A stretch of 64,000 bases of DNA from Carex sylvatica (lineage: Eukaryota > Streptophyta > Magnoliopsida > Poales > Cyperaceae): positions 1 through 64,000 of the forward strand of contig CAXKVR010000423.1 in assembly GCA_964058845.1 (NCBI GenBank). The letters are read 5' to 3'. Numbering within the stretch: position 1 is the first letter of the stretch; each line of letters starts with the position of its first letter. A model generated the notes under the pieces. That model was not told where the DNA came from. It did no database searches and was given only the letters and a program-made list of their open reading frames with translations. Shown in pieces: positions 1 to 64,000 of this stretch. The translations under genes and the position numbers were made by a program.

Positions 1-1813
1 GAGCTCAGTTAAAAATTACCCTGATTATTTATTTGAGTTGCAGGTTGAAACAAGCGAGTTGGAATCAGTTTATGCAGCAGATGTGAGAACTGACAATCTG
101 GAGGAACTTGGACACGGACCGGATGGATCCCATACGGACCGTACATCACTTTTTGAGAAGCAGAACAGAGAGGTCGAGTCAGACAAGGCTAACACGAGGA
201 TGCTACACGGGTCGAACGCATTTGATATCAAACGACCAGACAGAGCAGCCAACTCCTGAGCTCAAGCCTCTTCCATCTAACCTCAGGTATGAGTTCCTAT
301 ACCCAGATAAATCTTGTCCTGTGATCTTAAATGCAGATCTCAACCCTGATCGGACTGCCACGCTCTTGGGGAAATTGAAAGCTCGCATAAGCGTGATCGG
401 GTGCTCGATTAAGGACTTGAAAGATATGGGTGGATTTTTCTTTTGCAAGTGTTTGAGAACACGACGCTCCGCTCAGATCTGCCCCCGGATTGCACTGCTG
501 GACTCTTGGAGGATTTCCAAACTCAGAGAACTGTGATCAAAAACTTTATTGAGAAGCTGATGGGTATGAACCCAGCCACATGCACGCACAAGACCTTACC
601 AGCGGATGATCACAGGCACACGGACCGTGCAAACCAAGATACGGGCCGTGCACAACCAACCTGGTCTATGCATTATGTCCCTTGGTGCATTAAAAGGAAG
701 AAACCACCCGACCCGTATGAAGAAAGAATGGTGTATCCTTTCAACACATTTGACACAACACTCCACCATAAACCACCCGACCCACCTCCCACCTCCCATC
801 GATCGGTGAGGCGCCCCCGCTTCACCCCTCACTCCATGTCTGGTTAGTTTCCATATTTTCTTCTATTTACTTTTTCTTGTGTGAATTCAAGTATTGAGGA
901 CAATGCTTCATTCAAGCTTGGGGGGAGGGGGGGTAGAATAGAAGAAAACTGTATCTGCATTTAGGACATGTTTATTTGTAAAAAAATTGCATTTTTAGGT
1001 GGAAAACTTGCGTGAATTGTTAGAATTAAGGACTTTTGTGAAAAAATTTGGTGATAATTAGGATGACCCCGAATTAATTAGAACTAACCCCATATTTTAC
1101 CATAGAACTGCTTTAAATGAGATTGTTTTGAGAACTTGAAAAGATGAAAACTTAAATCATGTCGAAAAAGCATTTTAAAACTGAATTGTGCCTTTAAAAA
1201 TAGGGAAATGAGATTTTAAATAATAGAAAGATTGGGATATCCATTGGTATGAGAGAATACCAGTGGATGTGTGTATTAATGATATATGCAAATGAAAAAA
1301 AGAAAGAAAAATTTGTTTTGCAAAGATGGAGAAAATAAGAGTACTGGCAATAAGTCCTTAGGGACGCCTTTGAGCTCGTCTCCCAATTTTAGAAAAATAA
1401 AATAGAGTACTGGCACAATCCATCTAGATGCCTTTGAGCTAGATAAAAATTAAAAGACTTTTGCATATATCAACACACGAAGTCTGCGACTTTCTAACTT
1501 AACCTTGGTTCAAACGAGGGCATTGTTTCAGAAGAAAAGTGAAATATTGATAAATTCAAGTAATTAGTCTTTACAAATATCAAAGCATCTCAGAATATGA
1601 AGTTTGATTGGTAAATTTTTGGGGTGAATCAAAATTGGTTAAGGAAAAGTCCAAATTGTTGTCAAAGTTATTCTCGAAGTTCCTGATAATAGTAACTCAT
1701 GTAAGCTTCCACAATTAGGAATTTATCTTGCATTTAGATAGTTTAAAGACCTACCTGGTACCTGAGTTGGGATTTTTGCTTGAGGACAAGCAAGATTTCA
1801 GCTTGGGGGAATT
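1..1813 (+). mobile_element. 3' internal region of a Tat-type Ty3/gypsy element (truncated by window start)
   Basis: The segment lies directly upstream of an LTR-like sequence and has two purine tracts typical of the 3' part of plant Tat/Retand-type gypsy elements: a G-rich tract near 916-935 after 'attcaagcttgg', and a second at 1799-1810 ('cagcttgggggaa') just before the LTR. It also carries scattered 'acggaccgtgc' and 'acgggccgtgc' words, common in these elements. The short open frames at 38-847 show no recognisable gag, protease, reverse transcriptase or integrase motif, so I treat them as non-coding or decayed. Element class is inferred from layout, not from a domain hit. Confidence 0.6.
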
Positions 1814-3380
1814 TGATATCTCGCAAACGTATCTACTTTTCGACCCATATTTTGTACCAAAACATGTGTTTATAATCATTAAATCAGTTGTATTTCATTG
1901 AATATCTATAGAATATGGTACTGCTGCAAGTTTGTTCTTACTTTGTAGGAATCAGATGAAATCGAGAAGAAATATGGATTTGAGAAGTTCTGACACGGGT
2001 CATACAACATTTTGTTCGGGTCGTATCAGCCTCGACCAGACCAGAACAATGCTGAAATTTCAGCATCCGAAATTAAAACAATCATAGATTTTGACTCGTA
2101 GCTCCGTTTTGAGTGTATCACCACTTTTCGGAAAGCTTACGAGAAGATCTACAATTTGAGAAAAAGAGGCATTCCAGAAAATTCTGTACGATTTGTGTCA
2201 ATTCTGATACGGGTTGTGTCAGACAAAATATGGCAAGAAATCTGGAATTTTGGAAATTCTAAAGGAAGAAAAGTCAGCCAGAGACCATATAAACAGGATT
2301 TCTTGCACCAGGGAGGTAATTCTGGAGCAGAGAGACATTTCTGGGGTTTGAGATTGACGGCTATTACTGGGAGACGAAGTTGAGAAGCAAAAGACGCGAG
2401 TTTTGTTTTGGATCTTCATTGTACTTCGGATTTTAGAATGAATTCTTATTTCTATATCTTTGTTATCTGTTTTAGTACTATGTTTGAGTAGTTTTATTTG
2501 TTTCTAGGGTTAAGATGTAATCGAATGTTTTGTTTTGCATCTAGTTATTGGATTTTTACGTTGAAATTTGTTTTTGCTTGTTTATGATTGATTTTAATTG
2601 TTTAGTTTGGATTGTTTGATTATTATTTGGTTTGACCACTACATGAGGCCTCATCTATAAGGTATTGTGTCCAATTTGATCTTTAAACCAGATTAAGTAT
2701 ATGAGGTAGGATTAGCGATCCGACAGGTGAAAGCAACTAGTAGCCGGAAGGTGAACATTTTCTCTTATCGACGGATAAGAGGTTACCTTTAGTATTCCAA
2801 ACAAGTAACTAGGTAACTCGGACCAATATATGACAGTTGAGGTTTAGAGCCCAAAGAGGGTAGATATTGCAAATTCCATACCAAATTAATGAACCAACAT
2901 ACGACAGTTGAGGTTTAGAAACATTAGGTCTAGTCAGTTGAACCCTACACAAAGGAACTACGTAAAGAAATAGTGACTGGTGCATTAACCCGAAGTCCAC
3001 ACGACCCGTGTCGGGTAACCAGATACGACCTGTGTAGGAAACTACATGGTCCGTGTCAGGGACTGAGAGGCAGAACTGAGAAAAGTCTGAAATCCTGGAA
3101 ATGCCCTTTATTATTGTTTTAAACCAAGTTTATTTACTTTCTTTCATTTAATTATTGTCATTGAACTGATTAGGAACTTAAATATCAAAAATCAACATTT
3201 TCTCACTTCTAGTGTTTAACTAATTTAAGTAGAGTCCGGTTTAGATTTGAACCGTCCATGTGATCAATACCCGAGATATATTACTCGATAGGACTGTGCA
3301 CTTGCAGTCTGAACTGAAGGTGTATTAAACGTTAAAAGGTACAGCTTGCTGTACTGAAACTTTGTACCATACGCTTTTGT
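1814..3380 (+). repeat. 3' LTR of the gypsy element (right edge approximate)
   Basis: It starts with TGATATCTCGC immediately after a polypurine tract. It contains the phrase 'tagctccgttttgagtg' (about 2099-2115) and a promoter/leader-like block near 2400-2600, as seen in LTRs of Tat-like elements. No primer-binding site follows, so this is a 3' LTR or what is left of one. The right edge is not sharp: sequence resembling an LTR end is seen near 3306 ('gtgcacttgca'), and the tandem array begins by about 3383. Confidence 0.5.
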
Positions 3381-3382
3381 GT

Positions 3383-6300
3383 GAATATATTGTATTGGGG
3401 TTTTAAATGCCCTATTATCTTGCCATCTTGTGACATTACTAGCATGTTTCAAACACCTTCAATTGGAGTGTTTTATTAGGGTTGTCAATGCCATGTTATC
3501 TTGCTATATAGAGTCACTACTCGAGTGCTCCAAATACCTTCAATTGAATTATTGTATTTGGACTGTAAATGTCCTATTATCTTGCCATATAGAGACACTA
3601 CTAAAGTGCTCTAAACACATTTAATGGGAGTGTTGTATTACGGTTGTAAATACCCTATTAACTTGCCATCTAGTGACACTCCTAGATTTCTCCAAAAACC
3701 TTCAATTGGAGTGTTGTATTATGTTTATAGATGCCCTATTATATTGCCATATACACTAGTAGAGTGGTCCAAATACCTTCAATTTGAGTGTTGTATTAGG
3801 ATTGTAAATACCCTATTATCTTCCCATGTAGAGACACTACTAGAGTGCTCCAAACACCTTTAATTGGAGTGTTGTTTTTGGAATGTAAATGCCATATTAT
3901 CTTGTCATCTGGAAACACTACTAGATTTCTCCGGACACCTTCAATTGGAGTTTTGTTTTAGGGTTGTAAATGCCCTATCATCTTGCCATCTTGAGACACT
4001 ACTTGATTTCTTCATACACCTTCAATTTGAATGTTGTATTAGGTTTTTAAATGACCTATTATCTTGCCATATAGAGACATTAAAATAGTGATCCAAACGC
4101 CTTCAATTGGAGTGTTGTATTAGCGTTGTAAATGCCCAATTATCTTGCCATATAGAGGCACTACTAGAGTACTCCAAATACCTTCAAATGAAGTGTTTTA
4201 TTAGGGTTGTAAATGCCCTATTATCTTGCCATCTAGAGACACTACTCGAGTGCTACAAACACCTTCAATTGGAGGGTCGAGTTAGGGTTGTAAATTTCCT
4301 ATTATCTTACCATATAGAGACAGTATTAGAGTGCTCCAAATACCTTCAATTGGAGTATTGTATTAGGGTTGTAAATGCCCAATTATCTTGTCATATATAG
4401 ACATTACAAGAGTGCTCCAAACACTTTCAATTTGAGTATTGTATTATAGTTGTAAATACCCAATTATCTTGTCATATCGAGACACTACTAGAGTGCTCCA
4501 AACGCCTTCAATTGGATTGTTGTATTGGGGTTGTAAATGCCCTATTATCTTGCCATCTGAAGATATTACTCGAGTGCTCCAAACACCTTCAATTGGAGTG
4601 TTGTATTAGGGTAGTAAATACCCTATTATATTGTCATATGGAGACATTATCTCATTGCTCCAAACACATTCGATTGGAGTGTTGTATTAGGGCTGTAAAT
4701 GACCAATTATCTTGTCATATTTAGGCACTACTAGAGTACTCCGAACACCTTCAGTTGGAGTGTTATATTGGGTTTGTAGATGCCCTCTCTTGTCATCTGA
4801 AGATATTACAACAGTACTCCAAACACCTTCAATTGGAGTGTTGTATTCAGGTTGTAAATGCCCTATTATCTTAGTGTATAGAGTCACTACTAGAGTGCTC
4901 CAAACACCATCAATTGGAGTGTTGTTTTAGGGTTGTAAATGCCCAATTATCTTGCCATCTGGAGACGATACTCGAGTGCTCCAAACACTTTCAATTGGAG
5001 TGTTGTTTTAGGGTTGTAAAATCCCTATTATCTTGCCATCTGGAGACAATACTAGAGTTCTTCAAACGCCTTCAATTGGAGTGTTATATTAGGGTTGTAA
5101 ATATCCTATTATCTTGTCATATGAAAACACTACTAGAGTGCTCCAAACGCCTTCAATTGGTGTGTTGTATTTGGGTTGTAAATGTCCTATTATCTTGCCA
5201 TCTGGAGACATTACGAGTGCTCCAAACGCCTTCAATTGGAGTGTTGTATTAGGGTTGTAAATGCCCTATTATCTTGCCATATGGAGACACTACTCGAGTG
5301 CTACAAACACCTTCAATTGAAGTGTTGTATTAGGGTTGTAAATGCCCTATTATCTTATCATATGGAGACACTACTCGAGTACTCCAAACACCTTCAATTT
5401 GAGTATTTTATTCGGGTTGTAAATGCCCTATTATCTTACTATATAGAGTCACTACTAGATTGCTCCAAACATCGTCAATTGGAGTGTTGTTTTAGGATTG
5501 TAAATGCTCAATTATCTTGCCATCTGGAGACTCTACCCGAGTGCTCCAAACACTGTCAATTGGAGTGCTGTTTTAGGGTTGTAAATGCTCTATTATCTGG
5601 TCATCTGAAGACATTACTAGAGCGCTCCAAACGCCTTCAATTAGAGTGTTGTATTAGGGTTGTAAATGTCATATTATCTTATCATATGGAGACACTACTC
5701 GAATGCTCCAAACACTTTCCATTGGAATGTTGTATTAGGGTAGTAAATGCCCTATTATCTTGTCATATGGTAACACTATCCGAGTGCTCCAAACACCTTC
5801 GATTGGAGTGTTGTATTAGGGTTGTAAATGACCAATTCTCTTGTCATATTGAAACACTACTAGAGTACTCCATACACCTTCAATTGGAGTGTTGTATTTG
5901 GGTAGTAAATGCCCTATTATCTTGCTATCTGAAGACATTACTAGAGTGCTCCAAACACCTTCAATTGGAGTGTTGTATTAGGTTTGTAAATGCCCTATTA
6001 TCTTACTATATAGAGTCACTACTAGAGTGCTCCAAACACCATTAATTGGAGTATTGTATTAGTGTTGTAAATGCCCTATTATCGTGCCATATGTAGACAG
6101 TACTAGATTGCTCCAAATATCTTCAATTGGATTGTTGTATTAGGGTTGTAAATGCCCTTTTATCTTGCAATATGGAGACACTACTCAAGAGCTCCAAACA
6201 CCTTCAATTGAAGTGTTGTATTTGAGTTGTAAATGCCCTATTATCTTATTATATAGAGTCATTACTATAGTGCTCCAAAGACCATTAATTGGAGTATTTT

Positions 6301-7293
6301 ATTAGGATATTAAATGCCATATTATATTGCCATCTAGGGACACTCTAGCTCCAGATTCCTTCAATTGGAGTGTTGTATTAGGTTTCTAAATGTCCTATTA
6401 TCTTCCCATCTAGAGACATTACTAGAGTGCTCCAAACATTTTCAATTGGAATATTGTATTATGGTTCCAACTGCCCTCTTCTCTTGCTATATGGATACAT
6501 TACTAGAGTGCTCCAAAAATCTTCATTTGGAGTTTTGTATTAGGGTTGCAAATGCTCTATTATCTTGTCATATAGAGACACTACTAGAGTGATCCAAATA
6601 CCTTCAATGAAAGTGTTGTGTTATGGTTGTAAATGCCATGTTATCTTGTCATATGGAGACACTACTAGAGTGCTCCAAACACCTTCAATTGGAGTGTTGT
6701 TTTATGATTGTAAATGTCCTATTATCTTACTATATAGAGTCACTACTAGAGTGCTCCAAACACCATTAATTAAAGTGTTGTATTAGGATTGTAAATACCC
6801 TATTATCTTGCCATCTGGAGACACTACTAGAGTGCTCCAGACACATTAAATTGGGGTGTTGTATTAGATTTGTAAATGCCCTATTATCTTTTCATCTAGA
6901 GATATTACTAGGGTGCTCGAAACACCATCAATTGGAGTGTTTTATTGGAGTTGCAACTGCCCTCTTTTCTTGCCATATGGAGACATTACTAGAGCACTGC
7001 AAGCACCTTCAATTGGAGTGTTGTATTAGGATTGTAAATGTGCTATTATCTTACCATATAGAGACACTACTAGAGTGCTGCATATACCTTCAATTGGAGT
7101 ATTATGTTAGGATTGTAAATGCCCTATTATCTTGTCATATGGAGACACTACTAGAGTGCTCCAAACACCTTCAATTAGAGTGTTGTATTATGGTTACGAC
7201 TGCCATATTATCTTGTCATATGGAGACACTACTAGAGTACTCCAAACAGCTACGATTGGAGTGTTCTATTGGGGTTGTAAATGCCCTATTATC
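3383..7293 (+). repeat. Tandem satellite, 81-bp unit, about 48 copies
   Basis: A head-to-tail array whose unit reads approximately ctccaaacaccttcaattgg - agtgttgtattagggttgta - aatgccctattatcttgcca - tatggagacactactagagtg. I checked the period at 5231 to 5312, exactly 81 bp. Copies differ by scattered substitutions and a few short indels (for example near 4785). Because 81 is a multiple of three and the unit lacks stops in at least two frames, long open frames run through the array (the longest covers 5182-6045), encoding a repeating 27-residue Cys-rich unit. I regard these as a by-product of the repeat length; no promoter or intron structure is evident. Confidence 0.95.
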
Positions 7294-7837
7294 TCCAGGC
7301 CCCTCCAAGACCACAACCTCAAAATCCCCAAAGGTTTACTACCAGGGAAGAGAAATTACCAGCCGGCAAGGCAAAAGTGTTTGAAGATGCCCGGTAGCAC
7401 GTGGTCCTGCAATTGCCACTGCCATTCCGTAACAACTAATCCTCTTGACTACTCGTGATAGGACACACGTTCACCAGCCTGAATACTGCCTTCTCGTGCA
7501 CGTGTCATAGTTTCTCAATCTAAGAGTCCAAGAGGTTTGTTTTGTCGGCATAAATGAGTTCGAATACGTGTATGGGCAGTTGGAGTTTGACCACATCAAG
7601 TTATGATTTCCCAACTTACTACTCGAGCAAAAGTAAGAAAACCTCTTTGACTCATGGCCTTACACTTTCCTTCTCTCACTCTCCATGCATACAGTGACGC
7701 TTACTGGGCTGGCAGTGTTTATGATAGTAAATCTACATCAAGCTTCTGCATTTTCCTTGGCCCAAATTTGATTTCCTGGCCAGACTCTCGTGTTTGGAAT
7801 AGCTAGACTTTCCTTATTAGGACCAGCGAAAAAAGCA
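7294..7837. other. Non-repeat insert that splits the 81-bp array
   Basis: The repeat stops inside a unit after 'gccctattatct' and resumes at about 7838 with 'gtcatatggaaacact'. The intervening sequence is richer in GC, contains no copy of the unit, and includes the copia remnant at 7650-7779. No clear target duplication was found at the edges. It could be a decayed insertion or the product of recombination within the array. Confidence 0.7.
7650..7779 (+). pseudogene. Ty1/copia RNase H remnant
   Basis: Forward translation beginning at 7650 gives a peptide with HAYSDAYWAGSVYDSKSTS followed by FCIFLGPNLISW. This is the conserved start of the copia RNase H domain (usual form [16 protein letters not shown]...FLG..LISW). 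The second acidic residue of 'DADWAG' is replaced by Tyr and the frame degrades downstream. Only about 43 codons are recognisable; there are no LTRs, so it is a fossil fragment. Confidence 0.8.
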
Positions 7838-8083
7838 GATCTCTGTCATATGGAAACACTACTGGAGTGCTCCAAACACCTTCCATTTGAGTATTGTATT
7901 AGGGTTATAAATACCATATTATCTTGTCATCTGGAGACATTACTAGAGTGTTCCAAACACCATCAATTAGAGTGTTGTATTAGGATTGCAACTGCCCTCT
8001 TCTCTTGCCATATGAAGACATTACTAGAGTGCTACAAACACCTTCCATTGAAATATTGTATTAGGGTTGTAAATGTGTTATTA
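7838..8083 (+). repeat. Resumed 81-bp satellite, three copies
   Basis: Three further units continue the array after the insert, in the same orientation ('ctccaaacaccttccatttg', 'ttccaaacaccatcaattag', 'ctacaaacaccttccattga'). The last unit fades out at about 8083 in AT-rich sequence. Confidence 0.9.
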
Positions 8084-8638
8084 TATAGGCACACTAGAAA
8101 TTTTCTCTTAAATAATCTACTAATATAATATAATATAAACATTAAGAACTAATCAAGTTGGTGTTTATGACCTGATTAGTTATTTAATACGTTAATTGTA
8201 ATATATATGTGCCAGTTTTTTTTTGCTAGTATGATTCTTTTGTAGGTGCATGCAGCTCTTTGATGACTCCAGCTCTTCACTAGTTCAAGATATTATTTTG
8301 TAGGTGCTTCGACTTCGGGTTACTACCTTGAGTCCTTGACCGTACGAACACTACAGCAAAATGATCCATTTGAGACCGGATTTTGGGACCGATCTGTTTG
8401 CTGGACGCAGAAGATCCCTGAAAAAGAAGAAGCAACGGAGACGAATTTGACTCCTAACCTTCTGAGACTAGCGCTCCTTCTGGGACCGATTTGGCCCGGT
8501 CCTAGATGGATCCCTGAAATAATACGCACGACCTTTTCTTCTCCTCTCCCTCTTGTTTCGTGTTAGGTCTTCTGGAAAAAAAAACAAAAACAAAAAAAAT
8601 CAGCGCCGGGAAATCCTCTCCGTTCAACCATCTCTGCT

Positions 8639-8760
8639 CGACCACCGATCACCTTCTCTCTTCTCCTCTCCGTTCGACCACCGATCACCTCCTCTCTTCT
8701 CCTCTTCGCTCGACCACCGATCACCTCCTCTCTTCTCCTCTCCAATCGACCACCTCCTCT
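8639..8760. repeat. 36-bp minisatellite in the CACTA 5' part
   Basis: The phrase 'cgaccaccgatcacc' starts at 8639, 8675 and 8711, and a shortened copy starts at 8747, giving an exact 36-bp period. The intervening parts are CT-rich. Both strands are open over this tract only because the unit length is a multiple of three. Confidence 0.85.
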
Positions 8761-9077
8761 CCGTTCTCTTCTGCCTATGCGCTCGTTTTGTGCGTGGTTC
8801 CTCTGCCCCTCTCTCACTGATTCAACTATCCTTCCTCAGCTGTGCTTGTGCGCCCCTCAAAGCCTGACACTCCGCTCAAACCTGGTAAGATCTCTCTCTC
8901 TAAGTGTGTAATTTTGTTTCTGGTTGGATTTTGTGTCAAGAAAAATTTGGGAATGTTCTGATTGATTAGATCTGGCATGGCAGTGGATAATGAATTTTAT
9001 GTCAAATTTTTTTTTATTTCTGGTTATTTCTCAAGTAATGAAGCTGATGCTGAGTGCCTTCTTGCTTCAATCATAAT

Positions 9078-9378
9078 TAGATGAAAGGGTTAAGTAAATC
9101 AAGTAGTAACACCATACCAATCTCAAATTTATTTTCAATTTGGTTGTTGCTGTTGAGAGTCTCATAATTAGATGAATTATTGAATTACCTTAAATTGACC
9201 TCATTTTGTTTTTGACATCTATTTGTACCTTAGATGAAAGGGTTAGATGAAAATGTTCAGTAAATCAAGTAGTAGTGGTTCATGATCCATTTGCCTTAGA
9301 TGAAAGGGTTAAGTAAATCAAGTAGTAACACCATACCAATATCAAATTTATTTTCAATTTGGTTGTTGCTGTTGAGAG
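9078..9378. repeat. Direct duplication of ~80 bp (9078-9160 and 9296-9378)
   Basis: The block running from 'tagatgaaagggttaagtaa' through 'ggttgttgctgttgagag' occurs twice in direct orientation about 218 bp apart with only a few differences. It lies between the CACTA 5' end and the captured transporter exon. Multiple shorter copies of 'ttggttttaggaggtgt' follow at about 9700-9835. Confidence 0.85.
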
Positions 9379-9883
9379 ACATGTTTTTTTTTGTAGTTTG
9401 TTGTATATGAATATCTAGTAGTAAGTGAAATCCGATATATATTACCTTTAAGAGCATCAAGTTTAATGTTCATAGTTTTCTTTTTTATCTTTTCTAATTT
9501 TTCTTTTAGATTGGGCAACAGCAGCCATGGCTAAGGAAGCATTAGAAGGACACTGCATCTAAGCTTCATCTAACCTACTCTCGTCATACTGATCATACTG
9601 TTAAGGTATCACATAGCAAACAAAAATATATATTACTTTTTTATGTTTTTAGAAGGATCAGATCTGATGTCATTTCTTAAAAAAATATTTTTCATTTTGA
9701 TTGGTTTTAGGAGGTGTGTTCATATCTGTTTATGATGATTGGTTTTAGGAGGTGTGTCCATTTCTTAAAAAAAATTATGATGATTGATTTATGAGGTGGT
9801 CTGAAATGTTATTGGTTTTAGGAGGTGTCTTAAAGTATATAATTTATGATGATTGTTCAATTTGATCTGAGATACATTTGCGC

Positions 9884-10822
9884 TATGTCCATGCAAAGAG
9901 TTTTCTCTCCTCTTCCAACCAAACATGTGTTCGATCAAGAGAGAAAGCTTCTTTCAAAACCTGAATGTGGTGGTTTAAAGTTGAGAAAGCTGAGAATTAC
10001 AACTCGAGCGAAGTACCAGCCAGAGCTTGCAGGGTTGCCCCTGGAGCCAAATGGGTCTTCTCCTGAAGAGGCAGTTTTGATTGGAGGAGAAGCAATTGAG
10101 GAGGCGGCGTTGCCATGGTGGCAACAATTCCCCAAGCGATGGACAATTGTTCTTCTGTGCTTCATGGCATTTCTTCTATGTAATATGGATCGTGTGAGTA
10201 TACCATAGAATTGATAGCAGTACTTGCCATTGTTTAACTTAAATTCTTTTGCTTGCTGGCTATTTTGTTGTGCTTTTTTTAATTTTTTTCCTTTTTTTTG
10301 TACATTATCTGAGGTACCATGGCACAACTTTGAGTTAGCACTTTTTTTTGTACCAACTATACCAGTCCATGAAAATATACTATTTTCTTCTATATGCTCA
10401 TTTATTTTTAATTTCTTATTTGAGGTTTAACCATGAATATGTTGTCATTTAACATAGTTGACACCTGAAAATAGATCCTTAGCAGACCGATTATGTTTTA
10501 ATGTTTCAAGTAGTCCCTAAAATTTTAATTCCTGATATATGTGTGCTTGTTTGTTTCACTTTGTTATTTTACTTTTTTGTTTTTTTCATAACAATCTAAA
10601 AACATCATGTACTACTTACTGTTTATATGCTGATCAGAATCAGTATTGGAAAAATAGTCTGAAGTGGGTAGTGAACCCTGTAAACAATTTTAGCATGAGG
10701 TCGATCTTAACTTTTTTCATCAAACTAGGTAAATATGAGTATTGCTATCCTTCCCATGTCAGCAGAGTTCAATTGGAGTCCAGCAACAGTTGGCTTGATT
10801 CTTCTGGGGCTACCTTCTTACC

Positions 10823-10825
<3 letters not shown>
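9884..10825 (+). pseudogene. Captured fragment of a PHT4-type plastid anion/phosphate transporter gene
   Basis: Two exons are visible. Exon A ends at 10193 with WWQQFPKRWTIVLLCF and FLLCNMDR, then a canonical donor (cgt|gtgagt). Exon B, 10729-10825, follows an acceptor (actag|gtaaat) and reads VNMSIAILPMSAEF.W.PATVGLI. Together they match the first transmembrane region of the plant PHT4/ANTR family (major facilitator superfamily, plastid Na+-dependent phosphate or ascorbate transporters). A possible upstream Met lies at 9846. Exon B has lost about 11 nt after GLI: the codons for FWGYLLTQ resume in another frame, so the reading frame is broken. The remaining transmembrane helices are missing. 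It sits inside a CACTA element, which suggests transduplication rather than a resident gene. Confidence 0.85.

Positions 10826-10859
<34 letters not shown>
10826..10859. repeat. (CT)n microsatellite
   Basis: An uninterrupted run of CT dinucleotides begins at the donor-side edge of captured exon B. It may have replaced the original intron sequence. Confidence 0.95.
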
Positions 10860-10864
<5 letters not shown>

Positions 10865-11190
10865 TTTTGTGATCTCATGTTGATTAACATTCAGTCGTAC
10901 AAGTCCTTGGCTCCTTGCTGTCATGGTACCATAACCCCAACTTGCAATTGTATATTCCAAGTCAAGTGTTATTCAAATTTACTTTAAGACTTCTCTACCC
11001 ATACAAAAAAAAGGTCTCCTGGTGTCCTTTGACTAGAAATAAAAATGATTAACAAAAACACGAATTGTTGAATTTTAATTCATGTTATTTGCAAATTCGA
11101 AGTAGACTAGCTCAAAGAAATATCATATGCTTTGATTGATATATTTTCTAACGATACATTGATTGATATATTTTCTTTTTCCTTGTGTAG

Positions 11191-11470
11191 CCTACACATG
11201 GCCAGCAGGCACGCTCTCGTCGTACCCCTTACGCACTTAGTGAAAATTTAGGTAATCACAGACTCTCCTTAACACATGCATTGATAAATTAACAATTAAA
11301 ATTCTTTAATTAGAAGCTTGATTATTAGGTCTTGTAGTAGAAAATTGTAGAAATGCATGCTTATTATATGCTCTTGATTTTCAATGTCAGATTTGGTAAA
11401 TGCGGAGGATTTAGTCTCGAACGAAGCCTCCAATGATGATAATGGCTCCAAGGATGCTGTCACCGAATAG
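11191..11470 (+). pseudogene. Second captured gene 3' end, two exons, unidentified
   Basis: An acceptor (gtgtag|cctaca) opens exon 11191-11251, which reads PTHGQQARSRRTPYALSENL and ends at a donor (ttag|gtaatc). A second acceptor (gtcag|atttgg) opens exon 11391-11470, which ends in an Asp/Asn-rich tail and the stop TAG. The phase fits (61 nt then 80 nt), giving about 46 codons. I do not recognise the protein. It could be the tail of a captured host gene or of the element's own regulatory protein. Confidence 0.4.
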
Positions 11471-11802
11471 TTGGCTATTTCTCAGTTCTTTAAACGAGTC
11501 AGATTTCTTTAGTTGGAATTGCTCCCACTATGCCTAATATAATAAGTTGTTCGAAAACTATAGTATAAATTTGGACTTGGTGCATTTGTATCTGCATGAT
11601 GTGACATTTTAAGCTGTTTGGCCTTTTTTTTATCAATGCATGAAACAGCTTAGAGTGAAACCTTTTCTTATCCTCTTGATTAATTTTGTTTGATCAATTA
11701 TAATTTAGTTTGAAATCAAACAATTATCTTTGAGAACTGCACTTAACACTTCGTACCAATTGAAAAAAAAAATTACAAAAAAAATATCAAAAAAAAAAAA
11801 AA

Positions 11803-11965
11803 TCTTCTGCGACCGGTGTCTTACCCTTCTGTGACCGGTGACGTCAGCAAGAGGTCATTAGCGACGGAGCAACTGCGACCGATGTTGACCTTCTGCGACC
11901 GATCATACCCTTCTGCGACCGGCGCTATACCCTTCTGCGACCCATTTGACCGGTCGCAGAAGGGT
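11803..11965. repeat. CACTA 3' subterminal repeat cluster
   Basis: Repeats of 'cttctgcgaccgg' or close variants occur near 11803, 11827, 11876, 11892, 11914 and 11933, plus an inverted copy (ggtcgcagaaggg) at about 11952 next to the terminal repeat. In En/Spm elements such subterminal motifs bind the element's TNPA-type protein. Confidence 0.75.
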
Positions 11966-11983
11966 GTTTTTGCTACAGTGGAA

Positions 11984-12643
11984 TGACTCGACTCCAGCTC
12001 TTTAATCATCTCCTTTCGTGACTCCAGAAACAGAGTTTACAAAGCAATGAACATGCCCAATTTTGAAATTCCGGGCAAGCAAGACCGGAAAAGAAGAAGA
12101 ACCCATTTTGTAAAACTTCACTTATTGATTTTAAAGAATAAAAATAAGGTCACTTCCGTAATACATGTTCACGTGCTTCTTTCTCTTTTACACGGTCCAG
12201 AATTCCCGGAGGGATTCTACTTTTGTCTTAAACCTAATTTTTTTTTTCCTTTTTATTATTTCTTATCGTTCAAAATTTTTAGGTTCCCCCAATAAGAAAA
12301 CGACAAGTGTTTTGCTAGTGCAGGTGCACCTCTTGCACAGAGAAGACGTCCACTACTTTCGGTGTTGCATATTTTGGGGGCCCATTTTCTTTAATCCATA
12401 GGCCCACGAATATGACTGAAATATAGTGAAAGTAAAAATAGCACACCTAGCAATAATTAATAGAAAAGGCTGTCTAATCACAGAAAAAAATTGAATTGCT
12501 ACTTGATGGACTCTGGATAAAGATACAATATGGACCTCCATAATTTTGCCTTTTCATAACTTTACATTTTCTTTTTTGACGTGTTAAATCAGTTAGGTAG
12601 TTTATTGTGACTATTTATTGCATAAATTACCGAAAGTATTTCG
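11984..12643. other. Intergenic flank of the CACTA element
   Basis: No protein family, tRNA or element terminus recognised. Short open frames between 12047 and 12541 have no familiar motif and overlap homopolymer-rich DNA. Confidence 0.5.
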
Positions 12644-12793
12644 GTAGCTGGTAGAATTATTGAAACAATAAAGAAAGTAGATACTTCCTATGAAAAGATT
12701 TTGAGCCAGAGCCCAAAGACTACTGTTAAGCCACCTTTTGGAGGAAAGCAGATGTTACAAGCCCACTATATAAATTCTCCGATTCAAAATTAA
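12644..12793 (+). pseudogene. Unidentified exon-like open stretch, 49 codons
   Basis: A forward frame runs from 12644 to a TAA at 12791-12793. It encodes a basic, polar peptide with RIIETIKKVDTSYEKIL and KPPFGGKQMLQ and is preceded by an acceptor-like 'ttcggtag'. Composition looks protein-like, unlike the AT-rich surroundings, but there is no Met and no recognised family. Probably a gene relic or the tail exon of a decayed element. Confidence 0.25.
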
Positions 12794-14055
12794 GATTTTC
12801 TTAAGAGAGCGAAACAAGTTGAGTCAGCTTAAATTCCGAACCAATTTGTTTGTAGTTGGGGAAATCTGATGTTGTGTCCGAACCGCACGAAAATGCAAAT
12901 TGTCCTTGTGAACTTTAATGTTGATCGGATGGTTCCGATATGGCAACAGACCAATTACTTTATCAACCTATCTGACTCAATTTGGATAAAAATAATTCAT
13001 ACTTAGCGTCATCGGTATCCGATACATTTCGCTCATCTATCCGTGTAAAAAAAAGACACCACCTTATCACACATCATAATCACCCGTCATAAACTCATAA
13101 TGCTTCCTTTTCTAAAGAGTTCCAGAATTTCCCGACATTTTTAAAAATACTTTAAAAAAATATATATTAAAAATAACAGAGTTGAATTTGAAATTTTAAA
13201 AATGTCCAAACCGTTCTATTTTTCAGCGGTCAAGAATTAAAATTTCTAACTACCCCATTTCCGGATGGACTCTAATTCAACCTCGAACGCTAGAAACTCG
13301 TTATTGGCATTTAATTGCTGAAAAAATGGATTTCAAACGAGCCAATCCAATTTCTATTGATATAAATTAGGGGAGTATTGAGGGCATTATTTGAGATTTT
13401 GAGAGCTGAAAGAATTTTTTTTTTCTAAGTATCAATTTTGTTCTTGTACTCTCTCTTTCTTATCTATCACAATTAATTATGTCATGATTAATATAAAAGT
13501 TAATAAAAAAAATTAACAACCTTACAGAAAAGGAAAAAAAAAAAAAATTGGTAACAATTTTTGCTTAGCACGCTCAAGCTATGCATGCTCCTTTTTAAAA
13601 AAAATGGGAATTGTATTAGTCAGTATTGCCTATTGACAAATATAATATGTATTTTATATTTTTACTTTGATCTCGACACCATTTTACATTTTAACAATTG
13701 TAATACATCTGAGTAATTATGTTAATAATTAACACATTAAATTAGTGCTTTTAGAGTGGATTCAAACGAGCCAATCCAATTTCCATAATTGTCATTACGT
13801 AATCAATTTGAATTCGAGCTTGATTATGCCACTTGGAGCTCAAAAGAACAACTTTTGAGCATTGTCTTTTCTTTTTCTTTTTTTTAAAAATAAAAATAAA
13901 GGTCAAGTCCTTATTTGATTTTTATGATAAAGAAGTTACATGGGGTTTGTGATATCAAATGGATTATAAAGAAAGAAGCTCAAAACAATTTAGCAATTTG
14001 GGAAACTAAAAGTAAAACAAAAGGTAACATGAAGGTTTAGAAGAAAAAAAAAAAA
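12794..14055. other. AT-rich intergenic sequence
   Basis: No gene recognised. The phrase 'tcaaacgagccaatccaatt' occurs twice in direct orientation, at about 13332 and 13762, which points to a duplicated unclassified repeat. Confidence 0.5.
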
Positions 14056-14766
14056 CTCAGTAGATGCACCGGTATCTCCGAAACTTTTTAGTTACCACTT
14101 TAATAATTCCAAATTAAACAAAAATCATTCAAAATTTCAAATTTCAGTTTTTACCACCCATGGGTCTTCAGTTCGGGGCACCAATATTTTTTTTTAGTTC
14201 TATTCTAAATTGTTTGAAATTTTTAGACTAATTTTTTTTTTCTATTCTGCGTATAATTTGTAATATAAAACGTTCATTATTTGGGCGTATAATTTGTAGC
14301 AATTTACGCAACAACTTACTTAGTACAAAACGCTGCTCAGATTGTGCGTATAATTTGTTGTAGTAATTTTTAGTTCAAATTTAGTCCAAAATTTTATTTA
14401 TTAAATAGGTGTGTTTTATTTTCTACAATTTCACCGTCAAATTTTATGTGTATATATAATTCTAAATAACACAAAATAAAATAAAATAGAATAGAAAAAA
14501 AATTAGTCCAAATATTTCAAACAATTCATAACATAACTCTAAAAAAAAATTAGTGCGCTTCCTGAGAATGCGCACCAAAAATTAAAAATCATAAAAAAGA
14601 AAGATTTAGTGTGCTTCCTCAGTCCGCGCATCAAAAAATTTGATGTGCAGACTAAGTACACGTAGATGGTAAAAAGTAAAATTTAAAGAGATGAGTGATG
14701 TTTGTTTAATTTGTATTAATTGAGATGCTAGCTAAAAAAATTTCTGCCGATATCTCAACTGAGTTT
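14056..14766. mobile_element. Imperfect foldback (MITE-like) element, ~710 bp
   Basis: The left arm (about 14056-14250) pairs with the right arm (about 14485-14766). Matching landmarks include 'ccaaattaaacaaaaatcat', 'cagtttttaccacc' and 'tagactaatttttttttt' on the left against their complements on the right. The outer ends share 'aactcagt...gatatc'. The central 235 bp contain three copies of 'gcgtataatttgt'. The arms have diverged by roughly a quarter and no clean target duplication was found, so the superfamily is undetermined. Confidence 0.6.
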
Positions 14767-14810
14767 GTTCGTCCATACAGCTAGCACTCGCCATGCTTCA
14801 TTTGATTGCC

Positions 14811-14986
14811 ATTACCCATACAAATTTTTAAAATAGTCAATTTTCTCATGAAAACTCTATAATATCTAATATCTCTGTAAAAATTAATAATTCTTTCTTC
14901 TGTCTCTTTTTATTTAATTATTTTAGAACTAAAATTGATAAATATACCCTCCTTCTCGTTCACTCTTTTACTGTAGCAACCGTAAT
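14811..14986 (-). mobile_element. Short MITE, copy A
   Basis: It is the reverse complement of the sequence at 25588-25806, with shared phrases 'aaatttgtatgggta', 'attgactattttgaaaa', 'aaaataattaaata' and 'gttgctacagtaaa'. The two copies lie on either side of the 15299-24753 MULE in opposite orientations. Class unknown. Confidence 0.65.
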
Positions 14987-15289
14987 TAACAAAAGATGTA
15001 CGCTAAATGGTCAAAATAAGGCAGCTTGATCCCAGAGCTTCTTATGAGAAATGAATATCTTTATCCCGACCTCTTTTGTCTCATCTCTACCTTTTTTCCT
15101 TTCAATTCTTTCAGACCTATACAAATCAACTATTTGCTCACGAATTGTTGTCAAATTACCGTACTTTGCCATTTTCAACTGATTAAGATTTCAAGGAATG
15201 AAATCTGGTGCGATCCAAATTTGATAAATGGTATCTTGAAATCTCTATTTTTTTAAATCTAAGCGTTCAACTTTTTATGTGCACGCATC

Positions 15290-15298
15290 TCCAAATAG
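15290..15298. repeat. Left target-site duplication of the MULE (TCCAAATAG)
   Basis: The nine bases TCCAAATAG immediately precede the left terminal repeat and recur exactly at 24754-24762 after the right one. A 9-bp duplication is the signature of Mutator-type insertion. Confidence 0.97.
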
Positions 15299-15530
15299 CC
15301 GAAATTTTTATAAATGTCCCAAAAAATTAATAAATTACGCAATCTACCCTATTTTTTATAAAAATTCGGAATGTACCCAGTTCGGTTAACGGTCCACCGG
15401 AAAACTGATTTCTTTCGGGTTTCCATTCGCTGGACCCGCACCAAACACACCGGTTAACCGTTTACCGGATCCATACCAAAAAACCGGTTAACCAATAACC
15501 GGATATAAAACCGGTTAACCGTGCCCCGGA
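15299..15530 (+). repeat. Left terminal inverted repeat of the MULE
   Basis: The first ~170 bp match the complement of the right end with only occasional differences (for example 'tgtacccag' against 'tgtatccag'). Beyond that, both ends carry several copies of the palindromic core GGTTAACC in 'ccggttaaccg', continuing on the left to about 15645. Confidence 0.95.
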
Positions 15531-16508
15531 AAGCGGTGAATTTGGTTGATCCGGTTAACGGTGGACCAGAAAAGATGTGAATTTAATTGATCCGGTTAAC
15601 AGTGGACCGGAAATAGAATTAATTATTTTTTTTCCGGTTAACAGAATAGTGGAAATCTCATTTCGATTGGTTATATAATCAGCAGATTTCATACTACTCT
15701 GACGGAGAATCAGAGTTTCAGACTCTACGAAAAAAATGTAAGTTTATTTTTTATTAATAAAATTATATAAGTTATTATTATTTTTAAATATTTCAATAAC
15801 TAGATTTTTAATTAATTTGTATTAATTTTTATAGCTGTATTTTTTATTTGAAAGACATGACTTTTTATTATCGACCAGATTAACTATTAAATTATTATTC
15901 ATCTTAATATGTAAATTTTTTATTTTTCAAAATATTCTTCAAATTATTTGAAGAATAAAACGAGGATCAATGTGTTCAATAATTTCCACTGAATAAATAT
16001 ATTTCTAAAAATGATAAAAAAATTTCAATGACTTATACTTAAATTTGTACTCTTTTAAAGGAATAAATTAGTACTTTTTTTCAATATGTACTTAAATTTG
16101 TACTTTTTTTCAATGACTTGTACCTAAATTTTTTTAAAACATCCTAAAAATTACTCCTTAATACTTAATCATTCATACAAAAATAAATTAGTAAATTATT
16201 AGCTATCTATATTTTTTTCTTTTATCTATATTTTTTAGCTATATAGATTTTTTTGAACTTATGTTAATTTTTTTTTAACACAATCACACTTAGACGGAGA
16301 GAAAAGAAGACACTCGGGCAAAGATAAAGGAAGAGAAAAAAGAAAAAAGAAAAAAGAAAAAGGTAATTTTTTATTAATTTGTAAATTATTTAGTTTTACA
16401 AATTATGTTATTTTATTATTTAATTTGTTATAAAATGTAGTTTATTATTTTTTATCCAGGTGTGGTTTTAAAATTATAGTTTGTTATTCAGACGAATCAA
16501 AACAAAAA

Positions 16509-19108
16509 ATGACCGTCATCTGTGTGAGAATTTTTGTTGGAGGAGAAATCCTGTACAATGATGACGGGGTTTTTTACAGCACCCGACCTAAATACTCATT
16601 ACCTATAACCATGGAGCATAACTTTGATTATCTCCAAAGTGAGATTTATAAACTGATTGGGTATACCGTTAGTGAAGCAAATATGGAAATCCAAGCCAGG
16701 TTTAATATGTCTACCGATGGCCAACGTGACTATCAATTGGTACCAATAACAAACCAGCAATCGTTCGAATTGATTTTAGGAATTTTGGCGTCTTTTTCAC
16801 AAAGGGTCCCGATTCTAGAGTTATTTGTAGAATTGGAACCGAACCATACCGGTTTTAATTCCCAATCAAATATGAACAGTCAGATACCTGAAACTCGATC
16901 TCGACCCAGTACGAGTAGGAACCCTGAACCCATAACTCGATCCCGACCCAGTACCAGTCATAATCCTGAACCCACAACTCGATCTCGACCCAGTACCAGT
17001 CGGGTTCGTAGACCAGTACCGATTCCAGATTTTGTACCACCTGTGGATGCGATTGATGATGACAGTTTGGAGAGCGGGGATGAGATGCTCTCAGATGAGT
17101 CATCAGGTTCCGACAATGACGTTAGAGCAATCAGACGGTCACAATCACGTAACCCGATAACTGGTCAGGACGATATGAGACATCCAGTTGATAGTTTCAA
17201 TGACATATCTGGTTTTCGACCTGCAGATATCAATTTTTTCAGCAGCTCAACCAGAACATTCGACAATCCATTAGCCAAAGGCCAAGTGTTTGAGTCAAAA
17301 GCGGCTTTAAGGGTAGCAATAAATGAGTTTCATATCCGAAATAATTATGAATGTTTGGTTTCTAAAAGCAGAGATAATTTTTGCAAATTCAAGTTATCCG
17401 CGAAGCTTAACGGCCTTTCAGGATCTTGGATTATTACCAAACAAGCAATGCCTCATGTATGCAAAGCACCGGCAACACGTGCTGATCATCGTCAGCTTAC
17501 TGCAGAGATGATTGCCCTATCAATTGATGATGCAATTAGAAAGGATGTGTGCGCGCCTATAAATCATATCCGCGATTTGGTGAAAAAAGAGTACAAAAAT
17601 GTAACACCTAAGTACAACAAATTATGGCGAGGCCGTGAGCTTGCTATTGCAAATTTGTTTGGTAGTTGGGAGAACTCGTACAACTTGCTTATTCCACTTT
17701 TGGAAGCCATACAAAGAAATAATCCAGGAACCAAATATTGTGTGACCTCGACCCCTATTGACGGAGAAACTGACAGGTATTTCAATCAAGCCGCATGGGC
17801 ATATGGGCCTTGTATTGCAGCGCTGCCGTTCCTCAGACCAGTGATTAGCATCGATGCTTGTTTCATGTCGGGACGGTACCAAGGTAGATTGCTAATGGCA
17901 TGTATGTACGATGCGGAGAACCAATTACTTCCATTGGCTTTTGCAATTGTGGAGAAAGAAAGCGCAGAAAACTGAGGGTTTTTTATGAGATGGTTGCGAT
18001 TGGAAGTAATTGGAGATAATCATTTTTTTGTGTCATCTCGGATAGACATTTGGGAATTAAATCCGTGTTCCAGAGTTCACTTCTCGGATGGGATGAGTCT
18101 ACCGACCAATGTGTCCATCGGTATTGTTCTCAACATGTTGCCGAGAACCTCTTCAAGCACGTGGGGCGGAACAGAGATGTCAGTGATAGGTTCAAAATTG
18201 GAGTAAACAAATGCAAACCTAGGAGATTGACAGAGATGTTTGAAGACTTCGAAGTTGGTTGTCCAGAGGCTATCGATTATCTTAACAAGGTGGGTAAGAG
18301 GGATCCTAACGATGAAGACGAGCTACCATGTCCGGATAAACTGTATCAAGCAATGGACGGAGGTCACCGATGGGAAATAATGACAACAAATGGGTCGGAG
18401 TCACTGAATGCCGTTTCCAAAATTAGTCGGCGCTTGCCGGTTGCAGCAATCGTGGAGGACACGTTTTATAAGTTGAATAGATGGTTTTATGAACGGCGGA
18501 ACAAAGCTTTAATGAGACTTCAACGAGGTGAGTTGTGGTCCGAAAGGGTAAGTGAGTTATTGCAAAAGCGTATCAATAAATCTCTGAACATGACTGTGAT
18601 TCCTTACGGTAGATACATTGGAGTTTTTGAGGTCATGGTTAGGGGTGAAAAAATTCCTGCAAGGCGTAATCAGCCAAGACTTGAGTATACCCGTAGAGAT
18701 TTCGGGTATAGAGTTGTTGTCAGGGATAACAATAAGGCTGAGTGTGAATGTCAGAAGCCCCAACTGACCGGTATACCATGTTCTCATTTCATGGCAGTGG
18801 TCCGAGAAATGAAATATGATGAAAATTTATACGTCAGCCCCTTGTACAGTTCGTCAATACTGGAACAAACATGGAGTGCATGTTTTGAACCTAAAGACAA
18901 CCAAAATGAATGGCCTGAATACAACGGCCCCAAAATTAAACCTGAGAGCAGATTGATCAAAAAAGGAAGGAGACGGCACAACCGCATACCGATGGAAATG
19001 GACAGAATGCAGGGTCGAAGACTCGGACATCAGGCTCATCGAGAGACAATTGATCGGAATGCAGCAGGTACAATTGATCAGCTAATTAGAAATATCTATT
19101 CAAGATAA
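16509..19108 (+). pseudogene. MURA-type MULE transposase, disrupted
   Basis: Catalyses cut-and-paste transposition of Mutator-like elements in the nucleus. The N-terminal open frame (16509-17975, 488 codons) holds a linker with repeated RSRPSTSR/H units, a MuDR-type DNA-binding region (from about residue 255, KGQVFESKAALRVAINEFHI) and the start of the MULE catalytic core (VISIDACFMSGRYQG, first catalytic Asp). The C-terminal frame (open 18050-19108) continues with SDRHLGIKS, the TNGSESLN region and a SWIM zinc finger (CECQKP....IPCSHF). Two lesions separate the halves: an in-frame TGA at 17973-17975 where the family has Trp, and a one-base loss in the T run at about 18023-18029. Combined length (~860 codons) is normal for the family. 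Context: within the MULE terminal repeats. Confidence 0.93.
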
Positions 19109-19144
19109 ATTTAGAATTTAATACATGTTGTACTTGTAATGTAG

Positions 19145-19480
19145 AGGAGGCAGCAAGACAGGCAGAGGCCGGACCATCGTCGTCGAGAAGGTCAGGAAAG
19201 GGATCTTACAGCAGATCTCAAACAGGGCCATCTGAAGCACGAAGGATGAGCACATCTGACGCAGGAAGGAGGAGCATATTTGAAACAGGAATGAGCACCA
19301 CATCTGAAGCAGGAAGGAGAAGTACATCTTCAACAAGGCCATCTAGTACAGCTAACCAGTCGCAAATAGGGCCATTTGGTACAGCTAACCAGCAGGAAGG
19401 ATCAGAGCAACCAGCAAGAAGAAGTGCATCTGGTCCGTCCATCTTTGGATTTCGTCTTAATCTGCATCGTAGAGGATAAA
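19145..19480 (+). pseudogene. Ser/Arg-rich downstream frame of the MULE (possible transposase C-terminal exon)
   Basis: After an acceptor-like 'taatgtag', a frame begins EEAARQAEAGPSSSRRSG and runs to a TAA at 19478-19480 with repeated TSEAGRRS-type units and the end GFRLNLHRRG. It starts just 37 bp after the stop of the transposase second half. A spliced junction is plausible, but the expected donor near 19105 reads 'caagat' rather than 'gt', so the link may be lost or may never have existed. Low-complexity and likely disordered; no domain recognised. Confidence 0.45.
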
Positions 19481-19650
19481 CTTGCGAATTATTTTATGTT
19501 TTAACTATTTTGTAACATAAATAGTGTTATGTTGTTTTATTTTATGTACTGTACTGGTTTGTATAATTGTATGTAATTGTAGTATTCATTACCGTACAAT
19601 TATTCTATGTTTACTGTACGATTAGTCTATGTTTGATTTTGTTATTAAAC

Positions 19651-19959
19651 ATGATGAAAAATAGCAAAAGAGGTACTGAAGATGCCAAATGTCACTGTAA
19701 GGAAATACTTCTTTTGAAAAGATTTGGTATCCAATTACCTACTGAAAATCCACCCCTTTCAGACGAGGACTTTCTTGAAAATCCATACCCCAAAAAAAAT
19801 AAAATTGATGAAGAACCTCCAACAACAGACGATGAGTTTGTTCCGTGTACTTATACTGGTAAGGCGAGCACATCATCGGTTGCCACTAATCAGAAGCCGG
19901 ATGCTAAGAAGACTACTGGTAAGAAGTCGATTGGTAAGAAATCGGTTGGTAAGAAATAG
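19651..19959 (+). CDS. Small Lys-rich protein of the MULE, 102 aa, function unknown
   Basis: The start codon chosen is the first of two consecutive ATGs at 19651, after an AT-rich leader; a longer frame from 19567 would add an unconvincing hydrophobic stretch. The product has a polar N-terminus (KCHCKEILLLKRFGIQL), an acidic Pro-rich middle (PPLSDEDFLENPYPKK) and a basic tail of GKKS repeats (GKKSIGKKSVGKK) resembling a nuclear localisation signal. It sits between the transposase and the end of the convergent plant-mobile-domain gene. No family recognised; it might be a further transposase-downstream exon. Confidence 0.4.
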   Translation: MMKNSKRGTEDAKCHCKEILLLKRFGIQLPTENPPLSDEDFLENPYPKKNKIDEEPPTTDDEFVPCTYTGKASTSSVATNQKPDAKKTTGKKSIGKKSVGKK

Positions 19960-20237
19960 CAACCGTATTTTTTTTATTCTTTTATATTATATAAGATGTT
20001 TCTTCTTATTGTGTATGATGAAGGAGGAGCAACTGTATTTTTATTATTTGTAAATCTAGTCGTCACGTTTTTTTTCTACACTATTTTTTTGTTTGTTATG
20101 TAAAACATAAAATATAAAACATAAAACAAAAAAACTAAGACATAATAAAACATGAAATATAATAAAACATAAAACATAATAAAATAAAACATAATAAAAT
20201 AACACAAAATAAAATATGAAATAGATAAAATATAAGA

Positions 20238-23200
20238 TCAACGGTCGGGAATATGACCGGGATAATCGGAATGCGAGAAGCGCTGTCTCCGATGGCGCTG
20301 CATGTGACCCCTGCCTAGCGGTTCTTCTTCTTGGCTACCCTCAGGTGGACGTGGAGTCTCATCAAGTGAATGAGATGTGGATGCCCCTGCATCACCACCA
20401 GGTGGACGAGATGTCGATGCCCCTGCATTTTATGTTGCATTACTTTTTTATTATAACACCCTAAGTTAGAAAAAAAAAGTCAAGCTCACCTGCGTCACCA
20501 GTACCGACAGATGGACCTCCTAGAAGCCAGCTAGTCGTATGAACCTCACGCTCACGCTGCAAAGTATCCATAGATAGTCGTTGGGCATACTCCACATCCT
20601 CTTGAGTCTGCGCATCCAAAAAATCATCAAAGGTGCGTGTGCCAAATCCCTGCGCCTGATATTCTGCCCAAGACGGATCGTGTCCACTTTGATCCTGATT
20701 GACATGGAACCGCATACACATTTTTAATTCCTAAAAAAATACATGTAATTCATTTAATATACTTCTTCTGAACGAAGTATATACCTGTCCGAGATCAATG
20801 CCGTAGCTCGGTCCACGCGGCTGAAAAAGACTTTCCGGATGCCAAGCTTGCGTCCCCTGATCCTGAGGTATCTACAATTGAAGGTTAGTTTCATAAGTTG
20901 TGGTTTATAAACAAATTTGTCTAAGCCATGCTACAAAATTACCTGTCCGGGGTCTGCGGCTGAATACGGAGGATTTACCGGTGCAAATGCTTCCTGGTGG
21001 ATGTATTTTCTCCATTCCGTGCCGTCGTATAACCAATCCTTAAAAGGATCTGGGCCTTCGAATCTAGGTGGATCAGGATATGGGTACACCCCAATAGGAG
21101 TAGGCTCGTCCGATGGAATTGCTTCCCAGTTTTCCGGAACCTCTGCTTCATCCATCAATTGTCGCGCACGTGGACCGTAACCTGTATCACAGCAGAGACG
21201 CCAGCCTGTCCTCATTAATTTTTTTCCAACCTTACGCCACCCCTTGGTGAAGAACATCTTGACACCGTGCGCCAACTCTCCAATCCCAGTCAACGCCTGT
21301 ACATAAACAGTTTCAATTTTAGCAATTATGAGTTACAAATAACTGAACCAATGAGAATAGCAAGTAAAAATATTTACAGTCCGAGTGATAAGTGGTCCGT
21401 GGGGAATGTGTCCAGTCGGCCCATGCTCTACTCTGGGGAGCTGCATCGTACGATCCATTCCTTCCACGTGCTGGTCAAACAGATAAACAGAGGCTATACA
21501 TCTCTTCTGGTACCACTTGCGATAACGTGGAAGGTCATTTTGGTCAAACGAGCGACATTCTCTAATTACTTGCGCCTCATATGCAGTAGCCAACTGAACA
21601 TATGTCACGTGTTTTGTGGCCCAGGACTCGTTCTTCTTTGAGCCCAACATTAACCTGTTCACAATTTTATCACAACTTAATACCAAAATTAACTAACATA
21701 AATAAGAAAAGTAACAATGAGTAAACCTTACTTGTGCAACTCAACGTGCGTGTGCCTATTCAGTGGATCTGGCACCGGAATCTCTTGAAACAATCCGAAT
21801 TGTCGCATGCAGCGATCGGGGTAAGTATGCTCAACGATCCAATAAAATATCAATGGACCACGATACAAGTAGTAGGGCTGATAAATTTAGTAAAAATGTG
21901 AGTTATAAATTATAAGTACAGTGACATCTAAGTAAATTATAACTTGATTGAAACATACCTTTCCCGCCTGAGTCACTGTCGGAAGCTAGTTGTAGACCCT
22001 TCCGTAGGGCTCCCAATTTACACGATCCTCCGTCAAACTCTGAATCTGGCCCCGCGGGATACGTGCACCCTGGGTCTTGAAGTGGGAGGATGCGTTGTAC
22101 TTGTGCGGACCACACCATTTGTACGCAAAAGATGCGCATGTGTCAAGTGTTGGAGCACCCCAGACAGGTTCCCAGTTTTTAGTTTGAGGCTCAGGCCGGT
22201 GAACTGAAAAACGAGTCCACGACCAGTGCTGCAGAAGCATCACCGGACCATGCATAGATCCTCTCCCGGGGTCGGTAGCGACACATAGATGCCGATACAG
22301 ATACACAAGAACTGCTCCACCCCAATTATACTGTACCGGCTGGTCCAAATCCACAATTAGATCGAGATACCACAGCGGTATCCCGTCCCCCCCACTGTCC
22401 ACGAACAAACTTGACGACATCAGGTCCAAGATATATGCACGGACATACCTAGCAAAATTCAATACAATGTGAGTACATTATTGATAGGCTAAAACACAAA
22501 TAAATTGATAGTCGTTGTATATATATATATAATATTTACCACTTCAGTATTTGATCGTCGCGATCTACCGGTAGCGTCTTGAATCGTTCACGAAATTTAG
22601 ATTTCAGAAAAGTCAACTCCATTGTTTTCTCATTTCCCTCATGTCCCCGTTTTTTCATAAGATCACTCTGCTCATGCTCTTTTATCCCTAACAATTCGAA
22701 GAGCCGACCTTTTGCAATCCTCCCGTCTGCACTCCCCGTCACTGGGACCCCCGTAATAGGCAAACCCCACAAACAGCTCACGTCTTCTAACGTAACTGTA
22801 ATTTATCAAATAAACAAATATAAATTTCTTCATTTCAATTGTCACTAAATTATCACAAAGCAGATATGTATTTGAAGTACAAAACTTGTAGTTAATACCT
22901 GTCATCTCTCCAAATGGAAGATGAAAGGTGTGCGTCTCAGGACGCCATCGCTCCACAAGTCCGTGTATTAGCGCCGCATCTATTTTTTTTTGAGGCATTA
23001 CTGCGATCTGGTATAAACCCAATCGAATCAAAAATGGCGCGTATGCAACGTGGTATGCAGTCTGACAACGGTAGTGCTTCACGTTTATAACCTCCATTTT
23101 CTATATTACAAAAAATAAAAATTACAAAAATTCAAACAAGATGATATTTCATAAAAAAATAAAGAGTAAATGCTTACCTCATCAGAAGCGAGACACACCC

Positions 23201-23282
23201 TATGATAGTTGTGCGGTATCCACAACAGATCACTAAAATTATCCCGCGCCATATTTACTTCCTCACTGATTTCGTCTGCCAT
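20238..23282 (-). pseudogene. Plant mobile domain (PMD, MAIN-like) gene, ten exons, one premature stop
   Basis: Exons on the minus strand, all with GT-AG junctions and compatible phases: 23178-23282, 22899-23100, 22540-22795, 21959-22448, 21732-21877, 21378-21654, 20943-21296, 20785-20871, 20490-20730, 20238-20422 (2,343 nt, 780 residues). The PMD (about residues 40-450) shows its hallmarks RWRPETHTFHLPFGEMT, VTLEDVSCLWGLPITG, VLVYLYRHLC, LLQHWSWTRF and PDRCMRQFGLFQEIP. The C-terminal third is polar, Gly/Pro-rich and probably disordered. Host PMD proteins such as MAIN and MAIL1 act in silencing and meristem maintenance; others ride in transposons and are often annotated as phosphatase 7 long-form homologs. 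One defect: an in-frame TAG at 21986-21988 in exon 4, where CAG (Gln) is expected. All other exons are open. The gene converges with the transposase inside the MULE. Confidence 0.93.
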
Positions 23283-23299
23283 GCTACAAAATTAATTCA

Positions 23300-24250
23300 A
23301 AGTTAATTCATTATTTTTAAAAAAATTTAACTAATGTAAACTGTTTTACATTTTTGTAATTATATCTAAATCAATTTAAATTATCTAAATTATTGTAAAC
23401 CTATTCGGAACAAATTTGTAATTTTCTAAACTATTTAATACTATTTTAACATTTTCTAAATTTTTCTATACCGTGTTGGAACTTCACTAAATTATTCTAG
23501 ACTATTTTGAAACTTTTTAAATTATTCGGCAACTATTTTAAAATTTTCTAAAATATTCTACACTGTTTTAGAACTTTCTAAATTATTTTTCACCATTTTA
23601 ATATTATACAAATTACTCTAAATCATTTTAAATTTTTTATAAATTATTGTAAACTAATTTGGAACTTTCTAAATTATTCGGGCACCACTTTACATATTTT
23701 TAAATTATTTTATACCATTTTGGAACTTCCTAAATTATTCTACATTATTTTGAAATTATTTTGAAACTTTTCTAAATTATTCTACATTATTTTGCAACTT
23801 TCTAAATTATTCGGACTACCATTTTAAACTTTTCTAAATATTCTAAATCTTTTTCAATTTTTTTTAACTAATATTCTAAACAAATAATATAAATTATTCT
23901 AAATTGTTGAACAAATAATCTAAACAATACTATAAATTCGAAACAATCTAGACAGTATTTCAAATAATTCTAAATTATCTAAACAATATGCCAAATAATC
24001 CTAAATAATCTAAACAATATTCCAAATAATTCAAAACAATCTAAACAATATTTCAAATAATTCTAAATAATATAAACAATATGCAAAATAATCCTAAACA
24101 ATATTCCAAATAATTCAAAACAATCTAAACAATATTTCAAATAATTAAATACAATCTAAACAATATTTCAAATAATTCTAAACAATCAAAACAATATTTT
24201 AAATAATTCTAAACAATTCTAACCAATATTATAAACTATTTTAATACTCT
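23300..24250. repeat. Degenerate AT-rich tandem repeats in the MULE right arm
   Basis: Two related phrases alternate: 'aactttctaaattattc' (about 23390-23850) and 'aaacaatatttcaaataatt' (about 23880-24240), with spacing of roughly 30-40 bp and much drift. The block separates the 5' end of the PMD gene from the right terminal repeat, where its promoter would lie. No coding potential. Confidence 0.75.
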
Positions 24251-24389
24251 CTAAATAAAAAAATAAAAAAAAACCTGATTTTTTCTTCTTCTTTTCTTCC
24301 CGCAGCACACCTCTCTTCTCTTTTTTTTTTTGTGAGATTTGAGTCCCTCTGCCCTCTAACCCGGCCTCAAATAACCAAAGAATGGCTAA

Positions 24390-24485
24390 CGCGTCCACAG
24401 TAGCCTGCCCACGGGTCATGCCACGCGTCAATGCCCCGCCCCGCGTCGCCCCGGGTCATGCCACGTGTCACGCCCCGCCCCGCCT
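24390..24485. repeat. GC-rich subterminal duplication of the MULE
   Basis: A CG-dense stretch with two copies of 'gggtcatgccacg' (about 24414 and 24453) each followed by 'ccccgccccgc'. It stands out against the AT-rich surroundings and lies just inside the right terminal repeat. Confidence 0.7.
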
Positions 24486-24499
24486 AAAAATAAAAAAAT

Positions 24500-24753
24500 C
24501 TTTCCGGTTATCGGTTAACCGGGTAATTGGTTTGGGTCCGGTAATTGGTCCGGTAAATGGTTAACCGGATAATTGGTTTGAGTCCGGTAAACGGTTAACC
24601 GGTTGTTTGGTTCGGGTCCGGCGAATGGAAACCCGGAAAGAAATGATTTTTCCGGTGCACCGTTAACCGAACTGGATACATTCCGAATTTTTATAAAAAA
24701 TAGGGTAGATTGCGTAATTTATTAATTTTTTGGGACATTTATAAAAATTTCGG
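24500..24753 (-). repeat. Right terminal inverted repeat of the MULE
   Basis: The complement of 24753 downwards matches the left end from 15299. The inner part contains several GGTTAACC cores (24510-24610), mirroring the left side. Confidence 0.95.
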
Positions 24754-24762
24754 TCCAAATAG
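24754..24762. repeat. Right target-site duplication of the MULE (TCCAAATAG)
   Basis: Exact copy of 15290-15298 adjoining the right terminal repeat. Confidence 0.97.
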
Positions 24763-25587
24763 CTAGTTTTTCTATGCAAGCATCTCAAAATAAATCGATA
24801 ATTGAATTTGAAAAAGCAGAAATTTCATAATTATGTTCATCCAATTCGGATCGCAATAGATTTGTTTCCATATTTCAAGAAAACCTATACAAATCAACTA
24901 TTTGCACTTTGTAGTACACCCTGTTACCTCGATTTTAAGCTCAACTCTAGCCTTTTTCGGTTTTCTCATCATAGTTAAATAAAGATTATATAAGAGATTA
25001 TGTCGTATATTATAATTATTTTTTGTTATGTACTGTTACATCTTGATCCCATGTAGGTTAACCTTATTTTGTCATATAAAATATGTATTTTTATCTCAAG
25101 TCTGAATCGGTGTGGAAAGAGCTGTCGTTTGAGGCGGTTGATTTACCTCAGACCAGATGGAGGATTTACATAGGGCAATAATGAAATTATTATTTCCCTG
25201 TACGACCAAATTAAACTTGTTTTATCCCTGAATTACTACTTTTATTTTTCATATCGTTTGTATATACTGTGTGTAATAAGCATAATGAGCTTAAGCTGTA
25301 TAGTAGAGCCAAGAAGTTTTCATATTTATATTGAGCACAATAGATGAAAGATACCTTTTCACTATTTCGAATTGCTTTGTTTAAATATGACACCTCAAAC
25401 AACAAACTGGATTACTCTGCCTCACAAAGCTGGTATATATTCTCTTAGTAAAATGTATTTAGTCACCTTGGCTATATATATTCTTGGAATTTTGTGTATT
25501 CTGAATCAATGTGACTCCTGCTATTGAACAGGGATTTCGAAGGTTTCCACATTTACTTGAGAATTTATTGTCAAATTATATGGTGGC
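24763..25587. other. Intergenic sequence
   Basis: No gene recognised. The first ~35 bp (ttttctatgcaagcatctca) resemble the sequence just left of the MULE (tttttatgtgcacgcatctc), so the pre-insertion site may have been a short degenerate tandem repeat. Confidence 0.5.
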
Positions 25588-25806
25588 GTAATGTTGCTAC
25601 AGTAAAGAATGAAGGAGAAGGAGAAGGAGAAGTAAAGATGAGGGAGGAGGAAGGAGGGTACATTTGTCAATTTTAATTTCAAAATAATTAAATAATATAT
25701 TAAATAAAAGAGGATAAGAGAAAGGATTGTAAGTTTTTACGTGGATATTGGATATTATAGTGTTTTCATGGAGAAATTGACTATTTTGAAAATTTGTATG
25801 GGTACA
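25588..25806 (+). mobile_element. Short MITE, copy B
   Basis: Same family as 14811-14986 but inverted relative to it. It contains 'gttgctacagtaaa' at the left and 'aaatttgtatgggta' at the right, with an expanded (GAAGGA)n stretch at 25607-25633 that copy A lacks. Confidence 0.65.
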
Positions 25807-25860
25807 CCAGAAAATTTTCCTATTATATATTGCCACTGTGTTTCAACTTGCTCCAGCAGG

Positions 25861-26221
25861 TAGGGATGAAAATGGAGCGGACAGTGCTAAAAGCATATCA
25901 TATCTTTTTTTAAAAATTTAGATATGGATACGGATCCATATTAGATGAATACGGATTGAATCGGATCGGATATCTATTAAAAAAATATTAAAATAATATT
26001 AAAAACACTAAATTTCATAATGTTTATCTAATTATAATGGTGAATAACATAATATTTCATAATAAATATTAAACTATATGATAAATATCTACTATTCGGA
26101 TACGGATAACTAAAACTAAAATCATATATTATCCATATTCAGACGGATATTCAGATATCGGATATTCACATTTAATTTTTCAAATATAGATAAAATATTA
26201 TCCATACCGTTTTCACATCTA
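25861..26221. mobile_element. Non-autonomous hAT-like element, 361 bp
   Basis: The ends tagggatgaaaatggagcgg and the complement of 'ccataccgttttcacatcta' form a ~20-bp inverted repeat with mismatches. Flanking octamers ccagcagg and ccaacacg agree at 6 of 8 positions, consistent with an old 8-bp hAT duplication. The interior is rich in 'cggatatc/ggatacgga' repeats. Confidence 0.6.
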
Positions 26222-26759
26222 CCAACACGTCTTGTTCACCATGTATTTGTTCTCTAAATATTCTTGAACACCTTTCTTAGCAAATAATGAATTGCGTGAT
26301 TAGCAATGTCGCTTTTTTTTTTGCTGTATAACTGTTGTGCAAAATTGTTGAGATAGCATCTTACTCTGAAATGTTGAGATGTGCATGGCAACCTTATTTG
26401 CATCTTTTGTGCAACCTTGTTGTACATTATCTTGAATACAGCGGGGAATCTAGGTTCATTGTTATGGCTAAGCTGTTCTTGTGATTTTCAATTTTAATTA
26501 TATATATTGAAATTTTATTTATTTATTTTTTAAAATTTTTATATAGTCTTACATCTCTCATAAAATATCAAATATGTCTATAGTCTAGTGGTTGAAACTT
26601 TATTTTGCACTTGATATGACTTGAGTTTAAATCTCACCCACTATGTACATTGTGTATTTTAAATTTCATCCCTCCTATCAATATTTTCTAGTTTCGTCCC
26701 TGCCTAAATGCTGAGCGTTTATTAAATAGATTATGCTTCGGCTTCGGATTATTTTTTCA
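26222..26759. other. Intergenic sequence, no gene seen
   Basis: AT-rich; no recognised gene, element terminus or RNA gene. Confidence 0.5.
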
Positions 26760-27479
26760 TATAATACATCTATTTACCAAAGACCAACCCCTTCTGACAA
26801 GATTGTCTGTGAAATTTTTTTTATTAAGATTCAATAACCAACAAAAGACCTTCATCCTTGGAGGCACCATGAGTTTTCAAATCTTGTACTTTTTTTTTTT
26901 TTTTTTGGAGAATTCTTCATGTTACAATATCCATATTTAACCAAGAATTCTCCTATAGAAGACCACATCCATTACGCATCATTTTGTTTAAGTGTAGTGC
27001 TAGACAAATTATTTCAAAAAAGATCTGGTATTGTTCCAACTTCCTTTGTAGATGCAATTGTTATGTAGGGATGATATGCAAATGAAAATAAATCTTGATA
27101 CGTGTATCGTAAAATTCCTAGTCCCCAGTTCTTAAATCAAAACCTAATGATTTCTCCATTATCAATCACTCTAAATGTCACAGAAGTATTGAATATGCTT
27201 TAAAGTTGATTTGAAGAAACCTGAAGTTGGGCATCAAACCTGCATTACTTAAACTATGCTTCAATTTTTCAAATTGAGTCGTTGAGAATCTACATGTACC
27301 CCATGCTATAGAAAGCGTCTTCTAATTTTATCAATTTTTTTGTATGACCCAAATAGACAACTTAGAGACCGACATATAATAGACTGGCAAAAAGAATAAC
27401 ACCAGGTCGAGAAGAACGATTCTCTGCAATATCCTTATAACCGCTTGCTACTTTTTTGGCAATAATGACAAGTAAGCTT
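26760..27479 (-). pseudogene. LINE remnant B, 3' portion
   Basis: On the minus strand near 27340-27280 the translation includes KKIDKIRRRFLWHG and, shortly after, LNLKNW. This is the region downstream of the reverse transcriptase in plant L1-type LINEs (usual form IRRNFLW.G......LVNW). The sequence continues directly from 32140 once the CACTA element 27480-32139 and one CTT copy are removed. Many stops and frameshifts. The 3' edge is approximate. Confidence 0.65.
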
Positions 27480-27499
27480 CACTAGTGAAAAAACAGGAA

Positions 27500-27712
27500 T
27501 CAGGATCGGCCTATCTGAATCAGTTATATGAAACAACCGATACTAATATCTATCTGGATCGGTTTTTTGAACAAAACCGATCCTAATGGTCTATCAGGAT
27601 CGGTTGTTTATAAACAACTGATCCTGATAGTATCAGGATCGGTTCTTTATAAACAACTGATCCAGATACCTATCTGGATCGGTTCTGGAGGTAGGAACCG
27701 ATCCAGATAGTG
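27500..27712. repeat. Left subterminal array of the second CACTA element
   Basis: About ten copies of the 13-mer 'atctggatcggtt' or its complement 'aaccgatccagat' (with 'caggatcggt' variants) in alternating orientation, so neighbouring copies form small hairpins. Another inverted pair lies at 28100-28145. Confidence 0.9.
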
Positions 27713-28398
27713 TTTTTCTTATATTTGTGTGTGTTATATTTTGCATAAATAAATTACATCTTAAAAATTCCAGAAATTTTTTTATAAATAAATTATTATA
27801 ATGAGAAATGTTAAACAACATTGCTCCCAAAAAATTATTTCTAAAAAAATACTTTTCTTCATAAATTATCTAGTTATTAAATGTAAGCTACAAATATTTG
27901 TTACATCAAATAAGATTTCAATTAAGAAGCATGAAATTTATTTAGTTTTGATATTTTCAAACAGCTAAAAATAATGAAATTATTTATTAGAATTTACGAT
28001 TAAAATAATTTAGAAAAATATGACACATACACATTCTGACTTTCATTTTTTTAAAAAGTATACCCACACAAAAATATAACACACACAAATATAAGGAAAA
28101 CACTATCTGGATCGGTTCCTACCTCCAGAACCGATCCAGATAGTGTTTTCCTTATATTTGTGTGTGTTATATTTTGCATAAATAAATTACTTCTTAAAAA
28201 TTCCAGAAATTTTTTTATAAATAAATTATTATAATGAGAAATGTTAAACAACATTGCTCCCTAAAAATTATTTCTAAAAAAATGCTTTTCTTCATAAATT
28301 ATCTAGTTAAATGTAAGCTACAAATATTTGTTACATCAAATAAGATTTCAAGAAGAATGAAATTTATTTAGTTTTGATATTTTCAAACCACTAAAAAT
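27698..28398. repeat. Direct duplication of ~270 bp (27698-27972 and 28130-28398)
   Basis: The block beginning 'gatccagatagtgttttt' and running through 'gttttgatattttcaaac' is repeated in direct orientation with small indels (for example 'tagttattaaatg' against 'tagttaaatg'). It includes one subterminal CACTA motif at its left edge, so the duplication arose within the element. Confidence 0.9.
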
Positions 28399-28519
28399 AA
28401 AAATCAAATAAGTTTTAAAAAGTAATTTATATATCAAAATATGATAACTTAATTTACAAAAAAATATTTAAAAAATAATTTATATATCAAAATATGATAA
28501 CTTATTCATATAATATCAT

Positions 28520-28935
28520 GAGTATGGCTACCATTCATTGCAATGCATAGGGACCTTTGTGCATTGGACTATAAATCACGGATTCAAAGTCCAAATTACC
28601 GATCCAAACCGTTTATCTTGTTCTCCATATTAATATGTGCTTGGAGACCAAATTTTATATTTTTTGGAATTTGTTTACTATTTATTAAGTCACTTTGAAA
28701 ATCACTGATCCAACGGTGCCTTTTGATTTTACTGTAACCGTTGGATCAGCGATTTTCAATGTGGCTTAATAAATAGTAAAAAAATTCGAAAAAATGTAAA
28801 ATTTGGTCTCCAAGCATATATTAATATGGAGAACAAGATGAACGGTTTCGATCGGTCATTTGGACTTTGAATATGGTGATTTATAGTCCAATGCATAGAG
28901 GTGCCTATGCATTGCAATGTATGATAGACTTACTC
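28520..28935. mobile_element. Foldback MITE, 416 bp, 9-bp target duplication (Mutator-type)
   Basis: Flanked by the exact 9-mer TAATATCAT at 28511-28519 and 28936-28944. The ends, gagtatggctaccattcatt and the complement gagtaagtctatcatacatt, pair, and the pairing continues for about 190 bp per arm ('ccatattaatatgtgcttgg', 'gttggatcagcgattttca'). The unpaired centre is short (about 28706-28735). Nested inside the 27480-32139 CACTA element. A single-arm relative lies at 42893-42976. Confidence 0.9.
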
Positions 28936-30280
28936 TAATATCATAACATATAAATTATATAAGTTATTTGTAAATTATTTATAAAATTATTTTAAAAAAT
29001 AACATTCTAAATATTTAAAAATTATTTAAAAAATAAAAATAAAAATAAAATAAAGCCCAAAACAGTCTTCATCTTTTGTGAAGCAACAACATAAGAAAAA
29101 TATGAAAACATAAAAAAATGCATAAAACTAAGTACTATATATCTAATAAGATTCCATCCTCCTCCTCTTCTCCAGACATTGGAGATGGAGGGTTGCCAGC
29201 TCCAAAACATAGCAACCTCCTTGAATCGGTCGAACTTATTTTATTTTATTTTTTTTAAATATGTATAAAATATTGGTACGATAGGCATCAATTCATTAGC
29301 CACCTCCTTGAAGTACCTATTTTACTACTTGATTTTCTAAATTATGAAATTAAATGGATAATGCTAGCCATGTATATCGTTTAGATTATTGAGCATATTT
29401 ATTGATATAACGAGAGAATCCGTTCAATAGTTGACTACAATTTTTTTTTTACAAGTGTCTCCACTGCCATATAATAAGATTTTAGAGTAAGTCAATGGTA
29501 CTATCAATATTAATACCTATCAATTGATACTCCAAATTTAATTTTAAATTTTATTATGTGAATATAAATATTAGAGCATCTTCATCCCAGCAATAAAATA
29601 AGAAATTATAAACAACTGTAAAGTACTAATTAAAAATTAAGTTAAACTTAATTTGTAAACTCTTATATGGTTCCACATCAACGATCTCTCTCTTCTTCTT
29701 TTTCTTTGGCAGCCAATAGGAATAGTTGTTTTTGCCAGTCTATCAATTAGAAAACATTTACTTTAAAAGAATTTTTGTTTTTTTTACTAATTATCATACA
29801 TCCCAACAATTAAAATAAAATCTGACACATTAAATTAAAAATTAAAAAGAAAACTCTGTTATGGATGCTATTAGAGAAGTAGCTAGTGGTCCATAACATG
29901 TAATAATGTTATATATAAAGAAACTGATAAAAGAGGAGAGAGCACTTTGACAATTAAAAAAAAATGTACTTTATATTTTAAATCGAACATAACAAGTATT
30001 ATTTATATTATCAACATATGATGATATTAACTGAAATTTAACGGTTTGAAATAAATAATCATCGATGCATCATAAATAAAATATTTAAATTATATGAAAC
30101 TTAATTGTTAGATTATTAATGTGTCCAAAAGAGTATTATTTCTAAATTTATTTTTGAATTTTAAAATTCTTTATCAAATTGTCAAATTACCCTTCTTAGT
30201 GATAAAGTATCTTATACATTTTATCTCGCATGAGAAGGGAGGAGGAGGTGGTGGATCAGCTCGACCTTCATTTTGAAAAG

Positions 30281-30523
30281 GAAAAAAAAAAAAAAAAAAC
30301 TATCTGGATCGGTTGTATCATAAATAACTGATCCAGATAGTTTTTTTTTTTTTTTTTTTAAAGTTGGTTCTGAAGGAAAAAAAAAAAAAAAAAACTATCT
30401 GGATCGGTTATTTATGATACAACCGATCCAGATTTTTTTTTTTTTTTAAAGTTGGTTCTGAAGGAAAAAAAAAAAAAAAAAAAAAAAAAAACTATCTGGA
30501 TCGGTTATTTATGATACAACCGA

Positions 30524-30569
<46 letters not shown>

Positions 30570-30720
30570 TTGGTTCTGAAGGAAAAAAAAAAAAAAAAAA
30601 AAAAACTATCTGGATCGGTTATTTATGATACAACCGATCCAGATATTATTAATTTTTTTTTTTTTTTTTTTTTAAAGTTGGTTCTGAAGGGAAAAAAAAA
30701 AACTATCTAGATCGGTTCCA
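30281..30720. repeat. Tandem poly(A)-palindrome-poly(T) units of a CACTA element
   Basis: Four units spaced about 90-113 bp apart, each made of a poly(A) run, 'ctatctggatcggtt', a short AT spacer 'atttatgatac', 'aaccgatccagat', a poly(T) run and the spacer 'aagttggttctgaagg'. Each unit is self-complementary from poly(A) to poly(T). Homopolymer lengths vary between units. Confidence 0.9.
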
Positions 30721-30830
30721 TAATAGGAAACCGATCCAGATACTATCTGGATCGGTTTTTTATAAACAACCGATCCTGATAGTTGAACTATCATGATCGG
30801 TTGTTATAAACAACCGATCCTGATAACTCA

Positions 30831-31200
30831 CTAGGGTTCTTATTTTCATTCCGCGCCTCTCATTTTCAACTTAGCGAAAATTAAACCTGTCTCTCAACTC
30901 CTCCGTCTCTCTCTCTGTCTCATTCCCTCCCTCTTCTAGGGTTCTTATTTTTATTTTGCATCTCTCATTTTCAACTTTGCAAAAATCAAATCCACCTCTT
31001 AACTCGTTCGTCTCTCTCTCTCTATCTCCGGCGTCTCTCAACTTAGCAATCTTTGTCTCTCTCTGTCTCGATCTAGTCAAAAAAAGGCGAAGAAGACGAA
31101 AACTGATAAGGATGTGCCATCCATTTCTTCCAAGTTCATGGAATGAGATAAAGGATGATGTCCCGCCTTATGCCCTTAAATTATACTTAAGGTACATACT
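30831..31200 (+). other. CT-rich leader-like stretch with internal duplication and a short open frame
   Basis: The phrase 'tagggttcttattttcattc' begins two ~95-bp direct copies (about 30832 and 30937) containing 'tctcattttcaac' and (TC)n tracts, resembling a 5' UTR. A frame starting with an ATG at 31111 encodes MCHPFLPSSWNEIKDDVPPY and reaches a donor-like 'ttaag|gtacat' at about 31191. This may be a relic of an element gene or a captured first exon. Product unknown. Confidence 0.35.
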
Positions 31201-31704
31201 ATTTATTTCCTCAAATCTCTTATGCACATTTGAGCATATTTTGTATTTTTAATTTACACTAAATTGCAGTATTAAAGTTTATGGTTTCAATTTTTTTTTT
31301 TTTCATTTGAGCAAGGTCTTTTGAGATTATTCAATCGGCGGTGAAGAGGTACACTTTGAGGTATGCTAGCTAGGTTTTTCTTGTCTTTCAATTTAAATAA
31401 TACATGCATCGAAGATGCACAAGCAAGCAATTAATGATATAAATATTTGTTTATATTTTGAAGCTTGCACTGGAGGAGACGATAAAAGAGGGAGTGCCAT
31501 ACATGTGGCTAAATTTTATTTTGCTATTGCACCAAATTTCTTCAACTATTGTACTTTTTTTTGTGTTTCATGAATTTTATTTTGTATTCTTAATTGATTT
31601 TGAGCTCCAATAAATCAATGGTAAATAAAAAAAAAAAAATTATGTTGGTCAGCAAATATATATGGAAGCTAGCCAAATAAAAAAAATATTTTTTTTTGAT
31701 CCAA

Positions 31705-31775
31705 TATAACATCAGGATCGGTTGTTTTGAAACAACCGATCCAGATAGTTTTTTTTTTTCCCCCTTCAGAACCAA

Positions 31776-31814
<39 letters not shown>

Positions 31815-31851
31815 ATCTGGATCGGTTATTTATGATACAACCGATCCAGAT

Positions 31852-31888
<37 letters not shown>

Positions 31889-32130
31889 TTGGTTCTGAAG
31901 GGAAAAAAAAAAAAACTATCTGGATCGGTTCTATAATAGTGAACCGATCCAGATAACTGAGTATCTGGATCGGTTCACTATTATAGAACTGATTCAGATA
32001 CTCAGTTATCTGGATCGGTTTCTATATAAAGAACCGATCCAGATTATGGTAGTATCTGTATCGCCTTCATCAGGATCGGTTGTATTCCGATACTAATATG
32101 CGTATATAACCGATCCTGATTCCATATTTT
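31705..32130. repeat. Right subterminal array of the second CACTA element
   Basis: Repeated 'atctggatcggtt' and its complement in alternating orientation up to the right end, including one more poly(A)-palindrome-poly(T) unit at about 31780-31895 with its neighbour spacer inverted ('ccttcagaaccaactt'). Confidence 0.9.
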
Positions 32131-32139
32131 CCACTAGTG

Positions 32140-32399
32140 CTTCTTTTGTCAAACATCTTATAGATAAAGACAGACCCAAATAGGTCATAGGGAAAAAACC
32201 AAGGCGTCAACCCATCATTTGCGCTAATTGTACTCCTTGTTGGCCATTGTATATATATTGTTAACACCAATTCTGATTTGTGTAAATTAACGACCATCCC
32301 TGATATTGATTCGAAGACTGCAAAAGCGATTTTGAGCATTTGGAGTTGTTATCTCTGGGTTGACAAAAAATAGAGCATCATCTGTATATAACAAATATG
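32140..32399 (-). pseudogene. LINE remnant B, reverse transcriptase YxDD region
   Basis: Minus-strand translation reads LLYTDDALFFVNPE near 32399-32350, the catalytic YADD region of a non-LTR reverse transcriptase (here YTDD). In the next frame it continues ESISGMVVNLHKSEL, the following conserved block. A frameshift separates the two. The fragment is bounded by the CACTA element on one side and the copia element on the other. Confidence 0.85.
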
Positions 32400-32404
32400 C
32401 TTTC

Positions 32405-32850
32405 TGTTGAAATATTAAACTTAATTATGTAATAAAGTAAAGTTAATAGAATAAGTAGTGGAACTCCTTTGTTTCAGCAGTTGCAGAATTATTGGGCTGA
32501 TTGATGAGGGGATATGAAAGATCAAACGATGTTTGTTTTGGCTGTATGACCTATGGATGGAAAGCTCTAGAAGTCTAGTTTCTGATGGTTCAAATTTCAA
32601 AACGTTTGGAGTTCCCTACAGAGAGTTATGGCTGTTTTAGTGGACAGGGGTCAGCTGAAACAGCTGCTGTTTAGTATTCTATTTTTAATACGAATTCTCT
32701 AGATACTTCTGTTGTCTTAGCCTATAAATAGAGTTGTAATCTGTTGTTTGAGATATAAGAAAGATACAAGAGTTTATATAAGAAAGATAGCTTGTTTTAT
32801 CTATCTCTTTCCTGATCTCAAATTGTGATATCCACCATTCTCTTTTATCA
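32405..32850 (+). repeat. 5' LTR of the copia element
   Basis: Begins TGTTGAAATATTAAAC and ends TTTTATCA. A TATA-like 'cctataaatagag' lies about two thirds in (near 32722), so transcription probably starts in the last ~100 bp. Confidence 0.97.
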
Positions 32851-32853
32851 AAG

Positions 32854-32865
32854 TGGTATCAGAGC
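32854..32865 (+). other. Primer-binding site of the copia element
   Basis: TGGTATCAGAGC, three bases after the 5' LTR, complementary to the 3' end of initiator methionine tRNA as in most plant copia elements. Confidence 0.95.
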
Positions 32866-32884
32866 CCACAGGTCCCAGGTTCAA

Positions 32885-35800
32885 ATGGCAACAAAAAATT
32901 CTAATATTTCCTTCCAATATCCAGTTCTAACCAAAACCAATTATGATAAATGGTCGCTGCGAATGAAGGCTATCATTGGTGCTTATGGCTTTTGGGACAT
33001 TGTCGAGAATGGCTATGAAGATCCCGAAGATGAGATGGAGCTTACAGTAGCTCAGTTAGGTGCCTTGCAAAAGAAGAGAAAAGAAGATCAAGCCACTCTA
33101 AGTATTATCCATCAAGGACTGGATGATGATATGTTCGAGAAGGTTGCCAATGAGACGCGAGCAAAGGATGCATGGGAGATTCTTCGCAACTCGGTGGTTG
33201 GAGCTGAAAAAGTGAAGAAGGTGCGGCTACAAACTCTAAGGGCTGAGTTTGAGTCGATTGTGATGAAGGAGAATGAGTCCATAGGTGACTACTTCACTCG
33301 AATATTGGCAGTGGTCAATCAAATGAAGAGGCTTGGTGAAAAGATTGAAGATGTGAGAGTAGTAGAGAAAATTTTGCGATCTCTCAATGCAAAATTCAAT
33401 CATGTGGTGGTGGCAATTGAAGAGTCCAAGGATATCGACTCCATGACGGTTGATGAGTTGAATGGGTCTTTAGTGGCTCATGAGGAGAGAATGAAGAGAC
33501 ACCAACAAGAGCCGGTGGATCAAGCATTGCAAGCAAAGTTTTCCTTAAATCAAAAAGGGAATGACAAAGGAGGCCGAAGTCGAGGACGAGGCCGAAGTCG
33601 AGGTCGAGGCCGAGGGCGTGGCCAAGGTCGAGGAGAAAGTCATAGACAAGCTGAAAATGAAGAAAGAAGTGCCAACAACCCTACACATAGTAGAGGACGC
33701 GGTCGTGGAAGAGGCGGCCGAACGAATCGGTACAATATTGATTGTTACAATTGTGGCAAATATGGTCATTACGCAAGTGAATGCTATTCCGGAAAAAAGG
33801 TGGAGGAGAATGCTAATTTTGTAGCTAAGGAGGAAACCGATAACAATGATGTAGTGTTATTGGCTAACAAGGAGAACGGTCCCGAGAAGGAGAATGTGTG
33901 GTATCTTGATACGGGTGCAAGCAACCACATGTGCGGGTACAAGTATATGTTCACCGAATTGAAGGAGATAGCAGATGGCCATGTTTCTTTTGGTGATGCC
34001 TCCAAAGTGCGTGTAGAAGGTGAAGGTAATATTTTGATAAAGTTGAAAGATGGAACTCAAAAGTTTATTTCAAGTGTTTATTATGTTCCGGAAATGAAGA
34101 GCAATATTTTGAGTTTGGAACAATTGTTGGAACGTGGTTACACGATTTTTATGAAAGACTGATCTCTTTATTTGCGTGAAAAAAATAATCAGTTAATTGC
34201 CCAAGTTGAAATGGCCACTAATAGAATGTTTAAGTTGAATTTGGTGAATATTGAAGCAACATGTTTAAAGACTTGCGTAGCAGAAAAAGATTGGTTATGG
34301 CATTTAAGGTTTGGACACATGAATTTTGGAGGGCTAAAAGAAATGGCTAGTAAGAAAATGGTGTATGGATTGCCATCGATTGATTCTCTCGACAAGTTTT
34401 GTGAAGGGTGTGTGATTGGAAAACACCCAAGGAGTAGCTTTCCAAAAGTAGCAGAATATCGAGCAAAGAAGCCCCTCGAATTGGTGCATACCGATATTTG
34501 TGGTCCAATCAAGCCGAGCTCAATTGGTGAAAACCGGTATTTCATAACTTTTATTGATAATTTTTCTCGCAAAACTTGGGTTTATTTCTTGAAAGAAAAA
34601 TCAGAAGCTTTTGGAATTTTTAAGAAGTTTAAAGTTTTTGTTGAGAAACAAAGTGGCTTTTATATCAAGGTTTTGAGATCGGATCGAGGCGGTGAATTTA
34701 CTTCAACCGCATTTAACTCCTTTTGTGAAGAACATGGTATTCGGCGTCACTTGACAGCACCATACTCACCCCAACAAAATGGAGTCGCCGAGCGTAAGAA
34801 TCGGACTATTCTCGACATGGTTCGAAGTATGCTCAAGAGTAAGAACATGCCAAAGGAGTTTTGGGCGGAAGCGGTGGATTGTGCCGTTTATTTATTAAAT
34901 CGGTGCAAGAAATCTAGCTTAGAGAATGTAACACCGCAAGAGGCTTGGAGTGGTTTGAAACCGACAGTGTCACATTTGAAAGTATTTGGTAGCGTAGCAT
35001 ATGTGCACATACCGGACCAAAGGCGTGTAAAGTTGGATGACAAAAGTTTGAAGTTGATATTTGTTGGGTATGATGAGAGGTCTAAAGCTTACAAATTTTT
35101 TGATCCCACTAACAAAAGGATACATATTAGTCGTGATGTACAGGTGAATGAAGGAGCAATGTGGGACTGGAGTGCAATGAAGGAGACTTTTCATGAGAAG
35201 GCACCCGAGATGCACTCACCGGTGAACATTCCATCCAACAACCATGAGGAGATGCCACCAACTACACATGATGCATCTTCATCGGATGACGAGGCAAGAC
35301 CCCTCAAAACAAGGAGCATTCGTGACTTGTACGAGGAGACAAGCGAGTTGCATTTGGTGTGTCTCTTGGCTCAAGGCGACAACATTCCATTTGAAGAAGC
35401 GGTGGTAGATAACAAGTGGCGAGCCGCTATGGATGATGAGATGCATGCAATTGTGAAAAATGACACATGGGAGCTCACCTCTCTTCCTGAAGGTCACAAG
35501 GCGATTGGTGTTAAGTGGGTTTACAAGAAGAAGGTGAACCCCCAAGGCGAAGTTGTGAAACATAAAGCGAGATTGGTGGCAAAAGGCTACAAGCAACAAG
35601 CCGGTATCGATTATGAGGAGGTATTTGCACCGGTAGCAAGAATGGAGACTATTCGACTTTTGATTTCTCTTGCGGCTCAATCAAAGTGGTGTATCCATCA
35701 AATGGATGTCAAGTCGGCCTTTTTGAATGGTGTTTTAGAGGAAGAAGTATACATTGAGCAACCCCCCGGATATTTGAAAGAAGGCTGTGAAGGTAAAGTT

Positions 35801-36934
35801 TTAAAATTAAAGAAGGCCTTGTATGGCTTGAAGCAAGCTCCTAGAGCTTGGAACACACGGATTGACCAATACTTTAGATCGCACGGTTTCGTGCAATGCC
35901 CCTATGAACATGCGTTGTATGTGAAGATTAAAAATGGTGATAAGTTGATGGTGTCTTTATATGTTGATGACTTAATTTTTCTGGGTAGTAGTGGTGAAAT
36001 GATTGAGGAGTTCAAAATGGCCATGAAGAGTGAGTTTGAAATGACCGATTTAGGACTTATGTCCTATTTTCTTGGTCTTGAAATAAAGCAAGGAGAAGAA
36101 GGCATTTTTGTAACACAAGAGGCCTATGCCAAGGAGATTTTGAAAAGGTTCAAGATGGAGGATTGCAAGCCAGTTAGTACTCCGGTTGATTGTGGCGTGA
36201 AGTTATCTCGACATGACAAAGGAAATGTAGTCGATGTGACATTATACAAGAGTCTAGTTGGAAGCTTGAGGTATTTGACATGCACTAGACCGGATATTTT
36301 ATATGCGGTCGGCTTAGTTAGCCGGTACATGGAGGAGCCGAGCTCAACACATTGGAAGACTATCAAGCGGATTCTTCGTTACATCCGAGGTACTCTAACT
36401 CTTGGTTTGTTTTATAACTCATCCACTAACAACTGTGCAATTTTTGGCTATTCGGATAGCGATTGGGGCGGAAACACAGATGATAGAAAGAGCACCTCGG
36501 GATTTGCATTTTACATGGGAGATACAGCATTCACGTGGCTTTCAAAGAAGCAACCGATCGTCACCCTTTCGACATGTGAAGCGGAATATGTCGCGGCAGC
36601 AGCGTGTGTGTGTCATGCGATTTGGTTGAGAGGGTTACTCAAGGAGATAAACTTTGCTCAAGAAGAGGCTACGCAAATTTATGTGGATAACAAGTCGGCA
36701 ATCGAGTTGGCTAAGAATCCGGTCCATCATGAAAGAAGCAAGCATATTGATGTGAAGTATCATTTTATTCGAGAGCAAGTGACGGAGAAGAAAGTTGAGT
36801 TGATACATGTGGGTAGTGAAGATCAAGTTGCGGATATTTTTACGAAGCCATTACCAACCATGAAGTTTGAGAAGTTTAAAAAACTTCTGGGCATGAAGGA
36901 TGTAAAGGGAATCAAGTTTAAGGGGGTGTGTTGA
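32885..36934 (+). pseudogene. Copia gag-pol polyprotein, single in-frame stop
   Basis: Encodes capsid and replication enzymes of the retrotransposon. Start: first ATG after the primer-binding site (32885). Order: gag (UBN2-type, from residue ~20), an Arg-Gly-rich stretch, zinc knuckle CYNCGKYGHYASEC (33743-33784), protease WYLDTGASNHMCG, integrase ([31 protein letters not shown]), reverse transcriptase ([22 protein letters not shown]), RNase H ([18 protein letters not shown]). The stop TGA at 36932-36934 lies inside the 3' LTR. One TGA at 34160-34162, between protease and integrase, interrupts an otherwise open 1,350-codon frame; the reading frame is unchanged beyond it. The stop may be a disabling mutation or could be read through. 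Confidence 0.96.
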
Positions 36935-37374
36935 AATATTAAACTTAATTATGTAATAAAGTAAAGTTAATAGAATAAGTAGTGGAACTCCTTTGTTTCA
37001 GCAGTTGCAGAATTATTGGGCTGATTGATGAGGGGATATGAAAGATCAAACGATGTTTGTTTTGGCTGTATGACCTATGGATGGAAAGCTCTAGAAGTCT
37101 AGTTTCTGATGGTTCAAATTTCAAAACGTTTGGAGTTCCCTACAGAGAGTTATGGCTGTTTTAGTGGACAGGGGTCAGCTGAAACAGCTGCTGTTTAGTA
37201 TTCTATTTTTAATACGAATTCTCTAGATACTTCTGTTGTCTTAGCCTATAAATAGAGTTGTAATCTGTTGTTTGAGATATAAGAAAGATACAAGAGTTTA
37301 TATAAGAAAGATAGCTTGTTTTATCTATCTCTTTCCTGATCTCAAATTGTGATATCCACCATTCTCTTTTATCA
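36929..37374 (+). repeat. 3' LTR of the copia element
   Basis: Same length and, as far as I can read, the same sequence as 32405-32850; followed by the CTTTC duplication. The polyprotein stop codon overlaps its first six bases. Confidence 0.97.
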
Positions 37375-37387
37375 CTTTCATCCCTTC

Positions 37388-37675
37388 AAAAGGTAATCAA
37401 ATTTGTGCATGCTGGCACATCTGGAAGCATAGGAACAGTATAATTTTTAGGGAAGAAAGGGTACCGCCATCTGTACTGGCAAATAGAATTATAGGGGAGA
37501 GTTTTATTTGGGAGAGGCATTTTAATTAATTTTGTCTACAACGGATAAGCTGAAGGGGAGTGAGGGGCCCCTGCTATATGAGATTACAAATCATGTAATA
37601 TTGAAGGGATTTTATTTTAATACAGCCTTGACTGCATCAGTCAAGCTTTCAAAAAAAAAAAAAGGTAATCAAATT
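37388..37675 (+). mobile_element. 5'-truncated LINE insertion with poly(A) and 16-bp target duplication
   Basis: The 16-mer 'aaaaggtaatcaaatt' occurs at 37388-37403 and again at 37660-37675. Between them, ~256 bp end in poly(A) (37651-37663). The start encodes ICACWHIWKHRNSIIF, the C-terminal end of the plant LINE zf-RVT domain (usual form W.IW..RN..IF), followed by a stop and a ~160-bp 3' UTR. Opposite in strand to the surrounding LINE remnant. Confidence 0.9.
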
Positions 37676-38240
37676 GAACCATTGATAAATTAGTTTCTAA
37701 AACCATCTAGAGATGAAATTCATAACCAAAATAATTAGAAAAGGAAATATTGGATCTCCTTGACGTACCCCCTATATTCAATTGCATTTCTTTTTTCCAA
37801 TCACGCTATTAGTAATAATTTGTGAGGAGCCCGATAGTACAACATTTATGATCCGTCATTGTCATTTTGTTGGAAACCCTAAGCTATCCATTATTTGCAA
37901 CAAGAAATTCCAACTCACCGTATCAAACACCTTTTGTATATCTTCTTTTAAGATTACTAGCTGGATTTGTTGCTTGCGGGATTGTTAAAATAACTATTGG
38001 CATAAATAAAACCTTTAGTAATTTGTCGACCTTTCATATAATATATATGTGTCATGTCCACCAAGTTGTGCAATATGTCTTGAAATCTATTTGCTGAGAT
38101 CTTTGAAAAATATTTTTGTATACACACAAGACTTTTTTTTATGATTGGCATAAAATATGCCAACAAATGCATTAATAAAAAGGTTTATATACAAGGCCCT
38201 AAAGTTACTCTTATTCAGCTAATCTAATATTTACAAAATT
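37676..38240 (-). pseudogene. LINE remnant B, N-terminal reverse transcriptase
   Basis: Minus-strand translation includes KYFSKISANRFQDILHNLVD, then MKGRQITKGFIYAN, VFDTVSWNFL-like codons and MDSLGFPTKW. These are successive conserved blocks of a plant L1-type reverse transcriptase (ANRL..., FVKGR.I.D, FD.V.W..L). It runs on into 32399-32140 after removal of the truncated LINE and the copia element. Frames are broken in several places. Confidence 0.85.
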
Positions 38241-38329
38241 ACGACATCTCACTATTTACACAAAACTCGCTCAAAGGATAATTTCTATAGCCGTATCATT
38301 TATAAGACCATGTATTAATTTTCTTTTAT

Positions 38330-39003
38330 TAGAGAATAATCTTATATTCATCTCTTGCCATAGGGCTCATACTCCAGCCGTCCAAATAGCATCTCAGCGA
38401 GCCCTTTGCCTCTGTGTCAAGTTACAGTGTCTCCCGATCCAAGCCTGTAGGATTTCTCTTTTACTCCTAATCACCATGTTATGGTGAGCCCCCAAACCCC
38501 TTCAAAATCTCCTTGCGAAGGGACACTCTCACATTAGGTGATCCCTTGATTTCGTCACGCTGGAGTCACACAAGTGGCAACTTGACTGGACTATGCATCA
38601 TCTTATGTGGAAAACATCCTGTGTCAGGATCTTATCCTCCAGAATCAGTCAAACGAACCTCTATTGTATCGGAGATCTGAACCCCCGGTCGTGCATAGTT
38701 GTGTAAGCTGATGCACATGAAAATTTGCCTGTACTGGTCCACCGTCAAGAGATTTCAAAACTATTCTTGTCCATCGAGATTGAGTAGAAAGGAACCACTA
38801 TTGCGAGATCTTTTATAAAAAGAGATGCATCTTATGTTGGTACTCTTAACTACTCTGCCGCAGTTATACCATACAATCTTCTTATAGTGTTAGCCCATAG
38901 TTTCATCCGATTAGCTTCCATTGTCCAAATTCATTTATTGGCCGTGCACAGGACTTATCGGCCTAAAATCTTGCGGTCTCCTCGCTTGCTTTATTTTTAT
39001 ATA
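38330..39003 (-). pseudogene. LINE remnant A, C-terminal zf-RVT region
   Basis: Minus-strand translation shows TSTGKFSCASAYTTMHDRGF, EDKILTQDV, then RDHLM.ECPFAKEILKGFGG, matching the zf-RVT region at the C-terminus of plant LINE ORF2. It lies 5' of remnant B's reverse transcriptase on the same strand, so it belongs to a different, older copy. Heavily mutated. A patch near 38960-38990 reads QDFRPISPVHG, a reverse transcriptase motif, so the middle of this copy has been deleted. Confidence 0.7.
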
Positions 39004-40114
39004 CTAGTCAAGTGCCCGTGCGTTGCAACGGGGGTTGAAATATTATTTTGATCACTTTTTTTAAATAATTTCTTCATTATGTGTTCATCAATAATAAAAG
39101 CAAATTATAACCTTAGAGCTTAATACTATATTACGGCATCTCCATTGATGCAGTTGATTTGCAATTGCAAACAACTATCCTGAAATAATTGAAATCAATT
39201 TCATTTCTTAATTGCAAAACTCCTGCATTAATGCAATTTGCAAATCAACATCTGAAAAATAATTTTGCATAAACTCAAATACATCCATGTAAAATTACAA
39301 ATTAGAAAAATATAAGGAGAATAATGAAAATATTATTTTCACAAAGAAATCAGTGCCATCGTTGGAAAGGAGAAAGGGACGCATGGGGAAGGAAATTCAT
39401 ATTATCTGTGATATCTTAAATTTTGCCTCGACTTTTTGGAAAATCTAAACCGTTCAAATACAGTCTACACGAATCTCGAAGCTCAATAATACTTTCTGCA
39501 CGAATAGGCACGCAAAAGTTGAGATATCCAGAGCCGTTCAAATACTTTCTGCACGAATCTCGAAGCTCAAATAATACTGGCCCCTGCGCTACCCCCGAAT
39601 AGGCACCGGCCACGTGGGTCAAGCAAAAGTTGAGATATCTCGGGAAAACGCGGACTCCGCGTATCCTCTGAGATATCTCAACTTTTGCTTGACCCACGTG
39701 GCCGGTGCCTATTCGGGGGTAGCGCAGGGGCCAGTATTATTTGAGCTTCGAGATTCGTGCAGAAAGTATTTGAACAGTTGAGATTTTTCATAAAGTCACG
39801 TAAAGTTTGAGATACCTCAGAGGATATGAATTCGAAAAAGTTGGAAACAGTAGAAAACGTGTGGAAAAAAGAAGATTCAGTGATACAATTTCTGTGTGGC
39901 ATTATATGTAGCATGGATATAAATCACTAAATTTAGATTTTTACACGTTTGACAACATGAAACAGGTGTATAAAATCAAAATTATTTATTAAAGGTTGAA
40001 ATTAAGATCTGTTTTGATGAGTGGCTGAGATTTATAGAATCAACGGCTCAGATCTTCTCTGGACAAATAAGGGTTGGATTCCAAAAAAATATGCATGCTA
40101 TTTAGTAGGGAGGA
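39004..40114 (-). mobile_element. Non-autonomous Helitron, 1,111 bp
   Basis: On the minus strand the element starts TCCTCCCTACTAAATAG (40114) and ends with a GC-rich hairpin (cccgttgcaacgcacggg) about 7 bases before the terminal CTAG (39007-39004). It is flanked by A and T, the usual Helitron A^T target, and no duplication is present. Flanking sequence on both sides belongs to LINE remnant A. No Rep/helicase is encoded. The interior holds a 240-bp palindrome (39536-39775). Confidence 0.85.
39536..39775. repeat. Near-perfect 240-bp palindrome, 105-bp arms
   Basis: Arm 39536-39640 is the exact reverse complement of arm 39671-39775 (105 of 105 by eye). The 30-bp middle itself contains a centred palindrome (acgcgga c tccgcgt, 39648-39662). 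A partial direct copy of the left arm precedes it (about 39458-39530). The arms resemble sequence at 44498-44655 next to the host gene's 5' UTR. Confidence 0.95.
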
Positions 40115-40440
40115 TGTCGGCCATGATGATGTCTGAATTTTTTTTATAAAATTCTACTGAAAATCTAGCAGGACTAGATCTTTTGTTGCTCGGTAATTCT
40201 TGAATTGCATAATTTCTTGGACCGAAATGTTATCTTCTAAATTTTGCATCTCCATTTGTCGATACAAATTACTCCAGTAAATATGTGGCATTTTCTTTGA
40301 CTTGGCTCCCATTAAAATTTTGAGGAAAATCGAAAAAAAATATTGGCTTTAGCTTTCTGATCACTTTTCGGCACTGTCTTGAATTCCAAATAAAATGGGA
40401 TCTCTGCAACTGCAAGACCTTCCAAAATTAGCTTGTTTAA
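40115..40440 (-). pseudogene. LINE remnant A, region before the reverse transcriptase
   Basis: Minus-strand translation gives ENRATKDLV-like codons and then FSVEFYKKNSDIIMAD-like codons, matching the GPDGF...FYK.FW.II block that precedes the reverse transcriptase in plant LINEs. It is contiguous with 39003 once the Helitron is removed. Strongly decayed. Confidence 0.5.
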
Positions 40441-41188
40441 TATGTTTGGCTGGACATCATATGATTCATATCCATATGTGCAGAATAACTAATGTTTTCG
40501 ATTTATGTGCGCAAATTGAGAAAAGAATGAGAATTAAAGTATCATACTCGGGTCTTTTGGGCTTGATCTGAAAAGGGAATTGAGTTTTGACGCAAATCAT
40601 ATATAAAGTTGAATCTAAACTGTTGATCTGTATTGTAAATAGTGCATATGAATTTAGAACTTAATAAATTCAATTAAAAGATCCCATAATCTAAATTATT
40701 TGTGTATATTTTGGCACAAATCATATAGTAATTTAGATATGATTTTAAATAAGATTTTGTCAACTCTTTGGGCAAAAAGATTTGTCTCGTAAAAAAATAG
40801 ATAGGAAAAAAAAAGATTTATTTTATATTGCTCCTGCGGAGAATAAGATCTAAAATTGATATACCGTAATAATAACTGCTTAGGGCGTCCTCCAGAAGGC
40901 TGTCGCACAGAAGAAGCGGAACGCGCTCGTGTTATTCTGTCTACATCCCGAATTGGGGGGACGAATTTTAGATCTTTGTACGTAGAATTACCCATGCAGC
41001 ATTAGTGTTTTCCTTCCTCTCCTCCTCTCCGATTTCTTCGTTTCTGGAGCGAGTAAGCATGGCGGGCAACTCTGGTCAGAGAGCGTCTCCCCTTTCTTCC
41101 CTTTAATGAAGGATTTCTCCCCCTAATTAGAGCACATCCTTAGGAACTGAATCTTGAAGATCCTGCTCAATGAATTCATTGGTTCATC
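40441..41188. other. Intergenic sequence with weak gene-start-like stretch
   Basis: A pyrimidine-rich stretch (41012-41035) precedes an ATG at 41059 encoding only MAGNSGQRASPLSSL before a stop, and a donor-like site follows the fifth codon. A forward open stretch at about 40877-40990 (GRPPEGCRTEEAERARVIL) looks protein-like but is not recognised. Neither is supported enough to call a gene. Confidence 0.35.
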
Positions 41189-42060
41189 TGTTGGGAAATC
41201 ATAAAGATCAAACAATTACACCTTATTTAGAGATTAAACACGTACATCTCATCTAGAGATCAAACACTTACACTCCGGAAAAGAATAAACAATCCCCACC
41301 TTAACCTAAGGACTGTCCTATGTCTAAAGTCAACCATAAACTCAAATCTGAAATGCATAATATAATACCTGATTCCATAGATGTTTTCATGGAATAACTC
41401 GGTCTTTTGAGAGACCGTCTACCGTTTATGTGAGCGCGAGACAAGTTTTCAATGGTAATAAGTCCTCTTCTTGTCGATTCGTTGTATAGTTATAGGAATA
41501 GATCTTTCAAGACAGCAAGACGTGGTCCTTGAGAGATCATCTCCATTATTTTTAATGGATCTGTCATATCTTTTCTTTGATGGTGGAAGAAGAAGATAAG
41601 ACACTCAGATTCTGTCTAAAATAACTGTTGTTCAAAAATCTGAGTTGTGTTGTGTCTTGTACCTTGGAGACTCATCCTTATATAGAACACATCTGACACT
41701 ATGCGTGCGGCCGCATGAAAATTAGTGCGGCATCACAAACGGCCAAACATGTTAACAAAATTGCCTTTCTTTCAGCCCACGTTCCCAAGTCTAAAATTAA
41801 CCTGCCCAGTTTGTGCTACCCTGTCTGGCCGCACGGATGGTCGCACAACTGCTTCTAAGGTTTAATACAAAACTATGGGATTTAGTGCGGCCATGCCTGA
41901 CCACACAAACGGTAGCACAAAATTTGTGCCCTCCTGCTGGGCCGCACAAGCTCTCTGTTTCCAGTCCAACTCGATGTCCATCTTTGCACATTTACTCTGA
42001 TTTTGTGCAGTCTCATAAAGTTGCACAAACTCCTGAATAAGTAGTTTTCTAAATTGCAAA
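41189..42060 (-). repeat. Probable solo LTR or LTR remnant (copia-like), minus strand
   Basis: Read on the minus strand, the segment has a 5' part with repeated 'gtgcggcc' words (42000-41700), a TATA box (tatataagg, plus-strand 41676-41684), a leader-like stretch, and an end in 'ttcccaaca' at 41189, as in plant copia LTRs. No internal domain, primer site or second LTR was found. The left edge in element orientation (near 42060) is a guess. Confidence 0.4.
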
Positions 42061-42892
42061 TCTCAGTTCATCAATTATTTGATTTTTGTCTAAATTATTA
42101 TATACATTTATGGATCACACCCTATTAAATACATAGATTGTCTAGCATCTTAATTTAATATTAGATTACTTAATTGTGACAATCACATATGATAATATAC
42201 AATTTATAATTATATTATATACATGCTCAACGTTAGATTATAATTCAACATTATTTGTTCAGTTTTGAACTATTATAATTGAAATAGAAAATATAATTAT
42301 GTCTTTTAAAAATTCAAACATATTTTACACTTCAATTATGACTATTCAAATTTGAATGAATGAACGAATAAATTCAATGGATAGAATTTTCTGCTCATAT
42401 GTGAATAAGAGATTCGATTTCAATTAATAAACCCAGATACTATTTGTCTATAAAACATAATTAGAACAATATAAGCTTTAGAGATGATGGAGAAATATCA
42501 GATTCTTTATATTTTGACAGAATCGCCAAGTCTCGTTTCCTTTGACGGTTAAGCACGACATTTTAACGCAACTTTCGTTGCATACGTATAGACTTCTGAT
42601 CTGACATCATGCAGCTTTGTTTCGTGGGATGTTTCAGGGAGCACGTGTAAACTACAATATAAATATATGAGCAGAAAAATAATATTATCTACTCAACTAT
42701 AATTATTTTTCAAGTTTCGTTTTAAAAATAAAAATTAAATATTGCAGAAAAAAAAATTGAGATAAAATCTATCTAATATAATTCAATATAAAAAAATATA
42801 TATATACATAAATTTTAGTGAGTGAGATTAAAATGTCTCATTATTTTCTTGTCCCAGTAATATCTCACATCTTTATCTATGTTTTTAAATTT
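42061..42892. other. AT-rich intergenic sequence
   Basis: No gene or element terminus recognised. Confidence 0.5.
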
Positions 42893-42976
42893 CAAAAATC
42901 GATCCAAACCGGTCAACATGATCTCCATATTAAAATGTGCTTGGAGATTAAATTTTATATTTTTTTGAAACTTTTT
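42893..42976. mobile_element. Single-arm fragment of the 28520-28935 MITE family
   Basis: 'tcgatccaaaccggtcaaca', 'ctccatatta' and 'atgtgcttggaga' followed by 'aaattttatatttttt' match one arm of the 416-bp foldback element at about 28598-28670. The other arm is absent. Confidence 0.65.
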
Positions 42977-44497
42977 TTTTATCATTTTTTAGATAAATAC
43001 AAAATCATTATTTTTAAATTGTCCAAAATATTATTAAAAACAATAATTTTCTGCCTTTAAGTTATCTCTCATAGATCTTTTTAGTTTTAGTAGATTGTTT
43101 TTCGGACTTCATCTCAAAATAAAATTATATATTGCAAAAACATTTTGTTTTTTAAATTGAGACATATACTATCGGATAAAATATAACATTAAAAAGATAT
43201 AAAAAAATTTCAATATATAATCACATTATAAAGTAATAAATTTCTTACAATAAATTAAGTATATTTCATATAACGGTGAACGTTTATTTGTAAATTAAAG
43301 CGTTAAATAATTTTCAGCATACTTGATTTACCTAGCTTCGAAAATACTTGATGATTTGACAAGTCTTATATTTGAGATTTAATTACCTTTATGTAATATC
43401 ATTTAATAACTAATTCATAGCTAGCCCGCTTTTGGCAACTAGCCTACTGGAAAAATAATATATACCTTCATACTACTTTATGTTGGTTGTTAAATAAAAT
43501 TTTCTCTTCCGATCCACTATAATTTCCAAATAGAAAAATAAAATGTATCTGTTGTAAAATAAGAAGGTCAATGATTATTCTCCGTCAATTTTAATTGAAA
43601 AATACAACTATTTTTATTTTATTGCCTCACATCCGGAACTTCCACAATGCTGAAACCAAATTAAGTACAAAATCGGGACCATTATGCATATATTTTCCAG
43701 TTACGTAGTTATCACATTTCAATTGCTTTCTACGACGTAGCAATCAAACTTCAATAATGTTAGAATGATAAGTGTGCCGAATTTACCCTAAACAAAGCAT
43801 AAAGTTGCTAACCCATATGATACTGGTTTGGCAAAAAGGAATTTTATATTTATATTTGTTAATAATTAATTTCATATGCTGAGAATTTTTATGGTACTTA
43901 GTTCTTGCTTGTTAAGTTAATTAATAGACAGATAACAAATTAATATTGATTAGAAAAATGTTATGATTTCCAAAAGCTATTATAACCGCACCTCCTAACA
44001 AATTTAATAGAAAAAAAAATCTTATAATTTTATCTAACTTTCGTTATATTATACAACAAAACATATAATATTTGTTGGACTTATTTTTTCTAGAAGTCCC
44101 TAGTTATAAATACTGTAAGAAATGAAGTAGAACTAGAACCCTTAAACTCATATCAACTTTTGGTGAGCTTAAATGGATCTTTGAAAAGTTATTATATATA
44201 AGATTTTATAGATATTGATATTTTAGATAAGAATATATAAATAACTCTTTACTTTATTCATATTTAGCATTTTTTATATACTATTTTTCGAGGATTGAAC
44301 TTTCGTCTATTTTTCGTGTGTTTCTCGACTTGCGCCACTGTGTTAAACCCGGAGTTTTTGAGTTTAACAAATTAATTGAAGCTTTTCTGACTTTTTTTTA
44401 ATAAAGTTTTTTCTGACCCAAACATGCCTCCGGGCTCTGGCAAACATATCAGAGACCAATTGACCAATCGCTATTCGCCGTGGACTCCCCCTCATAC
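42977..44497. other. AT-rich intergenic sequence
   Basis: No gene, RNA gene or clear element terminus seen. Confidence 0.5.
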
Positions 44498-44655
44498 TTT
44501 GCGTGACCGACGTGTCCGGTGCCTATTCGAGGATAGAGTAGGGCAGTATTATTTGAGCTTTGAGATTCGTGTATAACCTATTTGAACGGTTGATATATTC
44601 CAAAAGTCACGCAAAATATGAGATATCTCAGAGGATTTGAATTGCAATACGCCTC
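44498..44655 (+). promoter_or_regulatory. Upstream region of the DUF4050 gene, related to the Helitron palindrome
   Basis: The words 'tccggtgcctattcg', 'cagtattatttgagctt', 'gagattcgtg', 'tatttgaac' and 'gagatatctcagagga' occur in the same order and spacing as in the right palindrome arm and its continuation at 39682-39835. Overall similarity is roughly three quarters. It lies just before the pyrimidine-rich 5' UTR of the gene. It may be promoter sequence copied into the Helitron, or a separate repeat present at both places. Confidence 0.5.
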
Positions 44656-45165
44656 GGCTTGGTTCTTAATCTTTTCCTTCTATTATTTTTTGTATTTCTA
44701 TTCCTGAATCCCACAACCTCGCCTGACCTGTTATACGGTAATACGGATAAGCAAATCGTATAGCCCCTTTCCTCTCTTTCTGCCCTTTCCCTTTCTCTAC
44801 TGTTCCTCTTTCTGTCTCTCGCTATTTGTTTATTTTTATCCTTTACCAAATTTGGAGCGATTAGCGATTCATTCGGCTTGCAAGTGGTAAGCTCCTTGTG
44901 CCTTTCTCCTTTCTTCATTTTCTTCTCTTTGCCTAAATTTACAATCGGGGCTTCTCAAATTCGGAGATGATTCGGTAATAGATTGGATCTGAACTGTTTG
45001 ATTCTATATATTAGGTAGATTCTGAATCTTCAATTGGGGTTGCGTAATTAGGTTCAAGAAGAGGCTCTGAGTTTAAGAGCGTCAATTGGCACTAATTTGA
45101 GAGGTGCAAGAGGTTTTCATGCACGTAAGCAGATCGGTTTCTGCTTGGATCCGACGATTTTTTGC
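44656..45165 (+). other. 5' UTR exons of the DUF4050 gene
   Basis: A CT-rich leader without ATG ends at a donor (caagtg|gtaagc, 44886/44887). An acceptor (aattag|gttcaa) opens a second exon at 45052 that runs to 45174 and contains the chosen start codon at 45166. A 5' UTR intron of about 165 bp is common in constitutively expressed plant genes. The transcription start is not defined. Confidence 0.55.
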
Positions 45166-45246
45166 ATGCATGGGGTATGTCTACTCCCTCTCTTTTCAAG
45201 TTAAAACTTCATCTTTATTTGAGCTATAGTTCCTAGGAGGTCCCCT

Positions 45247-45284
<38 letters not shown>

Positions 45285-47417
45285 TGTCTTAGCCATAGTC
45301 ATCCCTATTTTGTAAGACAAAAACAGAATATAAGGCTGACAGCAGGTATCTCCCTCCCTTTTCATTTGGTAAACCTAAACTCTGGTAATATTTCAGAGCA
45401 TACATCCAGAACCACTGGAGTGTAAAATTATTTTAGCAGGCTAGTGTATGTTGTTTACTTCTTGAAGTATCCTGAATTGATTTGAGGTGGTGCATTTCAT
45501 CTTCTAGAGAACTTTGGGTCTCTGCATTCCCTTCATCTAATTTATTTATTTGTTTTTTTTTAATTCTAAAACTCTATATTAGCTATGACAATCTATGAAC
45601 CTTTTTTTGGTACTCTTGTGTATGATTGCATATGTAGTTAAAAACTTGTATACACAATTACCAACCATGGTACTTTTGGTAGCAACACATTATTAACTCT
45701 ACTAATAATTCCTAGTGCTTGCAGCTACAAAGTTAGATGGGGTTCAGAAGTAGAGTGGGTTAACATGCCACAACTGAAAAGTTGAGGGGGTTTACATGCA
45801 ATTAAGTCAAACATGAGGGAGGTAAAGGAACCACACTGAAACTAATAGAATATAATTGTCTGAAATTGTGGGATTTGGAACAGAGCAGAGGTTGTCTAGC
45901 ATGCTGTTCCAAGTCGAGCCCAATAACAGCAGTTGACGAGCCCTCCAAAGGTCTGAGGATACAGGGTCGAAGCGTTACTGGTGTAAAGAGAGGCAAAGGG
46001 AGCCTATCAGAGGATTTGTGGAGTACAAGCACGTATGAGATGGACAATAGCGCTCACCAGTCCCAGAGGAGTATTTCTTCCCTCAGCACTGCCATCGATC
46101 ACACTGCCAGTAGTAGTAATGCAAATTTGACCCCGGGCGAATTTGTAAATCATGGTCTAATCCTTTGGAATCAGACCAGGCAGCAGTGGCTTGCAAACAA
46201 AAAGCCGCAGCCTTCTCATTCCCGCCCACACCATCCTAAAGAACCAAAATTAAGGTACTTACTGTTCTTTCTTTGTAAATTATATTGTAGTGTATGTTTT
46301 GGAAGATAGTTGGGATAACTTAAATTATACTTGTTGGTAGAAATGTCAATAATGAATTTTTTCCTGCAGTTACTTTTCCATAGCTTGGTTAGTTCTAGTT
46401 CAAGTATAATATCCCAGCTGGGGATGTAAACGGATCATTTAATATCCATTGGTATCTGGATTTGTATCCGGATATTGGCAGATACAGATATCGACGGATG
46501 CGGATACAAATTTCAATTTAAAAGTAGATATGGATAATTATCTGGATCCCGATTTTTTGGTATTCTGATATTTGTTCAAGATGCCCATATATCATTGCAA
46601 TTTGAACTTTGGAAGCTAATGTAAAATTTTATACCAACCCAATTGATAATCTTTAGGCCCAACTACTCAATTACATCTACTCACGTTTCGTACTCGGTAG
46701 ATTTATAATTCATTGTAACATTTGACAAATAAAATGATAATAATTACTGATAAATTTTTATTATTTTTTTGCAAGCAAGTTTTAAATATTACGTCGCTGA
46801 TGTTATGAATGCACATATAATATATGTTATTTTTTGTGAAACATTTGATAGTTCCATTCTAATATCTGATTATATCGTATTTTCTTATCTGTTCATTGTT
46901 TACTGTTTCGATCCATGTCCATATGTATATAATATCTTATCCCAATCTGTGTTAAGAGCCTACCCATATGGATATGGGTTGCCTATTGTCTGTCTGAATC
47001 TGATCCTTTTACACCGCTATTCCTGGCTCAATTGTAGGTTTAGTACCAGCCTTCCAATGTTGGTGGTGTGCCAGTTAAGCCTTTTACTGACATATGACAG
47101 ACCAAGCATACTACTAATGGGTGTATAATTATGCTGGCAGTAACAAAAAATTTATGAACAGCATACATATATTTTTTTTCTCATACATTTGGTCCTTTGC
47201 AGTTGGAGTGCGACGTATGAGAGTTTGCTGGGAACCAACAAGCCGTTTCCACAGCCTATTCCTCTCTCTGTAAGAATTCTTATCAGCAGCATTATATTAT
47301 CCCCTCTTATTCCCTTCATTTTACTTGATTTTATCTTCATAATTTGGTTATTTATGAGTGCAGGAAATGGTAGATTTCCTGGTGGACGTGTGGGAGCAAG
47401 AGGGGATGTATAATTAG
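45166..47417 (+). CDS. Gag1-like clamp domain (DUF4050) protein, 166 aa, four coding exons
   Basis: Coding exons: 45166-45174, 45884-46254, 47203-47269, 47364-47417; all junctions are GT-AG and in phase (501 nt with stop TAG). The N-terminus reads MHGSRGCLACCSK, Cys-rich, followed by the family motif AVDEPSKGLRIQGR and a Ser-rich linker (MDNSAHQSQRSISSLSTA). The conserved domain has FVNHGLILWNQTRQQWLA, YESLLGTNKPFPQPIPL and MVDFLVDVWEQEGMY at the C-terminus. Plant members of this family are small proteins of unknown molecular function; the domain name comes from a fungal protein. An alternative ATG at 45119 is out of phase with exon 2, so the short start is preferred. Intron 1 (45175-45883) contains a 37-base poly(C) run, and intron 2 (46255-47202) a hAT-like insertion. 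The frame is intact and this is the one credible resident gene. Confidence 0.92.
45248..45284. repeat. 37-base poly(C) tract in intron 1
   Basis: Uninterrupted run of C after 'tcccctac'. Length may be unreliable, since long C runs are prone to sequencing error. Confidence 0.9.
46417..47022. mobile_element. Degenerate hAT-like element in intron 2 of the DUF4050 gene
   Basis: The left end 'tggggatgtaaacggatc' pairs imperfectly with the complement of the right end 'gatccttttacaccgcta' (13 of 18). The flanks 'tcccagct' and 'tcctggct' agree at 6 of 8. The interior has 'ggatatc/ggatacg' repeats like those at 25861-26221. Same general family, different length. Confidence 0.5.
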
Positions 47418-48277
47418 ATGCTCCTCTGGAAAAGAAAAAAAAAAAAAAAAAGGTAAAGAGAGAGAGAGAGAGAGAGAGAGGAGAAAAATGGAAGGAACTT
47501 TGATGAACTATTATGCTATGTGTGGTTAAACTGTTTCAAGGAGTGGATGGAGAACCATTCTAGGAGCTGATGCGTATATTACTGATCCCTAGATTGTCAT
47601 GCGGCATCCCTCTACAATCAACTGTAACTGTGTTGTGTATTGTAATTTATTAGTCATTTTCTTGTTATTTGAGTGCTTATTTGACCTAAATGTGGCATCT
47701 GTTGGATTAAAATAGTATATCTTGAGAGCTGGCACTCCATTTCTTGTGCAAAATTCCTTGTTTTTTTATTTTGCAAATGTCTGTATATTATTTTCTTGTT
47801 TACTAGCATGACATTTGGTAACTCGCAAGAGGCAGGTCATGTTGTGACTATCAGCATCATAAATGCAGATACATAGTTGAGTGCAGTTGTATTTTGTTCA
47901 GTATGATTTTAAGGTATTTTTGGGCTGATTGTTTGCTCATGAAGTGGGCTCAAATCACACTTCTGTAGTGAGATTTTGTGGTGGTTTTCTGTCTGAACTC
48001 TTTCCCTCGGTGTACTTTCTCACGAATCTGCTATAAAATATAAGTAAAGATGCTGAGAGTATTTGAAACAAGTTCAAACGCTTGTCGACTATGGAAGTAT
48101 CAGTTAAATTTGAATGGACTTAATATATTGAACAATTAAATATGTGCGGCATATGGAACAATTATGGCTTCGGCTAAATTTGATGTGGCTAAAAAGATGG
48201 TCGCAACAAGTTTTGCGTCATAAATTCATCCAAGAAGAGTCTTATCTAGAAGATAAATTTTTGAGATTCGCACAAAG
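47418..48277 (+). other. 3' UTR of the DUF4050 gene and intergenic sequence
   Basis: An A-rich run at 47434-47450 and an (AG)n microsatellite at about 47457-47480 follow the stop codon. The 3' UTR probably ends before about 47750; no classical AATAAA stands out. The remainder to 48277 has no recognised gene. Confidence 0.5.
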
Positions 48278-49646
48278 TGTTGGTTGTAGCAATAATTTTT
48301 TTCGTTTATTTGACTAATTTGTAAAAACATACAATTATTGAATTTTACGAGTTCTTTTAGTTTTTAAAAATATGTAGATTCAAGTCAAATAGAATTGCAT
48401 AATGGAATACTTTGACTGAAAAAATCATGAAGACACTTATCAAGAATTCGAATTGTAAAATCAGAAGCTTGGTAAAGTAAGTTTGAGGCTGTTTAAACAG
48501 GGATAAAATGTTGGTAACGTTTGTAAAACGTTGTAACATTTAGGCTGTCAAAAACGCCGAAGAAATAATTAATCAAACTCAGAAAATAACTTAAAACGTT
48601 GTAACGCTTTCCCAAAACGTTGTAATATTTTAAGTTGTCAGAACAGCTGAAATACAACTGTGCAGAATCAATCTGAAACGTTACAACATTTTAAAATCGT
48701 TGTAACGTTTTAGAGAGTGTCAAAACTGGTAAGCACAGCTGTCTAAATTCTACTTTAAACGTTGTAACGTTTCAAGAATGTCAGAACTGCTAAGCACAGC
48801 TGTCTAGATTCTACTTAAAACGTTGCAACATTTTACAACCATTATAACGTTTCAAGAGTGTCAGAGCTTTCAGCACAACTGTCTCAGAATTCAAAATCGA
48901 ACGTTATAACGTTTTACAAATGTTGTAACGATTTAATTAATTCTAAGCTTTAGAAATTTCTATTTTTGATCAAGTTTGAGTCAGTGCAAAACGTTACATA
49001 ACGTTATACAATCATTGGTAACGTTTTGATCGATTAGCTGAGCTGTCAAAAAATTAAAATCCTAAATCGCATTTTGAACTAAAACTTTGTAACGTTTTAG
49101 CCCACTTAGCTCATTTTTGAGTTGTTTCTATAAATATAGCTTTCTTCCAAAAGCATTCTAGCCGACCCTAAACTTCTAAAACACGATTTTCTGAGAGCTT
49201 TAGTTACTCCATTGTTGTGAGAGCTTAAAACTTCAAAATTCCTCAAACAACCTCAAACCCACTTCACTAATCTCAAGTTAGATTAGATTAGAGTGATTTA
49301 TTGAGTGTTTCTCTTGAGTAGCTTAAACTTAGAGACATTGTTCTCATCTCTAGGAGGCCGTGTGACTTTCCTTGGTTGTAAGGGCTCGTCGGATCTCGTT
49401 CTTAATTGGTCGATGGACTTTCCGCTTGGATTGTAAGGGCTCAATGGTTTACAAGTTGTAATTCTTTCATATTAGGTAATATAAAGACGCACCTAGAAAA
49501 GGTTGTGAAGCCCCAGAGACGTAGGCCTTTGTTTTGCCGAACTCCGTTATCATCCCGCGTGTCAAATTTCTCTAAACTCTTCTATTTACTTTTAATTGCG
49601 ATTATTTTCTGTTTTTAGAGCAATTAGTGGTGCCCCAAATTCAACA
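48278..49646 (+). repeat. 5' LTR of the large element
   Basis: Contains a field of 'aacgttgtaacgtttt' motifs (about 48515-49100), a TATA-like 'tataaata' near 49130 and a leader with 'gtaagggctcg' words. It lacks ~20-bp segments present in the 3' LTR. Confidence 0.92.
48515..49105. repeat. Field of AACGTTGTAACGTTTT motifs in the LTR
   Basis: About fifteen variants of the near-palindromic word 'aacgttgtaacgttt', arranged in modules of ~60-90 bp separated by 'tgtcagaactgctaagcac'-type spacers. The matching field in the 3' LTR is at about 54705-55340 and has an extra half-module. Possible enhancer or transcription-factor array, by position upstream of the TATA box. Confidence 0.8.
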
Positions 49647-49711
49647 AAGTGATATCAGAGCAAGTTACTCAAATTAAGACACATTTAATTAGAGTTAGAT
49701 CGACTTTACAA

Positions 49712-50789
49712 ATGGCACCTTATAGACACGTAAAGGAACCCCTAGTTTTTGGTAACACAAGCAAAACTTTATGCATTGGAAGAAAACCATGCATAACTAT
49801 CTAAACATTCTTGAGATATGGTATGTGATTGAAAAGAGATACATACCAAAATAGACCCCCACTCCTACCGAGGGTGCAAGTGATAGTCAAAGTGAGACTC
49901 TCGAATCCAAAGAAATAAAGAAAGATAATGATCTTGCAACCAATGTCATATTTAACTTAGTTAGTGAATCGGTTGCCTCAATCTTTGGTAGTTCCTCAAC
50001 CGCAAAAGAAATGTGGGATGCTCTTGTAAACCGGTATGAGAGTAACTCCCAAATTAAACGTACCAAGATAACCGGTTTAGAGGCCAAATTTGAAAACTTT
50101 AAAGTAGAAGATGGTGAAAGCATTTAGGATATGTATAATAGACTTATGCATATTCAAAATGAATTTACCAAATTGGGAGGCCGCTTTCTAATAATAAAGT
50201 TGTAGGTAAGCTATTGAGGGTGATGCTCATGAGAGATAGATGGTCCGAATTGGTGAGTGCACTAGAAGCAATTCAAGGCACGCATGACACATTCATACCG
50301 GATGACCTTTATGCACATTTCCGTAGCTTTAAAGAGAAGCTTCGGCAATTCGGAGAGCTAAAGCAAAGCTCAAAATCCAAAACCGTGGCTTTTTCGGCAC
50401 AAAACCGTAACTCCTCTAGCTCCTCAAATATCCGTTTATCAAATGATCAATTCATCAATAAAATTGACCATGAAACATCCAAAGATGCTCTTCTCTTATC
50501 CAAGATGTTCCAAGGGATGCTTGATTTCGAAAGAAAATACAACAAGGAAAGAGAAGAGAAAAGCAAACGAGTAATGTGTTTTGCTTGCTATAGAGAAGGT
50601 CACACCATCCAAACTTGCTTCAAACTCTTTCCTCAATTGAAGAATGTGGATGGTGAAGAGAAACAAGATAGAAAGCCAAGGCAAAAGTATGAAGGGTACA
50701 AAGGCAAAAAGAAGGCTAAAGCAATGCAAGCATTGTTCTCGGGTGATTGCGAGGTGGAGCAATCCGACCCGAAGTCAGAGAATGAATAA
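49712..50789 (+). pseudogene. Gag (UBN2-type) of the large element, decayed
   Basis: Translation from about 49770 gives a gag core (NLVSESVASIFGSSSTAKEMW, RYESNSQIKRTKITGLEA) interrupted by several stops (for example near 50127). It then becomes open (50214-50789) and includes a zinc knuckle CFACYREGHTIQTC near 50578-50620. Arrangement matches the gag of SIRE/Maximus-type copia elements. Frameshift near 50195-50215. Confidence 0.8.
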
Positions 50790-50804
50790 GAAATCAACCT
50801 TGCA

Positions 50805-52100
50805 TTGATGGTAAGTGTAGATAAAGATTCCTCTACAATTGACATGGACTCAATTATTACAAGCAAGAACATCACCGATGAGACAACCATCAACTTTCTC
50901 ATGGATCTTGCTAAATCAAGATACACCAAGAAGGGAGATGGTGAGATTGATGCATCAACAAGCTTTGCTAATGAGGTACATTCGAACTCTAGTATTGATG
51001 GTTATAAAACCGAAATTGAATTTAACAATGAAATTGAGGGTGATGAAGAATATAATGTAATAATTGATGAAGTCAATTATATTATTACCAATGAGACAAG
51101 CAATTTCACCAATAAAATTCTAACACGGTATGATGATGAAACTAGGTGGCAATCTCTCCATGATGAGTCAAATAGAACCTTGGTTGAAAAGGAAGGTATT
51201 ATTCAAAAATTAATTGCTAAAAATGACAAGTTAGAATGTGAGATTAGGAATTTAAAATTATCACATATAGGTGAAATATGCATATTAAAAGTGAAAATTC
51301 AAACTCATGAGACCGAAATAAGGGCATTAAGATATCCTAGTGAATCTTCAAATGTCACTAGTTTAGATCCTTACTATGTGGATAAATTGATCAATGGTCA
51401 ATCTTATCGCAAAATAGACAAAATTGATCTTAGATTCGAGAAGGGTAAATCCTCATTCGAATCTAACTGCATACAAGGCCCGAAAAGAAAAGGAGAATAT
51501 TATAAAATGTCAACTAAGGTTAATGAACAAAAATCTTTAAAAAAACTTAATTTTGATTGCAAGGAGTATACTACATTTCAATTCCACACCAAGAATGGTA
51601 ATACTCCATTGCAAAAGAAATTAAGCAAAGAAAATACTTCTCAATCCTCAAATGCTAAACCTAATCATGCATTTAAGTATAAGTATAGTCATATAAATTA
51701 TAAGAACAAAAATAATTTGCAAAGTAATGATAGGAACACTTTTAATCCAAAAGGGTCCAACAAAACTTATTTCAATGGACCCGATAGATGGTTTTATGAA
51801 CTTAAAAATAAAAATAGTTTTCAAAATCATACTCAAATAAATGATCTATCAAGAGATGTTCCCGACATCACAAAAGATCATCTAAAGTTGCAAATAAGTC
51901 ATTTGGTACACACAATAATAATTTGCATGAAGTGAAATACCAATACCCTTCCACTTTCAAACAAGGTTCTACTTCTCAAAAATCATCAATTAAATTGTGT
52001 AATTATTGTTGTAAAATTGGCCACACCTCTTTAGAATGTAGATTTAGGAATGCATACAACAAACAAAATATCGTTTGGGTTCCTAAAGCTAATCTAGCTT
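50805..52100 (+). pseudogene. Gag C-terminal extension with second zinc knuckle
   Basis: An open frame (50805-51935) encodes an acidic then Lys/Asn-rich, coiled-coil-like protein (KEGIIQKLIAKNDKLECEI). After a frame break, 51996-52100 encodes CNYCCKIGHTSLEC and ends VWVPKANLA. In SIRE/Maximus elements the second knuckle and '.WVPK' directly precede the protease; here a stop follows and the pol region is gone. Confidence 0.75.
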
Positions 52101-52372
52101 AGATAAACACTTAATCTCTCCTAACTTATTCAAATTGCCAAAAACAAAGGGAGAGATTAAAACAAGGTATATGTTAGTTACTATTTCAACAATAACTAAT
52201 ATATACTTTGTAGGTGTGTTTGATTACAACTCAAAATGAAAGTGCTTGGATCAACAATAACTAATATAAACTTTCAGCGATCCGACTTTACCACTACGCT
52301 TCAAGTGCCTTTCTCTTCTCGGATTGGTACTTAATTCTTTAATCGGTAATTTCTCAATTTTAACTCAATCTA

Positions 52373-53723
52373 ATGGCTCCAAAGAAAGGTGCGGTTTCTA
52401 AGGGCAAGAAAAGATTCCGATTAGGAATTGAGGAAGGTCAAGGTAGCGGTGCAAACCTTGAACCAAACTTTGAATTTGAACAAACCAACCAATACTTGTT
52501 TCGGGATGCAACGGGATATAAGAACTTCATGTTCAATTTTAAGAACTGGCATTTATCGGATTGTTACTATTTTACTAAGGCATCGGTTACCTTTCGTCAA
52601 CCCTAAGACGATAAAATCATTGAGCTTATAAACCATTGGAGGTGGGTCAATCTTAACCGCTTGTGAACCATATACCGATCTTCTTACACGAACCTTCTAT
52701 GTCAATCTTACAATTAAGAAAAACCCGTTCTATCTCACCACTTGGGTTTGCAGGAAAGAAATTCATCTCTCACTTGAGAATATGGCACAATGGCTTGAAT
52801 TGCCGAATGAGGGTGAGGAAACATATATCTTGAGGGGTTGGACTCAAATGGCCGTTGATACGGCCAATCATTACAAGAAATGGTTTGACCGGAACAACAT
52901 CGGTGGTGGTCCAGTCTATGTATCTCATCTTTCATCCATACATACATTGCTCTTCCTATTCATCAATAACATTATTGTCCTTAAATCCACCATAAATACC
53001 AATCTTGAATGGAGACCTATGTACTACCTATGCCATCTCATTCAAAAGGATGACAAACAATTCAACATCTCATACATCATCCTTCATCACATGTAAAGCG
53101 CTTTTGGAAGCACGGTGGCTCACTTGCCATATACCCATCTCATCTATAAAATCATTCGGGCAAATGGTATTGAAATACCGGAGGACCAACACTACTTCTT
53201 TCCAATTAACTTAGTTTCTCAGTTAACTAAGATAAATTGGGTTCTAGTTACTGCAGCTTCGGGTTTAATGCACTATACTCCTGATCAACGGGATATAAAT
53301 CGGTGGATCAATAGCCAAGATGTTCTTCCAAATCAATATTGGGATCCCGAACAACATGAACAACAAGAAAATCCGGCACAAGTCCCACTATACCAAGACC
53401 AATTCCCTCAATAATTTTCAATACCGGGCGGATTTCAACCACCACAAGGCACCGAAGCACAAATGGCTTGGATTTGCCAACAACTCTATGCGCAACGTAT
53501 GGAGGCTTAAGAAATGAGAACTGAAATGAGAAACGAAATGAGAAATATACGCAATCAAGTCGATCTCAATGCAAGAAACATCGGCTTACTCCATGACTCA
53601 CAATCGAGTCTTACATCTCGATTCATAGTGGTGGATGGAGTTGCTTCAAGTACTTCGGATCCTCAAGGCGGTAACATTGATGAAGAAGAAGAGGAACCTC
53701 AAGCCGCTGGTCCATTGCATTAA
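52373..53723 (+). pseudogene. Plant-transposon-type ORF replacing pol, frameshifted
   Basis: The block starts MAPKKGAVSKGKKRFRLG and can be followed through at least three frames: 52373-52606, about 52608-53096 (CEPYTDLLTRTFYVNLTIKK, MAQWLELPNEGEETYILRGW), 53115-53414 (HLPYTHLIYKIIRANGI), and 53514-53723 (RTEMRNEMRNIRNQVD coiled coil, acidic tail). The layout resembles the 'putative plant transposon protein' family, often found as the sole ORF of large retrotransposon derivatives. Function unknown. Stops at 52604-52606 and 53094-53096 break it. Confidence 0.6.
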
Positions 53724-54471
53724 TGAGGCAACGAGTAGCGAAATTTAATTTAAATTTAATTTGCAAATTTGGTTGCTATGAACTTTTATTCTCTTAGCTG
53801 CATGTTAAATTTGAATGTTAATTAGATTTAAATTGTAATGAGAATTGTTTGAATTGTTTGTGTTTGTTGAATTGTGGATTTAAGGGTTAAATTGCATAAT
53901 TGTTATATCTTATGAATTGTGAATTTTTTGATAGGATTAAAATGCAAAAATATCATTTGCATGACTTACTTGAATTGCTATATCGTGAAAATTTATTGAT
54001 TGATGATGATATGTATAAAAATGTAGGAAGTGATGTAAGAAGTGATGTAGAAATTGTATGAATTGATAACTTGTCAAGGGTTAAATTGCAAAATTATTGA
54101 ATGCCTATACTTGGAACCTTGATAAGTTATATGGAATGTTGAAACGCATAAAATGAATTGACTTGTATGCATATGTAAATATGCATGAATTGATTCATCG
54201 AATGACAATTTTTATTTTAAAATATATTTGTCACTTGTTGCGAAAATGAAAGAATATACCCTCAATTATATTTTATTTTTCAGTATAATATTACTAAATT
54301 GAGGGGGAGTGCATATTTTGAGGGGGGGCACTTTGAAAATGTGCTTATTTTTCTTCCCTTCGTTGATTTTCAAAAGGGGGAGAAATTGGTACTAATTGCT
54401 AGACAATGCAAAATTAGACTTATGCATTTACTCGCATTGTATGTTTTTGTAAATCGTCAAAAGGGAGAGAT

Positions 54472-55888
54472 TGTTGGTTGTAGTAATAATTTTTTTCGTC
54501 TATTTGACTAATTTGTAAAAACATACAATTATTGAATTTTACGATTTCTTTTAGTTTTTAAAAATATGTAGGTTCAAGTCAAATAAAATTGTATAATGGA
54601 ATACTTTGACTGAAAAAATCATGAAAACACTTATTAAGAATTCAAATTGTAAAATTAGAAGCTTGATAAAGTAAGTTTGAGGCTATTTGAATAGGGATAA
54701 AATATTGGTAACGTTTGTAAAACGTTGTAACGTTTTAGGCTGTCAGAAACGCTAAAGAAATAATTGATCAAACTCAGAAAACAACTTAAAACGTTGTAAT
54801 GCTTTCTCAAAACGTTGTAACGTTTTAAGTTGTCAGAACAGCTGAAATACAAATGTGCAGAATCAATCTGAAATGTTACAATGTTTTAAAATCGTTGTAA
54901 CGTTTTAGATAATGTCAGAACTGGTAAGCACAGCTGTCTAAATTCTACTTTAAACATTGCAATATTTTACAAACGTTGTAACGTTTCAAGAATGTCAGAA
55001 CTGCTAAGCACAGCTGTCTAGATTCTACTTAAAACGTTGCAACGTTTTACAACCATTGTAACGTTTCAAGAGTGTCAGAGCTTTAAGCACAACTGTCTCA
55101 GAATTCAAAATCGAACGTTATAACATTTTACAAATGTTGTAACGATTTAATTAATTCTAAGCTTTAGAAATTCCTGTTTTTGATCAAGTTTGAGTCAGTG
55201 CAAAACGTTACATAACGTTATACAATCGTTGGTAACATTTTGATCGATTAGCCGAGCTGTCAGAAAATTAAAACCCTAAATCGCATTTTGAACTAAAATG
55301 TTGTAATGTTTTATAAAACGTTGTTAACGTGTTAGCTCACTTAGCTCATTTTTGAGTTGTTTCTATAAATAGGGCTTTGGACTTTCTTTCAAAAGCATTC
55401 TAGCCGACCCTAAACTTCTAAAACACGATTTTCTGAGAGCTTTAGTTACTCCATTGTTGTGAGAACTTAAAACTTTAAAATCCCTCAAACAACCTCAAAC
55501 CCACTTCACTAATCTCAAGTTAGATTAGATTAGAGTGATCTATTGAGTGTTTCTCTTGAGTAGCTTAAACTTAGAGACCTTGTTCTCATCTCTATGAGGC
55601 CGTGTGACTTTTCTTGGTTGTAAGGGCTCGCCAAATCTCGTTCTTAGTTGGCTGATTGACTTTCTTCTTGGATTGTAAGGGCTCAACGGTTCAAAAGTTG
55701 TAATCCTTTCGTATTGGGTAATAGAAATGCACACCTAGAAAAGGTTGCGAAGTCCTGGAGATGTAAGCTTTTGTTTTGCCAAACTCCGTTATCATCCCGC
55801 GTGTCAAATTTCTCTATAGTCTTATATTTACTTTTAATTGTGTTTATTTTCTGTTTTTAAAGCAATTAGTGGTGCTCCAAATTCAACA
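54472..55888 (+). repeat. 3' LTR of the large element
   Basis: Direct copy of 48278-49646 with scattered substitutions and extra short segments, ending TTCAACA. Followed by taaag, the presumed mutated target duplication. Confidence 0.92.
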
Positions 55889-56692
55889 TAAAGTGTATCA
55901 AACTCTTAATTACAGCTAATGTTTATTGTATTATGTCTTTATTTTTTTAATTGAATTCAATATGAAGCATATCTTTGTTGTTAAATACAACTATCACAAG
56001 CTTCTAGATATTAATGCCTTAATGTAGAACTTGGGCTGTACAAAATGCATGATCCTGTTCAGATTTCAATTAGCTCTATCGATGTATTCAGTTCCTATAA
56101 TCCTACCATTTTTATCCAATCTACAACAATCACTCATTTCATTATTCAAAGTCCTCGCTATAATCGCAACAGCACAACTGTACAACCCACAAGTCATAGA
56201 TACCAAACACTACCGCCAGTATAAATTGCCAAAATATCAAACAAACCAGTCTTAAACTTAATAAACGAAAAACATCATTAGCACTGACGCCTCCTTACAT
56301 GGTATCCGGTGGATTCAAATAGAACATGTTCAGAATTGGCACCACTTTCTCTTTGAGATGAGAATTTTGCATTGTTAATTGCTTTTAGGCTGTGCAAGTT
56401 CCTGTAAATGTTGTTTCTGAGTCTGTATTCCCATTCCAAAACATAAAACTGCTATAGTGTTAGCTGATGCAATTGGCCATTTCATATCACCTGTCAACAT
56501 TGCAACTTTGGACTCTGTATGGTAATATGGTGTGTAATTTCAATTGATACTTCTCTAGTAAGCAAACGATTGTACCTGATGTTTTCGCAGTTTTGAATTT
56601 TACCCTTTTACCTTTAATGACCAATAATGACTGTGTGTTTGGCAGTGGTGTTAGCTGTAGGCTTTATGTTTGATGTAATAGTAACAATAGTT
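55889..56692. other. Intergenic sequence
   Basis: No convincing gene. A short open frame at 56031-56255 shows no familiar motif. Confidence 0.5.
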
Positions 56693-56842
56693 TGTTAGAC
56701 GGTTAGCATTATGTTAGGCAGTTAACACATTGATTGTATTACTGTGATTAGCCTATAGATACAAAGGCACTATAATCATTCTGAGGTTAATGACAACAAT
56801 TCATTCATACATTTCCTATCTTCTCCTCTCATCTAATTCTAT
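56693..56842 (+). repeat. Possible solo copia LTR, ~150 bp
   Basis: Begins TGTTAGACGG, has a TATA-like 'cctatagataca' in the middle, a leader with 'caacaattcattcataca', and ends around 'tctaattctattaggtacc'. This matches the plan of short Ale-type copia LTRs. No partner LTR or internal domain nearby. Confidence 0.4.
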
Positions 56843-57840
56843 TAGGTACCAACACCATGCTACTTGCTACCTGATGATCTTACCCTAGTGATGCTGGTAA
56901 GTTTATGGAATTATGTATTCTTGCACAACCAGTTTACATTAATAATTCTGCACACAAGTGCTTTAAACTCAGCATGGCTTCATTTTGTTGTTCTCAGATG
57001 TTAAGGTATTTGTCCCTAATCATTTTAATCATTTTTCTAGTAACCCTTTGGGCAACTCATTTCTTCAATAACAAAACAAAAGGAATAGCGGATCGAGTTC
57101 ATTCCTACTTTGTATTGATATATTATTTCTAACAGTACTGGTTCAATTCAGTATTGTACCTAGCCCGAGATGATGTTCCATCTTATTTTAAATGTTCGTG
57201 CCAATTAAATTCTTTGATCCTACAATTATAATTTTTAGGAAGGGTGGTAGGAAGTTACCTGCAATCAATGACAGGTAAGATGAACACTAGTGAGTACGGT
57301 CCTAGATCAGTACTTCTTTGGGTGAAAAATATGGTACCAAATCACCACCTATTTTATTGACCGAAGCAAATTCAGTGAAGACATCATTTTAAAGAAAAAA
57401 TGAGATCCTCTTGTCTAATTATTACATAACATTTGGGAATTACAAAAGGTTGGTCGGCTTGGCCCAAGTTTGGACCTAAAAACCAAAATCTGCAAAAGGT
57501 ACAATGGCTTTCAACTATTAACAAACAAGACCAAATTCAAATGGAACTAGCAGATTGGTCGTTTTTATTACTCATCAAAACTGGATGAAATTTGTTCTCT
57601 ACGAAGACCATTAGTTGAATGATTTTTTTTTTCTTTAATGAGCTTTGGAATAGAGTTCGTCAAACTTGCTCTACAATATTTTATAAAGTTCGTTTAATTA
57701 TTTGACCAGCTATACCGAGTTTAAGATATTATCATATTAAACTTGATACTAGAAGCAGCTTTTGCTAATATCGGAACAACAAATTTCAAATTATACAGCA
57801 TAAAGTAGCTCGCGATATGGGCGGAGTCTGGATCCTTTAC
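56843..57840. other. Intergenic sequence, no gene seen
   Basis: A 75-codon open frame at 56905-57132 has hydrophobic stretches but no recognised family and an AT-rich composition; not supported as a gene. Confidence 0.45.
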
Positions 57841-57968
57841 ATTACCTTACCGTTTGTATTTGTATCTGAATCATTCAAACTTGCAATACACAGTCCCTTT
57901 AAAATTCGTGTGCTAAATTGCTAATATATACCAAACAGACTGGATTTAAACACAAACGGTAAGGTAAC
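57841..57968. mobile_element. Small MITE, ~128 bp
   Basis: The left end 'attaccttaccgtttgt' pairs with the right end 'acaaacggtaaggtaac', about 20 of 22 bases over the terminal repeat. No clear target duplication was identified. Superfamily uncertain. Confidence 0.65.
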
Positions 57969-58726
57969 GTAGGTGATATGAATTCACATAGGCGTGGGAA
58001 ATACTTAAGGTGAGTGCCGATTAGTTTAAAAATGATTAAAAGTTATTTCATATTGAATATTACCTTGAAACTCCTTCATTTATTTTTGTTCAAACAAAAT
58101 GGAATAACTTGCTCTTGACTCCTTGTGAAATACTCGCTTTGGTTGAAAGGCAATGAAAAGAATCCGTTTTATTTATCTCTAAATAATTGTCTTTAGTTTA
58201 ACTTCAATCAAGTCGTGGAAGTTTTTTGGTTCGATAAAGTCCCAAAAGTATCATTTTTAGTTTAATTGATTTTATGAATTATTTTTGTTCAATTAAACCT
58301 TTTAAATATTGTCTTTTGAGTTAATTAAATCCTTCTATTAATTTGTGTATTGTTCCTTAACTAATTATCTATTTTTTAAAATTAAATGAATTGTTCCTTC
58401 CTTCTCCTCCGGCCTCCTCCCTCCAAATCTCCAATCTGTATCTTTTTAGGGTGTACTTCACAAAAGAGGAGAGCATGAGTGACCAAATTGGTCAAACAAA
58501 TTTATTTGTTCTCCAAACTCAAATCTCTATCGCTCCCCTTCCTCCAATTTGGAGGGTACCGCTTCTCCTTACTCTTTCCATCTCCTTCCCTTTCCTTCCC
58601 TTCTCTTTCCTTATCTTTGAATTTACAGAGCCACACCCTTAAATAACTTGAGAGTAAAATTAGAAAATTTTTACATTCTTTAACTTTGGCATGAATTTTA
58701 AAACGCACTTCACTATATTCATCAGT
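57969..58726. other. Intergenic sequence with a CT-rich tract
   Basis: A pyrimidine-rich stretch at 58396-58435 and 58560-58615 gives spurious open frames on both strands. No gene recognised. Confidence 0.45.
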
Positions 58727-59308
58727 ATTCTAAATAGTGTGCAATAGCGACGCTATAACGTTTTTGGACCTTAAATGCTAAATTATGGGATAAAAATCCG
58801 CTATTTCAGCTACAACCGCTATGACGGTAATAGCGGTTCGCTATCTGCGCCATAACACACGCCTACATAGACTTTATATAAGAATTCAAACTGAAAATTA
58901 ATTTTAAATATCAATCTTTTTAAGGTCCAGATTGATTTTGCTTTTAAATAGAAAAAATAGATAGTTTATTTCATGATGCTTAGGTTTTTTTAATAGAAAA
59001 AAATATATAGTTTATACCATGATATTTAGGTTATTTTGAATGAAAAAAGATAAATAGTTTATTATTTTATTAGAGATATTTTGAACAACAATTTGGACTT
59101 TATACTAGTTTAATATGAATATTCTAATTCCTTAATTAATTTTGTATTATTTATTACTCTATGAGACTTTAGATAATATTGATAATTAGTAGAAATAAAA
59201 TAATTGAAAAACGCTATATAGAATAGTTTTTGCTATAGTTACGCTATTCGCGATAGCTTTTTTTATAACTTTTCCACTGTGATGCGATAATCAATATTTA
59301 CAACCTTA
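58727..59308. mobile_element. Degenerate DNA transposon with 'tagcg/cgcta' repeats
   Basis: The left end 'attctaaatagtgtgcaata' and the complement of the right end 'tcaatatttacaaccttaat' are loosely related. Inside both edges are clusters of 'acgctat', 'atagcggt' and 'gcgatagc'. The same motif set occurs in the MITE at 61653-61826, so these may be one family. Confidence 0.4.
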
Positions 59309-61652
59309 ATATTTACGATAAGCATTAAATTTCTTTTGTCTCAACTAGGACTAAATCCAAACTATTTTTTTTTAATTGTACCCTCAGGTACATTTGAGTG
59401 AGACATCATCCACAGATGTTAATTGGATGTTATGGTACAAAATTAATACTCAAATCAGCATGCAAATAACAGAAGACTACAATTAAACTAAAGAAAGTAG
59501 TTAAGAGACTTTAATTAGCTAAAAAGTTCAAAGACTCAATTGAATGAAACACAGTATTTTAAGAATTTAATTGAACTCCTGCTAGTCACTGCCTAGTTAT
59601 CAAAAAAAAAAAAAAAATTGAACAAAAAAAAATCAAAATCAAAATCTCAATTAAATGACAATAATCCAAAAATCAAGAAAGAGACTCTCCTTAAAGATTA
59701 ATAATAGATGATTCCAAATTTATGATTCTTTGTTGTCTATAGTCAAGACTCAAGGCACAAGTCAATATTCATTATTTGAGTAATGCCTTTGAACATCAAT
59801 CAACCCACAACCGCACGTTATTCATGCTTCTGTTAAACACTGACTCATGTATAAATTCCGTATGAATTTATTTTGCTTTAATAATACAAAATTGAAACCT
59901 CTAAAAATTTGTAGGACAGGATGGAATCTTCTAAGTTGCTCCAATGATTCTAATTTTACGCGATCTTTTTGCAAAATTTGAAGAGAAAATCAGAAGTAAA
60001 TGTCGTGTTAGATTCGCAGGACTGCAGTAGAGCGAGATAAGAACGTGCAGAATATTTTAATAGATACGTTGTATAAATTTTATAAAAATATAAATATAAA
60101 TGTACTAGTCACGTCATTGCGTATGTAACTCACCTCTACTATTATGCAAAAGGTCCCACCACCACTACATTGGAGATTTTGATTGTCCGTAACAGATAGT
60201 ATGTAATACATTATATCGGCAAGCTTGATTATTCGGTCAGAGGCTTGAAACAGGATTTATCACAGGAAATTTGCAACAGAGGATCGAGATACTTCAGTTG
60301 GTTTTGAGTCTTTGACCCTTTCTTTTGTGAAGAGCCAAGGGGCACTCTGTTTTAATTTATTGACAGCGCCAAGTTAGAGGCAGTGAGTGTGCACAATTCA
60401 AGTTACGTGTCGTCCATCTGTGTGCCACCGAGCACCTTTCTTAATTTTCTTTCCCTATTATCGAGAAAGAACCCGTAGGCTCGGAAGCTGTTCGGATCAC
60501 AGTCACAATTCGATTCGTCCGACGAAATTAAAAATTTATAATTATTTGAATTAGAGATTTTAGTAGACAACAAAAAAAAAAAAAATGTTTTGAGAAAAAT
60601 TCAGAAATTCGTGTTTAATTTGATCAAAGTTCGGTCAACTGAATAATTCGACGTTCAATTCAGCATTACTAAAAAAAATTATTTAAATATAATATATAAA
60701 TCTTGTCACTATAGTTCAGACAACATTTATTTCAATCCTTAAATAATATTTCTTTTCAACTAAATTTTCAGTGCAAGTCATAGATTGAAAAACAAAATTG
60801 AGGGCGCACGCACCTGAGATCATGTCAATCCGGACTCCCAGTCTAAACTCTAAACAACCGTTTTGAATCAATGCTTACACATGTCGAGAAGTCCCAACAC
60901 TAATGCGCATAATCTGGTAAATTTGGCGCGGTCTCATATCACATAACTGATATTGGCTCTTCGTACTCCCTTTGAGGTGTCTGTTGATGAGCTCAGCAAT
61001 TTTGTTAAAAAAATTATACATTTTTTTTTAAAATTTTGCAACTTGTCTTTTTTAGATTTTTGAAATTTGAAATTTCATCAAGATTTATAGGTCTGGATTA
61101 ATTTTGTTTTTTTCTGAAATTTTATTTTATTTGACTTTTTCTAATTTTAATTTGTAATTAAAGTTAAATTTAAAATTAAAATTATAATAAATTTTTTGAG
61201 TTATTATTAATAATTAGAATTAGAAGTTAAAGTATTAAAAATTATAAGTTAGAATATTATTTTTATCTAGTACTGAATTAATAAATAAATTTAAATTTAA
61301 TTAACTATTTCAATTCAATTTGCTATTTTTTTTCTTCCTATAAAAATCCTGAATTCCTTGTGGTGTCTTTCAATCGTTATGGTGTTTTCTTTTGGATCAT
61401 GTAATATTTACTGACTTATGTAACTTGCTGCTTGAATCAATATAATGCCTATGGGTTTTTTCTGCAAAAATAAAATAAAATAAAATGAGTCCGGCTAAAT
61501 TCTCTTTCTGCGTACTAAAAATTATTTCTTTTTTCAAGAAGTGTTAATAAAAATAAGATAAAAGGGTTAAATTAATATTTTATAATTAAACGATATAAAA
61601 CATATTCTTGTGTGACAAAATTTGTAAAAAAATAAACATAACATTTTATCAG
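59309..61652. other. AT-rich intergenic sequence
   Basis: No gene, RNA gene or element terminus recognised over 2.3 kb. Confidence 0.5.
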
Positions 61653-61826
61653 GGTTCTAAATAGCTAGGCAGCTAGCTATAGCTGCGCTATAGCTTTTTC
61701 AAAACTCAAAAGCTATAACACTATTAACTATTTTTCTTTTATAATTATTCTAGATAGCTAGTTATTATTGCACTATAGCTTTTTCAGACCTTAAAAGTTA
61801 TAGCGTTATAATCGCTATTTAGAACC
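61653..61826. mobile_element. MITE, 174 bp, TIR GGTTCTAAATAGC
   Basis: The left end GGTTCTAAATAGC pairs exactly with the right end GCTATTTAGAACC (13 of 13). The interior holds 'agctatagc' palindromes and an internal duplication (gctatagctttttcaaaact and gctatagctttttcagacct). Confidence 0.8.
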
Positions 61827-61831
61827 ACTTC

Positions 61832-62031
61832 GGAGTAGGTCCGATGCTCATTGGACCTACTTTGGTTTGATGGGTGATCTGGCCCATCCAATTGCATCAA
61901 GATTCGTACGCTTTTATTAAAATCCATATGAATTTTTATCAATTTACGTGCGCACATATCTTAATACTAATCATACGGTGATAGAACTAATTGAACTTAA
62001 AAGTAGGTCCCATGTTCATCGGACCTACTCC
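61832..62031. mobile_element. MITE, 200 bp, TIR ~29 bp
   Basis: The left end 'ggagtaggtccgatg' matches the complement of the right end exactly over 15 bases, and pairing continues ('ggacctac') to about 29. It abuts the previous MITE with only five bases between them. Confidence 0.8.
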
Positions 62032-62969
62032 TATCTCATTTAGAACCTTGCATTTTATACTTAAATCAGTACTGTTTTGCATCCGGTGAGTAAGTGAGTT
62101 TCATCGTTTCTGCAATTTGAATTTATTTTACATTTTCTTATTATTTTATTTGAATCATTTTTAATGGATTTTATTGAATTTTGATTTTAGTAAATTCCAT
62201 GTTAATACAGATAAGACAATTTCAAAAGATGGGTATGTTTTGAAAATGAAACAAGATTTTTACAACTATTTTACTTTTCAACGAAACATTCAATTAAATA
62301 AATTTGTGTAACCATTTTAAAGTATATTTATGGTATGAGTTTTCGTAAATTAATTTATGAGTTATTGTAAACGTAAAATTTTATCCCACTTAATCTCGCA
62401 ACAGCTTATAAAATAAACTCATATTTTATATTTTCCTAAAAATGAATAATTATTATAATTTGCGTGAGGAATAATTACCTTATTATACAAATTTATGAGT
62501 TCGATTGTGAAATTATAGGGATAAGAGAGAGGTATTTCGTTGCAGAGTAAGTGATGAAGTAAATTCATACTACATACCAAATTATATTAGGCCAAAATTA
62601 ATAGTTAATTTATAAAATTAAATATGAACTAAATCAAATCGAGTCACATAAATTATGGGCTAAAATTTATGCTTCCTCTCTGAGTAAGTGTCTTTAGATT
62701 GGTGCATACAAATTTTTTTTTTTGAAACCTTGACAGTGGCTGTTAAGTATAATTTTTATTGATTAAAACGTAAAATACATCCATCGTTCTACATTCAAAA
62801 TATCATCCAAACTACATCAACATCTAAAAACATCAACATCTAAACATCAACATCTAACAACACAAACAACTAAAATAACAAAAGAAACAAACAATATCCT
62901 TTAGTGGTAGACATCGATAACCTTCAATATTGGCTGGCTAGCGACCAAAGAAAATAAAACATCTTTTTC
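62032..62969. other. AT-rich intergenic sequence
   Basis: No gene recognised. Confidence 0.5.
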
Positions 62970-63430
62970 TTTTCTTTTCTTTTCTTTTTTTCTATTTGGA
63001 TTGTGGGCGGAGAAGGCATGGTGTCGCGGTGGTGGGAGTGCAAAGAGATGAGAGCTGACGACTAGGGTTATTGCCGCCAACTGTCCTCTTAGTTATCTCA
63101 ACAATGATGAAGGAAGAGAAGGTGCCGATAGAAAAGAAAGATGACGACTAGAGCTATTATTGTCAACTTTCTCTTCTTTCAACGGATAGGTGCTGGAATA
63201 GGGGGTAGGAACGAGTAGTGCTTGCTGGCGGCTAGAATTTTTTGAAGAGAAAACGGGGTGGATGAGAGTAAAAGAGAGTAGAGGAGGGAATAGAGAATGT
63301 AGAGAAGAAGAGGGGTTGTCGGTGCGGATCCTCCGCTCCTCCCTCCCCTCCCTCCCTCAGGGGGGAGCGGGAGGCGGGGATGAGGCTGAGGAAGCTTGCT
63401 GACGGAGAGATGAGAGGTGCATACAAACTT
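62970..63430. repeat. GA/CT-rich tract with a degenerate direct duplication
   Basis: A (TTTTC)n run at about 62972-62995 is followed by two related blocks, 'gctgacgactagggttattg' (63053) and 'atgacgactagagctattat' (63142), and a strongly purine-rich stretch to 63430. Open frames on the minus strand here are composition artefacts. Confidence 0.55.
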
Positions 63431-64000
63431 ATTGGACTATGTGTTTAGCGATTTTAATTTGGACTGACCAAATGCATGTACGCATATTTCATATAAACAG
63501 AGGGAGAGAAAAGGAAGGGGGTTGTGTGTTTGGTGCTGGCACACCGATTTACGGAGATATCAGTATAGATGTGACTACGATTATTGTATACATCCGACAT
63601 GCAAGCGAAGCAGATAAAAGTTATGTCTCTTACAACTAAAATCACGAAGAACTCCTGCTGTGCTTCTAGTGATAAATTCTATATATTTTGCAATTAATTT
63701 ACACATGAATTGCAATTGAAATTGTGCTTCGAGTAGTAATTAATTCACTAAATTGCAATTGAATTGTACATCTAAATTTCAAATCTTGTATTAAGATGAA
63801 GTAACATTTAAATTAATATAAAGTAAGGTACTTCACCTCTCTAGGTGGAGTTGCTTACTTCGCATGTGAGTTTTGCGGTTAGAGTTACATCAATCTTACA
63901 ATCTTTCTTCTCTTTATAAGCTTAATTCACCAAATTCCAACTAAATATAATTAATTCAATCATTTGAAATAAGCAATTTAGTTCGAATTAAATTTTACTC
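63431..64000. other. Intergenic sequence to window end
   Basis: No gene recognised. Several copies of 'aattgcaattgaa' at about 63690-63770. Confidence 0.45.

Follow-up and report, generated by a model that had tools for sequence, protein, structure and literature searches.

Does a plant mobile domain (PMD) gene that lies inside a MULE, convergent with the transposase, serve the element, or is it cargo taken from the host? We addressed this question at a locus of Carex sylvatica, within a stretch of 64,000 nucleotides (contig CAXKVR010000423.1; hereafter the window), where a MULE of 9,455 bp at positions 15299–24753 carries a MURA transposase on the plus strand, a ten-exon PMD gene on the minus strand and long inverted ends. 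A first-pass annotation had taken the PMD for a functional partner of the element, perhaps shielding it from host silencing, rather than for recently captured cargo.

The outermost arms of the element, 15299–15422 and 24630–24753, pair over 124 nt at 95% identity, with further inner arms present. BLAST of the right end against the left end gave 205 nt at 92% identity, a value for which the initial estimate of ~230 bp was slightly generous. The exact 9-bp duplication noted at first pass was recovered at both flanks (Table 1), within the 8–11 bp that define target-site duplications of MULEs. The impression of a complete element holds for its anatomy but not for its coding sequence: the window copy is dead, because its MURA gene carries a stop codon and a frameshift and exon 4 of its PMD gene a stop codon. 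The window as a whole is rich in transposon remains. An Rfam search of the window yielded 0 matches, and a scan of the left end for bacterial-type promoters was discarded as meaningless for plant DNA.

Table 1. Features of the element and its flanks in the window.
Feature	Position	Strand	Remark
Left target-site duplication TCCAAATAG	15290..15298		exact 9 bp
Left terminal inverted repeat	15299..15503	+	~205 bp, 92% identity; 95% over the outer 124 bp
MURA-type transposase, main exon	16509..19067	+	broken: TGA 17973-17975, frameshift near 18021-18030
Transposase, putative last exon	19145..19479	+	GT at 19068, AG at 19143-19144, by eye
Small 102-aa ORF	19651..19956	+	open in C44, C40, C3
PMD exon 10 with stop	20238..20422	-	
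PMD exon 9	20490..20730	-	
PMD exon 8	20785..20871	-	
PMD exon 7	20943..21296	-	
PMD exon 6	21378..21654	-	
PMD exon 5	21732..21877	-	
PMD exon 4	21959..22448	-	in-frame TAG at 21986-21988 in window copy
PMD exon 3	22540..22795	-	
PMD exon 2	22899..23100	-	
PMD exon 1 with ATG	23178..23282	-	
Degenerate 30-31-bp AT-rich tandem repeats	23420..24279	-	between PMD start and right end
Right terminal inverted repeat	24549..24753	-	
Right target-site duplication TCCAAATAG	24754..24762		exact 9 bp

The domain content of the transposase was read from an intact sibling copy, C190, to which the window MURA is 97–98% identical. The C190 frame matched the profiles PF10551 (MULE, 44.9 bits), PF03108 (33.8 bits), PF04434 (SWIM, 23.7 bits) and PF00872, all four above their own cut-off, confirming the MURA-type assignment and a MULE-type transposase domain with a SWIM finger. 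Among named MURA proteins, the closest come from Carex rostrata. A further frame downstream probably forms the last exon, joined to the main exon by a putative splice junction; it is open over its full length in 13 of the 15 siblings richest in PMD exons, partly kept in C16 and interrupted by two stops in C87. The 102-aa frame was shortened or not found in siblings other than those listed in Table 1, intact ones included.

All ten exons initially proposed for the PMD gene were confirmed, with their edges and GT/AG borders taken from C190. The spliced C190 protein comprises 780 aa and matched PF10536 at 219.7 bits, above the curated cut-off of 34.9. The two arguments first advanced for a partnership, the kept exon structure and the third of the element that the gene fills, turned out to be weak, because both genes of the window copy are broken and because in family B the region that is split over exons 2–6 in family A is a single open frame, the pairing still being kept.

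More telling is the behaviour of the family. The element is more than a chance arrangement, because its left end recurs across the source genome, with at least 43 matches of 71–100% identity on at least 27 contigs (best 40 of 171 candidates scored). PMD sequence was present in 17 of 18 fetched siblings, the remaining one running off its contig; siblings consistently lacking the PMD, which would speak against a partnership, were not seen. An exact 9-bp duplication was found in 8 of the 11 copies with both ends located (that of C635 being a run of A), and in several siblings the two genes lie together within a single pair of ends flanked by a single duplication. Among the matches listed, a MULE transposase lay within 8 kb of 93 of the 166 PMD loci, against 7.7 expected under even random placement, a figure that clustering of transposons would raise; in 88 of the 93 cases it was convergent. 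The convergent layout extends over five MULE families, whose PMDs are 39–53% identical. Joint travel of the two genes holds for the siblings, but 7 of 40 close MURA loci had no visible PMD, and at two of these the 2 kb at the expected site contained none. For the C190-like copies, no left flank could be matched to a right flank through the duplications: all flanks differ (left, C700, C665, C321, C35 and C190; right, C190, C387, C877 and C584), indicating several insertion sites. That these copies are identical could in part stem from the assembly, because the eight fetched ones sit at contig ends.

Comparisons between siblings revealed purifying selection on the PMD, much like that on MURA, although two of nine PMD pairs (C40–C3 and C44–C3) had no surplus of silent changes. 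Four families follow the same branching order in the PMD and MURA trees. With 103 columns, one MURA tree had too little sequence to resolve most nodes, and identities in the MULE domain and in the PMD, compared over ten pairs of families, correlated at only 0.54. Element PMDs were parted from MAIL-type proteins by a branch with support of 100/99. The closest relatives of the PMD are thus other element PMDs rather than MAIL-type proteins; a clearly greater closeness to a resident host gene, which would speak against a partnership, was not seen. Two grass PMD-phosphatase proteins, which may be host genes, fall on the element side of the tree. In the excerpted text of PMC5418596, MULE PMDs are embedded in the PMD-C clade; our split comes from different rows that include no Gypsy PMD, and we do not claim that it overturns that placement. 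Judged from sequence, the common ends, the 9-bp duplications, both genes in siblings, selection and the four-family branching order stand firm. Because of co-travel, purifying selection, the five-family convergent layout and the element-side position of the PMD, the proposed partnership is supported at the family level, with the transposase loci lacking a visible PMD weighing against it. Recent capture from a host gene is rejected on the basis of trees, selection and co-travel.

What the PMD might do for the element is suggested by the repeats upstream of it and by its predicted fold. The 30–31-bp repeats are a candidate protein-binding array; no such array occurs in the 1 kb upstream of the main PMD exon of family B. 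VANC proteins have their targets in non-coding tandem repeats of their own element, and the VANC motif YAGTATTAY had 0 occurrences in nine elements, AGTTGTMC occurring once in each of the nine and unrepeated. Models of related PMDs, neither being the window's own protein, match VANC21 (PDB 9lnj) in predicted fold at 9% identity; P0004 is 42% identical to the sibling PMD over 58% of the latter, and P0056, a MAIL-side plant PMD taken as a host gene, shows the same predicted fold. A fold shared at 9% identity does not show a shared function. The idea of shielding from silencing is nonetheless more than a guess, because these models match VANC21, the activity itself being a prediction. A PMD profile search of a PDB sequence copy, which may lack 9lnj, returned no VANC, the only match being Nop56 (E of 7), and a viral structure library gave 0 matches at E up to 0.001. 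DUF1985 (PF09331) did not match the PMD at E up to 1 or P0001, P0003 and P0004 at E up to 10, and across the genome it gave three weak matches, 0 above cut-off.

We hold with moderate confidence that the window contains a decayed copy of an autonomous two-gene MULE family, whose first gene encodes the MURA transposase and whose second, convergent gene encodes a PMD protein long kept by the element lineage. This protein would bind the 30-bp tandem repeats lying upstream of the PMD start and, acting sequence-specifically, clear family members of silent chromatin, by which both genes would stay expressed for transposition. Two independent lines agree here, the selection that keeps the PMD and the VANC21-like fold predicted for its relatives. 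Counted against this reading are the low identity to VANC21, models made from relatives of the window's protein, the PMD profile search that returned no VANC, the unrepeated VANC motifs, the array absent from the 1 kb upstream in family B, the MURA loci with no visible PMD, the two pairs lacking a silent excess and the grass PMD-phosphatases, as well as the silencing that MAIN and MAIL1 are reported to promote. More tentatively, PMD and VANC could form one superfamily, in which plant MULEs in general would carry a PMD/VANC-type gene whose product reads tandem repeats of its own element to lift silencing, its MAIN/MAIL relatives working in the opposite sense. If so, the PMD, so far a domain without an assigned function, would serve as a module for sequence-specific DNA binding.

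A role as transposition helper like maize MURB, in integration or excision and not in anti-silencing, appears unlikely to us, as the sole match of the predicted fold is an anti-silencing DNA-binding protein. Selection and co-travel would fit a helper equally well, and by its place as a second gene convergent with the transposase the PMD corresponds to mudrB of MuDR, in which mudrA and mudrB are convergent. The excerpts of PMC6446971 describe MuDR as a two-gene element with mudrB apparently required for integration, and those of PMC3276141 promoters in Mu ends that can drive convergent transcription. The seven MURA loci lacking a visible PMD do not discriminate between helper and anti-silencing functions. 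We likewise give little credence to a decoy of MAIN/MAIL, which would block the MAIL1–MAIN–PP7L silencing complex by occupying its partners without binding element DNA: the modelled fold matches a DNA-bound protein, and the well-supported branch sets element PMDs apart from MAIL-type proteins, even though domain and predicted fold are common to element and other plant PMDs, some grass PMDs of the element clade carry the phosphatase domain PF00149, and MAIN and MAIL1 act with PP7L (PMC7156037, in excerpt).

Two readings deny the PMD any part in the element. That two unrelated nested transposons placed it beside MURA by chance is hardly credible: the transposon remains in the window would suit such nesting, but several siblings have both genes between the same two ends and inside one duplication, and the 93 PMD loci near a MULE transposase among the matches listed far exceed the 7.7 expected. 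Functionless host cargo, captured in Pack-MULE style, is very improbable. MULEs do capture genes; Pack-MULEs, however, lack a transposase and carry cargo nearest to a host gene, whereas here the transposase is present and the PMD groups with element PMDs, is under purifying selection, persists in nearly all fetched siblings and keeps its convergent layout across five diverged families, away from MAIL-type proteins. Two captures of PMD-C by MULEs have been proposed (PMC5418596, in excerpt).

MULEs paired with a PMD are a known kind of element, recorded earlier as a table entry. The excerpted PMC6446971 (Dupeyron et al. 2019) lists antisense-PMD groups (MUDR 50, MULE-Monocots 47, MDR 48, MUDRAVI2 49) that share with the window element inverted ends, a 9-bp duplication, a SWIM transposase and an antisense PMD, a likeness of element layout; its table, as excerpted, gives presence alone, whereas the present analysis examined co-travel, selection and branching order within one genome. 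VANDAL21 of Arabidopsis, as described in excerpts of PMC5735166 and PMC10398659, resembles the window family as a MULE with tandem repeats in non-coding DNA and an extra gene evolving faster than the transposase; that gene encodes VANC21, a DNA-binding anti-silencing protein of VANDAL MULEs, and VANDAL21 also carries VANB. The window family differs in having no detected sequence similarity to VANC21, no DUF1985, unrepeated VANC motifs and an anti-silencing activity that is only predicted. Maize MuDR (mudrA/mudrB) is likewise an autonomous MULE with a transposase and a second gene, mudrB being reported, in the excerpted PMC3276141, only in Zea and with a product of unknown function. Test material exists, because the genome holds intact, near-identical family copies, and the role of the PMD now lends itself to direct tests, in transposons as well as in the host silencing factors MAIN/MAIL. 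MAIN, MAIL1, MAIL2 and MAIL3 have the PF10536 domain in common with the element PMDs, from which the 100/99 branch separates them.

The window MULE has the structure described in the first-pass annotation, with inverted ends, an exact duplication, the transposase gene MURA on the plus strand and a ten-exon plant mobile domain (PMD) gene on the minus strand. The inverted ends match over 124 nt at 95% and over ~205 nt at 92%, and are flanked by the exact duplication TCCAAATAG. The PMD splice boundaries were taken from an intact sibling, C190, whose spliced PMD comprises 780 aa and scores 219.7 bits against PF10536. The description as complete-looking holds for the anatomy (ends, duplication and both genes), but not for gene integrity: MURA is broken by one stop and one frameshift and the PMD by one stop, and the window copy is dead. 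Both flanks share an exact direct repeat, so the insertion site may itself be repeated DNA. An ORF between the two genes had no Pfam match; some siblings retain it, and in the rest, the intact ones among them, it is shorter or was not found.

Features of the window and their coordinates
Feature	Position	Strand	Description
MULE	15299-24753		9,455 bp
MURA		+	in the MULE
PMD gene		-	in the MULE; ten exons
Direct repeat of the MULE flanks	15115-15137 and 24883-24905		23 bp
ORF between MURA and PMD	19651-19956		102 aa
81-bp minisatellite	3390-7294 (and 7839-8074)		~48 copies; long open frames of 287 and 204 aa, repeating peptide
Copia-type retrotransposon	32816-36934		gag and pol frames; reverse transcriptase and integrase domains
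Fragments	45806-46306 and 52632-53093		Gag1-like clamp domain; sub-threshold Transposase_32 match

Searching the assembly (64 Mb, 950 contigs) with the left end yielded at least 43 matches on 27 contigs (best 40 of 171 candidates scored), and siblings were examined on 18 of the 26 other contigs. MURA together with most or all PMD exons was present in 15 of these 18; C185 and C61 keep PMD exons 1–4 and exon 1, respectively, with parts missing in between, and the C417 contig stops inside MURA. Counting the window copy, 8 of 19 copies carry both genes without stops or frameshifts, namely C190 and seven copies at least 99.7% identical to it over the aligned part (C387, C700, C877, C584, C665, C321 and C35). 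All eight lie at contig ends, indicating that the assembly breaks at this family, and the true copy number may differ from that assembled. By search, C843 and C769 also resemble these near-identical copies. C23 has an intact MURA and a PMD with one stop. An exact 9-bp duplication was found in 8 of 11 copies with both ends identified, one of them being a run of A; it is imperfect in C40 and C87 and absent from C190. A twelfth end pairing (C321) was left out of this count, its ends being out of order.

As to whether PMD and transposase always travel together in sibling copies, a DNA search placed a family PMD within 12 kb at 29 of the best 40 MURA loci (of 125 candidates), convergent in 29 of 29; seven loci had no PMD found (C453, C760, C578, C233, C226, C33 and C542). 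For C233 and C578, 2 kb were read at the expected position and no PMD was seen. Of the remaining loci, C61 has its PMD exon 1, C417 is cut short by the end of the contig, and a convergent but more diverged PMD is present at both C945 and C96. In the reverse direction, 10 of the best 40 PMD loci (of 53) had no MURA match and one had MURA on the same strand. Pairing is thus the rule, and its exceptions look like decay, though not all are explained.

A wider count joined several match lists of PMD and MULE transposase loci, taking in two lists as they stood, 52 of 61 rows of a third, short rows omitted, ~28 rows not already entered from a fourth, and any new rows from the MURA and PMD locus lists above; one further list was left out. 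Among the matches listed were 166 PMD and 179 MULE transposase loci. A MULE lay within 8 kb of 93 of the 166 listed PMD loci, compared with 7.7 expected for MULEs scattered evenly at random; the two genes were convergent in 88 cases, on the same strand in 3 and divergent in 2. The other 73 PMD loci, and 87 MULE loci, have no partner among the matches listed and need not be solitary. Across five families the PMDs are 39–53% and the MULE domains 55–74% identical. Family B (C332) has an intact MURA frame of 910 aa and, by eye, an apparent separate first PMD exon; the PMD part corresponding to exons 2–6 of family A, to which the window element belongs, is a single open frame of 468 codons. At C48:436101-438518, two diverged PMD pieces are divergently oriented, as in an inverted duplication.

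In a PMD tree of 29 rows (the five element families, public plant and metagenome PMDs, and MAIL-type rows), a 100/99 branch set the twelve MAIL-type rows apart from the element families, with which two grass PMD-phosphatase proteins and the PMDs from Carex, Rhynchospora, wheat and metagenomes were placed. The placement of public rows does not imply that they belong to transposons, and the MAIL2 and MAIL3 labels are provisional, following source names. On the element side, B was followed by A and this by the pair of C78 and C506 (97/93, 100/96, 95/78), with C474 outside these and unresolved. A MURA tree repeated this order (C78 with C506 98/96; A adjoining them 82/80); in it, C78 and C506 are represented by proteins of Carex rostrata, both long-branched, and the rows substituting for C474 were unstable. 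Separate family A trees of the two genes each recovered C190-C23-C16-C185 (MURA 99/99, PMD 96/96) and joined the window copy to C635 (MURA 53/86, PMD 96/99).

The dN/dS comparison proposed at first pass gave 0.15–0.49 for the PMD of eight diverged copies against C190 (window copy 0.27); for MURA it gave 0.16–0.45, C16 (0.92) being the sole exception. Silent changes, counted in codons with a single change under an assumed transition bias of 3, exceeded the neutral expectation at P<0.05 in 7 of 9 PMD and 7 of 9 MURA pairs, which share branches and are non-independent, compared with 2 of 36 wrong-frame controls. No significant excess was found for PMD in C40-C3 and C44-C3 or for MURA in C190-C16 and C23-C185. 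The partnership of MURA and PMD is thus well supported for the family by co-travel, selection and the trees, as the first reading had proposed; the window copy itself has decayed.

Between the PMD start and the right end, all 10 copies scanned carry an AT-rich array of 30–31-bp period and variable extent. Genome-wide, its unit AATAATTTAGAAAGTTCCAAAA has 336 occurrences at ≤2 mismatches (reversed control, 0), and many but not all of ~100 places listed adjoin window-family members. The sister subfamily C28 and C140 (84% DNA identity in MURA, 67–70% in PMD) bears a cleaner array of this unit, the one in C140 lying ~1.2 kb and that in C28 ~3.2 kb upstream of PMD; the MURA match of C140 lies 9.4 kb from its PMD. 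In family B, the array was absent from the 1 kb read upstream. By analogy with the VANC targets described in PMC5735166, these repeats are candidate binding sites.

The window element belongs to an already known kind of MULE. PMC6446971, including its Table 1, lists PMDs in plant MULE groups 42 and 45–50, many antisense, and PMC5418596 describes MULE PMDs and suggests an anti-silencing use; PMC8616336, PMC7156037, PMC3276141, PMC5735166, PMC6419827, PMC11152179, PMC9289625 and PMC10398659 give further background. Four plant PMD proteins (P0103, P0080, P0116 and P0025) have an N-terminal stretch resembling, by eye, the MURA start, and are perhaps the transposase-PMD fusions mentioned in PMC5418596. 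The part worth following is the VANC-like fold predicted for related PMDs. Our literature search, which lay outside the primary paper of the VANC21 structure (9lnj), found no report linking PMD to VANC structure; two meeting reports cite unpublished VANC structure work, the term PMD being absent from both. The PMD evolves faster than MURA, given its lower identity between families A and B (43% compared with 51%) and its higher dN to C190 in 9 of 9 family A copies with both values above zero. In this respect the family resembles VANDAL elements, in which VANC evolves faster than VANA, as stated in PMC5735166.
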